This document shows, piece after piece, positions 1 to 64,000 of a DNA stretch of 64,000 nucleotides. The translations under genes were made by a program, and so were the position numbers. This DNA comes from Watersipora subatra (Eukaryota > Bryozoa > Gymnolaemata > Cheilostomatida > Watersiporidae), in NCBI RefSeq assembly GCF_963576615.1, contig NC_088714.1, forward strand, positions 46,099,772-46,163,771, given 5' to 3'. A model generated the notes under the pieces. It did no database searches and was not told where the DNA came from. It saw only the letters and a list, made by a program, of their open reading frames with translations. The first letter of the stretch is position 1. Each line of letters starts with the position of its first letter.

Positions 1-45
1 GTGGGCAGTATCGGAGATGAATCACCAGCATGGCCTGTAGTAGAA

Positions 46-530
46 ATATAGGTATATAACATAGGTATATAACAGGGGTGTATAACAAATGTATATAACA
101 GAGGTATATAACAAAGGTATATAACAGAGGCATGAAAGAGCTATATAACGGATGTATATAACGGAGGTACATAACGGAGGTACATAACGGATGTATATAA
201 CGGAGGTATATAACGGAGGTACATAACGGAGGTATATAACGGGAGTATATAACGGAGGTATATAACGGAGATATATAACGGAGGTATATAACGGAGGTAC
301 ATAACGGAGGTATATAACGGAGGTGTATAACGGAGGTGTATAACGGAGGTATATAACGGAGGTATATAACGGTGGTACATAACGGAGGTACATAACGGGG
401 GTATATAACGGAGGTATATAACAGAGGTACATAACGGATGTATATAACGGAGGTACATAACGGAGGTACATAACGGAGGTATATAACGTAGGTATATAAC
501 GGAGGTATATAACAGAGGTATATAAAAGAG
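46..530. repeat. 13-bp minisatellite array
   Basis: Roughly 37 head-to-tail copies of a 13-bp unit, consensus ATAACGGAGGTAT, with C/T variation at the last base (tac/tat) and A or T changes inside the GGAGG core. The unit has no stop codon on the minus strand, and 13 bp times 3 makes a 39-nt coding period, so long minus-strand reading frames run through it (about 190 codons, a repeated 13-residue YTSVIYLRYVPPL-type block). I read these as a by-product of the repeat, not as a gene. The edges degrade gradually. Confidence 0.95.
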
Positions 531-1458
531 GTTTCAAAAGTACACAGTCTAGGCTATAGAGGATCACCAGTTGCAAATGGGTCATAAACTGTATTACCAA
601 TTTACAATTTCAACCATGAGAACAGTTTTCAAAATAAAAAACTATATAGCAGATGAACCACTAATCTGTTTTCAGGTAAAGCAACAAAGAACCAGCGATT
701 TTGATTACAGTTCTACTACGGCATACGAGTGCCCCCAACATAGGGGAAATTTAAAACGCAAGCAAAATTTTGAGCATGTTTTGTCTTGAGATATGAGACA
801 AAATTGAGAAACGAGCATGCGAGACGGTTCTTGTTGCGGCCATTATATTAGATGACAGTACAAAAACAGCATCGCTCAGCCGTTCTCGCCAGAACAGTTT
901 GAAAGTTTTCAAAAAGGGAAAGCGAGGCAAAAAGAGACAAACAGGAAAAAGATAATAAAAAATGAAAGCAAAGACAAAATTGGAACTATTTTTAGTGTAA
1001 GATTAAAATTTATTTTAAAGTGTGTGCTTATTATTCATTGAATTAAGTCTAAAAGTTCACATTTTGTTAATGTCACAAAAGTGCACCGTACCGAATGTGA
1101 CGCTGCCAAGTCTCTCTCACACCGCCGTTAGCTGCTATGTGTCTTGAAAGTAAGAATTACATACAGCACTAATGCACATGGGTCTTAATATTATTAATAA
1201 TCAATTGTAATGTTCCAACATAAACGATGTAAAAAAGAGATGTGATTTGTTAGGATTTCCTACAATAGGCAGAACAAAAAACTATGTATGCTATTTAATT
1301 GCCACCTTTTAAACATGGTAACCTGGAAGGACGATGTCCATGTTATGGTCTAGTAGAGACATTTCAAACACTCACACCACATCAAACTGTATGGTTTGGC
1401 AGAAGCGGAGCTCAATCGCAACTACCAACTACGTTTTAAACAAGTTCATCTCACATAC
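531..1458. other. no gene seen
   Basis: AT-rich unique-looking sequence. A 72-codon plus-strand frame at 571-789 starts at TTG and shows no recognisable motif. No splice-paired exon was found with confidence. Confidence 0.5.
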
Positions 1459-1510
1459 CAGAGAAAACCCTCCTCGGAGACCTTGATCTAGATTGATGAG
1501 GAACTGGTTT
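1459..1510 (-). CDS. candidate 52-nt exon downstream of the coiled-coil gene
   Basis: On the minus strand a strong acceptor (pyrimidine run ending GCTTTTTGCAG) is followed by 52 nt and a strong donor CTCTG|GTATGTG. One frame reads NQFLINLDQGLRGGFSL and leaves phase 0; another reads a serine/arginine-rich peptide. It lies 3' of the 5294-5030 exon on the same strand. If that exon uses an internal CAC|GTATGG donor (phase 2), this exon continues the protein in the NQFLINLDQ frame. The link is inference; the splice signals are seen. Confidence 0.35.
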
Positions 1511-1779
1511 CTGCAAAAAGCCTGACTGTCCTCCGACATCTACGTCATAACTGAAACAACGCAGCAAAATAACAACACAATAAAAACCACCAAATGAGCA
1601 ATAACAAAAGAATTCTATTCAAGTCAGCAAAGCCAAGTTCAGCCCTACACTGACATATGGCGTTGATCAGTTACATATTTACTTTGAAATGTGAAAACAT
1701 CACGCGTTGGAGCAAATATTCTTAAAAGAATTCATTAGTACTCAGTCAGTCGAGCGTGTCTTGCGAGACCAACAGGCAG

Positions 1780-2010
1780 GCAATCTAATACCTAGATTAA
1801 AACCTCTATTTGAGCGCCTTGGCCTTAGCTTTTCAATCCTTCCCTTATAGTGGCCTTCTATTAGAGATGACGTTTAAATAGAGGCTGCCACTGTATTTTT
1901 CCGACTAGCTGGTCATAATCTTGGAATTTTACCCATTTACAGGCGAAGCCAGACCAATGACGCCTATACTTTGCGCTCTCCTTTGAACAGAGCGACATTA
2001 ATAACATTGG
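1780..2010 (+). repeat. dispersed repeat family G, copy 1
   Basis: Shares a series of blocks with 60740-60980: a CCTTCCCTTATAGTGG-like start, 'caaatagaggctg', then GGCGAAGC..., 'CCTATACTTTGCGCTCTCCTTTG' and an 'AGAGCGACATTA' end. No ORF. The second copy begins at a TTAA followed by CCCTTCCC, which recalls the TTAA-flanked MITEs here, but no complete terminal repeats were found. Confidence 0.55.
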
Positions 2011-2111
2011 CCTAGGCTATTTTACTAAACCGTTTTACATATACCTCAAATTATCAGACCGAGTTAAACACAGGCCTACTTTTGGGTAAAACATCTTAGG
2101 TTGATACAATA

Positions 2112-2848
2112 CAGTGTGCACTTGGTTGCGATGATCTTGTTATACGATTTATTTGCTTATGATGTCACACGACGTTTTTTGTTCTTGCCATACGCCATTT
2201 TTTATTCATATGACATCAACAAAAAATTTTCTCAAAATTAAACGTGGACAGTTGGTGTGCTGAATACGCGGAAATAACGAAGATGCCGAGATCCTATTCA
2301 CCGAAATCCCTCCCGAAACACCTGAAAGAGATATGATGCTCGCTCCATCTCAGTTCGGAACTATGCGTTATAAATTATTGTGAAAACGAAACCGGAAACA
2401 GGTAGGTGACCAATTTTAGTTGATCAGAAAGCTGAAGTTGTAGTCAAGAATACATAGTAAAACTTAGCTTTAAAAATGCGTTTAGTAAGCTAAATTCATA
2501 CAAGTTAAATTCAACATTTATGTTATCCATCTGTCTCAAAGGTAAGAAGTCACGTGCTGTACATCAATGTACAATACGGCACATACGTACATTGGCACGT
2601 ACTGCACATCGTACATTGTAATGTTAAATTTTATTGTAGATCATAACCACTAAATACAGGGATAGTTACTAAGATTAACATATTATTTTGTTACTAATTT
2701 TTAATATGTACAGTACATCAATAAAGTTTAAAATGACTTTTACCAGGTGGTGTGTGCATTAGATAGTTTCTATACCCAGCTATACGACATTTTCGCCTTA
2801 CGATGCAAACTTTGGAACGAATTAAAATCGTATAGCGAGGGATAATTG
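2112..2848 (+). mobile_element. family A pogo/Tigger-like non-autonomous element, copy 1
   Basis: Starts CAGTGTGCAC after a TA and ends ...AGCGAGGGATAATTG before a TA. Internal blocks (TTATACGATTT, a 'TTGGTGTGCT' block, 'GAAAGAGA.ATGA', and a subterminal 'TTCGCCTTACGA...GGAACGAATTAAAATC') recur at 14931-15863, 31900-32262 (reverse) and 34446-34830. TA target and CAGT ends fit the Tc1/mariner pogo/Tigger group. No transposase is left. The middle holds a run of GTAC palindromes near 2555-2610. Confidence 0.6.
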
Positions 2849-3218
2849 TATTACATATTTCAACGACGTTGCTTTTAAAGTTTCAAGGAAAAAAAACGAA
2901 CAACTTTGGAATTAGAGAACGAACTTTGAGATCCCGTAAAAATGGCCGCTGCTGCATTACACGGTGTTCCTGCCGAGTATTCTGATCATTCATCAAAACA
3001 TTTTAACGTCATCAGATTAGGTTGTGAACCACACTATAAATGATTCTAAAGACGATGGATCGGATTTACCGGATTCACCGATGGATCGGTGACGTCGAAT
3101 AAGAATGTAGCTCTGATGATTGTGACGATCGATCTTCTCAGGTACACCGTCACTAGAACCGTGACTACTACTAGAGCAACAACGAATGAATTAATAGTTG
3201 ATGTAACCCAAGTCATTA

Positions 3219-3920
3219 TTAACCCTTTGGCTGGAGAACCGACCAAAATGTCGTTTATCGGATGCGTTGGAAAACAACATTTATGTTGCTTTCGGTAGAC
3301 GTTTATAAAGCTGTCGCCTAGTAACGTTAAACAAAGGATATGAACACTAGTAAGTTTTAAATATCATCAACAAAATATTAGCCGATGAATTACAATATCA
3401 AACGATTATCTGAGAGGCGTTACTCTGTGCTAAAAGCTTAATAAAAATCCCGCCTCCTTGGAAAGAATAAAAGTTAGAAAAACCAGTCAACATCGACTCG
3501 ACTTTCAAAACGGCAAAAAAAAAGGTTATTTGATCCTGCGATCGTTAGTGATTTTTTGACTGATCAGAATAAAAATAATTCAGATGAAAGTGATGTAAAC
3601 TTTTTGGACTTTTAATATACTTGGAATATACAGAGAAAAGGGATCGTTATGGTAGCTCGCACAGCTACATTATAGCATTTGACTCTACCGAAAGAAATGC
3701 TTCCAAGCATTTCATACAGGGACAATTGCACATGGTTGTATTTTTTTTGCAGTAGTAGTTATGTAAATGAATGTTTATGTACAAAATATTTTGTTCATAG
3801 AAATAAATTTAAGATTTGATCTATGAATGTTCATAAAATATCGACTTTGCTGAACTTTGAAAAATAAATTACATGACTTTCGGGTGTTTTTGCCGGGCTT
3901 TTACCCAGCCAAAGAGTTAA
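3219..3920. mobile_element. piggyBac-like MITE with TTAA duplication
   Basis: TTAA at 3219-3222 is followed by CCCTTTGGCTGG; the other end is CCAGCCAAAGAG followed by TTAA at 3917-3920, an 11-12 bp inverted repeat at the TTAA duplication. Length 702 bp. CCCTTT ends with TTAA target sites are typical of piggyBac superfamily elements. No transposase domain is visible. A short stretch near 3520-3610 has an acidic coding look but no supported ORF. Confidence 0.7.
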
Positions 3921-3949
3921 TGCCAGATGGTGAACAGTTTTTTACTGAT

Positions 3950-4340
3950 CACTTTCTATTATGGATAAACGTACATATACAAACTATATACAATTCAAAT
4001 GCATAGATGGCTTGCTGCAAATTAAAAGGCTTCTACTGTGAAGTTTTAAACAATTTTCATCAGATAGTATAGAGACTTTTCTATCACTCAAGATTGGTTT
4101 GTTGTTTTAGGTGGTGTGATTGCCAGGACGTTTTCAGATTAAAATTGACAAAACTTGATTGCTGTTTAAATGCTCAGAAGTAAAGACATCTTTTTCTTTT
4201 GAGCATTTTAACCAAGATCAAGTTTGCCGATTTTTCTTCAAGTTTATTCGAAAGTTAGCTCACTTTTCCCAGCTTTCGGAGGGCCATCGCTAAGCGGATG
4301 CTGGGTAAAATTTGATTTTTGCAAACCTTTAACTGTATTT
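3950..4340 (+). repeat. remnant of family B/C repeat
   Basis: Contains the shared core 'TATCACTCAAGATTGG...GGTGTGATTGCCAGGACGTTT' and continues into 'TTTCGGAGGGCCATCGCTAAGCGG', which recurs reverse-complemented inside the family B element at 57105-57782. No terminal repeats recognised. Confidence 0.55.
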
Positions 4341-4639
4341 ATCTATATATATATATTATAGATTCCATAATTCTTGAAGAGCAGTACTTTTTCTTTTCTG
4401 CAACATTTAGAAAGGATGTATGAGTACTGAACTTGAAGCCCTACACACTGATATAATCCTAGAAAGTGTATGACTAACATAGGAAGGTACTGAGTGAGAG
4501 ATGAAGAGAGGGTGGCTACTTTGCCATAGCCCATTTATCGTACGTATGTGACAGCATACAGCTATGCTCATAACTATGCTGCCACTGCCCCGTTGCAATT
4601 ATAAAGGATTTGCGTTAAACGAATGTTAGAGCAATTTTA

Positions 4640-4990
4640 AAGACATTTTCGTATCATTTGCGATTGTTTTTCGATGTTGTAAGGTGATCTGACTGCCAGG
4701 ATGTTTCAAGAATAAAATCCACAAAACGTAACCGCAGTTAAACGCACAGATCAAGCCTAATGTGTGGTTATGACATCTATAGTCGCATACTTTGCATAGT
4801 TGCGACTCAAACGCAATAGCTGATATCAACTATAGCAACTAGTGATATCATTTCAGACATCTCCTTCCGAGCAGTTTAAACTTGATTAAGTTTTGCAGAT
4901 GTTAATCTTATGTTAATCTTGAAAATCTGGCAGTCAGATTACCTCAAACATCAAAAACAATCGCAAATGATACAAAAATACGGATACTTT
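4640..4990. repeat. family C foldback element, copy 1
   Basis: Two inverted arms: 'TATCATTTGCGATTGTTTTT...GTGATCTGACTGCCAGGATG' at about 4650-4710 and its reverse complement at about 4910-4980 ('CTGGCAGTCAGATTACC...AACAATCGCAAATGATA'). Between them lies 'GATATCA' and 'CAATAGCTGATATCAAC'. The same arrangement occurs at 47930-48245 and, in part, at 52730-53150. No coding capacity. Confidence 0.65.
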
Positions 4991-5029
4991 CTGACAAAAT
5001 CTATTGAAATTTTTTTTGTATATTCATTT

Positions 5030-5294
5030 TTACGAGCAGACAAAATGAAAAGAACACAAGCCATACGTGGCATCAGAAGGAGGATAGTCAATGAGCGTCT
5101 GTTGGTGATGACCGCCGTCTTCTGTGGACTCTGGCGAAGACTTATCCAGCCACGATTCCACTGACATAGTTTTGTCCTGTATTTGAGAATCTAATGCCAA
5201 CTTAAGTTCTTGCAACTTCCGTTTTGACTTTTCAAATTCTGTCATCAACTCTCTGTGGTACTCTTTGGCTCGAGTGTACCTCCTAGCAAGGTCT
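5030..5294 (-). CDS. Exon: coiled coil and C-terminus of the SANTA-like gene
   Basis: Acceptor TTTTTGTTGCAG precedes 5294. The first base completes an AGA codon with the previous exon, then the exon reads DLARRYTRAKEYHRELMTEF and on through a Lys/Glu-rich helix to TAA at 5032-5030. A possible internal donor CAC|GTATGG after 'PPSDA' would remove the last ~13 residues (YGLCSFHFVCS region) and lead to the exon at 1510-1459. Confidence 0.7.
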
Positions 5295-8200
5295 CTGCAA
5301 CAAAAACATGCATAGATTACGTCTAATTAGGTATGTGTCACGCCACAATTGGTCCAACCTCGTTATGCATTAGTAATACAGTAATACAGTACGCGCAGAA
5401 TATCATAGATTTTGAGACCAGATTTGGAATCAGCGCATGTGAAATATGTATAAAACATTATTTTATTATATAATTTTTTACACTATTTCTGGTATTTTTA
5501 GTGGTTTCCGTCACCTTTTTCCATCGTTGCCGACGGCAGCCATGTTGGATTTGTCCCGCCCGCATGAGGATGAAATCTGACAAATATAAATTATTTTTAT
5601 GGAGAAAATACCTTAATAAGCATATATCAAGAGTTACATTGCCGAAAAATGAAAAAAAATTCGGGTTTTACGTGACGCTAAAATAGCTTAAATCTACAAA
5701 ACTTGCCAAAAAATAGGGCCCGCTGACTTACTTTAGCAACCTCTGACCCCAAATGACAGCCTCCGACAGACAAGTTTTTAAATGAAAATGATAGATCACA
5801 TGTGGAAGAAGACATAACTAAAAATTCAGATTTTTAGAAGACATAGTTTGAGATATTTGTTATCAAAAAACCTAAAAAATTCCGATTCGGAGTTGCCCCT
5901 CCTGAATGGCAAACTTTGGGGTGATGCCGGCAGCGCCACGAAATGTTTAGAGACTAAAATATTTGGATTTCCACCAAGTTTGACATGCTCTTTCACATAG
6001 GATTAGTTTTAATATCTGTGACGGGTCAGCACACACATTGGACCAGTCCCCATGGAATGGCCCTTATGTCATAGAGATTGTACACTATACGAACAGTGAA
6101 ATTCATGTGAATTACCTCATCCATTCCAAGATCTTTTCAAAGTCGCGCCTTTGGCCATGCAAAAAGGAAAAACTATACTGAACATTTCAATTTGTAGGCT
6201 GTACCATAGCTGCAGTATTATTGGTTTGCATAGACAACTTTTCTCCTTTTTTTGATCAATTTCCCTGGTTGTATAGACCATTATTGTGGTCATTTTACAA
6301 CAAGTAGATGGAAAACACACATCTTCGATATTAATTTGCAACGATTTGCTCATTTTTTCTAAACAGCAGTTTTTTTTCTGCAAAATAAAACTAATAACCA
6401 ATATTGTATACGCCTACAATAAAGCAAAAAATATTTTTGCTATAAAAAGTGCGGTCCTACTTAACTGTCTGCACCCTTGGGGGAGGATAGTTAGGATAAA
6501 AGATAACTTTTGACGATACTCCCAACTCATGACATTCAGATTGGTAAACCGATGCTGTAACACCTGCACCAATTGATCGCCTTCGAGCATTGATGAACAA
6601 CTGCGCATTACATGTTCTCTGTTTTGTTTGACACATATGACGATCTATCGCAACGAACTAGAATGTCATGGCTATACCATGACAAATATATATATAATAA
6701 TATATATATCTATTATATATATTATTATAATAGCTATACCCTAAATGCATATTACCCTATATACATACTCTCGCAAGTGTGACGAGATAGGTTACCATTC
6801 AAATCGAATTTGAGAACTCGGCCCCACTTGACGTTTTTTAGAATTTTTTCTATTAGTACGAAGCAAAAACTTCACATGAAATTTTTACGCTATCTAGAAT
6901 TTGAGTTATAGGAGGTATACGCTATAGAAGCATCTACTGTAGTAGAAAAGAAAAGCCAAACATGCTTACAGCATATTTATTTGTGCTTACGACAGAGAGG
7001 TGGTGCGTCAAAAGTAGTGTTGGCAAAACTAACAAAGATTGAGTTGTGTGCACATGCTCAAACTCATCTAACATTTTTTTGTTACTGCTCACTACAACGA
7101 CTCAGCATGCATTTCATCAGCAGATTGATTGACTAAATTGACCACTCAAGTCTATTGCTGATGGGTCAAGGTCTTAGCATTCATGACAAATTTAATGCGA
7201 GCTTCCGAAGCAGCACATAAGCTAGAAACGAATAAAATGGAATTGAACAATCCGATAAAAACTCAGCCAACTACAGAAGAGCAATTCACCACTCTGCTGA
7301 TAAAATAAATTATATATATATACAGTCATACTTCAACTTACGAGCTTAACGCGTTCCGAGACTGAGCTTGTATGTCAATTTACTCGCATGTTGGTGCAAT
7401 TCATTTATATATAGAACAATTAAATACATATTGATTGGTTTCCATACTCTAAAAGAAAAGCAAATAAAACACTCAAAACAAGATGTTGTAACAGAAAGAA
7501 CATGTTGGCTATTGTCCTTACGTACAACATGCTTTCAAAAAGCAACAAATAAAAAATAATTCAAGGAAATGTGATTAATTAAAATGTAAAATTAAATACA
7601 TACAATAGCAGTTAACACTCGCATTTGCCAGGGAGGGAGATATAAGTTATCCTTCGTTACAACAGTTGACTTTGATAAATTTAGATTTTATCAAAGTGTT
7701 AAAAGACAAACTTAGAAGCAAACCTAAAAGCAAACTTTCATTTTCAACTAAACGTAATTAAAATTTCTTCGGCGTTCATAGTTTGAAGTTTCTTGCTGGT
7801 TAGCGAGAAATTTTTCCTTTTTTCGCTTTCACGACTAGCCGGCCGTTTTAAGATAAACCTATCTAAGGACGTTTGCCTTTGTCGCCCTTGCAACATGTTG
7901 CGATTAGGACGAACACAGGTGTCGTCACAAATGGTTAACGCACGACCACTAGCCAACTTGTCCGAATGTCTATTAAACAGTTTGGATAGCTTGCGCCGGC
8001 CTTTTCACATAGCATCGTTTCAGTTACGCTGTCACCGGCCAATTGTTTGTCAAATGCCATCAGCGGTCGTGAAGATCGCTGCACCGTTTAGAAACTATGT
8101 TTAGTCCTTTTGCGAACTAAATGCCCTGAATATAATCCTTCTGTTTGATAATTATGAATGTATTTCTGTCATATTGCCGAGCTATCTGAATCACGCATAC

Positions 8201-11200
8201 ACATTTCGCATATTTTTCAACACTTTTCCGTTTAATATCGACTGTTATCATTTGCTTTTTCTTTGTATTATCTTTCATTTTACTGGCAAACTTTCGGTCT
8301 ACGCACAGTACTTTTAATTCACATAATTCCGCACAGAAAATCGTGCACAAAAAACACGGTACAACAGTATAACCTGAGCAGTTGAAAAATACAGAGTGAT
8401 GCTGTTCTAATAAAACACCTCCGGCATACTTGGCAACTGACTCAAGTGCTCGTATCTCAAACATGGCTCGTATGTTAGTGCTAAAACTTGCTTGAAAGCT
8501 GGCTCGTATCTCAAGTTTCTCGTACGTTGGAGCACTCGTAAGTTGAAGTATTACTGTATATAAATTGACATGCAAAATGTTGCTCACACAAAGGTAGGAC
8601 AATGATTGTAAACTTACATCTGAACCCATATGCCAAGTCAGCGAAAACAATTAGCAAATCTTTGATTCAAATCATGCTTTCCTAGTTGTGACAGGATTAC
8701 GCTTTGTCCAGTTAATAAAATAACTGCATTGACCTTTCAGCAAGTAGGTGGAGCTAAGAGTAACTAGCTTATTGTCCCAGTGTTGGCTACGAATAATAAC
8801 TACATATTTAGATATATAACACAATGGGAGCACGGGAGGGGGTAGCACACTCACTGCTTTCAAGGACTAAGTCTATAACTAGCTCTGCAGTGAAGTGAAG
8901 GCCTTCGTGAGCATGGCTGCGGCTGAGAGCGCTCGTAAAATTAAGTCTACTAGATTTGTTTTGATTGGTCAATTTCACTGCTTGCTTATTTGACTGAGAG
9001 AGCCATCTGCAGCCATCAAAAGAGCCACATATGGCTCGCGGAGCCATAGGTTCCCGACCCCGCACTAGACTGTCAGGGTACTTGACTCGTGTGTATATAT
9101 AATAGAGGTAACCCTATGCGTCGGTTTCTCTCCCAAGTGCAGCAAAAGAGAAAGCGATGTTTTAAGGCAGATTACGAGATTCTCGTTATTTAAATAGAAG
9201 ATAAGAACTTGCACCGACTTGACAATTTGCAATATTTGGATTTTTTACGTAGTATGAAACAAAAACTTTACATAAATTATTCACATCATACGGAATCTAG
9301 GTGAAAGGTTAACACCATAGGAGTGTACTGTACTTGTCAGTGGAAGAAACTACTATAGAGGAGATACTAAACAAGATGAGTTGATAAATAAGACTCACCT
9401 AACACCAGATGCATCGGCTGCCCTCACCCCTCGTGACCTCTCAAACGCACCATCCACTGTCACACTCTTCCTTGGAGAAATCTGATATGTCTGGTTTCTT
9501 TTTCGAGAGGATGGAATGGAACCGACTGGTTCAGATTCATCTAAGAGTTCCCTACAATGAATCAGGTGAGAATAAACTGCCACCCTTCATAAAGCTTTAT
9601 CAAGCGCTTCGCTAACATGGAATTGTTGTTTAGCAAACACCATACACTCTGCTTTATTGTTACTTGTTAAAAGCCATTTGATAACGCCTAAAAGGCCGAT
9701 TTTGAAATAAAATTGTAACTTTTGATCAATTTCTTTCTGAAAGGTAAGGTGATACCAGATTTTCACACAACTTTATATATAACGACAACTTATATTCCGA
9801 TTTATGTTCAAAGCAAATCCATATCAGTCTCACTCAGTCTATTTAGGCCATCTTGAAACATGAGGTAATCAGCACATTTTCATGCACATATGGATTCAGA
9901 GTTGCTTCCACTCTGAATCATAGAACTAAAACCTGAATGAACTTGACGCAGTTTCTCGTCGCTAAATTTTGTGCGAAGGCATTGGCTGTAAGGGTACTAT
10001 TTGACATCATAAAAACACCACTGCTGAGGAATCGCAATCGATAAAACTTGGCTATGTTTTCTCTAATGGAGAAAAACAAATTTCAGCGCACAACCACGCA
10101 GCTCTGCTACGAAAACGTTCTACTGTTACTCGCTACTGTTTCTGATTGACTGTCTGCCTTTACATTCACATTTACATGCCAAGGATAGGTTGATATTAGG
10201 AAGATGACGAAATAATTTCCATTTTAGTGCAACTAGTTGACTACGCATGAATCAAAAAGTGACTGTTACTCGAAAACGAGTCTGCTTTTACATCTTTTGT
10301 TTTAAGGTAAACAACATTGTTTTAACATAAACAATATTGGAATGATCTATAATGCAACTCCGAATCGTCGAAACAATAGGGTGCGAACTCGTCAGCAGCA
10401 GAAAACTCCCAACCTATTCAAAGTGTGGAAACACAGTGTATAATGGATTGCATATCATACAAGGTGTTTGTTAGCAGCAGTTCGAAATTTATAACAATTT
10501 CGGCTGACCAATTATTTGAACCAGAACAATTCTCCCTACTTCTAGATGGCAAATACAAGTAGTATGTGATATTAAAGTCCTGGCTTAACTCTTTCACTAC
10601 CACAAGCCAATGCATTGGCTCGAGTTAACTTCTCTTTGTGGCCAGAGGCCAATACATCGGCTTTTAAACAGTGCGTTAGCTTATTTAAAATTACTCAACT
10701 TCCGCTTTAGATAGACCAATAAGATCTGAACTCTATGAAAACAAGCTTATTGCTAACGATATAGACTAATCAGCAGGCCTCTCACTAGCGGCTTACTGAC
10801 TATCAAACAAAGTTCACGGCGGAAAAAGCACGGCTACAAAAGAATAACGCAATCGTTTACAGCTGTAGAACCTTCTAACATTCTTAGCGATTGCTCATGC
10901 TCATATGGGCTCAGAACTCCACATCGAGTGAGTATGACTCTTCTAGTGCATGTATTTCATGTGAAAAACTGTAATAGTAACCGAATATTATGGCGACAGT
11001 CAAAACATGACTATCAAAATTGCTGGCAAAATACAGTTAGTAGAGTTTGTAAAATTTGTCTTTTTTTACTGAAGTTGATTTAAAATTTTTCATCTATTTC
11101 CTAATAAAGTATCTTCTTTTCAACAACCTGTTTTTTAAATTGAGTGGACACCTTCATTCTTTCTCAAGCTATCACAAAATTAGTGGCATTATGTAAACTT

Positions 11201-14200
11201 TTGTGTGAATACAAAAAAAAGATTCGGGCAGAGCTAGAAATAAATTAGGCAGCGACAGAGTTAATCTAGCAAAAATCAAACATGCAGTAAATATAATTTC
11301 CGAATGCGTCAGTTTATGAAATGTATGTAGTTAGGGATTCAACACACGAATATCAACTTACATGGTTTCTTCCTCTGGTTCTTCATCAAAGTTACTTGCG
11401 ATACTTCGATCATCATCAAAGTAACTGAAAAATTACACCATACATATATCAAATAATATAAATTCATAAAGTCGCATTAAATCATAAAGTGTATAATATA
11501 TTTTGTATGGAAGACATTGATAAATGAAAGCAACAGATTTGCATTGTGTTAGAGAACAACAGTTACTGTCGTAATACAAGAAAACTGTGCCGAAGTGGGT
11601 CGACAAAAGAAACCAGATACATTAAGCTTGAGACCTGGCTACACATGCTGGTGAAACGCATCACCAACACGTAAGGTATACTTGCTATGGACACACACAC
11701 GGACACATGCACTGATGCTACTAAAAGCAAAGTTGCAAAGATTTTCCTGCAGTAGTAAATACCACAGAGAAAAATACGGTTTTTACTTATCGTCCGCCCC
11801 AAATACCTCGGGATAAATGGGGAAAAATAGCTAAGTCAGAATAAGTAATTTAAGCTATTATGCTTCATGGTGTCTCTGGTCTAACTAAACTATTAGACAC
11901 AAAGAGCACTGAAAGCATTTTAGCAAAGTATTACATAGTTGGTCTTTCACAGTTAGACCTGCACGATGTTTCGGTTTGATTCGGTGGTTGCGGTTAGTTT
12001 ATATTTAATCGAGCCGAATGTTTAATTTTCTGACATCGAACAAAACCGAAAACACCGGTTAACCGGTGTGAGTTTGAGGTGCGGTTTCGGTTTCCATATC
12101 ATAAAAACTGTGTCTGCGTGCTTGGGCAGTTACACGGAATCTTCCATGGAAATTGACACTACTTTCTCTCGAAAGGTTTTTAATCTTTACTTTACATATA
12201 CGTAGATATCACATCCATTCTCGAAAGCTATTTATCCCTCCCGCTGCCATAAACGCTTTTATGCGTTTTCTAGGGTCCACTGCCATAGATGCATTATTGC
12301 GACTTTCCCAGCAATCACGTAGTAACCTGTTTTTATTATTTGTTGACAACATAACCCGCGGTCTTTAAGACTTGTACGAAGATGACAGTGTTGTCTGAAA
12401 ACTTCTCTAAAAGAATCAGCCTAAAACAACGAAGCAATTTTAAACTTTCTAACCTAAAAACGAACATTTTTTTGTGTGAGTTCATTTTTGTGTACCGCGT
12501 GCGAGTCAGAAAACAGGTAATTAGTTATGTTGATCACATTATAGCCAAATCAGATTTTTGTGATCATACTGATAATTAAAGTAGCAGCATTGTCTCTGAT
12601 AATGGTGAAAGTAACAGTTTTGTAAGAGTAAGGAACATTGTGGAGAATCGTTTTAGCTTCGCATCGATCGTAGCTTCACATAGCTTTATCATCGCACGAA
12701 GTATTGATCCATTGAATTTTTGGATAGCAATGTTGGTTAAAATGTTGTCAAAATAAAATATGTACCATAACAAACATGTTCTAGATAAAGATTGAAAAAA
12801 AATACTGTATACATATCATGAAGCAATGTCGGTAGCTTTCGGTAAAATGGCTGGCAATGGGTAGGTACATGTACTTGAATTTGTACATGGTTGGCAGTGA
12901 AAGAGTTAAATTTCATTACAAAAATCTGAAGTTAAGGTTCATGAAATGAGGATGTTCATGTTGTCTCGGTGTCAGGTTAACCGCAATCAATTGTGACATC
13001 GTTTGACACCGTGGTGAGTCCTCATGTGTGTCGGTTATAAACGGTGTTCGATTGAAGTTGAAGTCGATAACCGAATTGGCATGGGGAGACAAATCGTGCA
13101 GGTCTATTCACAGTTCTACTAGCCATAGTCAAGAATATTCAAGTCGAGTTAGGCCTCAATATATGACACTCAAGCACGAGTGGGAGGCGCGATACAATTC
13201 CGAGCGAATGGTGACACGCATTTTCCAAAACTTCCTCTTTCCAAAGCTTTTATAGCGGAGTTGTATATATTATCAATTGAATAATGAAATTATTAATTAT
13301 GGGCATATCCTTTTGAAGTTATAGTCTGTTGTTAGCAATCATAGTACTATTGAAGGCATATCACTTCATTAAATATCATGGCTAGACATCATGTGAGCAT
13401 TAAATTGTAGGAGCCTTCATTCGAGTAAAATTCTTTTCAACCAATATTTAAATTGAGTGAAAGACTAGCAGAATAAAGGCTAGCTGTAACAATTAATTTA
13501 ATCCTTGATAGTGCATCAACTGATTCATTGCTTAGCTTAAATTCCTGAAAGGTTGATAAACAACTTAAACCCATATTTTTCCTGTCCAACTTTACAACCA
13601 TGCTTTTCCTATGAAAAATACGATTTACCACTCTCTCTCACGGTATTTAACGATAAATTTTTATACCAATTTTTCTCAACCATCCAGGATAAATTCAATA
13701 CAGTATAGCCTTAAGGCGTGGTCACACGAGCACCGAACCGAACTAAATGACGCAAAACGACGTCGCTCTCAGCTGTAAAAAGTTCGGCCGAAGACATTTC
13801 TAGCCGAAATGAACCATTTCGGTACTGCTCGAAATTTTGTGGCCGAACACTTGCTTTTTTTGGCTGGTTAAAATTCTAGAATTCTAGCGAGCACGCATAA
13901 AATCTCTCCTTACATGCGTGTGAGTAAAGTTGAAAAAGAAATGGGAAGATACTTTTATTTCGTTAAATAAACAACATGAAGCAATTTACGACAAGGTTCA
14001 CCAGGACTTGTGATTGTGTTGCGTAAATGTAAGCTGTTGCACTTAAGTTTTGCATAAATGTAAGGGAATGGTTGTGATTTTCTTTCGTGTAGAATATAAG
14101 TAATGTGTCATATCATCCTGATGAAGTATCGTTGACTGATTTATTTATGTAAAACCACAGTACTATGATAAAGGCGGATTTTGTTTATGTACTCAGCATA

Positions 14201-17200
14201 GAAAAACATTCATATGTTAATAAAAAAAATATAATTATGTTGATGGGAAGGGTTGGCAAAATCTTTGTATCGAGTGATTTATTTTGAGCAGCTGAACGAT
14301 CTTCTGATAAATCTGCTGTGTAATTATAATTTATAATTGTTTCTCAAAGTTTTTTGTTTACAATAAAAATATTTAACTTAAATACATAAAAACTACTAAT
14401 GAAACCGTGTCCTGTCACTGTACGTATGGTATCTAGGAAGCGAAGTGACGACATTTGCGCCCTACGATGCTAACACCGTAACGAATTAATGGCATATGGC
14501 GGAAGTGGACTGTCATAAACACACCATCATAAAGTCCCGCCCTTATTTGCTTCCGCTTTCATTTTTCTTTTTACTAGTCCAGCAGCGACTATCACAGCGG
14601 AAATAAATAGATGAAGCTATCAGCGACAGCGAATCATCAACACCGAAATGGTGCACATTGTACAAACTTTCGTCGACAGGCTGCTTGGCAAACTAGAGAG
14701 AAAGTTTGACAGCTGCAAACTTTTTGTGACTTCTTAAACGAAGAAGATGGTAATTAACAAAAGAAGTCTAGTAAAATTAACAGGAGTAAAGCTGTGCTGG
14801 CAAATTGCCGGGGATGACCCTGTGTTGGATATGCATAGATGTTATGCTCGGCTCCAGCTAGTCAGTGATGATCTGCTGTATGAAACATTAAATATTATTA
14901 ATGCTCCGACAACTAATAATCTTTGCTGTACAGTGCGGCCTCGGGTTACGATGTCCCTGTTATACGACTTTTTCGCCTTACGAAGTGGAACATGATGGTT
15001 TTTTATCCTCGTACGAATCCTATTTTGCTATATGAATTCCAAATATACATTTTTTTCAATATTCAAACTTGGCTGTCGGTGTGCTTATGACATCGAAATA
15101 ACAAAAATTCCAATATGCTGTTAGCCAAAAACTTTCTCACAACGACCGAAAGAGACAAAATGACCGATTGTTCTCAGTTTGTCATTTCCTATGTAAAAAG
15201 AGGTTATGAACTATTTTCCCTTCAAAACTAGTGGCAAAGTCGGAGTGGCGATCTCTTTGAACAGAGGGTCAGGGATCAGACAGCTTCCTTTAATCTGCTA
15301 ACAAAAATCATCTTCATTAGGAGAACAGCATCGCTCGGCTTTCTTGTCGAATTAGGTTGAAAAAGGTTTTAGTAAGGTCGGCTAAAAGCTATAGTGAAAA
15401 GGAACTTGAAACTAATGTGTGATAAAATTTTAGCGATGAAAAAGTTGAAGTTCAGTCAACTAGTTAAAGATACAAACATGTATTAAAACTTACCTTTAAG
15501 TGTGTGGTTAGTAAGCTAAATTCATTAAAGTTAAATTCAAAGTCTATGTTATACGTCTGTCTCAAAGGTAAGAGCTCCCTACAGTACGTGCTGCACACAT
15601 TGCATTGTAATGTTACATTTTATTGCAGATCATAACCACTAACTATACTGAAGCCACTGTAGATAACTATAGTTACTAAGGTAATCATACTATTTTGTAC
15701 CTAATTTTTAATATGTATAGCACTTATATAAAACCTGATGATTTTTACCAGAGAATGTTTGCATTTTATAATTACTAAGGGTTTCTATACCTCTCTGTAC
15801 AACATCTTCGCTATACGAGGCCAACTCTGGAACGAATTAAAATCTTACAAAGACGGAGCACTGTGCACAAACATCTCACTCAGAGTGGTGATAGTAATGT
15901 AATGTGCTCTGATCCAACAATCAATACCCAGTCATGACGAAAATAGTGATGAAGATCATGATAAGCCGCGCTGTGCTTGATAAAGTTTTATTCTAAAGTT
16001 GGAAAGCATCCTTATGTTACATTGTTTATTGAAAATACTACTTGCAGAAATAGTAAGAAAATTGTAAATAACGAGTATTTGATTTACGTATCGTACGAAA
16101 TGTACTTATTGATCGTTGTTAAGTTTAAAAGGTGTTTAAACGAGTCTGATTCGATGGATGTGCATGAACTAACCTCAAATCAGTCTAACGGAGACCTAAG
16201 GTATTACTTAGTCTTAGTTTAGCAGAAGTTAATCTTTTTACCTCTAACATTGTCCATCACTTCATATGACCACAAGAAACCTAGGTGAATACGAATTGCC
16301 GGCAAAAATTAGTCTAGCAAAAAATAGGTGGTGCATGAATAGTTAAAGGTTGACTTGCAACAAAATTCACATTACAGTTATTTGGTATCAACAGATTCAC
16401 CATGTTTTACTCTGTTGTGTTGTAGGTGCCAAATATGTGGAAATGTGATTACAAGCTTTTAAAAGCTCAAAAACGAACAGCTGATCGCAGCCATCACGAA
16501 ACCGCCGTAAATAGGAATCAGTTTATTTCTCCGACGTAGTCATTACATTTGGTTATTGTTTTGGCACGTGATGTTCTCACGTAAAATGAAAGGCCAATAA
16601 AAGACTCAATATAAAACTTCTCGTAGCACTAGTTTACGACAAACACTTCGGGTTTTAAAGAAAACCCCGTATCAAATATAGATGCTCGATACTTTACAGT
16701 TTTGTTTCGGCTTGGTCTAATCGTCTAGGCGTAATCTGATCATGTGACCCATACTTCGCGAATAATTTCTGCAGCATTTTTCGATTATCACAGGTGACCA
16801 ACAGTCTCGTCATGTTTATCAGACAATGATATGTACTCCTTCGAGCTAAGGTTAAAAAATTAAACGAATTTTCACGGTAGGTTATAAGATATCATTGCTA
16901 AAAGTGACAGCATTACAATGACGATAAAACAGACGCGTAAGAACAATAGACATGGTTTTATTGAATGAGTGAAGTATATTTGTGAAAATATTTCGACGAA
17001 TGAGGTTGCGTGAAAGTGTAAACAGAAGCCATCTTGTACAACTATGTCCCATTTGAGCCATTTTGGAAAGAGATTTTAATCTGCGGCGGATTTGTGATGG
17101 TTGCAATTAACTGTTCGTTTTTGAGCTTTTAAGAGCTTGTAATCACATTTCCACATATTTTGCACCTACAACACAGCAGAGAAAGACATGGTGAATCTTT

Positions 17201-20200
17201 TGATATAAAATAACTGTAGGCTAATTTGAATTTTGTTGCAAGTCAATCTTTAACAAGAAACACTGCTGCCTTAATGATCAATCATAGAACAGACAGCCCC
17301 ATCATGATATGATGGTACTAGGTATTTAGTTACTAGCTAATCTAATAATCAAAAGAGTAAAGATGCATTACCATTGTCCTGGTGTTCATGTTACATGTAC
17401 ATGTACAAGCTAGGCAGCTGAAAAACTACATACCTTTTAGTAGTCGTATTCTGCTTGGTGTTTCGACACATCAAACGATAGAGCCTGTTGCCGGCTGTGA
17501 TTACATAGTCACCTTTTACTTGTTTAATGCAAGACGTTTTCCACAGAGGACCATCCACCCTGCATAAACAGACATACTGACATACACTGGTAGTAGTTCC
17601 AGGACAGATCTGTGTGACAAGTCAGTCAAACTCTTTTGCAGCTCTAACAGATCGCATTCAAACTCTTTACTAACAAACTATTAATGTATTTTTAAACAAG
17701 GCTCTCGAGCAGATCAATGAAGTAATGTTCCCTAAATAAGAAGGGCAGCAATAACAAATATGTCTCCAAAAACTGACATCTGAATCTGTGCTTATCATCG
17801 TTAAGATCAAATACCACATGAAGACAAATGTTAGCACAAGTTCTTGTCAAATGTTCTACCTTCAATCCTAGGTATGTTTGGAAACTTTTTATTACCTGCG
17901 AAAAACTAGAAGTGGTTCCAGCTGATTTGTTTGACCAAATGCTGGATAACTAGATTGAAGTAATCAGCAAATATTCAAACTAAAATCTTAAACAAGCTAA
18001 AAATATGCATATTATAGCATTAGACCAATTTGACATTTTTAACATAAAGTCAAATAGACAGTGATAAATTAAAAAGCCCTGCTACATCTAGCACGCAAAA
18101 AAGAAAACACCAATGGTCCAGCAGTCAGTCAGAAATACCCCACCAATTTTCAGGCTTATCAACACGCGAAAGAACGGCGAAGAGCTTATAGGCTAATAGA
18201 GGAACTGAAAGAGGTGAAAGAGAAGAGCCATACTTTGACTCACATGGAGTATATTATGATTGGCAAAGTAAAGACAGCTAACATTTCTTCTGTCATAATG
18301 AAAAAAAAACAGAAAATTTTATAAAATATTTGATTTTGTATAAAATTAGATGTGACTTAACTTAATTCATTTATTTATATCATTTTTCACACGTTTTGAG
18401 ATATTTATCTTTGAATCTTTTTGTTCCTGGAATGGATTAGTACTCTAATAGTGTAAAAAGTGCCCTACTTACGAAGGTTTTGGATTACAAAAAGACTTTC
18501 AGACCTAATTGAGTTACTAATCCGTAATCACTGATAATAGTAACACACCCTACCCTACCCTGACTACCCTAGGTCACTAGGGTACCCAGGTCACCCTAGG
18601 TGACCTAGGGTGACTACCCTAGGTCACTTATATTTCGCTAGTATTTAGTTTCGTGAGTAGCAGACAGAGTAAAATTTCGCTGCAACTTAATTTCGCAGCT
18701 CTGATGATTGCGAAAATATAATGTGACAATATATGCAGTGGAACAAGCATAATTAGATGCCTCAAGTTCGGTTCACCGGTAAGAAAAATTTTCATTTTGG
18801 GACTAGTTTGTAATTGTGAACCGCAGGTAGAATTGTATGGCCGAGATCGATAATGCAATTTGATCGCTTGCTGCCATTTGTTTCTTGGACTACTGTAGAA
18901 TGGGATTTAATTATGCTGAAAATTTTAACGTTTTTGTCACAATTTAGCTTGTTTTATATTAACGTATTTTAATTTTAACGGTCAACGGTGTTGTGTATAT
19001 GTATTAATTTTAATGTTTTCCCAAACACTCAACTGCTGCTAATAACTGCTGAACATCTTTATTACAATAATCACAAGTTGTATACAAATACATACATGAT
19101 ACAGCGGCTAGTAATACTACAGCTACAGATACTAGCACAGTGTGTAGTTATTATAACTTCTTCTCTTCCTTTTTTACTAGTGTTACTTATCAGAGCTAAC
19201 TCTTTCTCTATTGCCTCATCTTCTGACTCATTACAAGTTATTGAAGGGGTGTCAGTGGTGAATCCAAACCTTTCCAGAGCCATGCTAATTGTGTAGTACT
19301 GTGAGTGTCAGTGTGTCATATTTTCTTTCAACACGCGGTGCTCACTGCATTGATTGATGTCCACAACAAACAATAACGCTACTAATGCGTGTGCATTGAC
19401 ATCAAATTACTATCATTATAAATCATTATTAATGGGAAAATAATCATAATTGCAAAATAATAACGTAATAAATTTGGACAGTCAAATTATTTTGTTGGTT
19501 TATATTTTAACGATGCTATAGTGGTCGTTAAAAACGTTAAAATAAATGTCGTTATAAAATTTTATTCTACAATATCAATGAACAAAGCTATTTAATTCCG
19601 CGTTTTCGCTCGTTCGTTATGATAGTTTAGTTTCGCTCATGAAATTTTCGCGAGAGGATGACTCCTCGAAAACGCGAAAGTTAGATGAGGTGAATACATA
19701 AGTGTCCTAGGGTATGGATGAATTGTGGTGCAATAAGACTGCGATGGACATTTTTGCAACAGTTATATTGTTGAGCCGTTTTCTATTACAATGATAAAAC
19801 TTTGCGTATACAATTAATCTACACAAGTTCATTGATAAATAAGACTCCTGAAAATATTATTACATAGTTACAGAAGTGAATAGATGTGAAACTGACTACC
19901 AGGAACCTTTCCCGTTTGTCCATGAGAAAATATTTGAGCTTAAAGGCGATACAGGTATAATGGTAAAATAATCAATAGTTGGCACGAAAAAAATCAAATA
20001 ATTTAATCATTTATCTAAATCATAAAGTTTCCGGAAAAAATCAAAACTTTATATTTTAATTATTTTGCGAAAATCAGTGTTTCGTGTGACAAACAATCTA
20101 GTTTTGATGTGTGTGTAACAAATCTGTACACACGTAATGTCTCGAATTAGGAAATCTGAAGGTAAGAATCGATTGCATGTAATACAATGCTACCGAAGGA

Positions 20201-23011
20201 CCTTCTTCGGATTAACCGACACTTTTTAACTTTGTGTCTAACGGAACAGTACTATTAGACATTGTTTCATATTTTCTTTCATCGCTAGAGGCACTAATCG
20301 GAGATTCTGATTAATGCGCCCTAGTGGTGAAAGAAAAAGCCACAGAATAGCCGCACCCTTATATAAGCCGCATGGCTCAAATCGTCAGAAAAAACCGCGG
20401 CTAATAGTCTGAAAAGTACGGCATATGTTAAGCACAAATAAATTTTCTATGCAGACTTTTTTATTACTCGAGTGACGCTCGGGTACAAGTACAGCTTATG
20501 GTGTAAAATAGCAAGTACAAGCTTAGCAAGTACAGTTTATGGAGTTATGGTGTAAAATGTTGAAAAAATATTTGACCGAAGTTGTTTTCTCACCTTGAAA
20601 CGGATTAAAATTTACGTAAATTTATTTTAATGGGAAAAATTGTTTCGGAAAACAACTCGGTTTTCGAACAACCTTCCGGAATGGATTATGTTCGAGAACC
20701 GAGGTTTATGGTGAATTGGAGTGCCCCGGGTTTGCATAAACCAAGTTATAAAATATTACAAGCTCGAGGTTGTGAAAATAAGGTGCAATATACTGATATT
20801 ACAGTAGAATAACTGTAGATCTGGTTATTTTAACAATGGTACACCGACAGGCACCCGTTAGCTAATAGATATAAAACTATGTATGTGCTGTAAAACTCCA
20901 ACTTATTGCTTTTACCAGGAACTCAAGTTTACAACGCACTAGTTATAAACCAATTTCGAAGAACTCGGCTTCTGCAAACGGGGAAAATCTGCTCGCAAGC
21001 ATGTTGAAAGACCCGAGTTACGGTTTCCGAGTTGGCAATGATCCAACTCGCTCTTAACAACTCAATTGTTTTCATCATTTTTTTTAAAGATTTTCTCTAG
21101 CTATATTTCTCATATGGAATTTTTTTTGGGTGCATCATTAAACATCCTTGATATAATTTTTATGTTTGTTCATATCCGGTGTTCATTCAGTTCCTTGTCA
21201 GGTTCTAGAAACAAAACTCTTTCATTTTTCATTTGAAAAAGAAGTGGCCCGGCTCCTACATAGGTTGTTTTTTAGTTTGCTTTTTACATTCTACAATCGT
21301 TTTTGTTTATTTATGTTTATATAAATAAATATGCGCAAATATCGCCAATATAAATAATTTAAATATATATTTGAATTATTATTATTAATTATTAAATTAT
21401 ATATAATATGCGCAAATGCGACTCTGTAAATGAGACACCCCAATTACTAACTGTGCTTGTTTTTACAAACCCGGGTTAGCTTTGCGTAACACAGCTTGAG
21501 TTCATCAAAAAGCCAGCCTGGGTTTTTTGAACAGCAACCCAAGTTCAACAACTTGGTTTGAGAACATGGAACACAGGGCACTGTAAAAGGGTGGTCACAC
21601 GAAAGCCGAAACGAACTAAACGACGCAAAACCACGTCGGTATCAGTTGTAAACTGTTTGGTCGAAGACATTTCTGGTCGAAACGAACCATTTCGGTCCTG
21701 CTCGAAATTTCGTAGCCGAACCCCTGCTCATATTGGCTGGTTAAAAACCCAGCGAGCACGCCGCACATTTTTCCTTATGTGTGTGAGCAAAGTTGAAAAA
21801 GAAATGGGACGATCTTTTTATTTCGTAAATTAAACAACATGAAGCAATTTACGACCAGGCTCACCCAGACTTGTGATTGTGTTGCATAAATGAAAGATGT
21901 TACACTGAGTTTTGCATAAATGTAAGAAAATGGTTTTGGTTTTCTTTCGTGTAGAATAGAAGTAATGTGTCATACCCTTCCTGATGAAGTATCGTTGACT
22001 GATTTATTTATGTAAAACCACAGGGCTATAAGGACTGCTTTTGTTTGTTATGTACTCAGCATAGAAAAACATTCATATGCTAACAAAAAATATAATTTTG
22101 TTGATGGGAAGGGTTGGCAAAATCTTTGCAACGAGTGATTTGTTTTGAGCAGCTAAACGATCTTTTGATAAATCTGCTGCGTAATTATAATTAATTTTTC
22201 CTCAAAGCTTTTTTGTTAACAATAAAAATATTTACCTCAAATACATAAAAACTACCAATGAAACATTGTTCTGTATCCTTGCATAATTGCATAAGGTATC
22301 TAGGAAGTGAAGTGACTCCGGATGCCGTGTGACATGTAGCTTAGCCTAACCAAACAAACCTCCGAACCAAACCTAAGTCGGTTCGGCCATCGTGTGACCA
22401 TGGCTTTAGGCTCCATAGAAGTTCCACTGTACGTTATTAAAAGATATACGTCACTGAAAGTTATGAAATTTTAAATTTACAGTGGTTCGAAAACCTTTAG
22501 TTGTTTTATTTGCTTTCAATTTAGTTGTCCTGCACAAACTTTTTCTTCATGATATGAAGTTTGATAGGTACAGTAACTGTTGTTTGAAAAAGTTTGAAAA
22601 CATTTGCAGTTGTTTTTATTTTTTCTCTCAACTTATTTCAACTACACAAAACACTTCTCTCATGATATGTAGTTTGAAAATTAGAATGGCAAATGTTGAT
22701 ATAGGTTAAATACAAATCAATTTTCTGTCCAAATAATTTTTTATTACCCTGGCAACGCCGGGTAGCACAGGTAGTTTAATGTATATTAACAAACAAATTC
22801 CGTGTCTTGCTAACTTTGCAAACACCTATAGCTTTATAGTCTAGACTCTAGAGAGACCATATGACTAATTTTATCCTTGGACAATATAAACCTATATACT
22901 TTTAAGCTAGAACCATACAAAAGGCTGGTTAATAACGTACCCGCCGAGCTGGCCTTCTAATCGTTGTACACCACGAGGTCCTGTTACAATGCTGTAGTTG
23001 TAAATCTCCAT
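5030..23011 (-). CDS. Split gene: SANTA-like N-terminus with C-terminal coiled coil
   Basis: Five minus-strand exons join in frame: 23015-22941, 17559-17434, 11424-11362, 9551-9399 and 5294-5030. Every junction is phase 2 with AG/GT signals. From the ATG at 23011-23009 the product is 225 residues. Residues 1-55 carry the pattern I-x(8)-V-x(3)-LEGQL...W-KTS-x-I...V-I-T-A-GN-x-x-Y-x-L, like the first two thirds of a SANTA domain (the centromere-associated domain of MIS18BP1/KNL2). The usual C-terminal SANTA aromatic motif is not found, so an exon may be missing or the match may be chance. Residues 67-87 are acidic (YFDDDRSIASNFDEEPEEET), 88-138 are Ser/Arg-rich with SPRK, and about 139-180 form a charged coiled coil (LARRYTRAKEYHRELMTEF...). 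Splicing is well supported; the function is tentative. The first and last exons are uncertain. Confidence 0.65.
6445..6935 (-). mobile_element. family M element carrying a tRNA-like segment, copy 1
   Basis: Reverse-strand relative of 48295-48815. It shares the block 'GTTACC(A)TTCAAATCGAATTTGAGAACTCG', the 'GCAAAAACTTCACAT' block, and a tRNA-like part with 'GATAGATCGTCATATGTGTC', 'GGCGATCAATTGGTGCAGGTGTTACAGC' and 'GAGTATCGTCAAAAG' (read on the minus strand). The outer ends are eroded. A TA-rich palindromic tract at 6685-6735 separates the two parts. Confidence 0.55.
7323..8556 (-). mobile_element. Tigger-like element with internal deletion, copy 1
   Basis: Complete element: inverted ends CAGTCATACTTCAACTTACGAG and CAGTAATACTTCAACTTACGAG, flanked by TA on both sides. 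Minus-strand coding remnants are the CENP-B-type N-terminal helix-turn-helix (KKKQMITVDIKRK...YAKCVCVIQIARQYDRN...IIKQKD) and the C-terminal tail (GRQRQTSLDRFILKRPASRE). The whole DDE catalytic core is missing. Copies at 44053-45301 and 56007-57012 have the same gap, so the deleted form itself was mobilised. Confidence 0.9.
8920..9063 (-). mobile_element. truncated hAT end
   Basis: The sequence 'AGAGCCACATATGGCTCGCGGAGCC...GGTTCCCGACCCC' matches the typical subterminal/terminal pattern of Charlie-type hAT ends (repeated GAGCC/GGCTC motifs running into CCCGACCCC). The partner end is not visible nearby, so this is a fragment. Confidence 0.5.
9085..9336 (-). mobile_element. family M partial copy
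   Basis: Reverse strand begins at 'TACAGTACACTCCTATGGTGTTAACC' and shares the 'AAAACTT.ACAT' and 'CGTA...TTGTCAA' blocks with the copies at 6445-6935 and 48295-48815. The tRNA-like half is absent. Confidence 0.45.
9399..9551 (-). CDS. Exon: Ser/Arg-rich linker of the SANTA-like gene
   Basis: Acceptor GATTCATTGTAG before 9551, donor GGTGTTAG|GTGAGTC at 9399. It is 153 nt, phase 2 in and phase 2 out. Reads ELLDESEPVGSIPSSRKRNQ then TYQISPRKSVTVDGAFERSR and GVRAADASGV. SPRK and several Ser/Thr-Pro or basic-Ser sites could be phosphorylation targets (inference). Confidence 0.8.
10585..11264. mobile_element. piggyBac-like MITE
   Basis: TTAA at 10585-10588 followed by CTCTTTCACTACC; the opposite end is GGCAGCGACAGAG followed by TTAA at 11261-11264, imperfect inverted repeats of about 13 bp. 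680 bp, close in size to the copies at 12232-12909 and 61979-62636. No ORF of note. Confidence 0.65.
11362..11424 (-). CDS. Exon: acidic segment of the SANTA-like gene
   Basis: A 63-nt exon between acceptor AATTTTTCAG and donor ACCAT|GTAAGTTG. Phase 2 in and out. Codes YFDDDRSIASNFDEEPEEET plus the split Ser and Met codons at its edges. Ten of the twenty full codons are Asp or Glu. Confidence 0.75.
11954..13106. mobile_element. hAT non-autonomous element with TTCACAGT duplication
   Basis: Perfect 8-bp target duplication TTCACAGT at 11946-11953 and 13107-13114. Terminal inverted repeats TAGACCTGCACGAT / ATCGTGCAGGTCTA. Subterminal GGTTTCGGTTT and CCGGTTAACCGG motifs. About 60% of the present length is a younger TTAA-flanked MITE inserted inside (12232-12909), so the original element was about 475 bp. 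No transposase. Confidence 0.92.
12232..12909. mobile_element. piggyBac-like MITE nested in a hAT element
   Basis: Ends TTATCCCTCCCGCTGCC (mutated TTAACCCTTTCACTGCC) and TTGGCAGTGAAAGAG-TTAA. Aligns along its length with 61979-62636 in reverse orientation (blocks TTTTATGCGTTTTCTA, CATAACC..CGGTCTTTA, GACAGTGTTGTC, TGGCTGGCA). 678 bp. Confidence 0.75.
13715..14447 (+). mobile_element. family H 'GGTCACACG' MITE, copy 1 (3' truncated)
   Basis: Starts GGCGTGGTCACACGAGCACC right after TTAA. It aligns with 21587-22407 and 58779-59601 over the whole length, including 'GATGAAGTATCGTTGACTGA' and 'GGGAAGGGTTGGCAAAATC'. The right end stops at 'TCTAGGAAGCGAAGTGACG', where family A-like sequence begins. 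No coding region. Confidence 0.8.
14448..14511 (+). mobile_element. family A right-end fragment
   Basis: 'GCGCCCTACGATGCTAAC.CCGTAACGAATTAATGGC...ACTG' matches the right end of family A (CGCCTTACGA...GGAACGAATTAAAATC). It sits exactly where the family H copy is cut off. Confidence 0.45.
14931..15863 (+). mobile_element. family A pogo/Tigger-like element, copy 2
   Basis: Begins TA-CAGTGCGGCCTCGGG and ends GACGGAGCACTG. Shares TTATACGACTTTTTCGCCTTACGA, the 'TTGGCTGTCGGTGTGCTTATGAC' block and 'CGACCGAAAGAGACAAAATGACCGA' with 34446-34830. 933 bp, no transposase domain. Confidence 0.65.
16347..17249. mobile_element. family I long-TIR element flanked by TTAA, copy 1
   Basis: TTAA (16343-16346 and 17250-17253) flanks inverted ends AGGTTGACTTGCAACAAAAT / ATTTTGTTGCAAGTCAATCT. 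The terminal inverted repeats extend about 170 bp (including 'GATTCACCATG', 'TTGTGTTGTAGGTGCCAAATATGTGG' and its complement). Copies at 30492-31353 and 36409-37284. A 74-codon minus-strand frame at 16882-17106 lies in the arm and shows no domain. Confidence 0.85.
17434..17559 (-). CDS. Exon: core of the SANTA-like domain
   Basis: Acceptor CTGTTTATGCAG, 126 nt, donor CTAAAAG|GTATGT. Phase 2 in and out. Reads VDGPLWKTSCIKQVKGDYVI followed by TAGNRLYRLMCRNTKQNTTT. The W-x-[ST]-x-x-I ... T-x-x-G-x-x-Y-x-L spacing is that of the middle of SANTA domains, one residue shorter than vertebrate MIS18BP1 as I recall the family. The domain call is inference; the exon is strongly marked. Confidence 0.7.
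18073..18324 (+). CDS. candidate exon coding a charged helix, no start codon
   Basis: Open plus-strand frame from 18073 to TAA at 18322-18324. After a good acceptor (CCACCAATTTTCAG, exon from 18154) it reads AYQHAKERRRAYRLIEELKE then VKEKSHTLTHMEYIMIGK, a typical amphipathic/coiled-coil composition. Upstream codons (RKKENTNGPAVSQKYPTNF) also look coding, so the exon may begin near 18092 (acceptor CTACATCTAG). There is no ATG at the front. It lies on the opposite strand within the intron between the first two exons of the SANTA-like gene. Function unknown. Confidence 0.35.
   Translation, partial: KALLHLARKKENTNGPAVSQKYPTNFQAYQHAKERRRAYRLIEELKEVKEKSHTLTHMEYIMIGKVKTANISSVIMKKKQKIL
18617..19712. 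mobile_element. family J element with CCCTAGG ends and TA duplication
   Basis: TA-CCCTAGGTCACTTAT at the left and ATAAGTGTCCTAGGG-TA at the right form inverted ends with TA target duplication. Subterminal TTCGC/GCGAA motifs are mirrored in both halves, and 'TTTTAACG' occurs in both. Two further partial CCCTAGG ends are stacked just left (18541-18616). Coding frames of 70-100 codons inside have no recognisable domain. Confidence 0.55.
20165..20460 (+). repeat. family K repeat, copy 1
   Basis: Shares 'TTATATAAGCCGC', 'ATTAATGCGCCCTAGTGGTGAAA', 'GCGGCTAATAGTC.GAAA.TACGG' and 'AACGGAACAGT' with 61470-61760, which is in the opposite orientation. The 'TAAGCCGC...CGCGGCTAATAGTC' motif is an internal inverted pair. 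No coding capacity. Confidence 0.6.
21587..22407 (+). mobile_element. family H MITE, copy 2 (full length)
   Basis: AAGGGTGGTCACACGAAAGC at the left; CCATCGTGTGACCATGGCTTT at the right. About 820 bp. A 91-codon frame at 21558-21833 starts in flanking DNA and is not conserved in frame in the other copies. Confidence 0.8.
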
Positions 23012-23015
23012 GTCA
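22941..23015 (-). CDS. Exon: N-terminal part of the SANTA-like gene
   Basis: Acceptor GGTATAATTTTAG, 75 nt, donor CTCGGCGG|GTACGT. Reads D then MEIYNYSIVTGPRGVQRLEG and QLG; the ATG at 23011-23009 is the likely start because the only candidate upstream exon carries an in-frame TAG. It joins the 17559 exon as ...QLGG-VDGPLW in phase 2. Confidence 0.65.
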
Positions 23016-23499
23016 CTAAAATTATACCGAAACAGTTGTTAGCGTTGAGTCAATGAGTAAAAAGACTATCAATATACTTTAGATGATGATAATAAAGTGT
23101 CTCTTTAGAAACCAATTATGGAACGTGTGGATGGACTCTAGCGCAAGTAAGGCAGTCAGACAATATAATACAGCAGGGCTGGGCAAAGTGCAGCTCAAGA
23201 GCCGCATGCAGTTTTTTGCAAATATTGTTGCGACTCTTTCAACTCTGAAAATTCAAATTTTTTTGACGTATATAAAAATATACTTATAATATACTGTACA
23301 AAACTACATGCATTGTGACATATTAGGCTTATCTAAAAGTGCACTATTACTGCGTTATATATACAGCCTACACATGCATCATGAGCCATAATTCATCCCA
23401 TCATGTACATGTAGCTTTTCTGATGTAATAACGTCTGTTGCTGACCTAATAAGCTAAAAAAAAGCATCAAAAGCTAAATAAATTTCAAAAATCACTAAC

Positions 23500-25290
23500 T
23501 TCTTCAGAAAATATGCTAGTTTTTTTCACAGCTACTGATAAAGGCGCTACAGAAGCTTCTCTACGTGTCTCAAAGATTCTAGCAAAAGCAATGCTTCCCT
23601 ATTCCCATACTGAGATTGTAGAAGAATGCATGGTTGAGGCTATCGAAACACTTCAGATAGCGTGATGTGATTGGTAAAGTCACGGCAATACCACTTTCTA
23701 GGAAAACTGCCACTGGTAGAATTGCAAGCATTAATCATTATCTCAGAATGACTTTGCTAACCCATGTAGACCAGGCGGATTACTTTTCAATCGCCATTGA
23801 TGAATCTACTAATATAATGGATGTTGCTCAATTAGCAGTCTTCGTAAGGTATGTAGGCTACTGTGTGTACACTAATTGGTAATCATTTTTACCATGCATT
23901 TGCAAGCATAAGTCATACAAGTGCATTTTAAAAGACAGTAAAGAGAGAAAACAACTACAAGTAGAAAATGTTGCACTTATTTTATATTTGTTTCAAAGTG
24001 ACTAACCCGCTCATTTATACTACATGCTTCTTTATAAAGCATCGGTATGTTTTTTTTATAAAGCATAGTATTATGCTTTAGTCTTATACCCTGTGTTGCA
24101 GATTCTTTGATGGTGAAGAAATGAAGGAGCTTCTTACTTTGGTTGGATTAGAAGGAGAAGCCACTGGGCAGGCTACCCATGATGCCCTCATTAAAGAAAT
24201 TTATAATATGAAGATACCTCTCCACAAATGCATATCCGTAACAACAGATGGCGCACCAGCCATGGTTGGAAGAGATCAAGGTGTCATAGCTAGATTGAAG
24301 AAGGATATGCCATCAATGCTAGCATTTCATTGCATCATCCACTCAACAGTTTTATGCGAAAAACTAAATGATCACTTTCAACAGCTAACGTGTAAGGCTA
24401 TGAAGATGATCAACTTCCTCAGAAATCAATCAGTTCTCAGACACAGAAACTTAAGGAAGTTTCTCAAAAAAAAACGTGCCACTTGTGAAGATTTACTAAC
24501 ATACAATAACATTAGATGGCTAAGTAAGGGAAATGCTCTGTCGATGTTGTGAAGTATTCGTCAGGAGCTAACCAATTTCTAAATACATGCATCAGCCTGA
24601 ATTCAAAAGTTTCAAGAGATGATGAGCTCTTCTAAAGATATGAGTGACCTTGCCTTCCTTGTTGACATCGGTGGCCAATTGAATGATTTGAACCTCAAGC
24701 TTCAAGGGAAGAACAAGACTATCATTAATACACTACCAGCTGTTCAAGTCTTCTCCCATAAGTTGGAGTTGTTTCTGGTGGATGTGCAAGGTGATATGCT
24801 TCACTTTCTTACTCTAAAAGCATTTTTAGATGATGATGATGATGAAATGGCGTCTTGTACAGCTGAGTATACTCACTTTATAGAAAAGCTGCAACAAGAG
24901 TTTAGCAATCGATTTAGTCAGTTTCAATCATTGAAACATATCATACAACTCATAAAAGCACCTCAGAAGGCAAAGCCTAGTGGAGAGTGGGTTACTCAGT
25001 TCAGTCAGTCGACATTGAAAAGTGCTAATGTCTCATCTCTGCAACTGGAGTTGTGTAACCTCAAAAGTATAGATATAGATGAAATTGGGTTCTACTTGAA
25101 AGCTTCAACAAAGGCTGACTTGAAAGCTTCAACCAAGGCTGAATATCCACAGCTTGCTCAACTAGGAAGATGGTTGTACACTGTGTTTGCTGTCACATAT
25201 ATATGTAAATCAGCATTTTTATACATGAATAATATCAAGAGCAAGTTGAGATCCACTTTGACCCAAGATCTTTTGTGCCAGCTCCTATGA
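23500..25290 (+). pseudogene. hAT transposase (ZBED5/SCAND3-like), broken
   Basis: Translations match the domesticated/Charlie-like hAT family in order: an 'ASLRVSKILAKAMLPYS...EECMVEAIETL' block, then a TGA and frame change at about 23662, 'FSIAIDESTNIMDVAQLAVF' (RNase H-like first Asp), and a 253-bp intron 23849-24101 (GTATGT...TTGCAG, phase 2). Then 'CISVTTDGAPAMVGRDQGV', 'AFHCIIHSTVLCEKL', 'NNIRWLSKGNAL', a stop at 24550, and 'DLAFLVDIGGQLNDLNLKLQ'. The C-terminal dimerisation part ends 'TYICKSAFLYMNNIKSKLRS'. The N-terminal BED finger was not found. A KASTKAD/KASTKAE repeat near 25100-25140 is a short in-frame tandem duplication. Stops and frameshifts make it inactive. Confidence 0.9.
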
Positions 25291-25356
25291 ATAGCATGCT
25301 GCAGTAGAGAGCCAGACTACTAAAAGATAATGAGCAGCCATAAACAATTCCATGTA

Positions 25357-25545
25357 CATACCTGCCAACTCTCACGCATTGGGCGTGAGACTCACGCAAT
25401 CACCCCAAAGAAAAAATGAAAATGCGTGAGAAATGCGTGAGATTTTTGCCCCAACGTCCACAATTTTATATATACTATTATTGATACATCAATTGCCCCA
25501 AAACCAAATCTCACGCATTGCCCCACTCTTGGGTTGGCAGGTTTG
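25357..25545. mobile_element. small hAT-type MITE nested in the hAT element
   Basis: 189 bp. Ends CATACCTGCCAACTCTCACG and CTTGGGTTGGCAGGTTTG (inverted). 8-bp duplication TCCATGTA at 25349-25356 and 25546-25553. Internal repeated 'TCACGCATT/AATGCGTGAG' motifs on both strands. Confidence 0.9.
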
Positions 25546-25563
25546 TCCATGTATCTCACTAAA

Positions 25564-25845
25564 CTTTACGTTACACAAAGCTCTTTAGGCTCACATCAAC
25601 ATTATTCAATGTTATTGTAAAAATATTTTAATAAATAAATTTAATTACAATACCACTACCAAACTTGTATTAACAGTATGATGTTATAATGTAGCTCTTC
25701 ATGAAATGATATACTGTTATACAAAGCTCTTTAGGCTCACTTCAACATTATTCAATGCTATTGTAAAAGTATTCTAATAAATAAATTTTATTACAACCAC
25801 TACCAAACTTGTATTATCAGTATGAAATGTTATACTGATACACAT
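25564..25845 (+). repeat. ~155-bp tandem duplication
   Basis: 'CAAAGCTCTTTAGGCTCAC.TCAACATTATTCAATG' through 'CTACCAAACTTGTATTA.CAGTATG' occurs at about 25564-25690 and again at 25719-25845 with scattered differences. It lies in the 3' non-coding part of the hAT element. Confidence 0.85.
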
Positions 25846-26793
25846 ATTATGCGGCTCCCAAAAATCTTGCAGCTTTGAAATTTGGCTCTTTGAGAAAAAA
25901 CTTTGCCCACCCCTGTAATACAGTCACACGTGCATGCTTAAGTGCAAATAAATTATAGGGCTACGCAATTCGAAACTATAGGCAAGTTGAATTGAACCGA
26001 GCGATTAATACCGGTAGCCAGAACAAGACGTGAAAACTATTTATACAGCGAATTTGTGGCGGGATTTCAAATCCCACGTGAGCCGGATAACCATAGATCA
26101 TAGGCCGTAGATTATCGAACTCAAAACCCCTGAAATGGCCAAGGTCATTCCAAGAGTTTTTAGTTCAAGGCCATAAACCGAGGCAGTTTATGAACTTTAT
26201 GTTGCATTTCCGTTGGCATATTTTTTCATTGGCAATTTTTGCGCTTACCAGATTTGATAGTGTAGAGTTCCTATCTAATGAGTTACAGTGCTCACAATTT
26301 TTACCTGTGGGAGAAATCTGAGGTTGGTAAACATTAAAAAGTCTTACATCAAACTGTTATTGGCCCTTTACTGAGTGAGTCACAATTTGTCAATTTATTG
26401 CGAAGGTCAAGATCAAAGTATCGCCATCTAAAATTTATTTTTCTCGGCACGCATGCACGGTTTGAGCTTTGACATGGCTTGTGTAGCCAACATAAATAGT
26501 TTTGAAAAAAATCATTTGACAACATTAACTGACCACACAAGTCACACACTTAGTCACTGTTTAAAAGCTGAAAAATACTTTTTAAAGAGCTTAAAATGTA
26601 TGTTTTCAATGGTGTATACCTTCAACTTAAATCAGGTTGTGTCGGGTTATATGTTTATAAATTGACACAAAAAATGGAAATATAAAATAGTAAATTGGTA
26701 CAATTAAGAAAGTATATTTATAGTTTAAATGTACGTGTTGCAATCACAGGATGTAGAATGTTAGACAATGGATAGAATATGAATTTTACTTAC

Positions 26794-26812
26794 CTACTGA
26801 CATCCTAAATCA
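26794..26812 (-). other. possible 19-nt 5' microexon of the SANTA-like gene
   Basis: TTACTTTGCAG | 19 nt | GTAAGTAAAA on the minus strand, upstream of the 23015 exon. It contains an out-of-frame ATG and, in the gene's frame, a TAG, so it would be untranslated. Low certainty because it is so short. Confidence 0.25.
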
Positions 26813-27257
26813 CTGCAAAGTAATAATGAGAAAAAGTTGCAACTCTGCGCCTACGAAAGGAATCTTATTGCATGAGGAGATAAATCCTAAAACATGATTT
26901 TTATCAAATTTTTCACAGAAGTGGAAATGGCAGCGATATTATGGTAGCTGATTTTGTTCAAAATGAGCTATCTACCTTCAGTATTAGTATGAGTCCAATT
27001 TTCCTTATATATGGATAGTCGTCACTTCAGTTGTGTTTGTCGTTAGGTGCAGAGGACTCCGGTTAGCTTGTGCTATAGTGTGTTCTTCACTGTCTACGTG
27101 AGTGTCGATGCCAGTAGGTGGGAAGTAGTCTAGTGATGGTTAGGTTACGGTTCTAAAACAAGGCTAATCTAATGCTATGGTTTGTGTAACGATGCCTTAT
27201 ATATATATATATTTATATATATAGTGACTATATATAAACTATATATAAATGTATATA

Positions 27258-28391
27258 CAGTGAAACATGGATAACTCGCCCTCGGATATAGCGAACACAT
27301 GGTTAACTCGACTGGATTTGCTTGGTCCGTTCCCACGCAATGATAAATGGCTCTATATAACTCGAACTCAACACTGTTATAACGAACTGTTTTTTGCCCA
27401 ACGGCTACCGAAACGGTTGCTATCGCTTTAGAAAATCACTTTATTCCAAGCCATAGAGGTAAACCTCAACTTTTCGTAATTCATAAGCGTCGTTACTACC
27501 TCCATCGGCAAAATATTTTTGTCAACGACTGTTCTAAAGGTTTGGTGAAATTTGATTTATACTGCTATACGATGAATAGCACGGACTAGCCGGGTCACTG
27601 GTGCAAGGATTTTCGCCACGCACATACAAAACAAAAAAAGCATGATGTTTTGGTTTTGTATTTGCGTGGCGAAAATCCTTGAGTGCGTGACCCGGCTAGC
27701 CCGTGATGAATAGTTTTCCGACGTTGATTCCGTGTTGAATCAACGTCGGAATGTTGAATGTTTAAAACGTCTTAAAAATTGTTGTAAGTAATTAAACGTA
27801 TACGTTGTCTTAGCTAAAAAAAACTATTCATCGTTTGGCCTAAACACAGAATACGCGTGTACATTCAATAAGTATCCATTCAAAAAATGTTAGTGATATA
27901 CAATGTACCGTAAAACCTCGTAAAACTTTTAATTGAACTGCCTCGGAGTGTTGCTCTTAACGAATGCCAGGTAAAGTAAGGGAATCTTTGCATAAACTTC
28001 AAGAAAAAACGGCAAAATTGATCGTGGGTAAAGCGCTGAAAAGAAAAAGATGTCTTTTCTTTTGAGCATTTCAGCAACGATCAAGTTTTGCCAATGTCAA
28101 TCTAAAAAACGTCCTGGCAATAACATCACCTCAAACAACAAACCAATCTCAAGTGATAGAAAAATCTCTATACTTTTTGATAAAAGCGTTTTAAACTTTA
28201 CATTAGAAGCATTTAATTTGAAACAAGCCATTTGTGCTTTTGATTTATATTATAGTTTGTATATGTTCATGTATCTACTAGTAAATAAGTAAATACATGG
28301 ACTTATGACAGTGCTCTGATAACTTGAACGCTCTGATAATTCGAACACTTTTGCTCGGTCCCTTGAAGTTTGAGTTATCCGAGTTTCACTG
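27258..28391. mobile_element. family B pogo-like element, copy 1
   Basis: TA-CAGTGAAACATGGATAACTCG at the left; CGGATAACTCAAACTTCAAG...(reverse) ending GAGTTTCACTG-TA at the right. CAGT ends with TA duplication fit the pogo/Tigger group. Contains the hairpin insertion 27580-27705, a second small hairpin at 27717-27748, and a family C-like core. An 80-codon plus frame at 28050-28292 is shared with copy 2 and has no known domain. Confidence 0.85.
27580..27705. mobile_element. 126-bp hairpin MITE with ATGAATAG duplication
   Basis: Arms of about 55 bp beginning CACGG.CTAGCCGGGTCAC and containing AAGGATTTTCGCCACGCACA pair across a short spacer. ATGAATAG occurs at 27572-27579 and 27706-27713. Eight-base duplication and CA...TG ends suggest a hAT-type MITE. 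Confidence 0.85.
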
Positions 28392-28424
28392 TATATATAT
28401 ATAACTGTATATATGACTATATAT

Positions 28425-28467
28425 AAATCACAAAAGTGATGAGCAAAGCTCATCACTTTTGTGATTT
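28425..28467. repeat. perfect palindrome, 20-bp arms, 3-nt loop
   Basis: AAATCACAAAAGTGATGAGC, AAA, then the exact reverse complement. The sequence lies just outside family B copy 1. Each arm also contains the shorter ATCACAAAAGTGAT palindrome. Confidence 0.95.
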
Positions 28468-28888
28468 GAGCACTCTGGTGTCAGCACATTGACTTTCTTA
28501 AAGTCTGTGAGGCAACTTAGTTGTTTCGCGGCAGGAAGTAAACTCTCATTGGTAATGGGATTTGTGTCCCTTGCCTAAGCTCTGAGCTGCACTGATGACG
28601 CTTCAATAGCCGAAACAGTACTGTCTGTAGCATGAGTATATATATATATATATATATATACATACATGTATATACTCAGACTCCTATTCAGTCCATCCAT
28701 TTATATAGAAGTAGCTTAATAGTTATATTCATTCTATGTCTAGCAACTCAGGAAACAACATCAGTTAATTGTATACTAACATTTGATCGATCAACATGTA
28801 TATTGTATCGTAATATCTTACGTTTAGACTGCTATTCTAACCCCAACCCAGACTGTAGAGGGTTGGTTGAATGTGTACGTACAGTAGC

Positions 28889-28928
<40 letters not shown>

Positions 28929-28992
28929 GCTACTGTAGAGGGTATAACCCAGACTGTAGAGGGTTGGTTGAAGGTGTACGTACAGTAGCGTA

Positions 28993-30113
28993 CAGTCAAA
29001 CATGGATAACTCGTCCACGGATAGCTCAAACACATGGTTAATTCGAACATTTCCTTTGGTCCGTTCCCACGTAATGATAAATTGCTATAGATAACTCGAA
29101 CTCAACACTGTTAATTCGAACTGTTTTTTTGCCCAACGGTACCGAAACGGTTGTTATCGCTTTAGAAAATCACTTTATTCCAAGCCATAGAGGTAAACTT
29201 CATCTTTTCGTAATTCATAAGCGTCGTTATTACCACCATCGGCAAAATATTTTTGTCAACGACTTTTCTAAAAGTTTGGTGAAATTTGATTTATACTGCG
29301 ATATGATGAATAGCACGGGCTAGCCGGGTCAGGCGCGCAAGGATTTTCGCCACGCACATACAAAACAAAAATCGCATGTTGTTTTTGTTTTGTATGTGCG
29401 TGGCGAAAATCCTTGAGTGCGTGACCCGGCTAGCCTGTGATGAATAGTTTTCCGACATTGATTCCGTGTTGAATCAACGTCGGAATGTTGAATGTTTAAA
29501 ACGTCTTAAAAATTGTTGTAATTAAACGTATACGTTGTCTGAGCTACAAAAAACTATTCATCGTTTGACCTAAACACGGAATACGTGTGTACATTCAATA
29601 AGTATCTATTAAAAAAGCGTGAGTGATATAGAATGTACTGTAAAACCTCGTAAAACTTCTAATTGAACTGCCTCGGAGTGTTGCTCTTAACGAATCCCAG
29701 GTAAAGTAAGGTAATCTGCATAAACTTCAAGAAAAAACGGCAAAATTGATCGTGGGTAAAACCCCAAAAGAAAAAAATGTCTTTTCTTTTGAGCATTTCA
29801 ACAACGATCAAGTTTTGCCAATGTCAATCTGAAAAACGTCCTGGCAATAACATCACCTCAAACAACAAACCAATCTCAAGTGATAGAAAAATCTCTATAC
29901 TTTTTCATGAAAACGTTTTAAACTTTACATTAGAAGCATTTAATTTGAAACAAGCCATTTGTGCTTTTGATTTATATTATAGTTTGTATATGTACATGTA
30001 TCTACTAATAAATAAGTAAATATATGGACTTGTGACAGTGCTCTGATAACTTGAACGCTCTGATAATTCGAACACTTTTGCTCGGTCCCTTGAAGTTCGA
30101 GTTATCCATGTTT

Positions 30114-30118
<5 letters not shown>
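28993..30118. mobile_element. family B pogo-like element, copy 2
   Basis: TA-CAGTCAAACATGGATAACTCG to ...GAGTTATCCATGTTTGACTA-TA (last base of the end mutated). Close in sequence to copy 1 along its whole length and carries the same hairpin insertion at the same place (29314-29439, flanked by ATGAATAG). Confidence 0.88.
29314..29439. mobile_element. hairpin MITE inside family B copy 2
   Basis: Same 126-bp unit and target duplication ATGAATAG (29306-29313, 29440-29447) as in copy 1, so the insertion came before family B copied itself. The arms contain GGATTTTCGCCACGCACATA and its complement. Confidence 0.85.

Positions 30119-30175
<57 letters not shown>
30119..30175. repeat. TA microsatellite
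   Basis: Uninterrupted (TA)n of about 57 bp at the border of family B copy 2. Related tracts are at 28636-28661, 28891-28926, 36057-36074 and 27195-27230. Confidence 0.95.
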
Positions 30176-30177
<2 letters not shown>

Positions 30178-30491
30178 GCTACTGTACGTACACCTTCAAC
30201 CAACCCTCTACAGTCTGGGTTGGGGTTAGGATAGCAATCTAGACGTAAGATATTACGATACAATATACATGTTGATCGATCAACTGTTAGTATACAATTA
30301 ACTGATGTTGTTTCCTGAGTTGCTAGACATAGAATGAATATAACTATTAAGCTACTTCTATATAAATGGATGGACTGAATAGGAGTTGTGTTCCTAATAT
30401 AGTTTTGTTATGGATTGAGTAGATAATTCCTAACTCCACAGTCAAATGATAATATTTTACGCACATGTAGCGCATAAGCAATGGTTGTTTA

Positions 30492-31353
30492 AGGTTGACT
30501 TGCAACAAAATTCACATTACATTTATTTGGTATCAAAAGATTCACCATGCTTTACTCTGTTGTGTTGTAGGTGCCAAATGTGTGGAAAAGTGATCACAAG
30601 CTCTTAAAAGCTCAAAAATGAAAAGCCGCCGTAGATTGGAATCTATTTCTTTTTCTGATGTAGTCATGATAGTTTGGTTATTGTCTTGTCACGTGATGTT
30701 CTCACGTGAATTGAAAGGCCAATAAAAAGCTCAGTATAAACATATCGTAGCACTAGTTTATGACAAACACTTCGGGTTTCACCGAAGACCCTAGAAGAAC
30801 TACTTTACAGTTTGGTTTCGGCCTGGTCTAATCGGCAAGTCGTAATCTGATCATGTGACCCAATACTTCGGAAATAATTTTTGCAGCTCTTCGATTATCA
30901 CAGGTGACCAACAGGCTCGTCATGATTATCAGACAATGATATGTACTCCTTCCAGGTAAGGTTAAAAAATTAAATGAATTTTTACAGTAAATTATAAGAT
31001 AACACTGCTAAAAGTGACAAGCATTACAATGACGACAAATAGACGCGTAAGAACAATAGACATGGTTTTATTGAATGCGTGAAGTATATTTGTGAAAATA
31101 TTTCGACGAATAAGGTTGCATGAAAGTGTAAACAGAAACCATCTACCACAGCTACGTCACATTTGAGCCGTTTTGGAAAGAGAATCCAAACTACGGCGGT
31201 CTCGTGTGGCTGCGATTAACTGTTGGTTTTTTGGCTACTAAGAGCTTGTATTCACATCCCCACATATTTGACACCTACAACACAACAGAGTAAGACATGG
31301 TGAATCTTTTGATATCAAATAACTGTAATGTGATTTTTTTTGCAAGTCAACCT
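30492..31353. mobile_element. family I long-TIR element, copy 2
   Basis: AGGTTGACTTGCAACAAAAT at the left; TTGCAAGTCAACCT at the right before TTAA at 31354-31357. Immediately after that TTAA another AGGTTGACTTTCACG end begins with no visible partner. The left-flank TTAA is changed to TTTA. Confidence 0.85.
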
Positions 31354-31899
31354 TTAAAGGTTGACTTTCACGTAGAAGATAACAAGCCCACCTACAACGA
31401 CATGGTTAAACAAGAAAAGAAAACATAAAATCGAAAGGAAACAAATAAAATAAATAAAATATGAAAAACATGCCACACAAGAGATAAATAATATATATTA
31501 TGCATGCATTGTTTTAATGTACCAGTCCACATCAGTAAATTAAACACTTGAAATATTTCTGCCAATGTGAGGTTTTCTGTATCTTCTACTTCCGCGCCCT
31601 TACTAAATGGTTGCTCCTTTTGAATGCTGATAGCGTGCATGGCCTTCTAACTCCTTCAAATCTTCAGTCGTAAGCTCCTTCTTATGCTTGCTTTAATGGA
31701 GTTCTTGTTTTAATAATAAGTGCAAATGCTGATTGGTTGCGATCATATTCCTTGACAATGTTAATTGTACGGGTGTCTTCTTCTTATTTACGACATCCAA
31801 CTTTGTTGACATAGAAATCATTTTTCCTTCGTTTTGTAACGTTTGTATCGGTTTCAGATTTTATAGCTAACGAATTAAATGTAGATACTTGGAATTATA

Positions 31900-32262
31900 T
31901 ACTTATGCTGACTTAAAAGTTTATAGTAAAATATATTACAACACTACAAATGAATATTTGCTCTCGCTTGTGTATTTTACACAAATTTTTCCATGCGGAA
32001 TGCTGACATGAGAGAAGTCGATCATCGTGTCTCTTCTCAACGTTCTGAAAATGTTTTCGGCAAACTAAATTTCGGCGACTTTTTTTAATTCGACATGCGT
32101 TGTGAGCACACCAACCGCCAAATTTTAACTCGGGCAAAACTTTTCTCAAAATCGTATGGTGAAATAAAATTCAAATAACGAGGTGAAGATCTCACATTGT
32201 TCGACTTTGTAAGGTGAAAAAATCGTATATCATGGTAATCGTATCTCGAGAGTGCTATAGAG
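31900..32262 (-). mobile_element. family A fragment, reverse orientation
   Basis: Reverse complement reads GCACTCTCGAGATACGATTACC...GATATACGATTTTTTCACCTTAC and the 'GAGTTAAAATTTGGCGGTTGGTGTGCTCAC' block, as in 34446-34830. The distal end is lost. A 78-codon minus frame (31913-32149) has several Cys/His but no nameable domain. Confidence 0.6.
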
Positions 32263-33299
32263 TTTTGAAATTCTAGGTTGGTTGTGCTGTTGAAGAAATA
32301 AGTGGTTTTAACTATGTCGATAGAATTCTTTATTCAGTGATGAATATTGAAGACGCAGGACACGGTGAAACCTGTAGTAAAAGTTACATAATCGCTAAAA
32401 TGTGTACATAAAGATAAGCAGAGTAAAATACATGTATGACAAGACAATTATAGTGCAAAACAACAATATTTATACCAGCATTACAGGTTCAAGTATTTAT
32501 GCATTTACAGCATTAAAACTAAAAGATAATTGAGACAAATTAAACCAAATAAGAAAATGCAATTAGAAAACTGTAAAAATATTACCTTTGCTTCCTTGAC
32601 AGCACTTGTGAGATTAAATAGGTGGCTGAAAGCGCCTGAACTTTATGTCCATAGTTTTACAAGTTTAGATTTACAAGTGTGTATGAATGCTAGGTAAAAC
32701 TATAAATGGTCTAAGCTACCAGAAAGGCAGTGGCAAGACTGGCGCCAAAAGGAGAATAATGGAAAAGGATAAAATATTATTGGTCGACAGCAGTCAGTCC
32801 ATCTTTCATAGGCAATAAAAAATACATTAGCTCAGGACATCGGAGAGGAAGTGTTTGAAATGGCTAAAAACAAAAACACTAACCCTAAGGTGAATGATGA
32901 ATCATCGCGGCCATTACAGGTGCACTGTATAGGGAGTTGTGTGCACTTTATGGGTTCCACCCAAGTAAGCAATGCCATGTCTGCAATGCTAATGCAGTTT
33001 GTCATGAAGCCAACAAGATACAAACAACTTTAATGTACATGTTGATGGAGCAATAGAAGCAAAGACATGTTATAGTTGTCAGCAAATAGAACACTGGGAC
33101 AGACATTAATGATGAACAACACAGTACAGGAAAAGTAGCGAAGGACCAATATTTGACATTAAAAATAAGCAGAGGTTTAAAGGTATAAGCAAGAGCGATT
33201 CTTTGTTATTGGTACTCTTTCGCTACCCAATCAATTTTTTATCGGTAAATAATTCAATATTCCTTAAAACTAATATTTGACAATGGCGCATATAAGTTG
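32263..33299. other. no supported gene
   Basis: AT-rich. Between 32825 and 33050 two plus-strand frames are open with coding-like composition (one MAKNKNTNPKVNDESSRPLQ..., the other ...LYGFHPSKQCHVCNANAVCH...), which could be a decayed coding fragment, but no family is recognised and no clean splice pair was found. Confidence 0.4.
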
Positions 33300-33399
33300 T
33301 CATAGTGCTTGAAGTACGAAGTATATAAAAAGGTTTTGATGCCATACTAAATCAGCATCAAATCTTTCATCAGTTGATGCTTTAAAAACAACTCCAAAT

Positions 33400-33890
33400 A
33401 TGTTGCAGAATGAGCTTCTTTGGGGTCCAAGTATGTTGCAGAATGAGCTTCTTTGGGGTCCAAGTATGTTGCAGAATGAGCGTCTTTGGGGTCCAAATAT
33501 GTTGCAGAATGAGCTTCTTTGTGGTCCAAGTATGTTGCAGAATGAGCTTCTTTGGGGTCCAAACATGTTGCAGAATGAGCTTCTTTGGGGTCCAAACATG
33601 TTGCAGAATGAGCTTCTTTGGGGTCCAAATATGTTGCAGAATGAGCTTCTTTGTGGTCCAAGTATGTTGCAGAATGAGCTTCTTTGGGGTCCAAACATGT
33701 TGCAGAATGAGCTTCTTTGGAGTCCAAACATGTTGCAGAATGAGCTTCTTTGGGGTCCAAATATGTTGCAGAATGAGCTTCTTTGTGGTCCAAGTATGTT
33801 GCAGAATGAGCTTCTTTGGGGTCCAAATATGTTGCAGAATAAGCTTCTTTGGTGTCCAGATAGTTGCAGAATGAGCTTCTTTGGGTATTC
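33400..33890. repeat. 33-bp minisatellite with higher-order structure
   Basis: About 15 copies of a 33-bp unit (ATGTTGCAGAATGAGCTTCT + TTGGGGTCCAAGT). Because 33 is a multiple of 3, frames stay open on both strands (plus MLQNELLWGPS, minus DPKEAHSATYL and GPQRSSFCNIF). Variants TGTGG/AGT, AAC, AAC, AAT recur in the same order in two successive groups of four copies (from about 33520 and 33652), a 132-bp higher-order unit, and then partly in a third. I do not call it a gene, since nothing marks one frame over another. Confidence 0.9.
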
Positions 33891-34445
33891 TTTCAGCCCT
33901 TTACCTACTAACAAGGGTAATAGCTTCATCTTATTCGAGTCCGAAGGATTATTGTTATAACTATAGCTTACGGCAATTATTGTTAAAAATGGAACGATTA
34001 TTGTACCTAGGTCTATTATGCATGAGATAATCACCTAAAGTCAATTGATCTACAATCTATGATGCTTTGGTAGCTGCAACGCGACACCTATGGTCATTAC
34101 GAAAAAGAATTTGCGATAAAAAATTAATGTTCTGGCAAAGTGAAAATCAGCTCATCCTGGGTTGTAAAGATGTTTTTTATTAGCCCCGTACAGAAAATTG
34201 TTTCTTTTTATTTTAATACAGACACGATGGGCTAAATAATTAACTACATGCTAATCAGAAATTGTTTGTACAAAGCTTACTAAAGCTGCGCCACCCGACT
34301 CTTGGCCATCCACAAACGGTGTGCCGAGTCACGCTACGCAGCTCATGGTTCGCAATAAGTTGAGGGAAGTTTTAGCGACTATTGGTACTACCCTAACAAT
34401 GTCGTTGTCATTAGTACTATTACTAACTGAATGCTCGGTATTGCA

Positions 34446-34830
34446 CCGGTACAGTACACCCTCGGGATACGATAACCCTGATATACGATTTTTTCACCTT
34501 ACGAAGTGGAACATGATGATTTTTTACTTCACTATGCGAATCTTTTTTTACCATATAAATTCAATAAAACATTTGCTCGAGTTCAAGTTTGGCTGTCAGT
34601 ATGCTTATTACGCGGGTGCTTCAAAAACAAAGACACCAAAATGTTGTTCCCCGAAAATATTTTCACAATGCCTGAGAGAGACGCGATGACCGATTCCTCT
34701 GAGTCCAGTAATTCTCGTTTGTAAAACGGTAATATTTTCCTTTCAAAACCAGTAGCAAATTTGGAGTTGCAATCCCTTCATACCGACTGTCAGAAAACTT
34801 CTATTAACAAATAATCAGTATGTCCACAAA
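34446..34830 (+). mobile_element. family A element, 3' truncated
   Basis: TA-CAGTACACCCTCGGGATACG start, then TATACGATTTTTTCACCTTACGAAG, 'GAGTTCAAGTTTGGCTGTCA' and 'GAGAGAGACGCGATGACCGA'. The right end is missing. The best preserved left end of the family. Confidence 0.65.
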
Positions 34831-35036
34831 AATGCACTGTATTTCGTTGAATTCTTACCACAGAATTATGACCTAACAATTATTACTGAGGCATAGCATT
34901 GAGATGAATGCATCATACATTAAAAAAATAAATATTTGTGATTAAATTATTTGTTAAAAAGCAATTAGTGAAGTTGACATTTCTGTAATTTCGCAGATAG
35001 GATTACATCATGCTATGTAGTATTATAACTAAATAC

Positions 35037-38000
35037 CTAAACACAATTTTCATGTTTCTCCTGTTTTATTCTTTTGTGAAGGGCCTTGAGCTGTTTGCCA
35101 TGTAGACCATGTATAGATGTGAATTTCTTGAGGTTGACATTGCTGATGTTTTGCTCTACACGAACAAAGCCAGGAATCTGGTAATACTCTATCTGTAAAT
35201 TGGTGGCACTAGCAGCTAGGCCTGATAGGAAAACATCTTCCAGCCTGAAAAAGGGAGTGTTAATCGCTGCTTTAAATAAGGGTTCTAGAAGACTCTGTGA
35301 AAAGGCATAGGCCATACCACTGGCACTCGTAGGATACACAGCTCCTGAATAAGTCCCAGCATACCATTTGCTATCCGGATCTCGAATTGGTTTTGCTTTT
35401 TTCACTATGGAACCAGCTATGCTGTACTCATTGAATGATTCTCGTTTGAAATATTTCCTGACATTATCTAGAATGGTATAGACGTCTTCATCTATTTTTA
35501 GAAGATACTTAGCCTGTGGGCACTTAAGAGCTGTCCATCGTACCAAAAAGATCGATTTGATCGTGAGATTCTCATAAGAGTCTGTGAAGTTGCCTTGTAG
35601 TATGTCGCCGTGCTCTTCGTTTTCCTTGTCTAAAAGATCCTGAATCGCATCATTGTCAACTCTTCCAATTACGAAAACATACTTGCTATCTATTAGACAT
35701 TCATTTCTAATGGGAGACAGAACGGTTTCTCTGTATATTTGTCGGTGCTTTTGGGAAGATGGTTGGCTAATCACAGCTATAAAAAGGAAAGTGTTGTTTG
35801 TACACAGATTACTGGGTTGTTTCTGGATGTAGTACAGAGAAGGATTGGCATGTTTGTAGAGTTGTGCCTTTTTATTTTCTTTTTGATGGCGTCGCGACCC
35901 CCGACTGACTCCTGACCTGCAATAGCAAGTCGTTATAAAGTGTTTAGGTGTTTTAAAAACAGCAAATATTGTATCGAAAATTGATTTCCACATGTAGATG
36001 ATTTCTGCACATGTATATCATCATTACTTTTAAGGTTTATAAAAGTTTATGTATAATATATATATATATATATCACCTGTTGAAAGTGTTTATCATGAGC
36101 AAAGTGTTTTGTGCAGTTTGAGTAAATTAAGAGAAAAAAATAAAACAACTAAAGGTTTTCAAACTTTGTCAAACAACCATAACATTCAAACTTCATATCA
36201 TTAGGAAACTGTTTGGTGCAGATCAAATAAATTAGGAAACAAAATAAAATGACTATAAAAATATTTAACTGTAAATGTGAGACAATTAGCAAGTAATAGA
36301 TAAATTAAGTCTGTTTTGCTACGATTACAATAAAAAATGATTTGGTAATGATACAATTAATACGAACTGAGAAAAAAAATAAAAATCTTGAATGTGTTGA
36401 ATTATTAAAAGTTAACTTGCAACAAAATTCACATTGCAGTTATTTGGTGTCAAAAGATTCACCATGTCTTACTCTGTTGTGTTGTAGGTGTCAAATGTGT
36501 GGAAAAGTGATTACAAGCTCTTGAAAGCTCAAAAACGAAAACCCGCCGTAGATTGGAATCTATTTATTTTTCTGACGTAGCCATGATAGTTTGGTTAGTC
36601 TTGTCACGTGATGTTCTCACGTGAATTGAAAGGCCAATAAAAAGCTCAATATAGAACTTATCGTAGCACTAGTTGATGACAAACACTTCGGGTTTTACCG
36701 AAGACCCCGTATCAAATATAGATGCTCGCTACTTTACAGTTTTGTTTCAGCCTGGTCTAATCGGCAAGTCGTAATCTGATCATGTGACCCAATACTTCGC
36801 AATTAATTTTTGCAGCACTTTTCGATTATCACAGGTGACCAACAGGCTTGTCATGATTATCAGACAATGATATGTACTCGTTCGAGGTAAGGTTAAAAAA
36901 TTGAATGAATTTTTACGGTAAATTATAAGATATCACTGCTAAAGGTGACAGCATTACAATGACGACAAAATAGACACGCAAGAACAATAGACATGGTTTT
37001 ATTGAATGCGTGAAGTATATTTGTGAAAATATTTCGACGAATAAGGTTGCATGAAAGTGTAAACAGAAACCATCTACCACAGCTACGTCACATTTGAGCC
37101 GTTTTGGAAAGAGAATCCAAACTACGGCGGTCTCGTGTGGCTGCGATTAACTGTTGGTTTTTTGGCTACTAAGAGCTTGTATTCACATTCCCACATATTT
37201 GACACCTACAACACAACAGAGTAAGACATGGTGAATCTTTTAATATCAAATAACTGTAATGTGAATTTTGTTGCAAGTCAACCTTTAATAACAATTTATG
37301 CATAGAAGTGTGTGTATAAAAAAAGGTTACTGTTCCAACAGAAGCTATCCATCAAACTTTGAATACAACGATACTGGTACCTCTCGACGCTGGTACAAAT
37401 GTAAAGATGGGTTATCGAACTGTCTTTGTCTGACTGAACGGTGAGAGAATGTACAGGCTATTCCTACTCGATAATACGATTGTCCGCGTGAAAAGTATTG
37501 ACCTTCGCCACGTTTTAGCAATTGAACTTTACGAAAAGTCAGAAATAGAAGTTCACGAAAACGCGAAAAAGCATCGTGTTTCGTAGAGTTAATATAATTC
37601 ATAGAGTTTCAAATAATATGACATTTGGCACGCTCTATGGTATATGATCATATCTTTGATCAATGTGTTTTGTAGAGCTCAGTGGTAGAGAACGTGGATT
37701 CAAAATTTGTAGTTGCAATCTCAGTGAGTTCAAATTTATCAGAGCACGAAATTTTTGAAACTCAGGAAATTCTAATAAATTTTACATTGACACATTAGTC
37801 AACTATACTTCATGTAGGCAGTTATCTTGAAAATAGCAGAACAGTAAGGAGCTTTTAGCCTTACACAGGTCGACCCAACAAGTGAAATTTCTTTGTGCCT
37901 TCTTCCACATGTAGGTGATAGAGCTCAAAGGGCACTTTCAAATGTAGACGAACTTGCTCCAGAGATTTTTCCGATCGTTGAAAACTTTTTTCTTGCGATG

Positions 38001-38214
38001 TTTCTTGCTTAATTATATCTGATTTTATGTCAGCAGGTAGTTCCGCTTGTAGGATATTCTTCAAAGTCAATCTAGCTGATAATCCTCGATTATATAGCAT
38101 TCCAACTCCTAATAATGTTATCCAGACCACCATGGCTGCAAACAATGCTCTCCTCATTCTGTAACACGTTCTGGTATATCTCATTTCCCTTTTTATTGAG
38201 GGTAATCTTGACAT
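35037..38214 (-). CDS. beta-1,3-glycosyltransferase (GT31), two exons, 409 aa
   Basis: GT31 enzymes add galactose or GlcNAc in beta-1,3 linkage in the Golgi. Exon 1 is 38214-37865 (ATG in GTTGCAATGTC; GT|GTAAGG donor) and exon 2 is 35916-35037 (CTATTGCAG acceptor); both are phase 2 and the sum is exactly 410 codons. Residues 12-22 are basic, 23-41 are a membrane anchor (ALFAAMVVWITLLGVGMLY), and 42-~155 are stem: a type II topology. The catalytic domain has RQIYRETV (175-182, where RxxIRxTW is usual), FVIG (198-201), DILQGNFTDSYENLTIK (221-237), LLKIDEDVY with the DED metal site (259-261; usually DDD), YPTSASGMAYAFS (311-323) and LEDVFLSG (342-349). Four N-glycosylation sequons: NNT, NFT, NLT, NIS. 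The loss of the motif Trp and DDD-to-DED mark it as divergent but intact. The acceptor sugar cannot be told. The 1948-bp intron holds a family I MITE. Further 5' non-coding exons are possible. Confidence 0.88.
36409..37284. mobile_element. family I long-TIR element, copy 3, in the GT31 intron
   Basis: TTAA at 36405-36408 and 37285-37288. Left end AAGTTAACTTGCAAC (mutated), right end TTGCAAGTCAACCT. 876 bp, nearly half of the intron. Contains TCACGTGATGTTCTCACGTGA like the other copies. Confidence 0.88.
37672..37745 (+). repeat. degenerate tRNA-like sequence
   Basis: 'TAGAGCTCAGTGGTAGAGAA' resembles a tRNA D-arm/A box and 'TGAGTTCAAATTT' a weak B box about 45 bp on. The acceptor stem does not pair, so it is a SINE head or a tRNA pseudogene rather than a tRNA gene. 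Confidence 0.35.
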
Positions 38215-38639
38215 TGCAACCTTGATCAAATCTGTAAGAACTAGCACTGTAAGGGTGCGCTTGATTCCTTAGATGATCGACTATTGATTAGTATGTAATT
38301 GGCTGCTTAACAAGAACAATAGTCGACCCATCCTCAACTCAATTTATCTGTTTGTGTACATGCGTCATATGAGAGTTCATTTCACTGACAATGATTTTGT
38401 TATCGCCTAACTGGGATGTTTTCTCAGCATCTTTGGAATACCTTGGCCGAAAAAAGTTACACTCTTTAGGAAAGCACCAGCAATTATTCCGGCATTAGGA
38501 GTCGCGCTCTCATAAATATTTGATTTTGTTAAACAAGGTTTTACAAAAACCTTGAACATAAATATTAGGACACTATTTATTATCAATTACATAGTTTGTC
38601 ACTTACCTACATCGTTGTAGTGACATCTATCTGTTTGAA

Positions 38640-38826
38640 ACCGCAGTTTTTAGTTGTAAAAAATATTGCGTTTTATGAGATTCGAACTCACAATATTTTA
38701 TTTTGTAGATTGCGTTGTAACATCTGCACCAGTCAGCCACATTAGGCATAGCTGAATAATTGCGCACATAGTTATTCATTGTGCTTCATCAGCTCGACTG
38801 ACGATCTATCACAGTAAATATGACTG
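38640..38826 (-). repeat. tRNA-derived SINE-like unit
   Basis: On the minus strand: GATAGATCGTCAGTCGAGCT, TGCGCAATTATTCAGC, an A-box-like TGGCTGACTGGTGCAG, then GAGTTCGAATCTC as a good B box. The GATAGATCGTCA head and 'GGTGCAG.TGTTACA' are shared with the units at 6500-6655 (minus) and 48530-48670 (plus). Confidence 0.6.
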
Positions 38827-39749
38827 CAAGGGTTGAAAGCTTTGTTAGTCGTTTATCTGCTGCTCGTACACACACAGAAGCGTCTTGAACCAAACCATCA
38901 AAAATTATATAACAAATGAAATATGTTTGCTTAAAATAGAATCATTCATTTCCTTTTGTAGAGTGCATTAACTTTGTTATATTGTAAAGTTGCGTTTGAA
39001 CTAACGATAGCATCTCGAAACCTCGCTAGTCTTTGCCAATGTGATGTAATGCTAAGTCGCTGGCTGGAATAATAATAACCTGGGCTTTTTTCAGCTCGTT
39101 GGGCTTTTCAAAAGCTTTGTGGTTTATTTATTATGGAGAAAGTCAATGTGCTCACAACAACCAATGCGCACACAACTAAATTCTGATGTTAATAGCAAGT
39201 TTACTTCCTGCTGACTTGCTAATGAAAAAGAAATCCACTTGTTACTAATTGGACTGTTCTGCTGTTGGCTTTTACAATGTATTCCAGCCAGCTGCACAGC
39301 ATGCATAAGTATATGGATATGAATTTCATTCCTAGTCAACGCTCAAAGCAAGTTGATTCATGAGACAATAAACAAAAAAGAATAATAAATTAAAATTATG
39401 CGTATTGGCAGAAAAGTTTTTTTTGAGTAACATTGTTCTATAATGGGAGTTAGCAAGGTGTTGGTGTCTGGTATAAGGTGTAGGGGATTTTCTGGGGAAA
39501 TAGGAATGTAATGGATGGTCAGGCAGATCGGAGATATGATTTGAGTACTTTAGAGAGCAAATATATAATAACACAGTTAGCTCATCAACATTAAAGGCAT
39601 TTAGAAGCTAGTCGCAGCTGTTCATATCAGGTAGCATAAACCTGAAACATAATTTTTAAAGGTGTTCTAATTATCAGTCCTCGATACATTCTAAAGCTTA
39701 AGTCGTGATGTTCACTTCAAAATTCCCTAACCTAACATAAAACCCAGCA

Positions 39750-39930
39750 ATTACTATTGAAACGTAGCATTAAAAGAAATGCATTATTTGTAAAAAAAAG
39801 TTCATGGCTAAGTTATTTGTAAAAATATAACTAGTAATGTCAAAATTTCTATAGATGAGATTACTCCATGCTGTCTAGTATAAGTAAATACCTTGCACTA
39901 TCTCCAAGGTTCTCCCTTTTTAGGTTAGGA
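39750..39930 (-). pseudogene. possible fragment of a second GT31 3' end
   Basis: Blocks 'TCAAAATTTCTATAGATGAGATTACTCCATGCTGTCTAGTATAA.TAAATACCT' parallel the sequence just 3' of the GT31 stop codon (34970-35036: 'GATAGGATTACATCATGCTATGTAGTATTATAACTAAATACCT'), in the same order and orientation, and run into a Lys/Glu-coding end. The similarity is read by eye and patchy. Confidence 0.35.
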
Positions 39931-40369
39931 TAGAGATATCTTACCTCTTTATTCTAATTAGCTGTGAACTACACTCGCAAGAATGGGAATTGTGTGTCCT
40001 TTCAAAAGAGAACTTCAGATCAAGTGTGAGTGCATGAAAGGTAACATTGACGAGATGCCAATAACGTGCCTTTTAGTTATTGCAAAATCGTAATGCAAGA
40101 TTCCAGTATTTTAAAAATTTACCAAAACAGCCGGGGATGTCAAACTATACTGGCGAATTTTAATCAGCAATTACGTAAATCAACAGTCTGTAGTGGCACT
40201 TTAAAATCAGTTATACAAAATGATAGAAATTCAGAACTCACAAGAAATAGCCAGTTTTAACATATATTTTACATCCAGAGAATCTGTATTAGCCCAAGCT
40301 TTTAGCAACACTTCAAGGTTTTAGGACAACGTAGATGTTTATCTATTACCAACAGGTCTACAACTTCAG

Positions 40370-41530
40370 TTTAGCCGTGTCAATGGAAATTACTTTGAAG
40401 GTTTGGTAAAAAAGCTGAATGCAAATAAAGCTACAGGATTAGATTCAATTCCAGTAAAGCTTGTGAAAATTGCAGCACCTGCTTTGGCCTATCTTCTAGC
40501 TCATATTATAAATAGCAGCTTACAATTGGATATATTCCCAAATAGCCTTAAATAGCAAAAGTGAAACCTTTGTTTAAAAAGGGTTTACCGAAGCTTTTAT
40601 TGAATTACAAACCAATATCTATAATTTCAGTTTTTAGCAAAATTTTTAAGAAAGTTGCTAATATGCAACTATTTAGAAAATAACAACATTCTTACAACAC
40701 AACAGTTTGGTTTTAGGAAAAATCGAAGCACTAGTCAAGCATTAATTGAGCTTACAACTAGAGTTGTCTCTGAAATGAACCATGGCAGTGCAGTACTATG
40801 GGGGATATTTTTTATTTTAGTGAAGTGTTTGACACTATTAACCACCTGATACTCATTCACGAATTAAATTCTATGCACTTTTAATTGCTAGATAAAAAAT
40901 TACTTAGAATATAGAAAACACGTAACATTTATAGAAAACTACAAATCTAGCTTTTCAAGTATAAATCGTGGCGCTCCTCAGGGTTTTATCCTGGGTCCAA
41001 CTTTATTCTTGATATATATTAATGATCTTGTGTTGTCTACTAATCATTTAAAATCTATTCCGTATGCAGACAATACAAATTTATTTTTGAGCATACCAAT
41101 TTAAATAATGGCATAAATATAGTTAATAATAAACTTTAAAAAATTGAACAGTGGTGTAATACAAATAAATTAATTGTAAACATGGACAAAACAATGTACA
41201 TCGTAATGAGAAATTATCAAAACAAAATTAAATTAGAAAAACTAATGAAATTATTTGATTTGGAGCTTCAGTAGACATCTTCGATCACATTCTTAAGAAT
41301 TCATTTGAACGGATACCCGGTAATGGATGCACACATAAGCTAAATAAGCAGATAAGATCCATGTTCGGCCTGATAAGTAAATGTTTTAAATTTTTACCCG
41401 GAAGTGTTATGAAACTAACATACAACACGTTTGTTAACTCTAAGATTAGCTACTTCCTGCAGTCATGGAAAAATGCTCCATATTGTTATAAGTCAAGTGA
41501 TATTGTGATATTGAAAAATTAATAACATTA
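40370..41530 (+). pseudogene. non-LTR (LINE) reverse transcriptase, decayed
   Basis: In order, across shifting frames: 'LNANKATGLDSIPVKLVK' (finger motif), 'NYKPISIISVFSKIF', 'NILTTQQFGFRKNRSTSQAL', 'NRGAPQG.ILGPTLFLIYIND' and 'SIPYADNTNLF', where the catalytic YADD has become YADN. Then 'TNKLIVNMDKT' and 'YNTFVNSKISYFLQSW'. This is the order of RVT_1 in CR1/Jockey-type LINEs. Many stops and frameshifts. No endonuclease domain seen upstream. Confidence 0.85.
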
Positions 41531-41640
41531 AGATCACAAAAAGCATCTAATAAAAGCAGTCTTTGATAAACAACCTTTGACTTCATCTCAGTCACTATTT
41601 GTTCAGCAGCTTTTTGTGTTGCCTGTTGATAAACTTTACC

Positions 41641-41967
41641 TATAAGTTTAAAACTAACAGGTAAAGTTTTAAAACTAATAGGTAAAGTTTTAAAACTAAC
41701 AGGTAAAGTTTTAAAACTAATAGGTAAAGTTTTAAAACTAATAGGTAAAGTTTTAAAACTAATAGGTAAAGTTTTAAAACTAATAGGTAAAGTTTTAAAA
41801 CTAATAGGTAAAGTTTTAAAACTAATAGGTAAAGTTTTAAAACTAATAGGTAAAGTTTTAAAACTAATAGGTAAAGTTTTAAAACTAATTATAGGTAAAG
41901 TTTTAAAACTAATAGGTAAAGTTTTAAAACTAATAGGTAAAGTTTTAAAACTTATAGGTAAAGTTTA
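41641..41967 (+). repeat. 21-bp minisatellite
   Basis: About 15 copies of AGGTAAAGTTTTAAAACTAAT, nearly perfect, with one 3-bp expansion (ACTAATTAT) near 41889. It begins at 'GATAAACTTTACCTATAAG', the inverse of the unit, in the 3' part of the decayed LINE. One frame (GKVLKLI)n is open throughout. Confidence 0.95.
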
Positions 41968-42538
41968 AATTAAAAAAACTTTTAAGTATAAGTGGTCTTG
42001 ATGGCGCATTCAAAATTTTATTCAAGTGATTATAAAGTAAAAAAGATTCTCACTATAATGCTAGGTTTTTAAAAACCATGAGGGCCTTGACCCAGCGAGG
42101 AGATAGTAACAGTCGAGGTTAGTTCCGAATCACCACCCATCACCTGTTCCATATCTACCATTACAAATATTTTATACTGCTTCTAGTAAACAACAATTGA
42201 ATACAGAGTATTATCAGAGTACCAGCACGATGAAACAGTCTTCCAATAGACTTAAGCAAAATTTCAGCATTTACTAGCTTTAAAAGAAATGTTAGGAGCC
42301 AGTTGTTCACCCTAGATTATTCAAGACCTACTATTCGAGTTTCAATGAACTATGCCAAATATTTACACTTACAACCAAAATATACCAACTTCTGTGGGCC
42401 CAACTCATCGATCAGCTGCAGTGCTACTGCGCTTGTGGGCCTCATCATATTTTCATAAGTAGAAATTAAGCTTTCATTTTTTCATTTAGTCAGTATTGTA
42501 ACTATACCTTACTTGCTTATTATAGTTATCCGCTGCAC

Positions 42539-43651
42539 CACGGTTGGAAAAAACCACGGGTTTTACGAAAAAACCAGGTTTTTTTTGTTTAAGCTGGTTT
42601 TTATGGTTTAAACCGGTTTTTATAATTTTACCAAGGTTTTTGCAATTTCAAGTCTAATTAACATCACTTACTATAGCTGCATGATTGAGTATTGAACATA
42701 CATATGTGGAATCATCTGTTAACGATGGTACTGTGGGAGTTGTTATGAGAAAAAAGAGAGAAAACATGGAACTTCAGAATGAGTCTTAAATCCAACATGA
42801 TCGATGAAATACAGAGCGGAAATCTTATCACATAAAGTGAATATTTTACATGCAGCTCTATGTATAAGTAGGAACTTTAATCCCAGTGATTAGTCGTGTG
42901 GTAGTGTAGAGCAGAGCATAATGCAGATGCGTTGCTAGTGTTTGGAGCAGTAGCAGATGACTCAACTTCTATCACCTGAATATTAGCATCACTGTCTATA
43001 TTGGTGTTTTCAGCTTGACATTTTGCTACGTGAGCTTTAAGCCTATCTGCATGACCTCGCATTACGACAGCACACCTATTGCGTTTTGCCTTAAAAGTTT
43101 TGCCTTTCAAAACTTTTCATAACACAACAAACTTGATAAACTGAATTCTAACAATCCAACGACTTTGGCTTGTGCCCAATAAATGAAATATTAGTTTGTA
43201 AACTTGAAGCTTTTGCCCAAAAGGATTTTATTGTTTTAATTTCTAGTTATAAGTAATCCTTTCTCATTGGCCAGACTTGAGAAAGTATTCATTCATTATT
43301 AGAGACGATGATTGGATTAGTATATTTCACATGGTTTTTATATTTCATCAGTAAAGAGATCATTATATCACTTGATGAAAGCAATTGAAAATGAAATTCA
43401 CTAATTCATTGTTGTGCTACGATTTCATGTAGTTTCAACTTGAGCTCTGCCATCAATTTACTACTGTGTCCTAAATAAACTTCCACAGCTGATAATTACA
43501 TATAATTGCATTTCTACCACACATGGACCACTAGGTGCTTAAAATATTATGTTTTTCACAAAAAATAATGAAAAAAAACCATAAAAACCATTTTTTTTCG
43601 GGCTGGTTTAAACCGGGTTCAAACCACTCGGTTTAAACCAAGTCAACCCTG
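42539..43651 (-). mobile_element. hAT remnant with a BED-type zinc finger
   Basis: Right end CAGGGTTGACTTGGTTTAAACC (reverse strand) and left CACGGTTGG...CCACGGG are imperfect inverted repeats with GGTTT/AAACC-rich subterminal parts. The minus frame 43110-42877 reads KAKRNRCAVVMRGHADRLKA-HVAKC, a BED-finger pattern (C...H...C) with the second Cys of CxxC lost. No catalytic domain follows. No clear 8-bp duplication (only GCAC matches). Confidence 0.6.
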
Positions 43652-44052
43652 GCACGCACACACTTGACTAGTAAAATAGCTGTGTATTTTTTCTGAGAGA
43701 TTAACTCAAGCGATGTATAAATACGAGCTTATTAAATATATAATTTTGATAACTTTTAAAATAACAAAACTGAGTAACCATTTATGACCATGTCCCATCA
43801 TTGCCCTGGTTGCAGTGCTTTTGAGCGGATCCTCTTCAGCCACCATGAAAGTTCCACGATATTCCGATTATGTTTGTTCATTCAGTTGATTTCTTCTCAA
43901 TTAGATGGGGACAAATTTTTAATGGTTGTAGAAATATGTTTATCCAGCTTAAAAACACTGCTTGAAAATAGCCAACTGTGAAGTTGTTTTATCTATTTGA
44001 CTCAATGTACAACAACTCCAAATAGAATGCTGAGTAACCTCTAAGTTGAATA

Positions 44053-45301
44053 CAGTAATACTTCAACTTATGAGTGCTCCAACGTACGAGAAACTTGAGA
44101 TACGAGCCAGCTGCTAAGCAAGTTTTAGCACTAACATACGAGCCATATTTGAGATACGAGCACGTGAGTCAGTTGCCAAGTACGCGGGAGGTGTTTTATG
44201 ACAACAGCATCAGTCTGTATTTTTCAATTACACAGGTTATACTTTTGTACCGTGTTTTTTGTGCACGCTTTTTAGTGCAGAATTATGTGAATTAAAAGTA
44301 CTGTGCGTAGACCGAAAGTTTGCCAGTAAAATGAAAAATAATGCAAAGAAAAAGCAAATGATAACAATTGATATTAAACGGAGAATTATTGAAAAATATG
44401 CGAAATGTGTATGCATGATTGAGCTAGCTCAGCAATATGACAGAAATACATCCACAATTATCAAACAGAAGGATTATATTCAGGGCATTTAGCTCGCAAA
44501 AGTACTAACCGTAGTTTCTAAACGGCGCAGCAATCTTCACCACCGCTGATGGAGAGACCGCTCAGGCATTGGATATAAGATAAACAATTGGCCGGTGACA
44601 GCGTAACTGAAACGACGCTATTTGAAAAGGCCGGTGCTATCTATCAAAACTATAAAAATAGACATTCGGACAAGTTGGCTAGTGGTCATGCAGTAAACCT
44701 TTGTGACGACACCTGTGTTCGTCCTAATCGCGACATGTTGAAAGGGCGACAAAGGCAAACGTCCTTAGATAGGTTCATCTTAAAACGGCCGGCTAGTCGT
44801 GAAAGCGAAACAAAGGAAAAATTAGCTAACTAGCGAGAAACTTCAAACTAACGCCGAAGAAATTTTAATCACGTCAAGTTAAAAATGAAAGTTTGCTTTT
44901 AGATTTGCTTCTAAGTTTGCCTTTTAAGACGTTAATAAAATCCAAATTTATCAAAGTCAACTGTTGTAATGAAGGATAACTTATATATCTCTCTCTGGCA
45001 AATGCTAGCGTTAGCTGCTATTGTATGTATTTAATTTTACATTTTAATTTAACACATTTCCTTGCATTATTTTTTATTTGTTGCTTTTTGAAAGCAAGTG
45101 GTAAGTTAGGACAATAACCAACATGTTCTTTCTGTTACAATATCTTGTTTTGAGTGTTTTATTTGCATTTTACAGAGTATGGAAACCAATAATTGTATAT
45201 TTAATTGTTCTATATATAAATAAATTGCACCAACATGCGAGTAAATTGACATACGAGCTCAGTCTCGGAACGCATTAAGCTCGTAAGTTGAAGTATGACT
45301 G
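44053..45301 (+). mobile_element. Tigger-like deletion derivative, copy 2
   Basis: CAGTAATACTTCAACTTATGAG to TTGAAGTATGACTG, flanked by TA. Coding relics in order: MKNNAKKKQMITIDIKRRI...IEKYAKCVCMIELAQQYDRN, QLAGDSVTETTLFEKAGAIY (second helix-turn-helix domain), and GRQRQTSLDRFILKRPASRE. Junction between the last two blocks (about 44700) is where the DDE core is lost. Confidence 0.92.
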
Positions 45302-45396
45302 TACTAGTTGAATTCCAAGTTAAATTATGAGGTAAATATATGTGTAAAGTTTTGCTGACCATCCTACTCAGGTCACGGGATGTCACTGAGTGGTTA

Positions 45397-45481
45397 CTAA
45401 ACAAACATTGCACTGGCAGCAGACAGGTCATCATCATAGCTCACAAAACTCTCTGTATTACCACAAAATAGGATCTTTTTG
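45397..45481 (-). CDS. candidate terminal exon, unknown protein
   Basis: Acceptor TTGGTTGCACTAG followed by 85 nt to TAG. Phase 2 entry. Reads KKILFCGNTESFVSYDDDLS then AASAMFV-stop. The composition is protein-like and the last residues resemble a free hydrophobic C-terminus. No upstream exon was located. It starts about 95 bp from the Tigger copy end. Confidence 0.28.
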
Positions 45482-45953
45482 CTAGTGCAACCAATTAAAA
45501 GCATATTATTACTCATACATAAAACTCCGTTGCATTTTTTGTGGGAACTAGAATCAGTTTTATTTTAGCCATCTACCAGATCAAACGTACATGTGTAATA
45601 AACTTTATCATCTACCCTCCATTTCATCACTAGCAGCATGCATGGCATCATATACAAGGAATTTTACATTTTTATTATATATCAATTAAATATGTAGTTA
45701 TTATTGCCATTATCGTTATTGTCATTTGCCTGCGTGTACATGCGTTCTAAACTTGCAATTGTGTGAATCTGTATTTTTCTATTTCATATTACATAGAGCG
45801 TTACAATTTTGTCTTGCCTATTATCAACATTACAATTACAATTGCAGATTTCACGGTTTAAGGGATTACAAATATATACATGCTATTAAACTTATCCTAC
45901 AAATCAGTGACTTGTCTTCAAGCGTATGCAGTTAGTAGTGAAGTGGTTAAGTA

Positions 45954-46145
45954 GTGAATATACTCATTATCTACCACTTATGTTGTGGATCAGTAGCTAT
46001 TAAAGAAGAAATTCTCTACAATATGCTAGTTCGCAAAATGCCTAAAATTTTGTACCATTTTCACAAGGAATACTCTGAACCACCAACTAACAGATCTCTG
46101 CTCGTGTCGCTAGCTAGAAAAGTTTTTTATGGTTCATGTTACTAG
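45954..46145 (+). CDS. unrecognised short ORF
   Basis: Open frame with Lys/Arg/Tyr-rich reading (EEILYNMLVRKMPKILYHFH then KEYSEPPTNRSLLVSLARKV) preceded by a possible acceptor (GTGGATCAG). The frame opens with GTG, not ATG; an ATG lies at 46023. No family recognised; could be a transposon relic. Confidence 0.22.
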   Translation: MNILIIYHLCCGSVAIKEEILYNMLVRKMPKILYHFHKEYSEPPTNRSLLVSLARKVFYGSCY

Positions 46146-46552
46146 GTAGTCTAAGTCTAAGTTTACTACTAAAGTCTAAGGTAGATTTATCAATGACCTA
46201 GAGCTGTTCTATCTGTAAACGTTGGGTGTTGCGGGTTGATACTCTTTAGCTAGTTTTCTACTAATACCATATGATTATGTACTTTCATTATTTCTTTCTA
46301 CAACAAGAAATTTGATCGTCATTATGAGCTACCTTATAAATTCAAGAGTGAATGTGGCTCACTCTGAGTTTACCTTGTATAGCCTCGCTTTTAATGTGTC
46401 AAAGCATCTATCAAAATAGCAGGTCATCAAGGTACTATCTAATGTACACACAGCTGTTGGCGAGTGTGTTTTCACTCGTGCATGAGGTATTCCAGAAGTA
46501 GAATGTACTCGAGGCTCACACACTGTTCGCATGCGAAGAGCCACTTAATCAC

Positions 46553-47212
46553 TGTTTCCATGATGCGCAGTACTTCGGAGTTGCGCTCTCTCCGAATCAC
46601 GGAAACCGCGTCTTCGCACTGAAATCACTGCGCACTGATCAGTACGAAGCCAGTGCAAATTCGCAGCAAGGAAACAGCAATTGCGCAGTGGCTGCGCATA
46701 GCTCTCATGCCGTGGAGACAGATTCTTCGAGCGCCATAAACTTGTACAAAAGTTATCCTGCTTATCTTGTTTTTGCTATTTTTCCGATATTTTTTTCACT
46801 TAAATTTAATTATGGTCTGCTCCTACGAAGATGATGAAGTGATTACTTTCCTAGACTTTGTTATCGATACCAACACTTTTCGAAAAATAGGTGGCAAGTC
46901 CTAAAGTAACATTTAAATAATCTATTACTTAAATAAATATTTATTAAAAATATATTATTTTTAAAAATTGAAGTTTTGTAAAACATTGTGAATGTGTATT
47001 GTAAATAAAAGTATAATGATGACAAAAGCATAAAAAGACCGTTTTTGACGTTCGGTATCCATGATCGATTCCATGTATCCATCCAGCGATTCGATTTATA
47101 TAATTTCTCTTCTCTGGCTAATTTGCTGAAAACAGCTGCACAGCATGTAAACGTTCAATCCCCTCGACTTTGGAGGGGGCTGCATTGAAGTACTGCGCAT
47201 CATGGAAACATA
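46553..47212. mobile_element. MITE with GTTTCCATGATGCGCAGTAC ends
   Basis: CTGTTTCCATGATGCGCAGTACTTC at the left pairs with GAAGTACTGCGCATCATGGAAACA at the right. The left ~180 bp are GC-rich with repeated TGCGCA/CGCAGT motifs. Superfamily not assigned because the target duplication is unclear. Confidence 0.75.
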
Positions 47213-47929
47213 GTGAATATAACCATAGGCAGAGACATCATTTGTGAGTCAACCCCTTCACACCTCGGCTGCATTATCTTTACTCATCCTGTACTATTGA
47301 TTTCTTGTGAACTTGTAGGCGATGTTATAGTATTTGTCCTTCTAGTTCTAAAACCACTGTACCTCTTTGTTAGCTTTCATTTTGGTTTTGCCTTTGGTAA
47401 GAGCGGATTTTTAAAATGCTATATGAGTGTTGGTCTGAATCAATGTGTGAGAGTTTTATTTAGGCGCAGCAAAGGAACTTGGTTTGGCCTGGGATTCTAC
47501 TATGTGTGCATTTGGGAGGTGGGAGCTGGCGTACTGTAAGGATTTGGTCAATGCATTAATGTTCGGCATCTATGATCTTGCACCTTTGTTTCCTGCGCAG
47601 CTCACTTGGTCCCCTATAACTCTGTAGGCTATGTTCCGTAACCTAAACAGTGTCACTATGGTGTTGGCCTCAAGATAGTTGAACCAGCAAATCAAGCTAA
47701 CTCGCTTTTCACAAAACAGAGTTTGCTGGAATTATATCTTGTCGATATTTTTCAATTATTTTCAATCATTCGGTTAACTCTAAGGTGGGATTTTTTGGTT
47801 CATGTTTACATGTTGAAGTACTCTTTCGTTGGTATGATCAAAGGCCTTGCATATTACAATAACAATGCAAGTTGTCCTCGCTTGAAAATCCGAGCATATA
47901 CAAAGTTTGAGTAGATTTTATCAGAAAGT

Positions 47930-48245
47930 ATCCGTGATTCTCTATCATTTGCCATTGCTTTTGATGTTTGAGGTGATCTTACTGCCAGGATGTTTCAAAA
48001 ATAAAATCGACAAAACGACAGAGCAGAGACATGTAATGCTGCTACTGGAATACAATAGCTGATATCAATAATGAGAGACAGGCAACCGCGCAACTAGGGA
48101 CATCCTTTAACATATTGTTCTTTTGAGAGTTTGAATCATGATAAAGTTTTTTTGATTTTAATCTTGAAACGTCCTGGCAGTCAGATCATCTCAAACATTA
48201 AAAACAATCACAAGTAATAGAAAAATACCAATATTTTTTGATAAA
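47930..48245. repeat. family C foldback element, copy 2
   Basis: Arm 'TATCATTTGCCATTGCTTTTGATGTTTGAGGTGATC.TACTGCCAGGATG' and its inverted partner 'CCTGGCAGTCAGATCATCTCAAACATTAAAAACAATCAC' surround a centre with 'CAATAGCTGATATCAATAAT'. No ORF. Confidence 0.7.
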
Positions 48246-48294
48246 ATCTACTACAACTTTGTGCAAGTTTATTTTTAAGTAAAGACAACTTGTA

Positions 48295-48815
48295 CAGCAG
48301 GCGCTCCTACAATGTATATCTCCAGATAACGTAAAGAATTTATGTGAAGTTTTTGCTTCCTACCACGTAAAAATTCCACATAACGTGAAATTTCAAGTCG
48401 GGCGAGTTCTCAAATTCGATTTGAATGTTACTCAATCTCGCCGCACTTGCAAGAAAAAATTTATGTGCGTATAAAGTTATATCTATTATATATACACAAC
48501 TTTTGCGGCATTCTAGTTTGTCGTGATACGGTGATAGATCATCACATGTCAACAAAATAGAGAACAGTTGCTGCGCAATTGTTCATATCTACAAAGGCGA
48601 TCGAGTGGTGCAGGAGTTACAGGGTCGATCTACCAATCTGAATATGCCGAGTTCAAGTATCGTCGAAGGTTTTCTGTTATCCTAACCTTGACCCCGTTTT
48701 GCATGCCAAAGAGGTGAGTTTGGAAAGATCTTGGAACGGATTAGGCAATTTACATGTATTTTACTGTTCTTATAACGTAAATTTCCCATTTTTCACCTTG
48801 TAGGAGCGCCTAATG
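48295..48815 (+). mobile_element. family M element with internal tRNA-like unit
   Basis: TA-CAGCAGGCGCTCCTACAA at the left; TTGTAGGAGCGCCTAATG at the right as inverted ends. The left half shares blocks with 6760-6930 and 9085-9336. The right half (48530-48670) is the tRNA-like unit: GATAGATCATCACATGTC, GCGATCGAGTGGTGCAGGAG and GAGTTCAAGTATCGTCG. Confidence 0.7.
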
Positions 48816-48937
48816 CATTGTGATTGTAATATACAGGGCTTTTTATTGTATTTATGGAATAGAATCTACTAACATTTTGCCTACGTTCATCTTTAATGAT
48901 GGCTTACATTCTAAAGGCCCTTCGTTATGCAATTCCG

Positions 48938-49122
48938 CCATTGATAAACATTTACCGTTGATAGACATTTACCATTGATAAACATTTACCGTTGATAGAC
49001 ATTTACCGTTGATAGACATTTACCGTTGATAGACATTTACCGTTGATAGACATTTACCGTTGATAGACATTTACCGTTGATAAACATTTACCGTTGATAA
49101 ACATTTACCGTTGATAGACATT
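48938..49122 (+). repeat. 17-bp minisatellite
   Basis: About 11 contiguous copies of TTGATAGACATTTACCG; variation is mainly TAGAC versus TAAAC. No spacers. Confidence 0.95.
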
Positions 49123-49391
49123 TTGCATATATTGCATACGTATGGTTTATTTACAATGTATTGTACTTTTTTTCCCTCTATTTTTTTACTTTAATAATTA
49201 ATAAGTATAAAATTTTAATAAGCACATTAAATTTAGAGTTTTTCTCTTTCATTTAGCTTTTTTGTATGCACGAGCATATAAACAAATGTTATGCTACCGT
49301 AGAGTACATTGCAGTAGATGTTACATGTTTTTACCCATTCTTTATGCTTACTTGGGATTTTCTTTTTTATTTAGCATTTGTGTGTGCTATA

Positions 49392-49834
49392 AAGGCCAGT
49401 TCACACTATTGTTGTATTTCGGCGTTGATGCCACAATACTTCGGTGATCATCGATGATAACCATGTTCACACTATCACATAACTATCTGCGTTTGTATCA
49501 GGAAATACTCCGTGACGTAGTGCTTTCATTTATCTTTTAAAGCTTCATGAAGAAACCTCTTTGTTTTCGCGAGCTAGAATCAAAAACTAGTCTCGCAGTG
49601 ACTATCATAAACGGATATGAATAAATCATCTATCAGCAATCGCGAATTACTTTCGCCGAAATGGTTCAGATTTAAAAGGCCTTCATCGATGCTCGGCGAA
49701 ATATCGGGAAAGTTTGACAGCTGCAAACATTCCCGACGTGTCCGTGATGCTTCGTCGATGCCATCAATTCATGGTTCACATATTCGACGATGAACGCCGA
49801 AAGGGAAACGGCGACATAGTGTGAACCGGCCTTT
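49392..49834. mobile_element. MITE with GGCC(A/G)GTTCACACTAT ends
   Basis: AAGGCCAGTTCACACTAT at the left and ATAGTGTGAACCGGCCTTT at the right. 'TCGGCGTT...TCATCGATGA' subterminal motifs are mirrored (TCGTCGATG / TCGACGATGAACGCCGA). The end pattern GGnnnGTtCACAC is similar in style to family H, which may mean related superfamilies. Target duplication unclear. Confidence 0.8.
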
Positions 49835-49929
49835 AGTTTTCTTAACAGTACATATTTTTGACATGGTGTCATAACTCCAAGTCATTGTTAAGCAAAAGCG
49901 TCGTTAAAGATAAATTTACCACAATTGTT

Positions 49930-50160
49930 TTATTAATTTATCAGAAAGTATCAGTATTTTTTTATCATTTGCGATAGTTTTTTGTTTGGGGTGCTCTGAC
50001 TGCCAGGATGTTTCTTGATTAAATACGATAAAAACTGATCGCGGTCAAACCTAGCCTGTCTTGACAAACTGTTGTTTGTCAACAGTTTGTCGACACTAGA
50101 CGGGGGACAACTCCGCAAAAACAACAGTTTGTCAAGACAGGCTAGGTTGAACCCCGAGAT
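49930..50160 (+). repeat. family C half-element interrupted by a hairpin insertion
   Basis: 'TATCATTTGCGATAGTTTTTTGTTTGGGGTGCTCTGACTGCCAGGATG' and 'AAAACTGATCGCGGTCAAA' follow the family C arm, which is then broken by the hairpin at 50050-50146. Confidence 0.6.
50050..50146. repeat. 97-bp foldback insertion
   Basis: Perfect 28-bp inverted arms (50050-50077 and 50119-50146) starting CCTAGCCTGTCTTGACAAAC. Inside the left arm a second hairpin (GACAAACTGTTG / CAACAGTTTGTC) can form, so two alternative folds share the same bases. Confidence 0.95.
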
Positions 50161-50460
50161 GTTAAAGGCTTTAACAAATGACTCGATTCAATTCTCATCA
50201 AAAAATTAGCAATTCAATTTCCAATTCTTTTGCATCATATTTCATGTAAGAATCGATTTAATTCACAGTTAATTGCAAAACACCACAATTCAATTCTCAA
50301 TTCTTTAGCTATCTTAGCTTCAACGACTCGGTTCAATTCATTTCTTCCAAATAAACAGAATCAATTCTTTATCAATTTTTACCCAGAAATTGACCTATGG
50401 CACTATATCAAAATAACAATAACCCACAATTTTCAATTTAGTTACACACATTAGCTCAGT
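50161..50460. repeat. degenerate CAATTC-rich tract
   Basis: Several irregular repeats around 'GATTCAATTCTCA', 'CACAATTCAATTCTCAATTC' and 'GGTTCAATTCAT'. Reverse-complement relatives ('AATCGAGAATTGAGTC', 'GAGAATTGATTCGATTC') lie at 52505-52635, so these may be two inverted pieces of one repeat family. Confidence 0.45.
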
Positions 50461-51109
50461 CCATGGACTGTCTGAATAGCGAATATCAACTATTTCACTA
50501 CGGATTTCATTGCTTTTTTGGATGGAATCGGGTCATGCTTACGCTTTTTTGCTGGCATACACTCGGTATATTTGTTAAACAGCAATGTTTCTGTTTTATA
50601 ACTTCATTTTAGAGTCTTTTAACACCCGCAAAAAAATTTTCACAAGAATCAATGCATTTGAGGAATAAAATGAATATTTAATATATTTGTAGTTTAGTGA
50701 ATTCGGCTGCAAAAGAAAACCGCTATCATTTTGCAGTTGGATCAAAACGCAGACACACATTATCCCACAACCAAACACGGGTGAAGCGATTGTTTGAGAG
50801 CTTTATGATAAATGCATATGTGCACACAACTCACGAAAATTATTCATCAACATCGTCGCAAACCCTTGTACCGAAATCTTATCAACAACTTTAACCATTT
50901 TTCAATGGAGTCGTTTAAGTATAATAACGATACAAAACACATATAAACCCATTTAAATATGTTACCAAGTCTTTATTTTTTGTAGACAATATCCTAAACC
51001 TTACCCATCTGATCGGATAATACATAACTAGACAGATTAGTTTGGCCTAAAATCGATATTAAAACCTGACAAGCCTTTTTAAATCAAAATTAAGACCGGC
51101 CAACGAAAC

Positions 51110-51200
51110 GCTGATAAAGCCGTGCGACCGAGAATCGAACCATCAAGTCGTGCGTATTTCACGAGAAAAACGTGCACATTTCACCAATCTATGGCATTGT
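51110..51200 (-). repeat. tRNA-like relic
   Basis: On the minus strand GGTTCGATTCTCGGTCGCACGG gives a strong B box, and 'ATTGGTGAAATGTGCACG' a poor A box. No full cloverleaf. Likely a SINE head or pseudogene. Confidence 0.35.
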
Positions 51201-52640
51201 CCAATTGCCGAAGGTTTCTAATATCTTTCCGTCTTTAATATCTTCCAAAAATATTTAATTATAAGAATAATTATTCGAATTCATTTATCCGAAGGTTTTT
51301 GTAATAAACGTAGACCGTTTGAGGCGTAGACCAATTTACAGGTACGAAATTGTGGTACACAGTTTATCAGCCTATTTTTTTTTGGTCCAATTTCCGAAGG
51401 TTTCATTAAATTATTTAGAACGTTAGCCAAAATTCTTTACATCTTATGAACAAGGTGGGGCCGATTTACAATGCCTCCTTATGACGAGAACTTTTTTTTT
51501 TATTTTGCTCTAGTTCGTAGAAAACTTCCAGGCGCGTGAATGCTGATGCTCGCTTTCTTTTACAGATCGCTATTAAATCCATTCTATATTCAACACAACC
51601 AACTTTCAAATTGTGTATATTGCACAGCAGCTTGCCATTGTACATCTAATATTGCATTTCTCCTATTGTAGGGGAGAGATATAAACATATATCTTTTCCT
51701 TTCATTATTGCTGTTTGTTGTACATAATAACTCCCAGTACATTACAGCTACCATTACAACTACCATTGCAGTTATTTTAGTGCAGGGCCATTTGACTGCT
51801 AATATTGCATTTCTCAACCAGCAGTACCCTTTCTTTTTTCCAATATCACTTTGGTCGTAGGTTGTATGACAGGGGAATTTCTAGTCTAATATAAAAATGT
51901 AGTGATCAAAAATATCTTTGGTCCAGTGTCAAAGAGTTTTACTAACCGAAATACGTTTAGGTCGTTGTTTACAATATTCCCCTTCATCCTAAACAGGAAA
52001 TGAAAAATGGAAACCACGATTTTATGCCGTTTTGTGAGCAAGAAAAAAATCATGTAACTGGTTTGTTTTTGTAAAATGATAACATAACTTCCTATATTTA
52101 TTGAGGCAAAGTTTTTGGTGGATCTGTTAATACTGCGATCCGTGATCATGGTTTTTTGTATAGCTACAGAGGTGAGTCGTTATGAAGGCTTTTTAGCAGA
52201 ATAGCGAGCAGCTATAAAGCTTATGAGCTGATTGCCAGTGCGCAGGCAAACCATAGAGCTATACCATATTAGTGGGTATAGGTACATTATTGGCCATCAT
52301 TGACCAATAATGTATATGTAGTGATATCGAGGTCTTGTAAAAAACGTGTGCGGTAGGCAACACAGGACTGCACAGATGTTTTCGCTTTAATGCAGGTCAA
52401 GTCACAGATTGGGTTAGCATGTCACTGTTCATGATGGATTTTCCATCAACGCAGTAATAATGAGGCATTGATGCATTTGGCTCGAGTCCTTTTGTTTATT
52501 GAAAATCGAGAATTGAGTCAATTTCTCTATGCTGACAGTAAAGACTTGATCTAATTCTTACTAGTAGGATGTTTTGAGTTAATGCAATTCTACAGTGAAT
52601 AAAAGGATACAAGAGAATTGATTCGATTCACTTGTGTGAT
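51201..52640. other. no gene seen
   Basis: AT-rich with homopolymer runs. Short frames (60-90 codons) lack motifs or proper splice edges. 'TAATATTGCATTTCTC' occurs twice (51647 and 51799), a small direct repeat. Confidence 0.4.
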
Positions 52641-52729
52641 GAGCCTTAGGCTTACTCGAGCGAGCTTAAAAACTCGAGTGCCCATCTGCGGTTAAAACAC
52701 TCAGAAGAAAAATACGTGTGAGATGGCGT

Positions 52730-53150
52730 CACTAGTTGTTTTCATCATGATTGTTGATATCAGCTATTGCGTTCAAGCTGAAGTGTTACGTGTCTCAATT
52801 CTGTCGGCCTTTTTTCAATGACACGCGTCATAATCGCGCTTTCACTTGATCGGACCGTTTTAATCAAGTTTCTTGGTCTTGAAATATCCTGGCAATCAGA
52901 TCATCTCAAACATAAAAAACAATCGCATATGATAGAAAAGTACAGATACTTTATGATAAAATCTACAGAAATTTGTGTAAGTTCATAGTTAAAGATGTAG
53001 TTGCGTCAAATTTACGTTGATCTTAAAAGAAAGCATTTTTTTTCTCTATCAGTTGATGTTGTTTGTTGTGTTACGCGATCGCATTGCCAAGATATTTGAA
53101 GATTAAAACCGAAAAAATCTGATCGCCGTAAAAACGCTCAGGCCACAAAA
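52730..53150. repeat. family C arms, copy 3 (rearranged)
   Basis: Reverse arm 'CCTGGCAATCAGATCATCTCAAACATAAAAAACAATCGCATATGATA' (52880-52940), then a plus arm at 53045-53145 ('GATGTTGTTTG...ATTGCCAAGATATTTGAAGATTAAAACCG...CTGATCGCCG'). The usual central 'GATATCAGCTATTGCG' is at 52755. Confidence 0.6.
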
Positions 53151-53876
53151 ACGTGCCCAGACTTGCCCAAAATGATGTCACGCGTTAGGCAACCTGTCTC
53201 CATCTCTCGTATTCACATCGGCTATTTGCGATAAATGTCTAGTCTTACGCGGCTCTATTGGCATATATCTTATTTTGTATTTGCTCATGTTGGCTAGAAT
53301 AAAATTTTAAATCCTGCTACAGATGCATTATTATGAATGTTTCAAAGGCCTCAAATAACGAAAATTGAAAATTTGTTCTACTCACTTTCTCCAAATGTTG
53401 TGTAAACATTTGGGTACCGACTACCAATTCTACCGGTCTACGGTAATTCTGTCAAGTCACTTATGTAGAACGCGGTCTTTGTATCAGCAGCTACCCGTTA
53501 TACTAACGATATACCGCCTCTTATAAGCCCCGTCCACATTATGCCTGTCGCCTATCTTTGGGGCAGGGCTGTATATCATTGCCTACACCGTCTACGTACT
53601 AGTTTCTTACTAGTAGTATTCTTACCGAATACTACCGAAGTGAAATAAGCAAGCCACGTCTTTGAAAAGAATATAGACAGGGATAGAGTGTTAAGGATGA
53701 GAAGTCTGCTGCAAACTGGATTTGAACTCACCTTCTCCAGTTCTGCGGACATCCATATACCACATCCAATTCACTACAATATTCTGCAAATCATGTTTTG
53801 CATTATCTTCAACAATATTATTTTATTGTATAATTTTTACAAGCAAAATTATTTTCATCTCGGCATAAAACTTTTA

Positions 53877-54065
53877 TTAAAAATATTCATCAAGTCGTGG
53901 CCACTCAGATAGTATTAGCTGATACAATAAGACAAATTCATCTACTGCAACAAACTCAAACAAAACATCATGGATTATGCAGCACGCATTCCAGTCTCTC
54001 TTTCCACTTTATGGCAGTTTCCACACTGACAAAGCTTCTTCGGCTGGTGGGACGACATAAACATT
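53877..54065 (-). pseudogene. P2X7-like C-terminal domain, frame-broken exon
   Basis: A textbook acceptor (TTTTTTTACTGATTACAG) precedes 54065. One frame reads QPKKLCQCGNCHKVER and the other, after a 2-nt shift near 54000, RDWNACCIIHDVLFEFVAVD then EFVLLYQLILSEWPRLDEYF-stop. Together these give the order CxCGNC ... CC-I-x-x-H-x-x-F-x-x-V-x-x-D-x-F-V-L-L-Y, the pattern of the cysteine-rich P2X7 receptor C-terminal domain and the many invertebrate stand-alone P2X7-domain proteins. AATAAA overlaps the stop (53873-53878). Frame break or missed splice means I call it a probable pseudogene or an assembly error. Confidence 0.6.
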
Positions 54066-54493
54066 CTGTAATCAGTAAAAAAAATGCAATAAATATATGT
54101 CATTCATAGATATTTCATTCTAAAGCGTATCTATTGACAGCTTCCAAATTGGGAGTTAAATAGATTGCGAGTGTAATTTTAAAAACGAATAAACATTTAA
54201 TAAAGGCACAAGCAAGCCAAGCTAACGATTCGAAGCTTTGGTTCTGGAAATTAAAGATTTGCAATGATCAATCGATTTTACCCACTTCTTACGAGTGAAA
54301 ATAATTGGTAATCATGACTCTAATTTACCAAAGAAAATTCGAAAAAAATATTAAAGCTAGGTAAAACGGCAGATAAGCTATGAAACGATGATTGGAGATA
54401 GCAAAGAATTATCATTTTATTCATTAGTAAATGTATTTATGACTATAAAAATATTATATTTACTCAAGTATAGAAGACTCTAAGTTAATTTAC

Positions 54494-54700
54494 CTCCATT
54501 CTGTCTTCCTCTGCAGCGAAACGCTGCTGACGCCTGTCAACAGCCATAGGCTGTCTACTCCAATATTTTACTAAAAGTTGCTCAAATAACTCTGAGTCGC
54601 AGTCGCTATACAAAACTATGTATAACTTAGTAATTGTTGAAACGCGTTGAATCAGTAACGTTGAGAATTCTCTAACGATGAGATTCTTCGAGATCACAGA
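54494..54700 (-). CDS. possible first exon upstream of the P2X7-like exon
   Basis: Ends at donor AATGGAG|GTAAAT. One frame contains ATG and reads MAVDRRQQRFAAEEDRME in phase 0; this phase does not lead into the CQCGNC frame of the next exon, while another open frame (phase 2) does. A TATATA motif lies about 35-40 bp upstream of the exon (TTTATATAGG near 54735-54742). Either the pair is not one gene or the locus is damaged. Confidence 0.3.
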
Positions 54701-54732
54701 CAACGCGTTTTACGAGTGATAACATTTATTAC

Positions 54733-54743
54733 GGCCTATATAA
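54733..54743 (-). promoter_or_regulatory. TATA-box-like motif
   Basis: Minus-strand CTTTATATAGG lies just upstream of the minus-strand frame that ends at 54494. In an AT-rich genome such motifs are common, so position is the only support. Confidence 0.25.
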
Positions 54744-55045
54744 AGATTTCGCGCTCATGATTGGCTAACGAAGCGACCTCATATTTATCGCTCGTGGTTT
54801 CGTTTCAGATACCTTGCTTGTGACGTCACGAAATAGGCACCCGCTGGAACGTGAGCTTTTTAAAAGAGGGCCTCATTCAAACGCATATATCTCTGGACAG
54901 GGTTGGTCTACAAAGACAAAAATGGCATCAAATTGTAGCTGATGTTTTAGCCTTTTATGGGTCCTAATTTCATTAAATTGACTTTTTTGACGCAACTACA
55001 TCTTTAAGTGATGATTGTTTGTAAGTCAGATCGCATATATCGACG

Positions 55046-55240
55046 TCAGACTGAGCAGAAGTTACTGCTCCGATACAAATTTATGCATTGCATGGAAAAA
55101 ATTACTGCAATGTAGTCAGAAGTAGTTTTGGGAAGTTCTGCGGCCAGAGAATCTCCCTCTAGAAGGGTATCATTCTGCAATTTGAAAATCCACCCTTTTT
55201 TGTTGCCATTAATGTACTGTTGTCTCTGCTCCTTAGCCAT
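55046..55240 (-). CDS. 64-aa ORF, unknown
   Basis: ATG in a good context (AGCAAATGGC). Reads MAKEQRQQYINGNKKGWIFK then LQNDTLLEGDSLAAELPKTT before a less coding-like tail. A possible donor GCA|GTAATT after TSDYIA would make this a first exon. No domain recognised. Confidence 0.3.
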   Translation of the reverse strand: MAKEQRQQYINGNKKGWIFKLQNDTLLEGDSLAAELPKTTSDYIAVIFSMQCINLYRSSNFCSV

Positions 55241-55249
55241 TTGCTAATG

Positions 55250-56000
55250 TCGAGGCTTAATTGCGGGCTGTTATCGGAGGCTATAAAAGAAAACGCAAAT
55301 CTAAACCACCGCAGAAAATAAGATTTTTAAAAACTCAGTTGGCTATATCATGAGTGACCAGCCCAGTCAAGTCCAACTTGGCTTGTATTTACAACAAAAA
55401 TTCGAGGTCTTTCCTTCTGCTATAACGGCTATATGCACCTAGCCGCCATTTGCATTGCAAGTATAGCTAATGGATCCAATTGAATTACTGCCAGAATTAG
55501 ATTGTTTATTCGCAAATAGTAGATGGTCTTCATTATTAGCTTATAGCAGACTTCAGAGTTGCTAGCTACACAACACTAGCCAATCAGGTGAGCTATTGAT
55601 AATGATTTTTGTAGATTTGTAAACTTTCCTTGATCACACTAGTGACTCAGTTCCTTTGATGGCCTACTAGGAGTATTGCCGGTCTGGATGATCACTACTT
55701 GCTGGGCTCACTGACAGGCTGACGTCAGGTAAGGTACTCAGGCTAGTCATGCTCATAATTTATCCATTTTTATACCACAATCTGTTGCACAAATAGTAGG
55801 CATTGCAGGGTTCCTACAAGTATGGGAAATGCGTAAGGGCTGTATATGTGACATCCCAATTCTTGTCGTGTTTTTAGTAGTTTTTATGATGAAGGAATGA
55901 TGTAAAAACTCAGTTGAGTAGGTCACATCAGGAGGTACATACTAGGGTTGCGCGATAGCTCGATAGTCGACTACGATAGTCGGTAGTTGTCTTCTCGATA
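55250..56000. other. no gene seen
   Basis: Nothing coding. 'GGGTTGCGCGATAGCTCGATAGTCG' at 55946 looks like an end of a larger element; related 'CGATCGCTATCGG' and 'GCGATAACTATCGG' lie at about 57900-57955, beyond the two nested elements at 56007-57012 and 57105-57782. Confidence 0.35.
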
Positions 56001-56006
56001 TGAATA

Positions 56007-57012
56007 CAGTAATACTTCAACTTACGAGTGCTCCAACGTACGAGAAGCTTGAGATACGAGCCAGCTTTTAAGCAAGTTTTAGCACTAACATTTGAGCCAT
56101 GTTTGAGATACGAGCACGCGAGTCAGTTGCCAAGTATGCCAGAGGTGTTTTATGAGAACAGCATCACTCAGTATTTTTCAACTGCTAAGGTTATACTTTT
56201 GTACCATGTTTTTGTGCGCGATTTTCAATGCAGAATTATGTGAATTGAAAGTACTGTGCGTAGACCGAAAATTTGCCAGTAAAATGAAAAATAATGCAAA
56301 GAAAAAGCAAATGATAACAATTGATATTAAACAGAAAATTATTGAAAAATATGCGAAATGTGTATGCGTGATTGAGCTAGCTCAGCAATATGACAGAAAT
56401 ACATCCACAATTATCAAACAGAAGGATTATATTCAGGGCATTTAGTTCGCAAAAGAACTAACCATAATTTCTAAACGGCGCAGCGATCTTCACGACCGCT
56501 GATAGAGAGACTGCTCAGGCATGGGATAAAAGATAAACAATTGGCCGGTGACAGCGTAACTGAAATGATGCGATGTGAAAAGGCCAGTTCTATCTATCAA
56601 AACTATAAAATAGACATTCGGACAAGTTGGCTAGTGGTCGTGCATTAACCCTTTGTGACGACACCTGTGTTCGTCCTAATCGCAACATGTTGCAAGGGCG
56701 ACAAAGGCAAACATCCTTAGATAGGTTTATCTTAAAACGGCCGGCTAGTTATGGGAGCGAAACAAAGAGAAAATTAGCTAACCAGCTAAAAATTTCAAAC
56801 TATGAACGCCGAAGAAATTTTAATTACTTTAAATTAAAAATGAAAATTTGGTTTTAGGTTTGCTTCTAAGTTTGTCTTTTAAGGCATTGATAAAATCCAA
56901 ATTTATCAAAGTCAGCTGTTGTAACGAAGGATAAATTGCACCGACATGCGAGTAAATTGACATACGAGCTCAGTCTCTGAACGCATTAAGCTCGTAAGTC
57001 GAAGTATGACTG
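56007..57012 (+). mobile_element. Tigger-like deletion derivative, copy 3
   Basis: CAGTAATACTTCAACTTACGAG to TCGAAGTATGACTG between TA dinucleotides. Retains MKNNAKKKQMITIDIKQKII...VCVIELAQQYDRN and GRQRQTSLDRFILKRPAS, with a further ~230-bp loss in the 3' non-coding part compared with copies 1 and 2. Confidence 0.92.
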
Positions 57013-57104
57013 TATGTTGCTTATTTTAGCCTATCAAAACATTTGAAACTTATATATCGTTATCGAATAATAAAAAAGAATATAACTTGATAGTTTTGTA
57101 GAAA

Positions 57105-57782
57105 CAGTCAAACTCGGATAACTCGCCCTCGATAGCTCAAACACATGGTTAACTCGAACAGTTTTGTGCCCAATAGCTACTGCGGCGGTTGTTATCGCTT
57201 TAGAATATCACTTTATTCCAAGCCATAGAGGTTAACCTCAACTATTAGTAGTTCTTAGACGTTGTTATTACCATCATCGGCAAAATATTTTTGTACGACT
57301 TTTCTAAAGGTTTGCAAAAAAATCAAATTTTACCAATTATCCGCTTAGCGATGGCCCTCCGAAAGCAAGGAAAAGTGAGCTAACCGTCGGATTTCCTTGA
57401 AAAAAAATCAGCAAACTTGATCTTGGTTAAAACGCTCAAAAGAAAAAGATGTCTTTTTTCTGAGCATTTCAACGGCGATCAATTTTTGCCAATCTTAATT
57501 TGAAAACATCCTGGCAATCACATCACCTAAAACAACAAACCAATCTCAAGTGATAGAAAAGTCTCTATCCTTTTTGATGACATTTTTTTTAAACTTCACA
57601 GTAGAAGCCTTTCAATTTGTAACAAACCATCTATGCATTTGATTTATATATAATTTGAATATGTACATTTATCTACTAATAAATACATGGACTTGTGACA
57701 GTGCTCTGATAGCTTGAATGCTCTGACCACTTGAACACTTCCGTTCGGTCCCGTAAAGTTTGAGTTATCCTAGTTTGCCTAT
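57105..57782. mobile_element. family B pogo-like element, copy 3 (shortened)
   Basis: CAGTCAAACTCGGATAACTC at the left and GAGTTATCCTAGTTTGCCTA at the right. Lacks the hairpin MITE found in copies 1 and 2 and instead runs into 'CCGCTTAGCGATGGCCCTCCGAAAG', shared with the remnant at 3950-4340. Confidence 0.75.
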
Positions 57783-58462
57783 AGTTTTTGTTGTTTTTTT
57801 CGGCAGAATTTTTTCTGCAGCTTTTCCTTTTCCTATCCCTTTTCACAATCCTCGATCTTTCAGGCACGATAATACGATAGTTTTACCAGCTGCCAAGTCA
57901 CGCGATAACTATCGGTAAACTCTGTCTGCTCATTGATAATTCGATCGCTATCGGTGGGACAACTCCAACAATAGTGATAACACCTTTCCAAACCACAAAT
58001 GCCATCCCTAGTACATACAGTATAATACATACAGTTTACATATAGTATAACGTAAACCTTCCTGGAATTGATTATAATGGACAGTAATTTGCAGTTAATC
58101 AGAATTAGCAACCTCTGTGAAAGTTCAAATCTGTGAACTAGAAACTAATGAACTCATCTGATAAAATCACATTTTGATTAATCGAAAGCATTTTCCTCTT
58201 TTTCTTAGTTTATTAGTCAGCTTTGGGGGTTGATGGTGAATAGGAGGCTTGATGAAGGGTGTTCCAAGCAAGTTACAGTTTTAAAACTTATAAAACGTAA
58301 CAGGTGAACAACAAACCCTGACTACTGTTATCACAATGATGTCCGTGGACGAATCTCACTAGGCCAGAGTAGGAGAGAGATTCACAGATTTTAGTTAATT
58401 TATTTCTTCAAGTTTTAACGAATATTTTTACCTTGGGAAGTACTGAAGGCTGAAGCCATGAA

Positions 58463-58501
58463 AGTTGAACCCCGAAGGAGCGAGGAATTACTAAAGGTAA
58501 T
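58463..58501 (+). CDS. possible start exon
   Basis: ATG in GAAGCCATGAAAG begins MKVEPRRSEELLK, ending at TTACTAAAG|GTAATA in phase 0. The composition is coding-like but short. No partner exon was established downstream; the acceptor at 59831 would lead straight to TGA in this phase. Confidence 0.25.
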
Positions 58502-58778
58502 ATTTGTTGGTTATAATTAGTGAATGCTTGTTGTATATATCGATTGCGGTAGGAAAATGCAAAAAGGTTGCTATATGATTTGTTCTCAAGCCATCCCCTA
58601 ATTCATACAGTAGAGTCATTGCCATGTCAATCAAAGCGGCATGGAAAAGACAACTACCGTCTTTCTTGCTGCTTCTATGCCCAAGCAATCTCTTATTGTG
58701 TATCTCGAAAAAAATAATTGATATGCTTTCACACATAGGCTAGAGATGCAGGCTGCCTCGAGTTTTTGGAAGAGGCTC

Positions 58779-59601
58779 AAGGGGTGGTCACACGAGCGCC
58801 GAACCGAACTAAATGACGCAAAACGACGTCGTTTTCAACTCTAAAAAGTTCGACCGAGGACATTTCTGGCCGAAACGAACCTTTTCGGTCCTGCTCGAAA
58901 TTTCGTGCCGAACCCTTGCTCTTATTGGCTGGTTAAAATTCTAGAATTCTAGCGAGCACGCGTCACATTTCTACTTACGTTCGCGTGAGTAATGTTAAAA
59001 AAGAAATGGGACGATACTTTTATTTCGTTAAATAAACCACATGAAGCAATTTACGACAAAGTTCACCCGGACTTATGATTGTGTTGCATAAATGTAAGAT
59101 GTTGCACTTATGTTTTTGCATAAATGTAAGAGAATTGTGATTTCCTTTCGTGTAGAGTATAAGTAATGTGTCATATTCATCCTGATGAAGTATCGTTGAC
59201 TGATTTATTTATGTAAAACCACAGTACTATGATAAAGACTGTTTTTGTTTGTTATGTACTCAGCATAGAAAAACATTCATTTGTTAATAAAAAAATATAA
59301 TTATGTTGATGGGAAGGGTTGGCAAAATCTTTGTATCGAGTGATTTATTTTGAGCAGCTGAACGATCTTCTGATAAATCTGCTGTGTAATTATAATTTAT
59401 AATTGTTCCTCAAAGTTTTTTTTGTTTACAATAGAAATATTTAACTCAAATACATAAACACTACTAGTGAAACCGTGTCCTGTCTCTCGTATGGTATCTA
59501 GGAAGCGAAGTTACTTCGGTGGCCGTGTGACATGTGCCACGAACCGAACCAGCCTCCGAACCGATCCTATGTCGGTTTGGTGCTCGTGTGACCACGCCTT
59601 T
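58779..59601 (+). mobile_element. family H MITE, copy 3 (full length)
   Basis: AAGGGGTGGTCACACGAGCG at the left and TGCTCGTGTGACCACGCCTTT at the right. The closest copy to the 13715 element. About 823 bp. Confidence 0.85.
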
Positions 59602-59836
59602 ACCAGTCCTTATAAACACTTTAGCTCTGCATTCTTGAAAACCTTACCTAGCTAAAAGTTTTGTGAAACTAAATGCTGTATGACTCTGTTCCGTATGGGG
59701 CTGTGCATGAGCATATTCCTGTGAAGGAAACAGGACCACTTTAAAAGTACAATGCATCCATCCTTACTATTGTTATATACGGATTTTATGATATATTTAT
59801 TTTTATAATTTGACTTCGTTGGTATTGCAGTGATTC

Positions 59837-59980
59837 ATGATTGCTGGTGTGATCAGAGTAAAAGTGTTTTTCTCTTACGCTATTTGTATGCTTTTGCTAT
59901 TCATACTGTTCATTACTATCGTTTATCAGTTGTGCAAATTAAAGTTCTGTCGCAGAAAGAAGACAAGAACAAAGAAGTAA
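59837..59980 (+). CDS. 47-aa single-pass membrane micropeptide candidate
   Basis: ATG at 59837 to TAA at 59978-59980. N-terminus MIAGVIRVKVFF, hydrophobic core SYAICMLLLFILFITIVY (about residues 13-30), then QLCKLKFCRRKKTRTKK, a strongly basic tail that fits a cytosolic stop-transfer. Preceded by a likely acceptor (TTGGTATTGCAG, 59819-59830) and a TGA in frame, and followed 30 bp later by AATAAA, so it could be the terminal exon of a short transcript. An overlapping frame is also open through the exon, so coding is not proven. Confidence 0.38.
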   Translation: MIAGVIRVKVFFSYAICMLLLFILFITIVYQLCKLKFCRRKKTRTKK

Positions 59981-60010
59981 GAACAAACAACTACTACACT
60001 GTTTAGGTGA

Positions 60011-60016
60011 ATAAAA
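60011..60016 (+). terminator. poly(A) signal AATAAA
   Basis: AATAAA 30 bp after the stop of the micropeptide ORF; a second at about 60056. Supports a plus-strand transcript end here but is weak alone in AT-rich DNA. Confidence 0.3.
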
Positions 60017-60739
60017 CATACGATCTATTGGTGGAACCGAAGTGTCCCTTAGGTGTAATAAAAGGAGTTCATAGTTAACTTTGCACAGTGGAACTTTGAT
60101 TTGTGAAATTAATTCATCTCGGACGCATAGAAAGAACAGAACTAGTGAATAAAATCTACGAATGTCTGTTTGTTTACCGTTAGCATTGGCGGTCTAGACG
60201 AGGCTAGGCATAGAACACAGGGAGTGGGAAGATGATGGTCTGAGGAGGTGGCTCTTGCATTATTGCTTCAGTGTTGCTTTGTTCAGAATAAATGTTTCAA
60301 GAATGGAAGTAAAGAAATTTATTTACATTGGTAACTACTGAAAAACTACGTCATCATACGGAAAACGCAGAACCTCTTTGGCGAGAAACTATAGGCGCCC
60401 TGCTCTGTATGTGACATATGATAACTCCAAATTATACAACAGTTACTGACTTCGCTAGCAAATAAAACTGAGCGAGTGAGACGTGTTGTATGTCATATCT
60501 ACGAGAGGTAAATGAGCCATGGCACGAAACAAACCGGCCAAAATACAGAAGGCGTGTCCGTATCTAGAAACATTTTTTGTAACTCGAAGCGAAATTTTAT
60601 GGAAAGGCATTTTGTAACTTGGAAGTGTGGGTGTAGAGTATTTTGGAAATAGAGGTAGTGCTGTGGTTGTACGCGTGTGCTGATAAATTTTTGGGGTCAT
60701 TGAGTGCAAAAGTCATTACGGCAATAGAATCCAAAACAT

Positions 60740-60980
60740 CCCTATAGCATGCTACTCCATGGCGACTATTTTTTAACCCTTCCCTATAGTGGTAGTCAAA
60801 TACAGGTTGACTGTCAAATAGAGAGTAGTGTTCAAATAGAGGGTGGCGTTGTATGTTTCAAATAGCTCATCAGAATTTTAGGAAGATGAATTTAACCCTT
60901 TTAACGGTGAAGCGAATGTCACCTATATTTTGTACTCTCCTTTGGGCAGAGCAACATTAACCCTTTTGGATGCAAAAAAT
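60740..60980 (+). repeat. family G repeat, copy 2
   Basis: Begins at TTAA-CCCTTCCCTATAGTGGTAG, then 'CAAATAGAG' repeated three times (60800-60845) and 'GGTGAAGCGAATG..ACCTATATTTTG.ACTCTCCTTTGGGCAGAGC'. Matches 1780-2010. Confidence 0.6.
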
Positions 60981-61469
60981 CTGACAAATTATTTCAAGCT
61001 TGTCAAAGATTTCTAAATATGCATTGGGATTTCGAAAATTATCTCTACCAGTTGATATTTATTGCTTGCAACTAACCTGCGATGATATTATAGCCTGTGT
61101 CCTGCTTAGCAATTTGTTGGAGCTCTAAATTTTCATTTCATTCTAAATTTGAAGACATATTTTTATTTTACCACTATATTTAACAATGCTGCATAAAAAC
61201 TCATTGCATTCATTGATGTTTGCTACAGTTTGTAGCAAAAACTGACATTTTATGTGCACCAGAAAAGGAGTTATGAGCGTCAATCCATTATAAGCTGAGT
61301 TAAGATAACCGTAAGGAACCTATCAAGTAATCTACTATATAATTGGCAATTGTTGTCTGTCTGTGTAATTGTGTGTCCGCCTTATAGAGCGGTCTTTACT
61401 TTTTTTGTCGTACGAATTTCGGTCGTACGAAGCGAACTGAATTAACATGAGTAGTAACAGTAAATAAAA

Positions 61470-61760
61470 TATAGAGCGGTCTTTCTTTTTCCATTCGGTC
61501 GTACGAAGCCAACTGAGTAGTAAACACCGTACTTTCGGACTATTAGCCGCTACTTTTTTGTGATGATTTGAGTCAAGCGGCTTATATAAGGGTGCGGCGA
61601 TTCTGTGTTTTTTTTTTCACCATTAGGGCGCATTAACCGAAATCTCCGGTTAGCACGCCTCTTTACAGTGCCCAACGGCACTGTTCCGTCTTAAACAGCA
61701 AAGTTGCTGCCGTGTTAAAAAGCGCCGTCCTGAATTCTGCGGCCTACACAAAGGTGCCTA
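61470..61760 (-). repeat. family K repeat, copy 2
   Basis: Reverse relative of 20165-20460: 'CTTTCGGACTATTAGCCGCTA', 'GCGGCTTATATAAGGGTGCGGC', 'CACCATTAGGGCGCATTAA', 'CACTGTTCCGTC'. Confidence 0.65.
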
Positions 61761-61889
61761 TACAGCTATACAAATGTACTACTCATTAAATAAAGTAAAT
61801 TAATGAATAGTAATTTACATGTAATTAGTATTTACTGCCAACGCATACCGAGAAGGTCATGTGAATGTTTGTTTCTTGGGGAAAAAATG

Positions 61890-62990
61890 CTGTTCTCACT
61901 TACTAAATTTATACATAAAAAAGGTGAGTACTTCTCACTCAATGTTGTATTGTCTATGAATTGCCATACCTCCACTACATAACCCTTTCACCTGCATCCA
62001 TGTACAAATTTAGCTATCGGCCTACTGCCAGCCATTTTGCCGATATTGCTTCATGAAATGTATACAATATTTGTTTTAATTTCAAACTCCATCTAGAACG
62101 TTTGTTTTGGTTATATATTTCATTTTGCCAACATGTTAACTAACACTGCTATGCAAAAAATTCATTGTATCTATACTTTGTGCATTGATAAAGCGATGTG
62201 AAGCTACGAAGCTAAAATGATCCTCTACAATGTTCCTTATTCTTACAAAACCATTAGTTTCACCACCATCAGAGTCGGTGCTGCTATTGCTATTTTAATT
62301 AACTGTGTAATCACAAAAATCTGAATCGGCTATAATGTCATCAACATGAGTAGTTATTTGTTTTCTAACTCGGACGCGTTTAAAGAACTTACACAAAAAA
62401 TGCTCGTTTTCAAGTTGGAAATTCCCAAACAAAGATTAAAGTATTAAACTTGAGGCTAATTTTATAGAGGAATCTTAGGACAACACTGTCACTACCACAA
62501 AAGTCCTAAAGACCGTTGGTTATGTTATCAACGAATAATAAAATTCAGTTACTAGCAATTGCTGGTAAAGTCGCAAAAATGCGTCTACGCGGTCGACCAT
62601 AGAAAACGCATAAGTCTACTTCAGTGAAAGGGTTAAAAACGTTGGGTTTGCCACTGTTTGTGATAGTAAACATGTTCATTTCCTTCTGCAGCCGAGTTAC
62701 TTTTACTTTTTTCCAGCTACGAGTACTACAGAACTACAGCTACTACAGAACTTGCACGGGTACTGCTACTGCGTTTTACCCACTAAATTTCTAGTTCAAA
62801 AAGGTAAGTACTTCTCATTCAATGTTGTATTGTCTATGAATTACCACACCTCCAATACTTAATAACGTGGGATTTGCCACTGTTCGTGATAGTGGGACAT
62901 GTTCATTTCCTTCAGCAGCTGAGTTACTAATTTTTTCAGCTAAGAGTAGGCCCACTGTAACTTACTACTACAGAACTTGCACAAGTATTC
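61890..62990 (+). repeat. ~220-bp tandem duplication split by a MITE
   Basis: The block 'ACTAAATTT...AAAAAGGT(A/G)AGTACTTCTCA.TCAATGTTGTATTGTCTATGAATT' occurs at about 61898-61978 and 62780-62860; 'GGGTTTGCCACTGTT.GTGATAGT..ACATGTTCATTTCCTTC' occurs at about 62645-62695 and 62868-62915. Removing the MITE leaves two adjacent ~220-bp units. Confidence 0.85.
61979..62636. mobile_element. piggyBac-like MITE in one unit of the tandem duplication
   Basis: (A)TAA-CCCTTTCACCTGC at the left and CAGTGAAAGGG-TTAA at the right (62633-62636). 658 bp; homologous to 12232-12909 in reverse. The neighbouring duplicate has the uninterrupted TTAA (at about 62859), i.e. the empty site. Confidence 0.9.
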
Positions 62991-63840
62991 CGAGGGTCGC
63001 GATAGGTGATGGTGAAAAGAAAGAGAGCAGCTGGTATCGACTTACGGTCACCCTGCTTTAGCCATGACCAGCTGTACGTCGCCTGCTCAAAAGTAGGCAC
63101 AAGCTGAGAACTGTTTGTTCATACACCCGACAGAAAAACATAAAATGTCTATCCACAAGTGTTGCGTTGAACTAACATTGTGTTATTGTTATGTCATGCT
63201 ATGTTCTTCATGTGCTGCTATACCTACATATTATCCACATGCAGCATTTTCTAACACATTTTTCAGTGTATATATTTACATTCATTCGTTTTCCTCATTG
63301 TATCTCATAAAAAGGATCTCATGTTGGCGTTATGTTTTATTATTGTAAGGTGCTAATGCTGTATCTGCCTTGACATCGTACTGTCTGTGCTGTTATACAT
63401 ATAAATTTTATCAACACAACCTCATTACTGGTTGTATATACCATGTCAAAACACAGGCTACAGACGAAGAACTAGTGAGTCATGATTAGTGTTTTAAGCA
63501 TGTAGAACTCTCAATTCAATAAATGCTGGCAATAGCAAAATATTTTGTATAATTTCTTAAAAGATGCAAAATTTGTCAATACTGCCAGTTTGAAGAACTT
63601 AAGTTTACTTGGCAATGTCAATTTCATTATCAGTTCTCTGTACACAAATAGGGCAACTCCAATTTGAGTGGTTTGAGACTGATGCATTGTAGACTAGCTG
63701 TAAAACGTATTGCAGATTTCCATTGTTCTCCCCAACATTATTGAAACGTATGAATGCACATGTGTATGCATAGTCTGATCAGGGCAAAAAGTTTCAGTAG
63801 ACTGCATATTTGGAGTTGTTTTACAATATGAAAGACAACT
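62991..63840. other. no supported gene
   Basis: Short plus frames at 62867-63061 and 63115-63348 lack recognisable domains; the first lies in the tandem duplication. AATAAA occurs near 63518 in ordinary AT-rich sequence. Confidence 0.4.
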
Positions 63841-63841
63841 C

Positions 63842-64000
63842 TTAATAACCCTCTTGCTGTACGTGAATCTGTTCCCATGGACGGGTAATGCAGCTAGCGG
63901 TTTTGGGCCGTGGTGTCACTCGGGGATGCGCGTGAGACCTTTTTCACTCCAAGTGCAGCGGGAGTCTCCAGGCGCGGCACGCTGAATGAATGAGTTGGCG
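63842..64000 (+). mobile_element. possible left end of a TTAA-flanked element, cut by the window
   Basis: TTAA-TAACCCTCTTGCTGTACG begins a stretch much richer in GC than its surroundings (63890-64000). The AACCCTC start after TTAA recalls the piggyBac-like ends here. The rest is outside the window. Confidence 0.3.

Follow-up and report, generated by a model that had tools for sequence, protein, structure and literature searches.

The five short exons lying between positions 5030 and 23015 on the minus strand very probably form a genuine spliced protein-coding gene, belonging to a small, dispersed and uncharacterised family. Judging from the sequence, we put the probability of this reading at about 92%, a figure that refers to the gene and not to the job of its product. 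The window (the whole stretch of 64,000 nucleotides analysed here, to which all positions refer unless a contig is named) corresponds to positions 46099772-46163771 of the contig hereafter referred to as C7; relatives of the gene lie on four other contigs (C9, C3, C6 and C2). A gene whose small symmetric exons are scattered along 18 kb had been suspected from the raw sequence, and was confirmed by the layout of the paralogous loci and by an intronless copy. In itself this is an ordinary spliced gene, encoding a protein without a Pfam match.

Structure of the window gene

The gene spans about 18 kb, with all its exons and introns on the minus strand. Exon 1 (22941-23015, 75 nt) encodes MEIYNYSIVTGPRGVQRLEGQLG, and both its ATG and its length are kept in C9 and C3. 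It is followed by intron 1 (17560-22940, 5381 nt, phase 2), bounded by GT and AG in C7, C9 and C3, and by exon 2 (17434-17559, 126 nt), which encodes the second half of the N-terminal module (VDGPLWKTSCIK...LYRLM...). Intron 2 (11425-17433, 6009 nt, phase 2) precedes exon 3 (11362-11424, 63 nt), coding for the acidic segment YFDDDRSIASNFDEEPEEET, and intron 3 (9552-11361, 1810 nt, phase 2) precedes exon 4 (9399-9551), a basic linker containing SPRK and measuring 153 nt in C7, C9 and C3 alike. Beyond intron 4 (5295-9398, 4104 nt, phase 2), which is missing from an intronless fragment on C6, exon 5 (5030-5294, 265 nt) encodes a predicted coiled coil, a Ser-rich tail ending in ...PPSDAT, an 11-codon extension and TAA. 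The coordinates and lengths proposed for these exons in the earlier note proved exact, and the joined sequence bears out its claim that they read in one frame through four phase-2 introns: 225 amino acids are encoded from the ATG (23011-23009) to the TAA (5032-5030). All five exons are free of stops and frameshifts, and each of the four introns is bounded by GT and AG.

The ATG lies 4 nt inside the exon 1 acceptor. It is probably the start codon, because it is kept in all three copies (C7, C9 and C3) and the search upstream gave no convincing coding exon; the first 4 nt of exon 1 would then probably be 5'UTR, and translation starting in exon 1 implies a non-coding exon further upstream. Comparison of the window with C3, a search that short or fast-evolving exons could escape, yielded no convincing coding exon on either side of the gene; upstream, it covered 57 kb of C3. 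The best colinear upstream match (42368-42421, E 0.004) lay beyond a galactosyltransferase ORF, and the downstream matches at 4250-4333 look repeat-like.

At the other end, C9, C3 and a decayed relative on C6 terminate immediately after ...DAT, whereas the assembled window copy reads 11 codons on: the minus-strand codon at 5063-5065 is TAT in the window, TGA in C9 and TAA in both C3 and the C6 relative. By alignment, the last 11 codons are an extension specific to the window copy, beyond an otherwise common stop. Continuation of exon 5 through a further phase-2 donor was considered and dropped, because C9, C3 and C6 all terminate there. Having lost the common stop, the window copy could itself be drifting.

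Strength of the signal within the window

We compared the window with 40 dinucleotide shuffles of itself, using general metazoan splice weights that are not fitted to the Watersipora subatra genome. Minus-strand donors at least as good as the weakest one used numbered 16 in the window versus 21.5±4.5 in the shuffles, and open internal-exon candidates of the same grade numbered 15 versus 9.6±3.5 (maximum 18). Exon 1, the acceptor of which scores poorly (-3.2) and below the cut, is not one of these 15 candidates. The splice sites had been described as good; GT-AG is indeed present at all four introns, but site quality does not exceed that of the shuffles. Likewise, the shared phase had been considered unlikely by chance, but three symmetric internal exons are expected by chance about once in 27, making this weak evidence. 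From the window alone, the five-exon gene is not clearly above chance; it rises above chance because its exon layout recurs elsewhere in the genome.

Paralogous loci

The 784-Mb genome was searched with the joined protein, giving at least 19 matches at E values up to 10 and at least 14 at 0.001 or better. Among the matches listed, five were in the window, five on C9, four on C3, three on C6 and two on C2. The C9 locus carries exons 1 to 5 in order on the minus strand, over 32 kb, and the C3 locus exons 1, 2, 4 and 5 in order on the plus strand, over 24 kb. The weakest matches were those of C9 exon 3 (E 0.29), C3 exon 1 (E 0.03) and C3 exon 4 (E 0.02), such individually weak matches of short exons being counted by their order and spacing. 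With paralogue boundaries read by eye off the alignment and then cut by script, the lengths of exons 1-4 were 75/126/63/153 nt in C7, 75/126/66/153 nt in C9 and 75/126/–/153 nt in C3, and the positions of GT and AG and the phase agreed across the three copies. The 66-nt exon 3 of C9 retains its splice sites; in C3, a 51-nt candidate for exon 3 was chosen by an AG/GT scan scored on similarity and does not constitute independent evidence. The length of exon 5 up to DAT differs among the copies (229, 202 and 292 nt) by multiples of 3. The earlier claim of a hidden multi-exon gene is upheld by this recurrence of order, lengths and phases, and by an intronless copy recording the splice between exons 4 and 5.

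Stops within the exons of relatives had been named in advance as evidence against the gene. We looked for them in the paralogues: the exons of C9 and C3, like those of C7, contain none, and the only stops lie in exons 4 and 5 of a decayed C3-type copy at C6:34812800-34814908. This copy illustrates decay in the absence of constraint.

We also matched the 1,439 minus-strand stop-to-stop pieces of at least 15 amino acids against 100 kb of C3. Repeats were masked beforehand, a mask that covered 42% of the window and 52% of C3 and hid exon 1. The strongest matches in the orientation of the gene were exons 2, 5 and 4 (E 1e-17, 3e-16 and 1e-10, respectively); outside the exons, the best E values were 2e-5 (14445-14513) in this orientation and 2e-7 (1924-1998) in the opposite one.

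About 26 kb of the window aligns colinearly with C9, in blocks that share roughly 80-95% identity. As this colinearity includes the introns, the alignment identifies the C9 copy as the product of a segmental duplication. Exon 5 stands apart in this comparison, with a dS of 0.60 and a dN of 0.22, versus dS values of only 0.02, 0.11 and 0.06 for exons 1+2, 3 and 4. The C2 matches are a tandem pair of exon 5 fragments, 86.6% identical to C9 exon 5 over 127 aligned bases versus 76.7% over 176 for C7. Our guess is that exon 5 is a mosaic produced by exchange between copies.

An intronless copy

Near position 60915610 of C6, the 3' part of exon 4 runs directly into exon 5, without intron 4. The join falls exactly at the predicted junction and is in frame (VTVDG...ASGRRDLARKYPRAKE...). 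The fragment, at positions 841-1722 of C6:60914110-60917331 (minus strand), includes the exon 4-5 join and adjoins, on its downstream side, the last third of an 18S rRNA (RF01960, 400.6 bits, model positions 1118-1823 of 1831). As we read the alignment, the RF01960 span opens with a spurious part overlying the piece of exon 5, the clear match beginning from GACAG near model position 1240. The two sequences meet near a short stretch common to both. No target-site duplication was apparent, the longest exact word common to the 86-nt and 190-nt flanks being 7 nt, and the printed stretch contains no poly-A run.

Processed (reverse-transcribed) gene copies are found in which the copy is chimeric with a structural RNA through template switching. 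The C6 fragment resembles them in lacking the intron, in beginning inside exon 4 and in being joined to 18S rRNA, but differs from them in having neither a poly-A run nor a flanking repeat longer than 7 nt. The simplest reading of this arrangement would be that a spliced message was reverse-transcribed and that the enzyme switched templates in the process. The fragment records one of the four junctions, in a family member other than the window copy.

Selection on the protein

Codon analysis of C7 and C3 was performed on exons 1, 2, 4 and 5 (191 codons), excluding codons split by introns. The estimated dS was 1.05 and dN 0.34 (dN/dS 0.33; p 3e-9 for synonymous versus non-synonymous change), and dN/dS was 0.36 for C9-C3 and 0.60 for C7-C9. 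For C7-C3, pN/pS in the claimed frame (0.49) was the lowest of the six frames, the others giving 0.75, 1.03, 0.83, 0.53 and 0.93; the next best (0.53) is an antisense frame. C7-C3 differences at the three codon positions numbered 67, 50 and 78, a modest third-position excess. For C9-C3, pN/pS was 0.52 in frame versus 0.64-0.93 in the other frames. The C7-C9 pair did not discriminate between frames (0.63 in frame; 0.60, 0.98, 0.51, 0.74 and 0.98 in the others), and the case for constraint therefore rests on C3. On these substitution patterns, the protein in the claimed frame is under selection according to both C7-C3 and C9-C3, the C7-C9 pair being uninformative.

At the DNA level, 5 of the 201 bases in pooled exons 1-2 distinguish C7 from C9, versus 208 of 2372 in the pooled flanks (p 7e-4); for pooled exons 1-4 the count is 21 of 417 (p 0.009 versus flanks). 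The contribution of individual exons is uneven. Exon 2 is 98.4% identical to its C9 counterpart, versus 92.1% in its flanks, whereas exon 1 (96.0%) barely exceeds its flanks (94.7%) and exon 5 (82.4%) is less similar than its flanks (87.0%).

The encoded protein

Exons 1-2 encode a module of 61 amino acids, with 62% amino-acid identity between C7 and C3, followed by a linker that is acidic in exon 3 and basic, with SP sites, in exon 4. Exon 2 modelled alone gave a poor model (pLDDT 57) of a two-strand hairpin. Exon 5 was predicted to form one helix over residues 2-52, with pLDDT block means of 94-99 over residues 1-50, a single-sequence prediction that is weak evidence of function. The 11 a/d positions, picked by eye, are near-identical in four copies, reading LYAHLFSLLLQ in C7 and C9, LYAHLLSLLMN in C3 and LYANFLSLLLQ in the C6 fragment; except for S, H/N and Q/N they are apolar. 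Exon 5 thereby shows the heptad pattern, several turns long, and a coiled coil is predicted.

No Pfam family reached its cut-off with the C7, C9 or C3 protein. MG280, Snf7, DUF2917 and BRISC_FAM175B_helical appeared far below cut-off (E 0.02-0.83) and were rejected as due to chance or coiled-coil composition. Sequence searches of the PDB, with the proteins singly or as a profile, revealed no convincing relative, and the entries listed, all with E values of 0.5 or worse, were interpreted in the same way. A scan of viral contigs with the N-terminal module matched 28 patterns, none of which was confirmed. Animals have small, uncharacterised coiled-coil gene families, with which this family shares a small protein, a fast-changing tail, several copies and the lack of a Pfam family; it differs from them in the good conservation, from copy to copy, of the module encoded by exons 1-2.

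The SANTA domain is characterised by an aromatic start, EG, W..S/T..I, T and Y.L. By eye, the N-terminal module resembles its first two thirds, the W, I, T and Y residues being similarly spaced, raising the question of whether the protein is a short SANTA-like (KNL2/M18BP1-type) centromere protein. The SP sites and the short, single-module layout, in which one module is conserved and the rest of the protein varies, are also reminiscent of plant beta-KNL2, a protein of 281 amino acids (PMC9210943). The same paper gives the end motifs of SANTA as VxLxDW (N-terminal) and GFxxxxxxxFxxGFPxxW (C-terminal), and another paper reports a solved crystal structure for the SANTA domain of human M18BP1 (PMC13294675). 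With the motifs as given there, the C-terminal one is missing from the joined C7, C9 and C3 proteins, and the N-terminal one is replaced by MEIYNY (C7 and C9) or MELYNY (C3), in which the residue classes are similar and identity is confined to the L of C3. No copy matched PF09133 at its 21-bit cut-off. The reference was a plant SANTA sequence that Pfam recognises as such (96.9 bits; 59.8 for its first 70 residues); alignment to it remained at the level of shuffles (p 0.056 and 0.149 for local alignment, 0.35 and 0.18 for end-free alignment) and fell outside the register seen by eye, and the profile score was reached by 1118 of 5000 shuffles. A search for the SANTA family in the same genome gave no match, but 14 control genomes were likewise silent, which makes this negative uninformative. 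The coiled coil is a further difference from SANTA proteins. Membership of SANTA/KNL2 is thus not supported by Pfam, motifs or shuffles, and we consider this identity very unlikely. An equally improbable speculation is that the family descends remotely from a centromere factor of the SANTA type, shortened and duplicated in animals and acting as beta-KNL2 does in plants, with a tail that evolved rapidly after duplication.

Alternative explanations and proposed model

The most serious objection to a functional gene is that the window copy may be a recently dead pseudogene of a real family, still carrying its old exons. Its loss of the common stop, with the resulting extension, the fast change of exon 5 relative to C9 and the clear decay of the related C6 copy are all consistent with such a history. 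However, the five exons have remained open and without frameshift, their introns retain GT-AG throughout, and the pooled first two exons are closer to C9 than the pooled flanks; we consider a dead copy unlikely. The family might instead belong to a mobile element rather than to the host, given that copies or fragments occur on five contigs and that the flanks are rich in repeats. Such an origin is highly improbable: the exon matches found are few (at least 19), the introns measure 1.8-6 kb, the joined protein contains no Pfam transposase or reverse transcriptase, and segmental duplication together with one intronless fragment accounts for the copies. Finally, the exons might be segments that merely happen to be open and bounded by AG and GT, as their signal quality and the number of candidate exons, within or near the shuffled range, would allow. 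Recurrence of the exon layout in C9 and C3, in order, lengths and phase, together with the intronless join of exons 4 and 5, refutes this reading in substance, leaving it a negligible probability.

A genuine spliced protein-coding gene, in an intron-rich genome of animal type, remains our preferred reading. Its family comprises at least the window copy, the segmental duplicate on C9, with its introns, and the more divergent copy on C3, together with the decayed C3-type relative on C6, the exon 5 fragments on C2 and the intronless fragment on C6. The primary transcript would lose four phase-2 introns, three of these splices (all but that joining exons 4 and 5) being ones that we infer, and translation would probably start at the ATG of exon 1. 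Skipping of the symmetric exons, allowed for in the earlier note, would be feasible in principle, but no observation made here supports it. The product would consist, in order, of the compact N-terminal module, a variable linker, acidic and then basic, with SP sites, the coiled coil, and a fast-changing Ser-rich tail running to DAT. Its likeliest job, proposed tentatively, would be that of a small adaptor, pairing through the coiled coil and binding a partner through the N-terminal module.

Other features of the window

Two ORFs (156 and 229 amino acids) at 24082-25290 on the plus strand, upstream of exon 1, resemble, by eye, parts of a hAT/ZMYM-type transposase, with nothing above the Pfam cut-off; the shorter one is shared with C9 (82.6% amino-acid identity over residues 36-156). 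Three related repeat copies, at 8117-8650 (minus strand), 44202-44492 (plus) and 56107-56445 (plus), carry a short ORF that begins, by eye, like a pogo/CENP-B-type DNA-binding domain. The first two gave nothing above the Pfam cut-off, and C3 has copies that are 88-97% identical. Tandem arrays are a source of false ORFs: the 33-bp array at 33393-33885 (15 copies) has long open frames on both strands, and long spurious frames are also found in the arrays at 50-525 (13 bp, 36.8 copies) and 41647-41966 (21 bp, 15.1 copies).

The galactosyltransferase ORF occupies positions 35037-36017 on the minus strand (326 amino acids; PF01762, E 9e-40). The 100-kb stretches of C9 and C3 contain nothing that matches it. 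A relative with 63% identity lies about 40 kb away in the opposite orientation (C7:46175169-46176032), and C7 carries two more distant relatives (30%).
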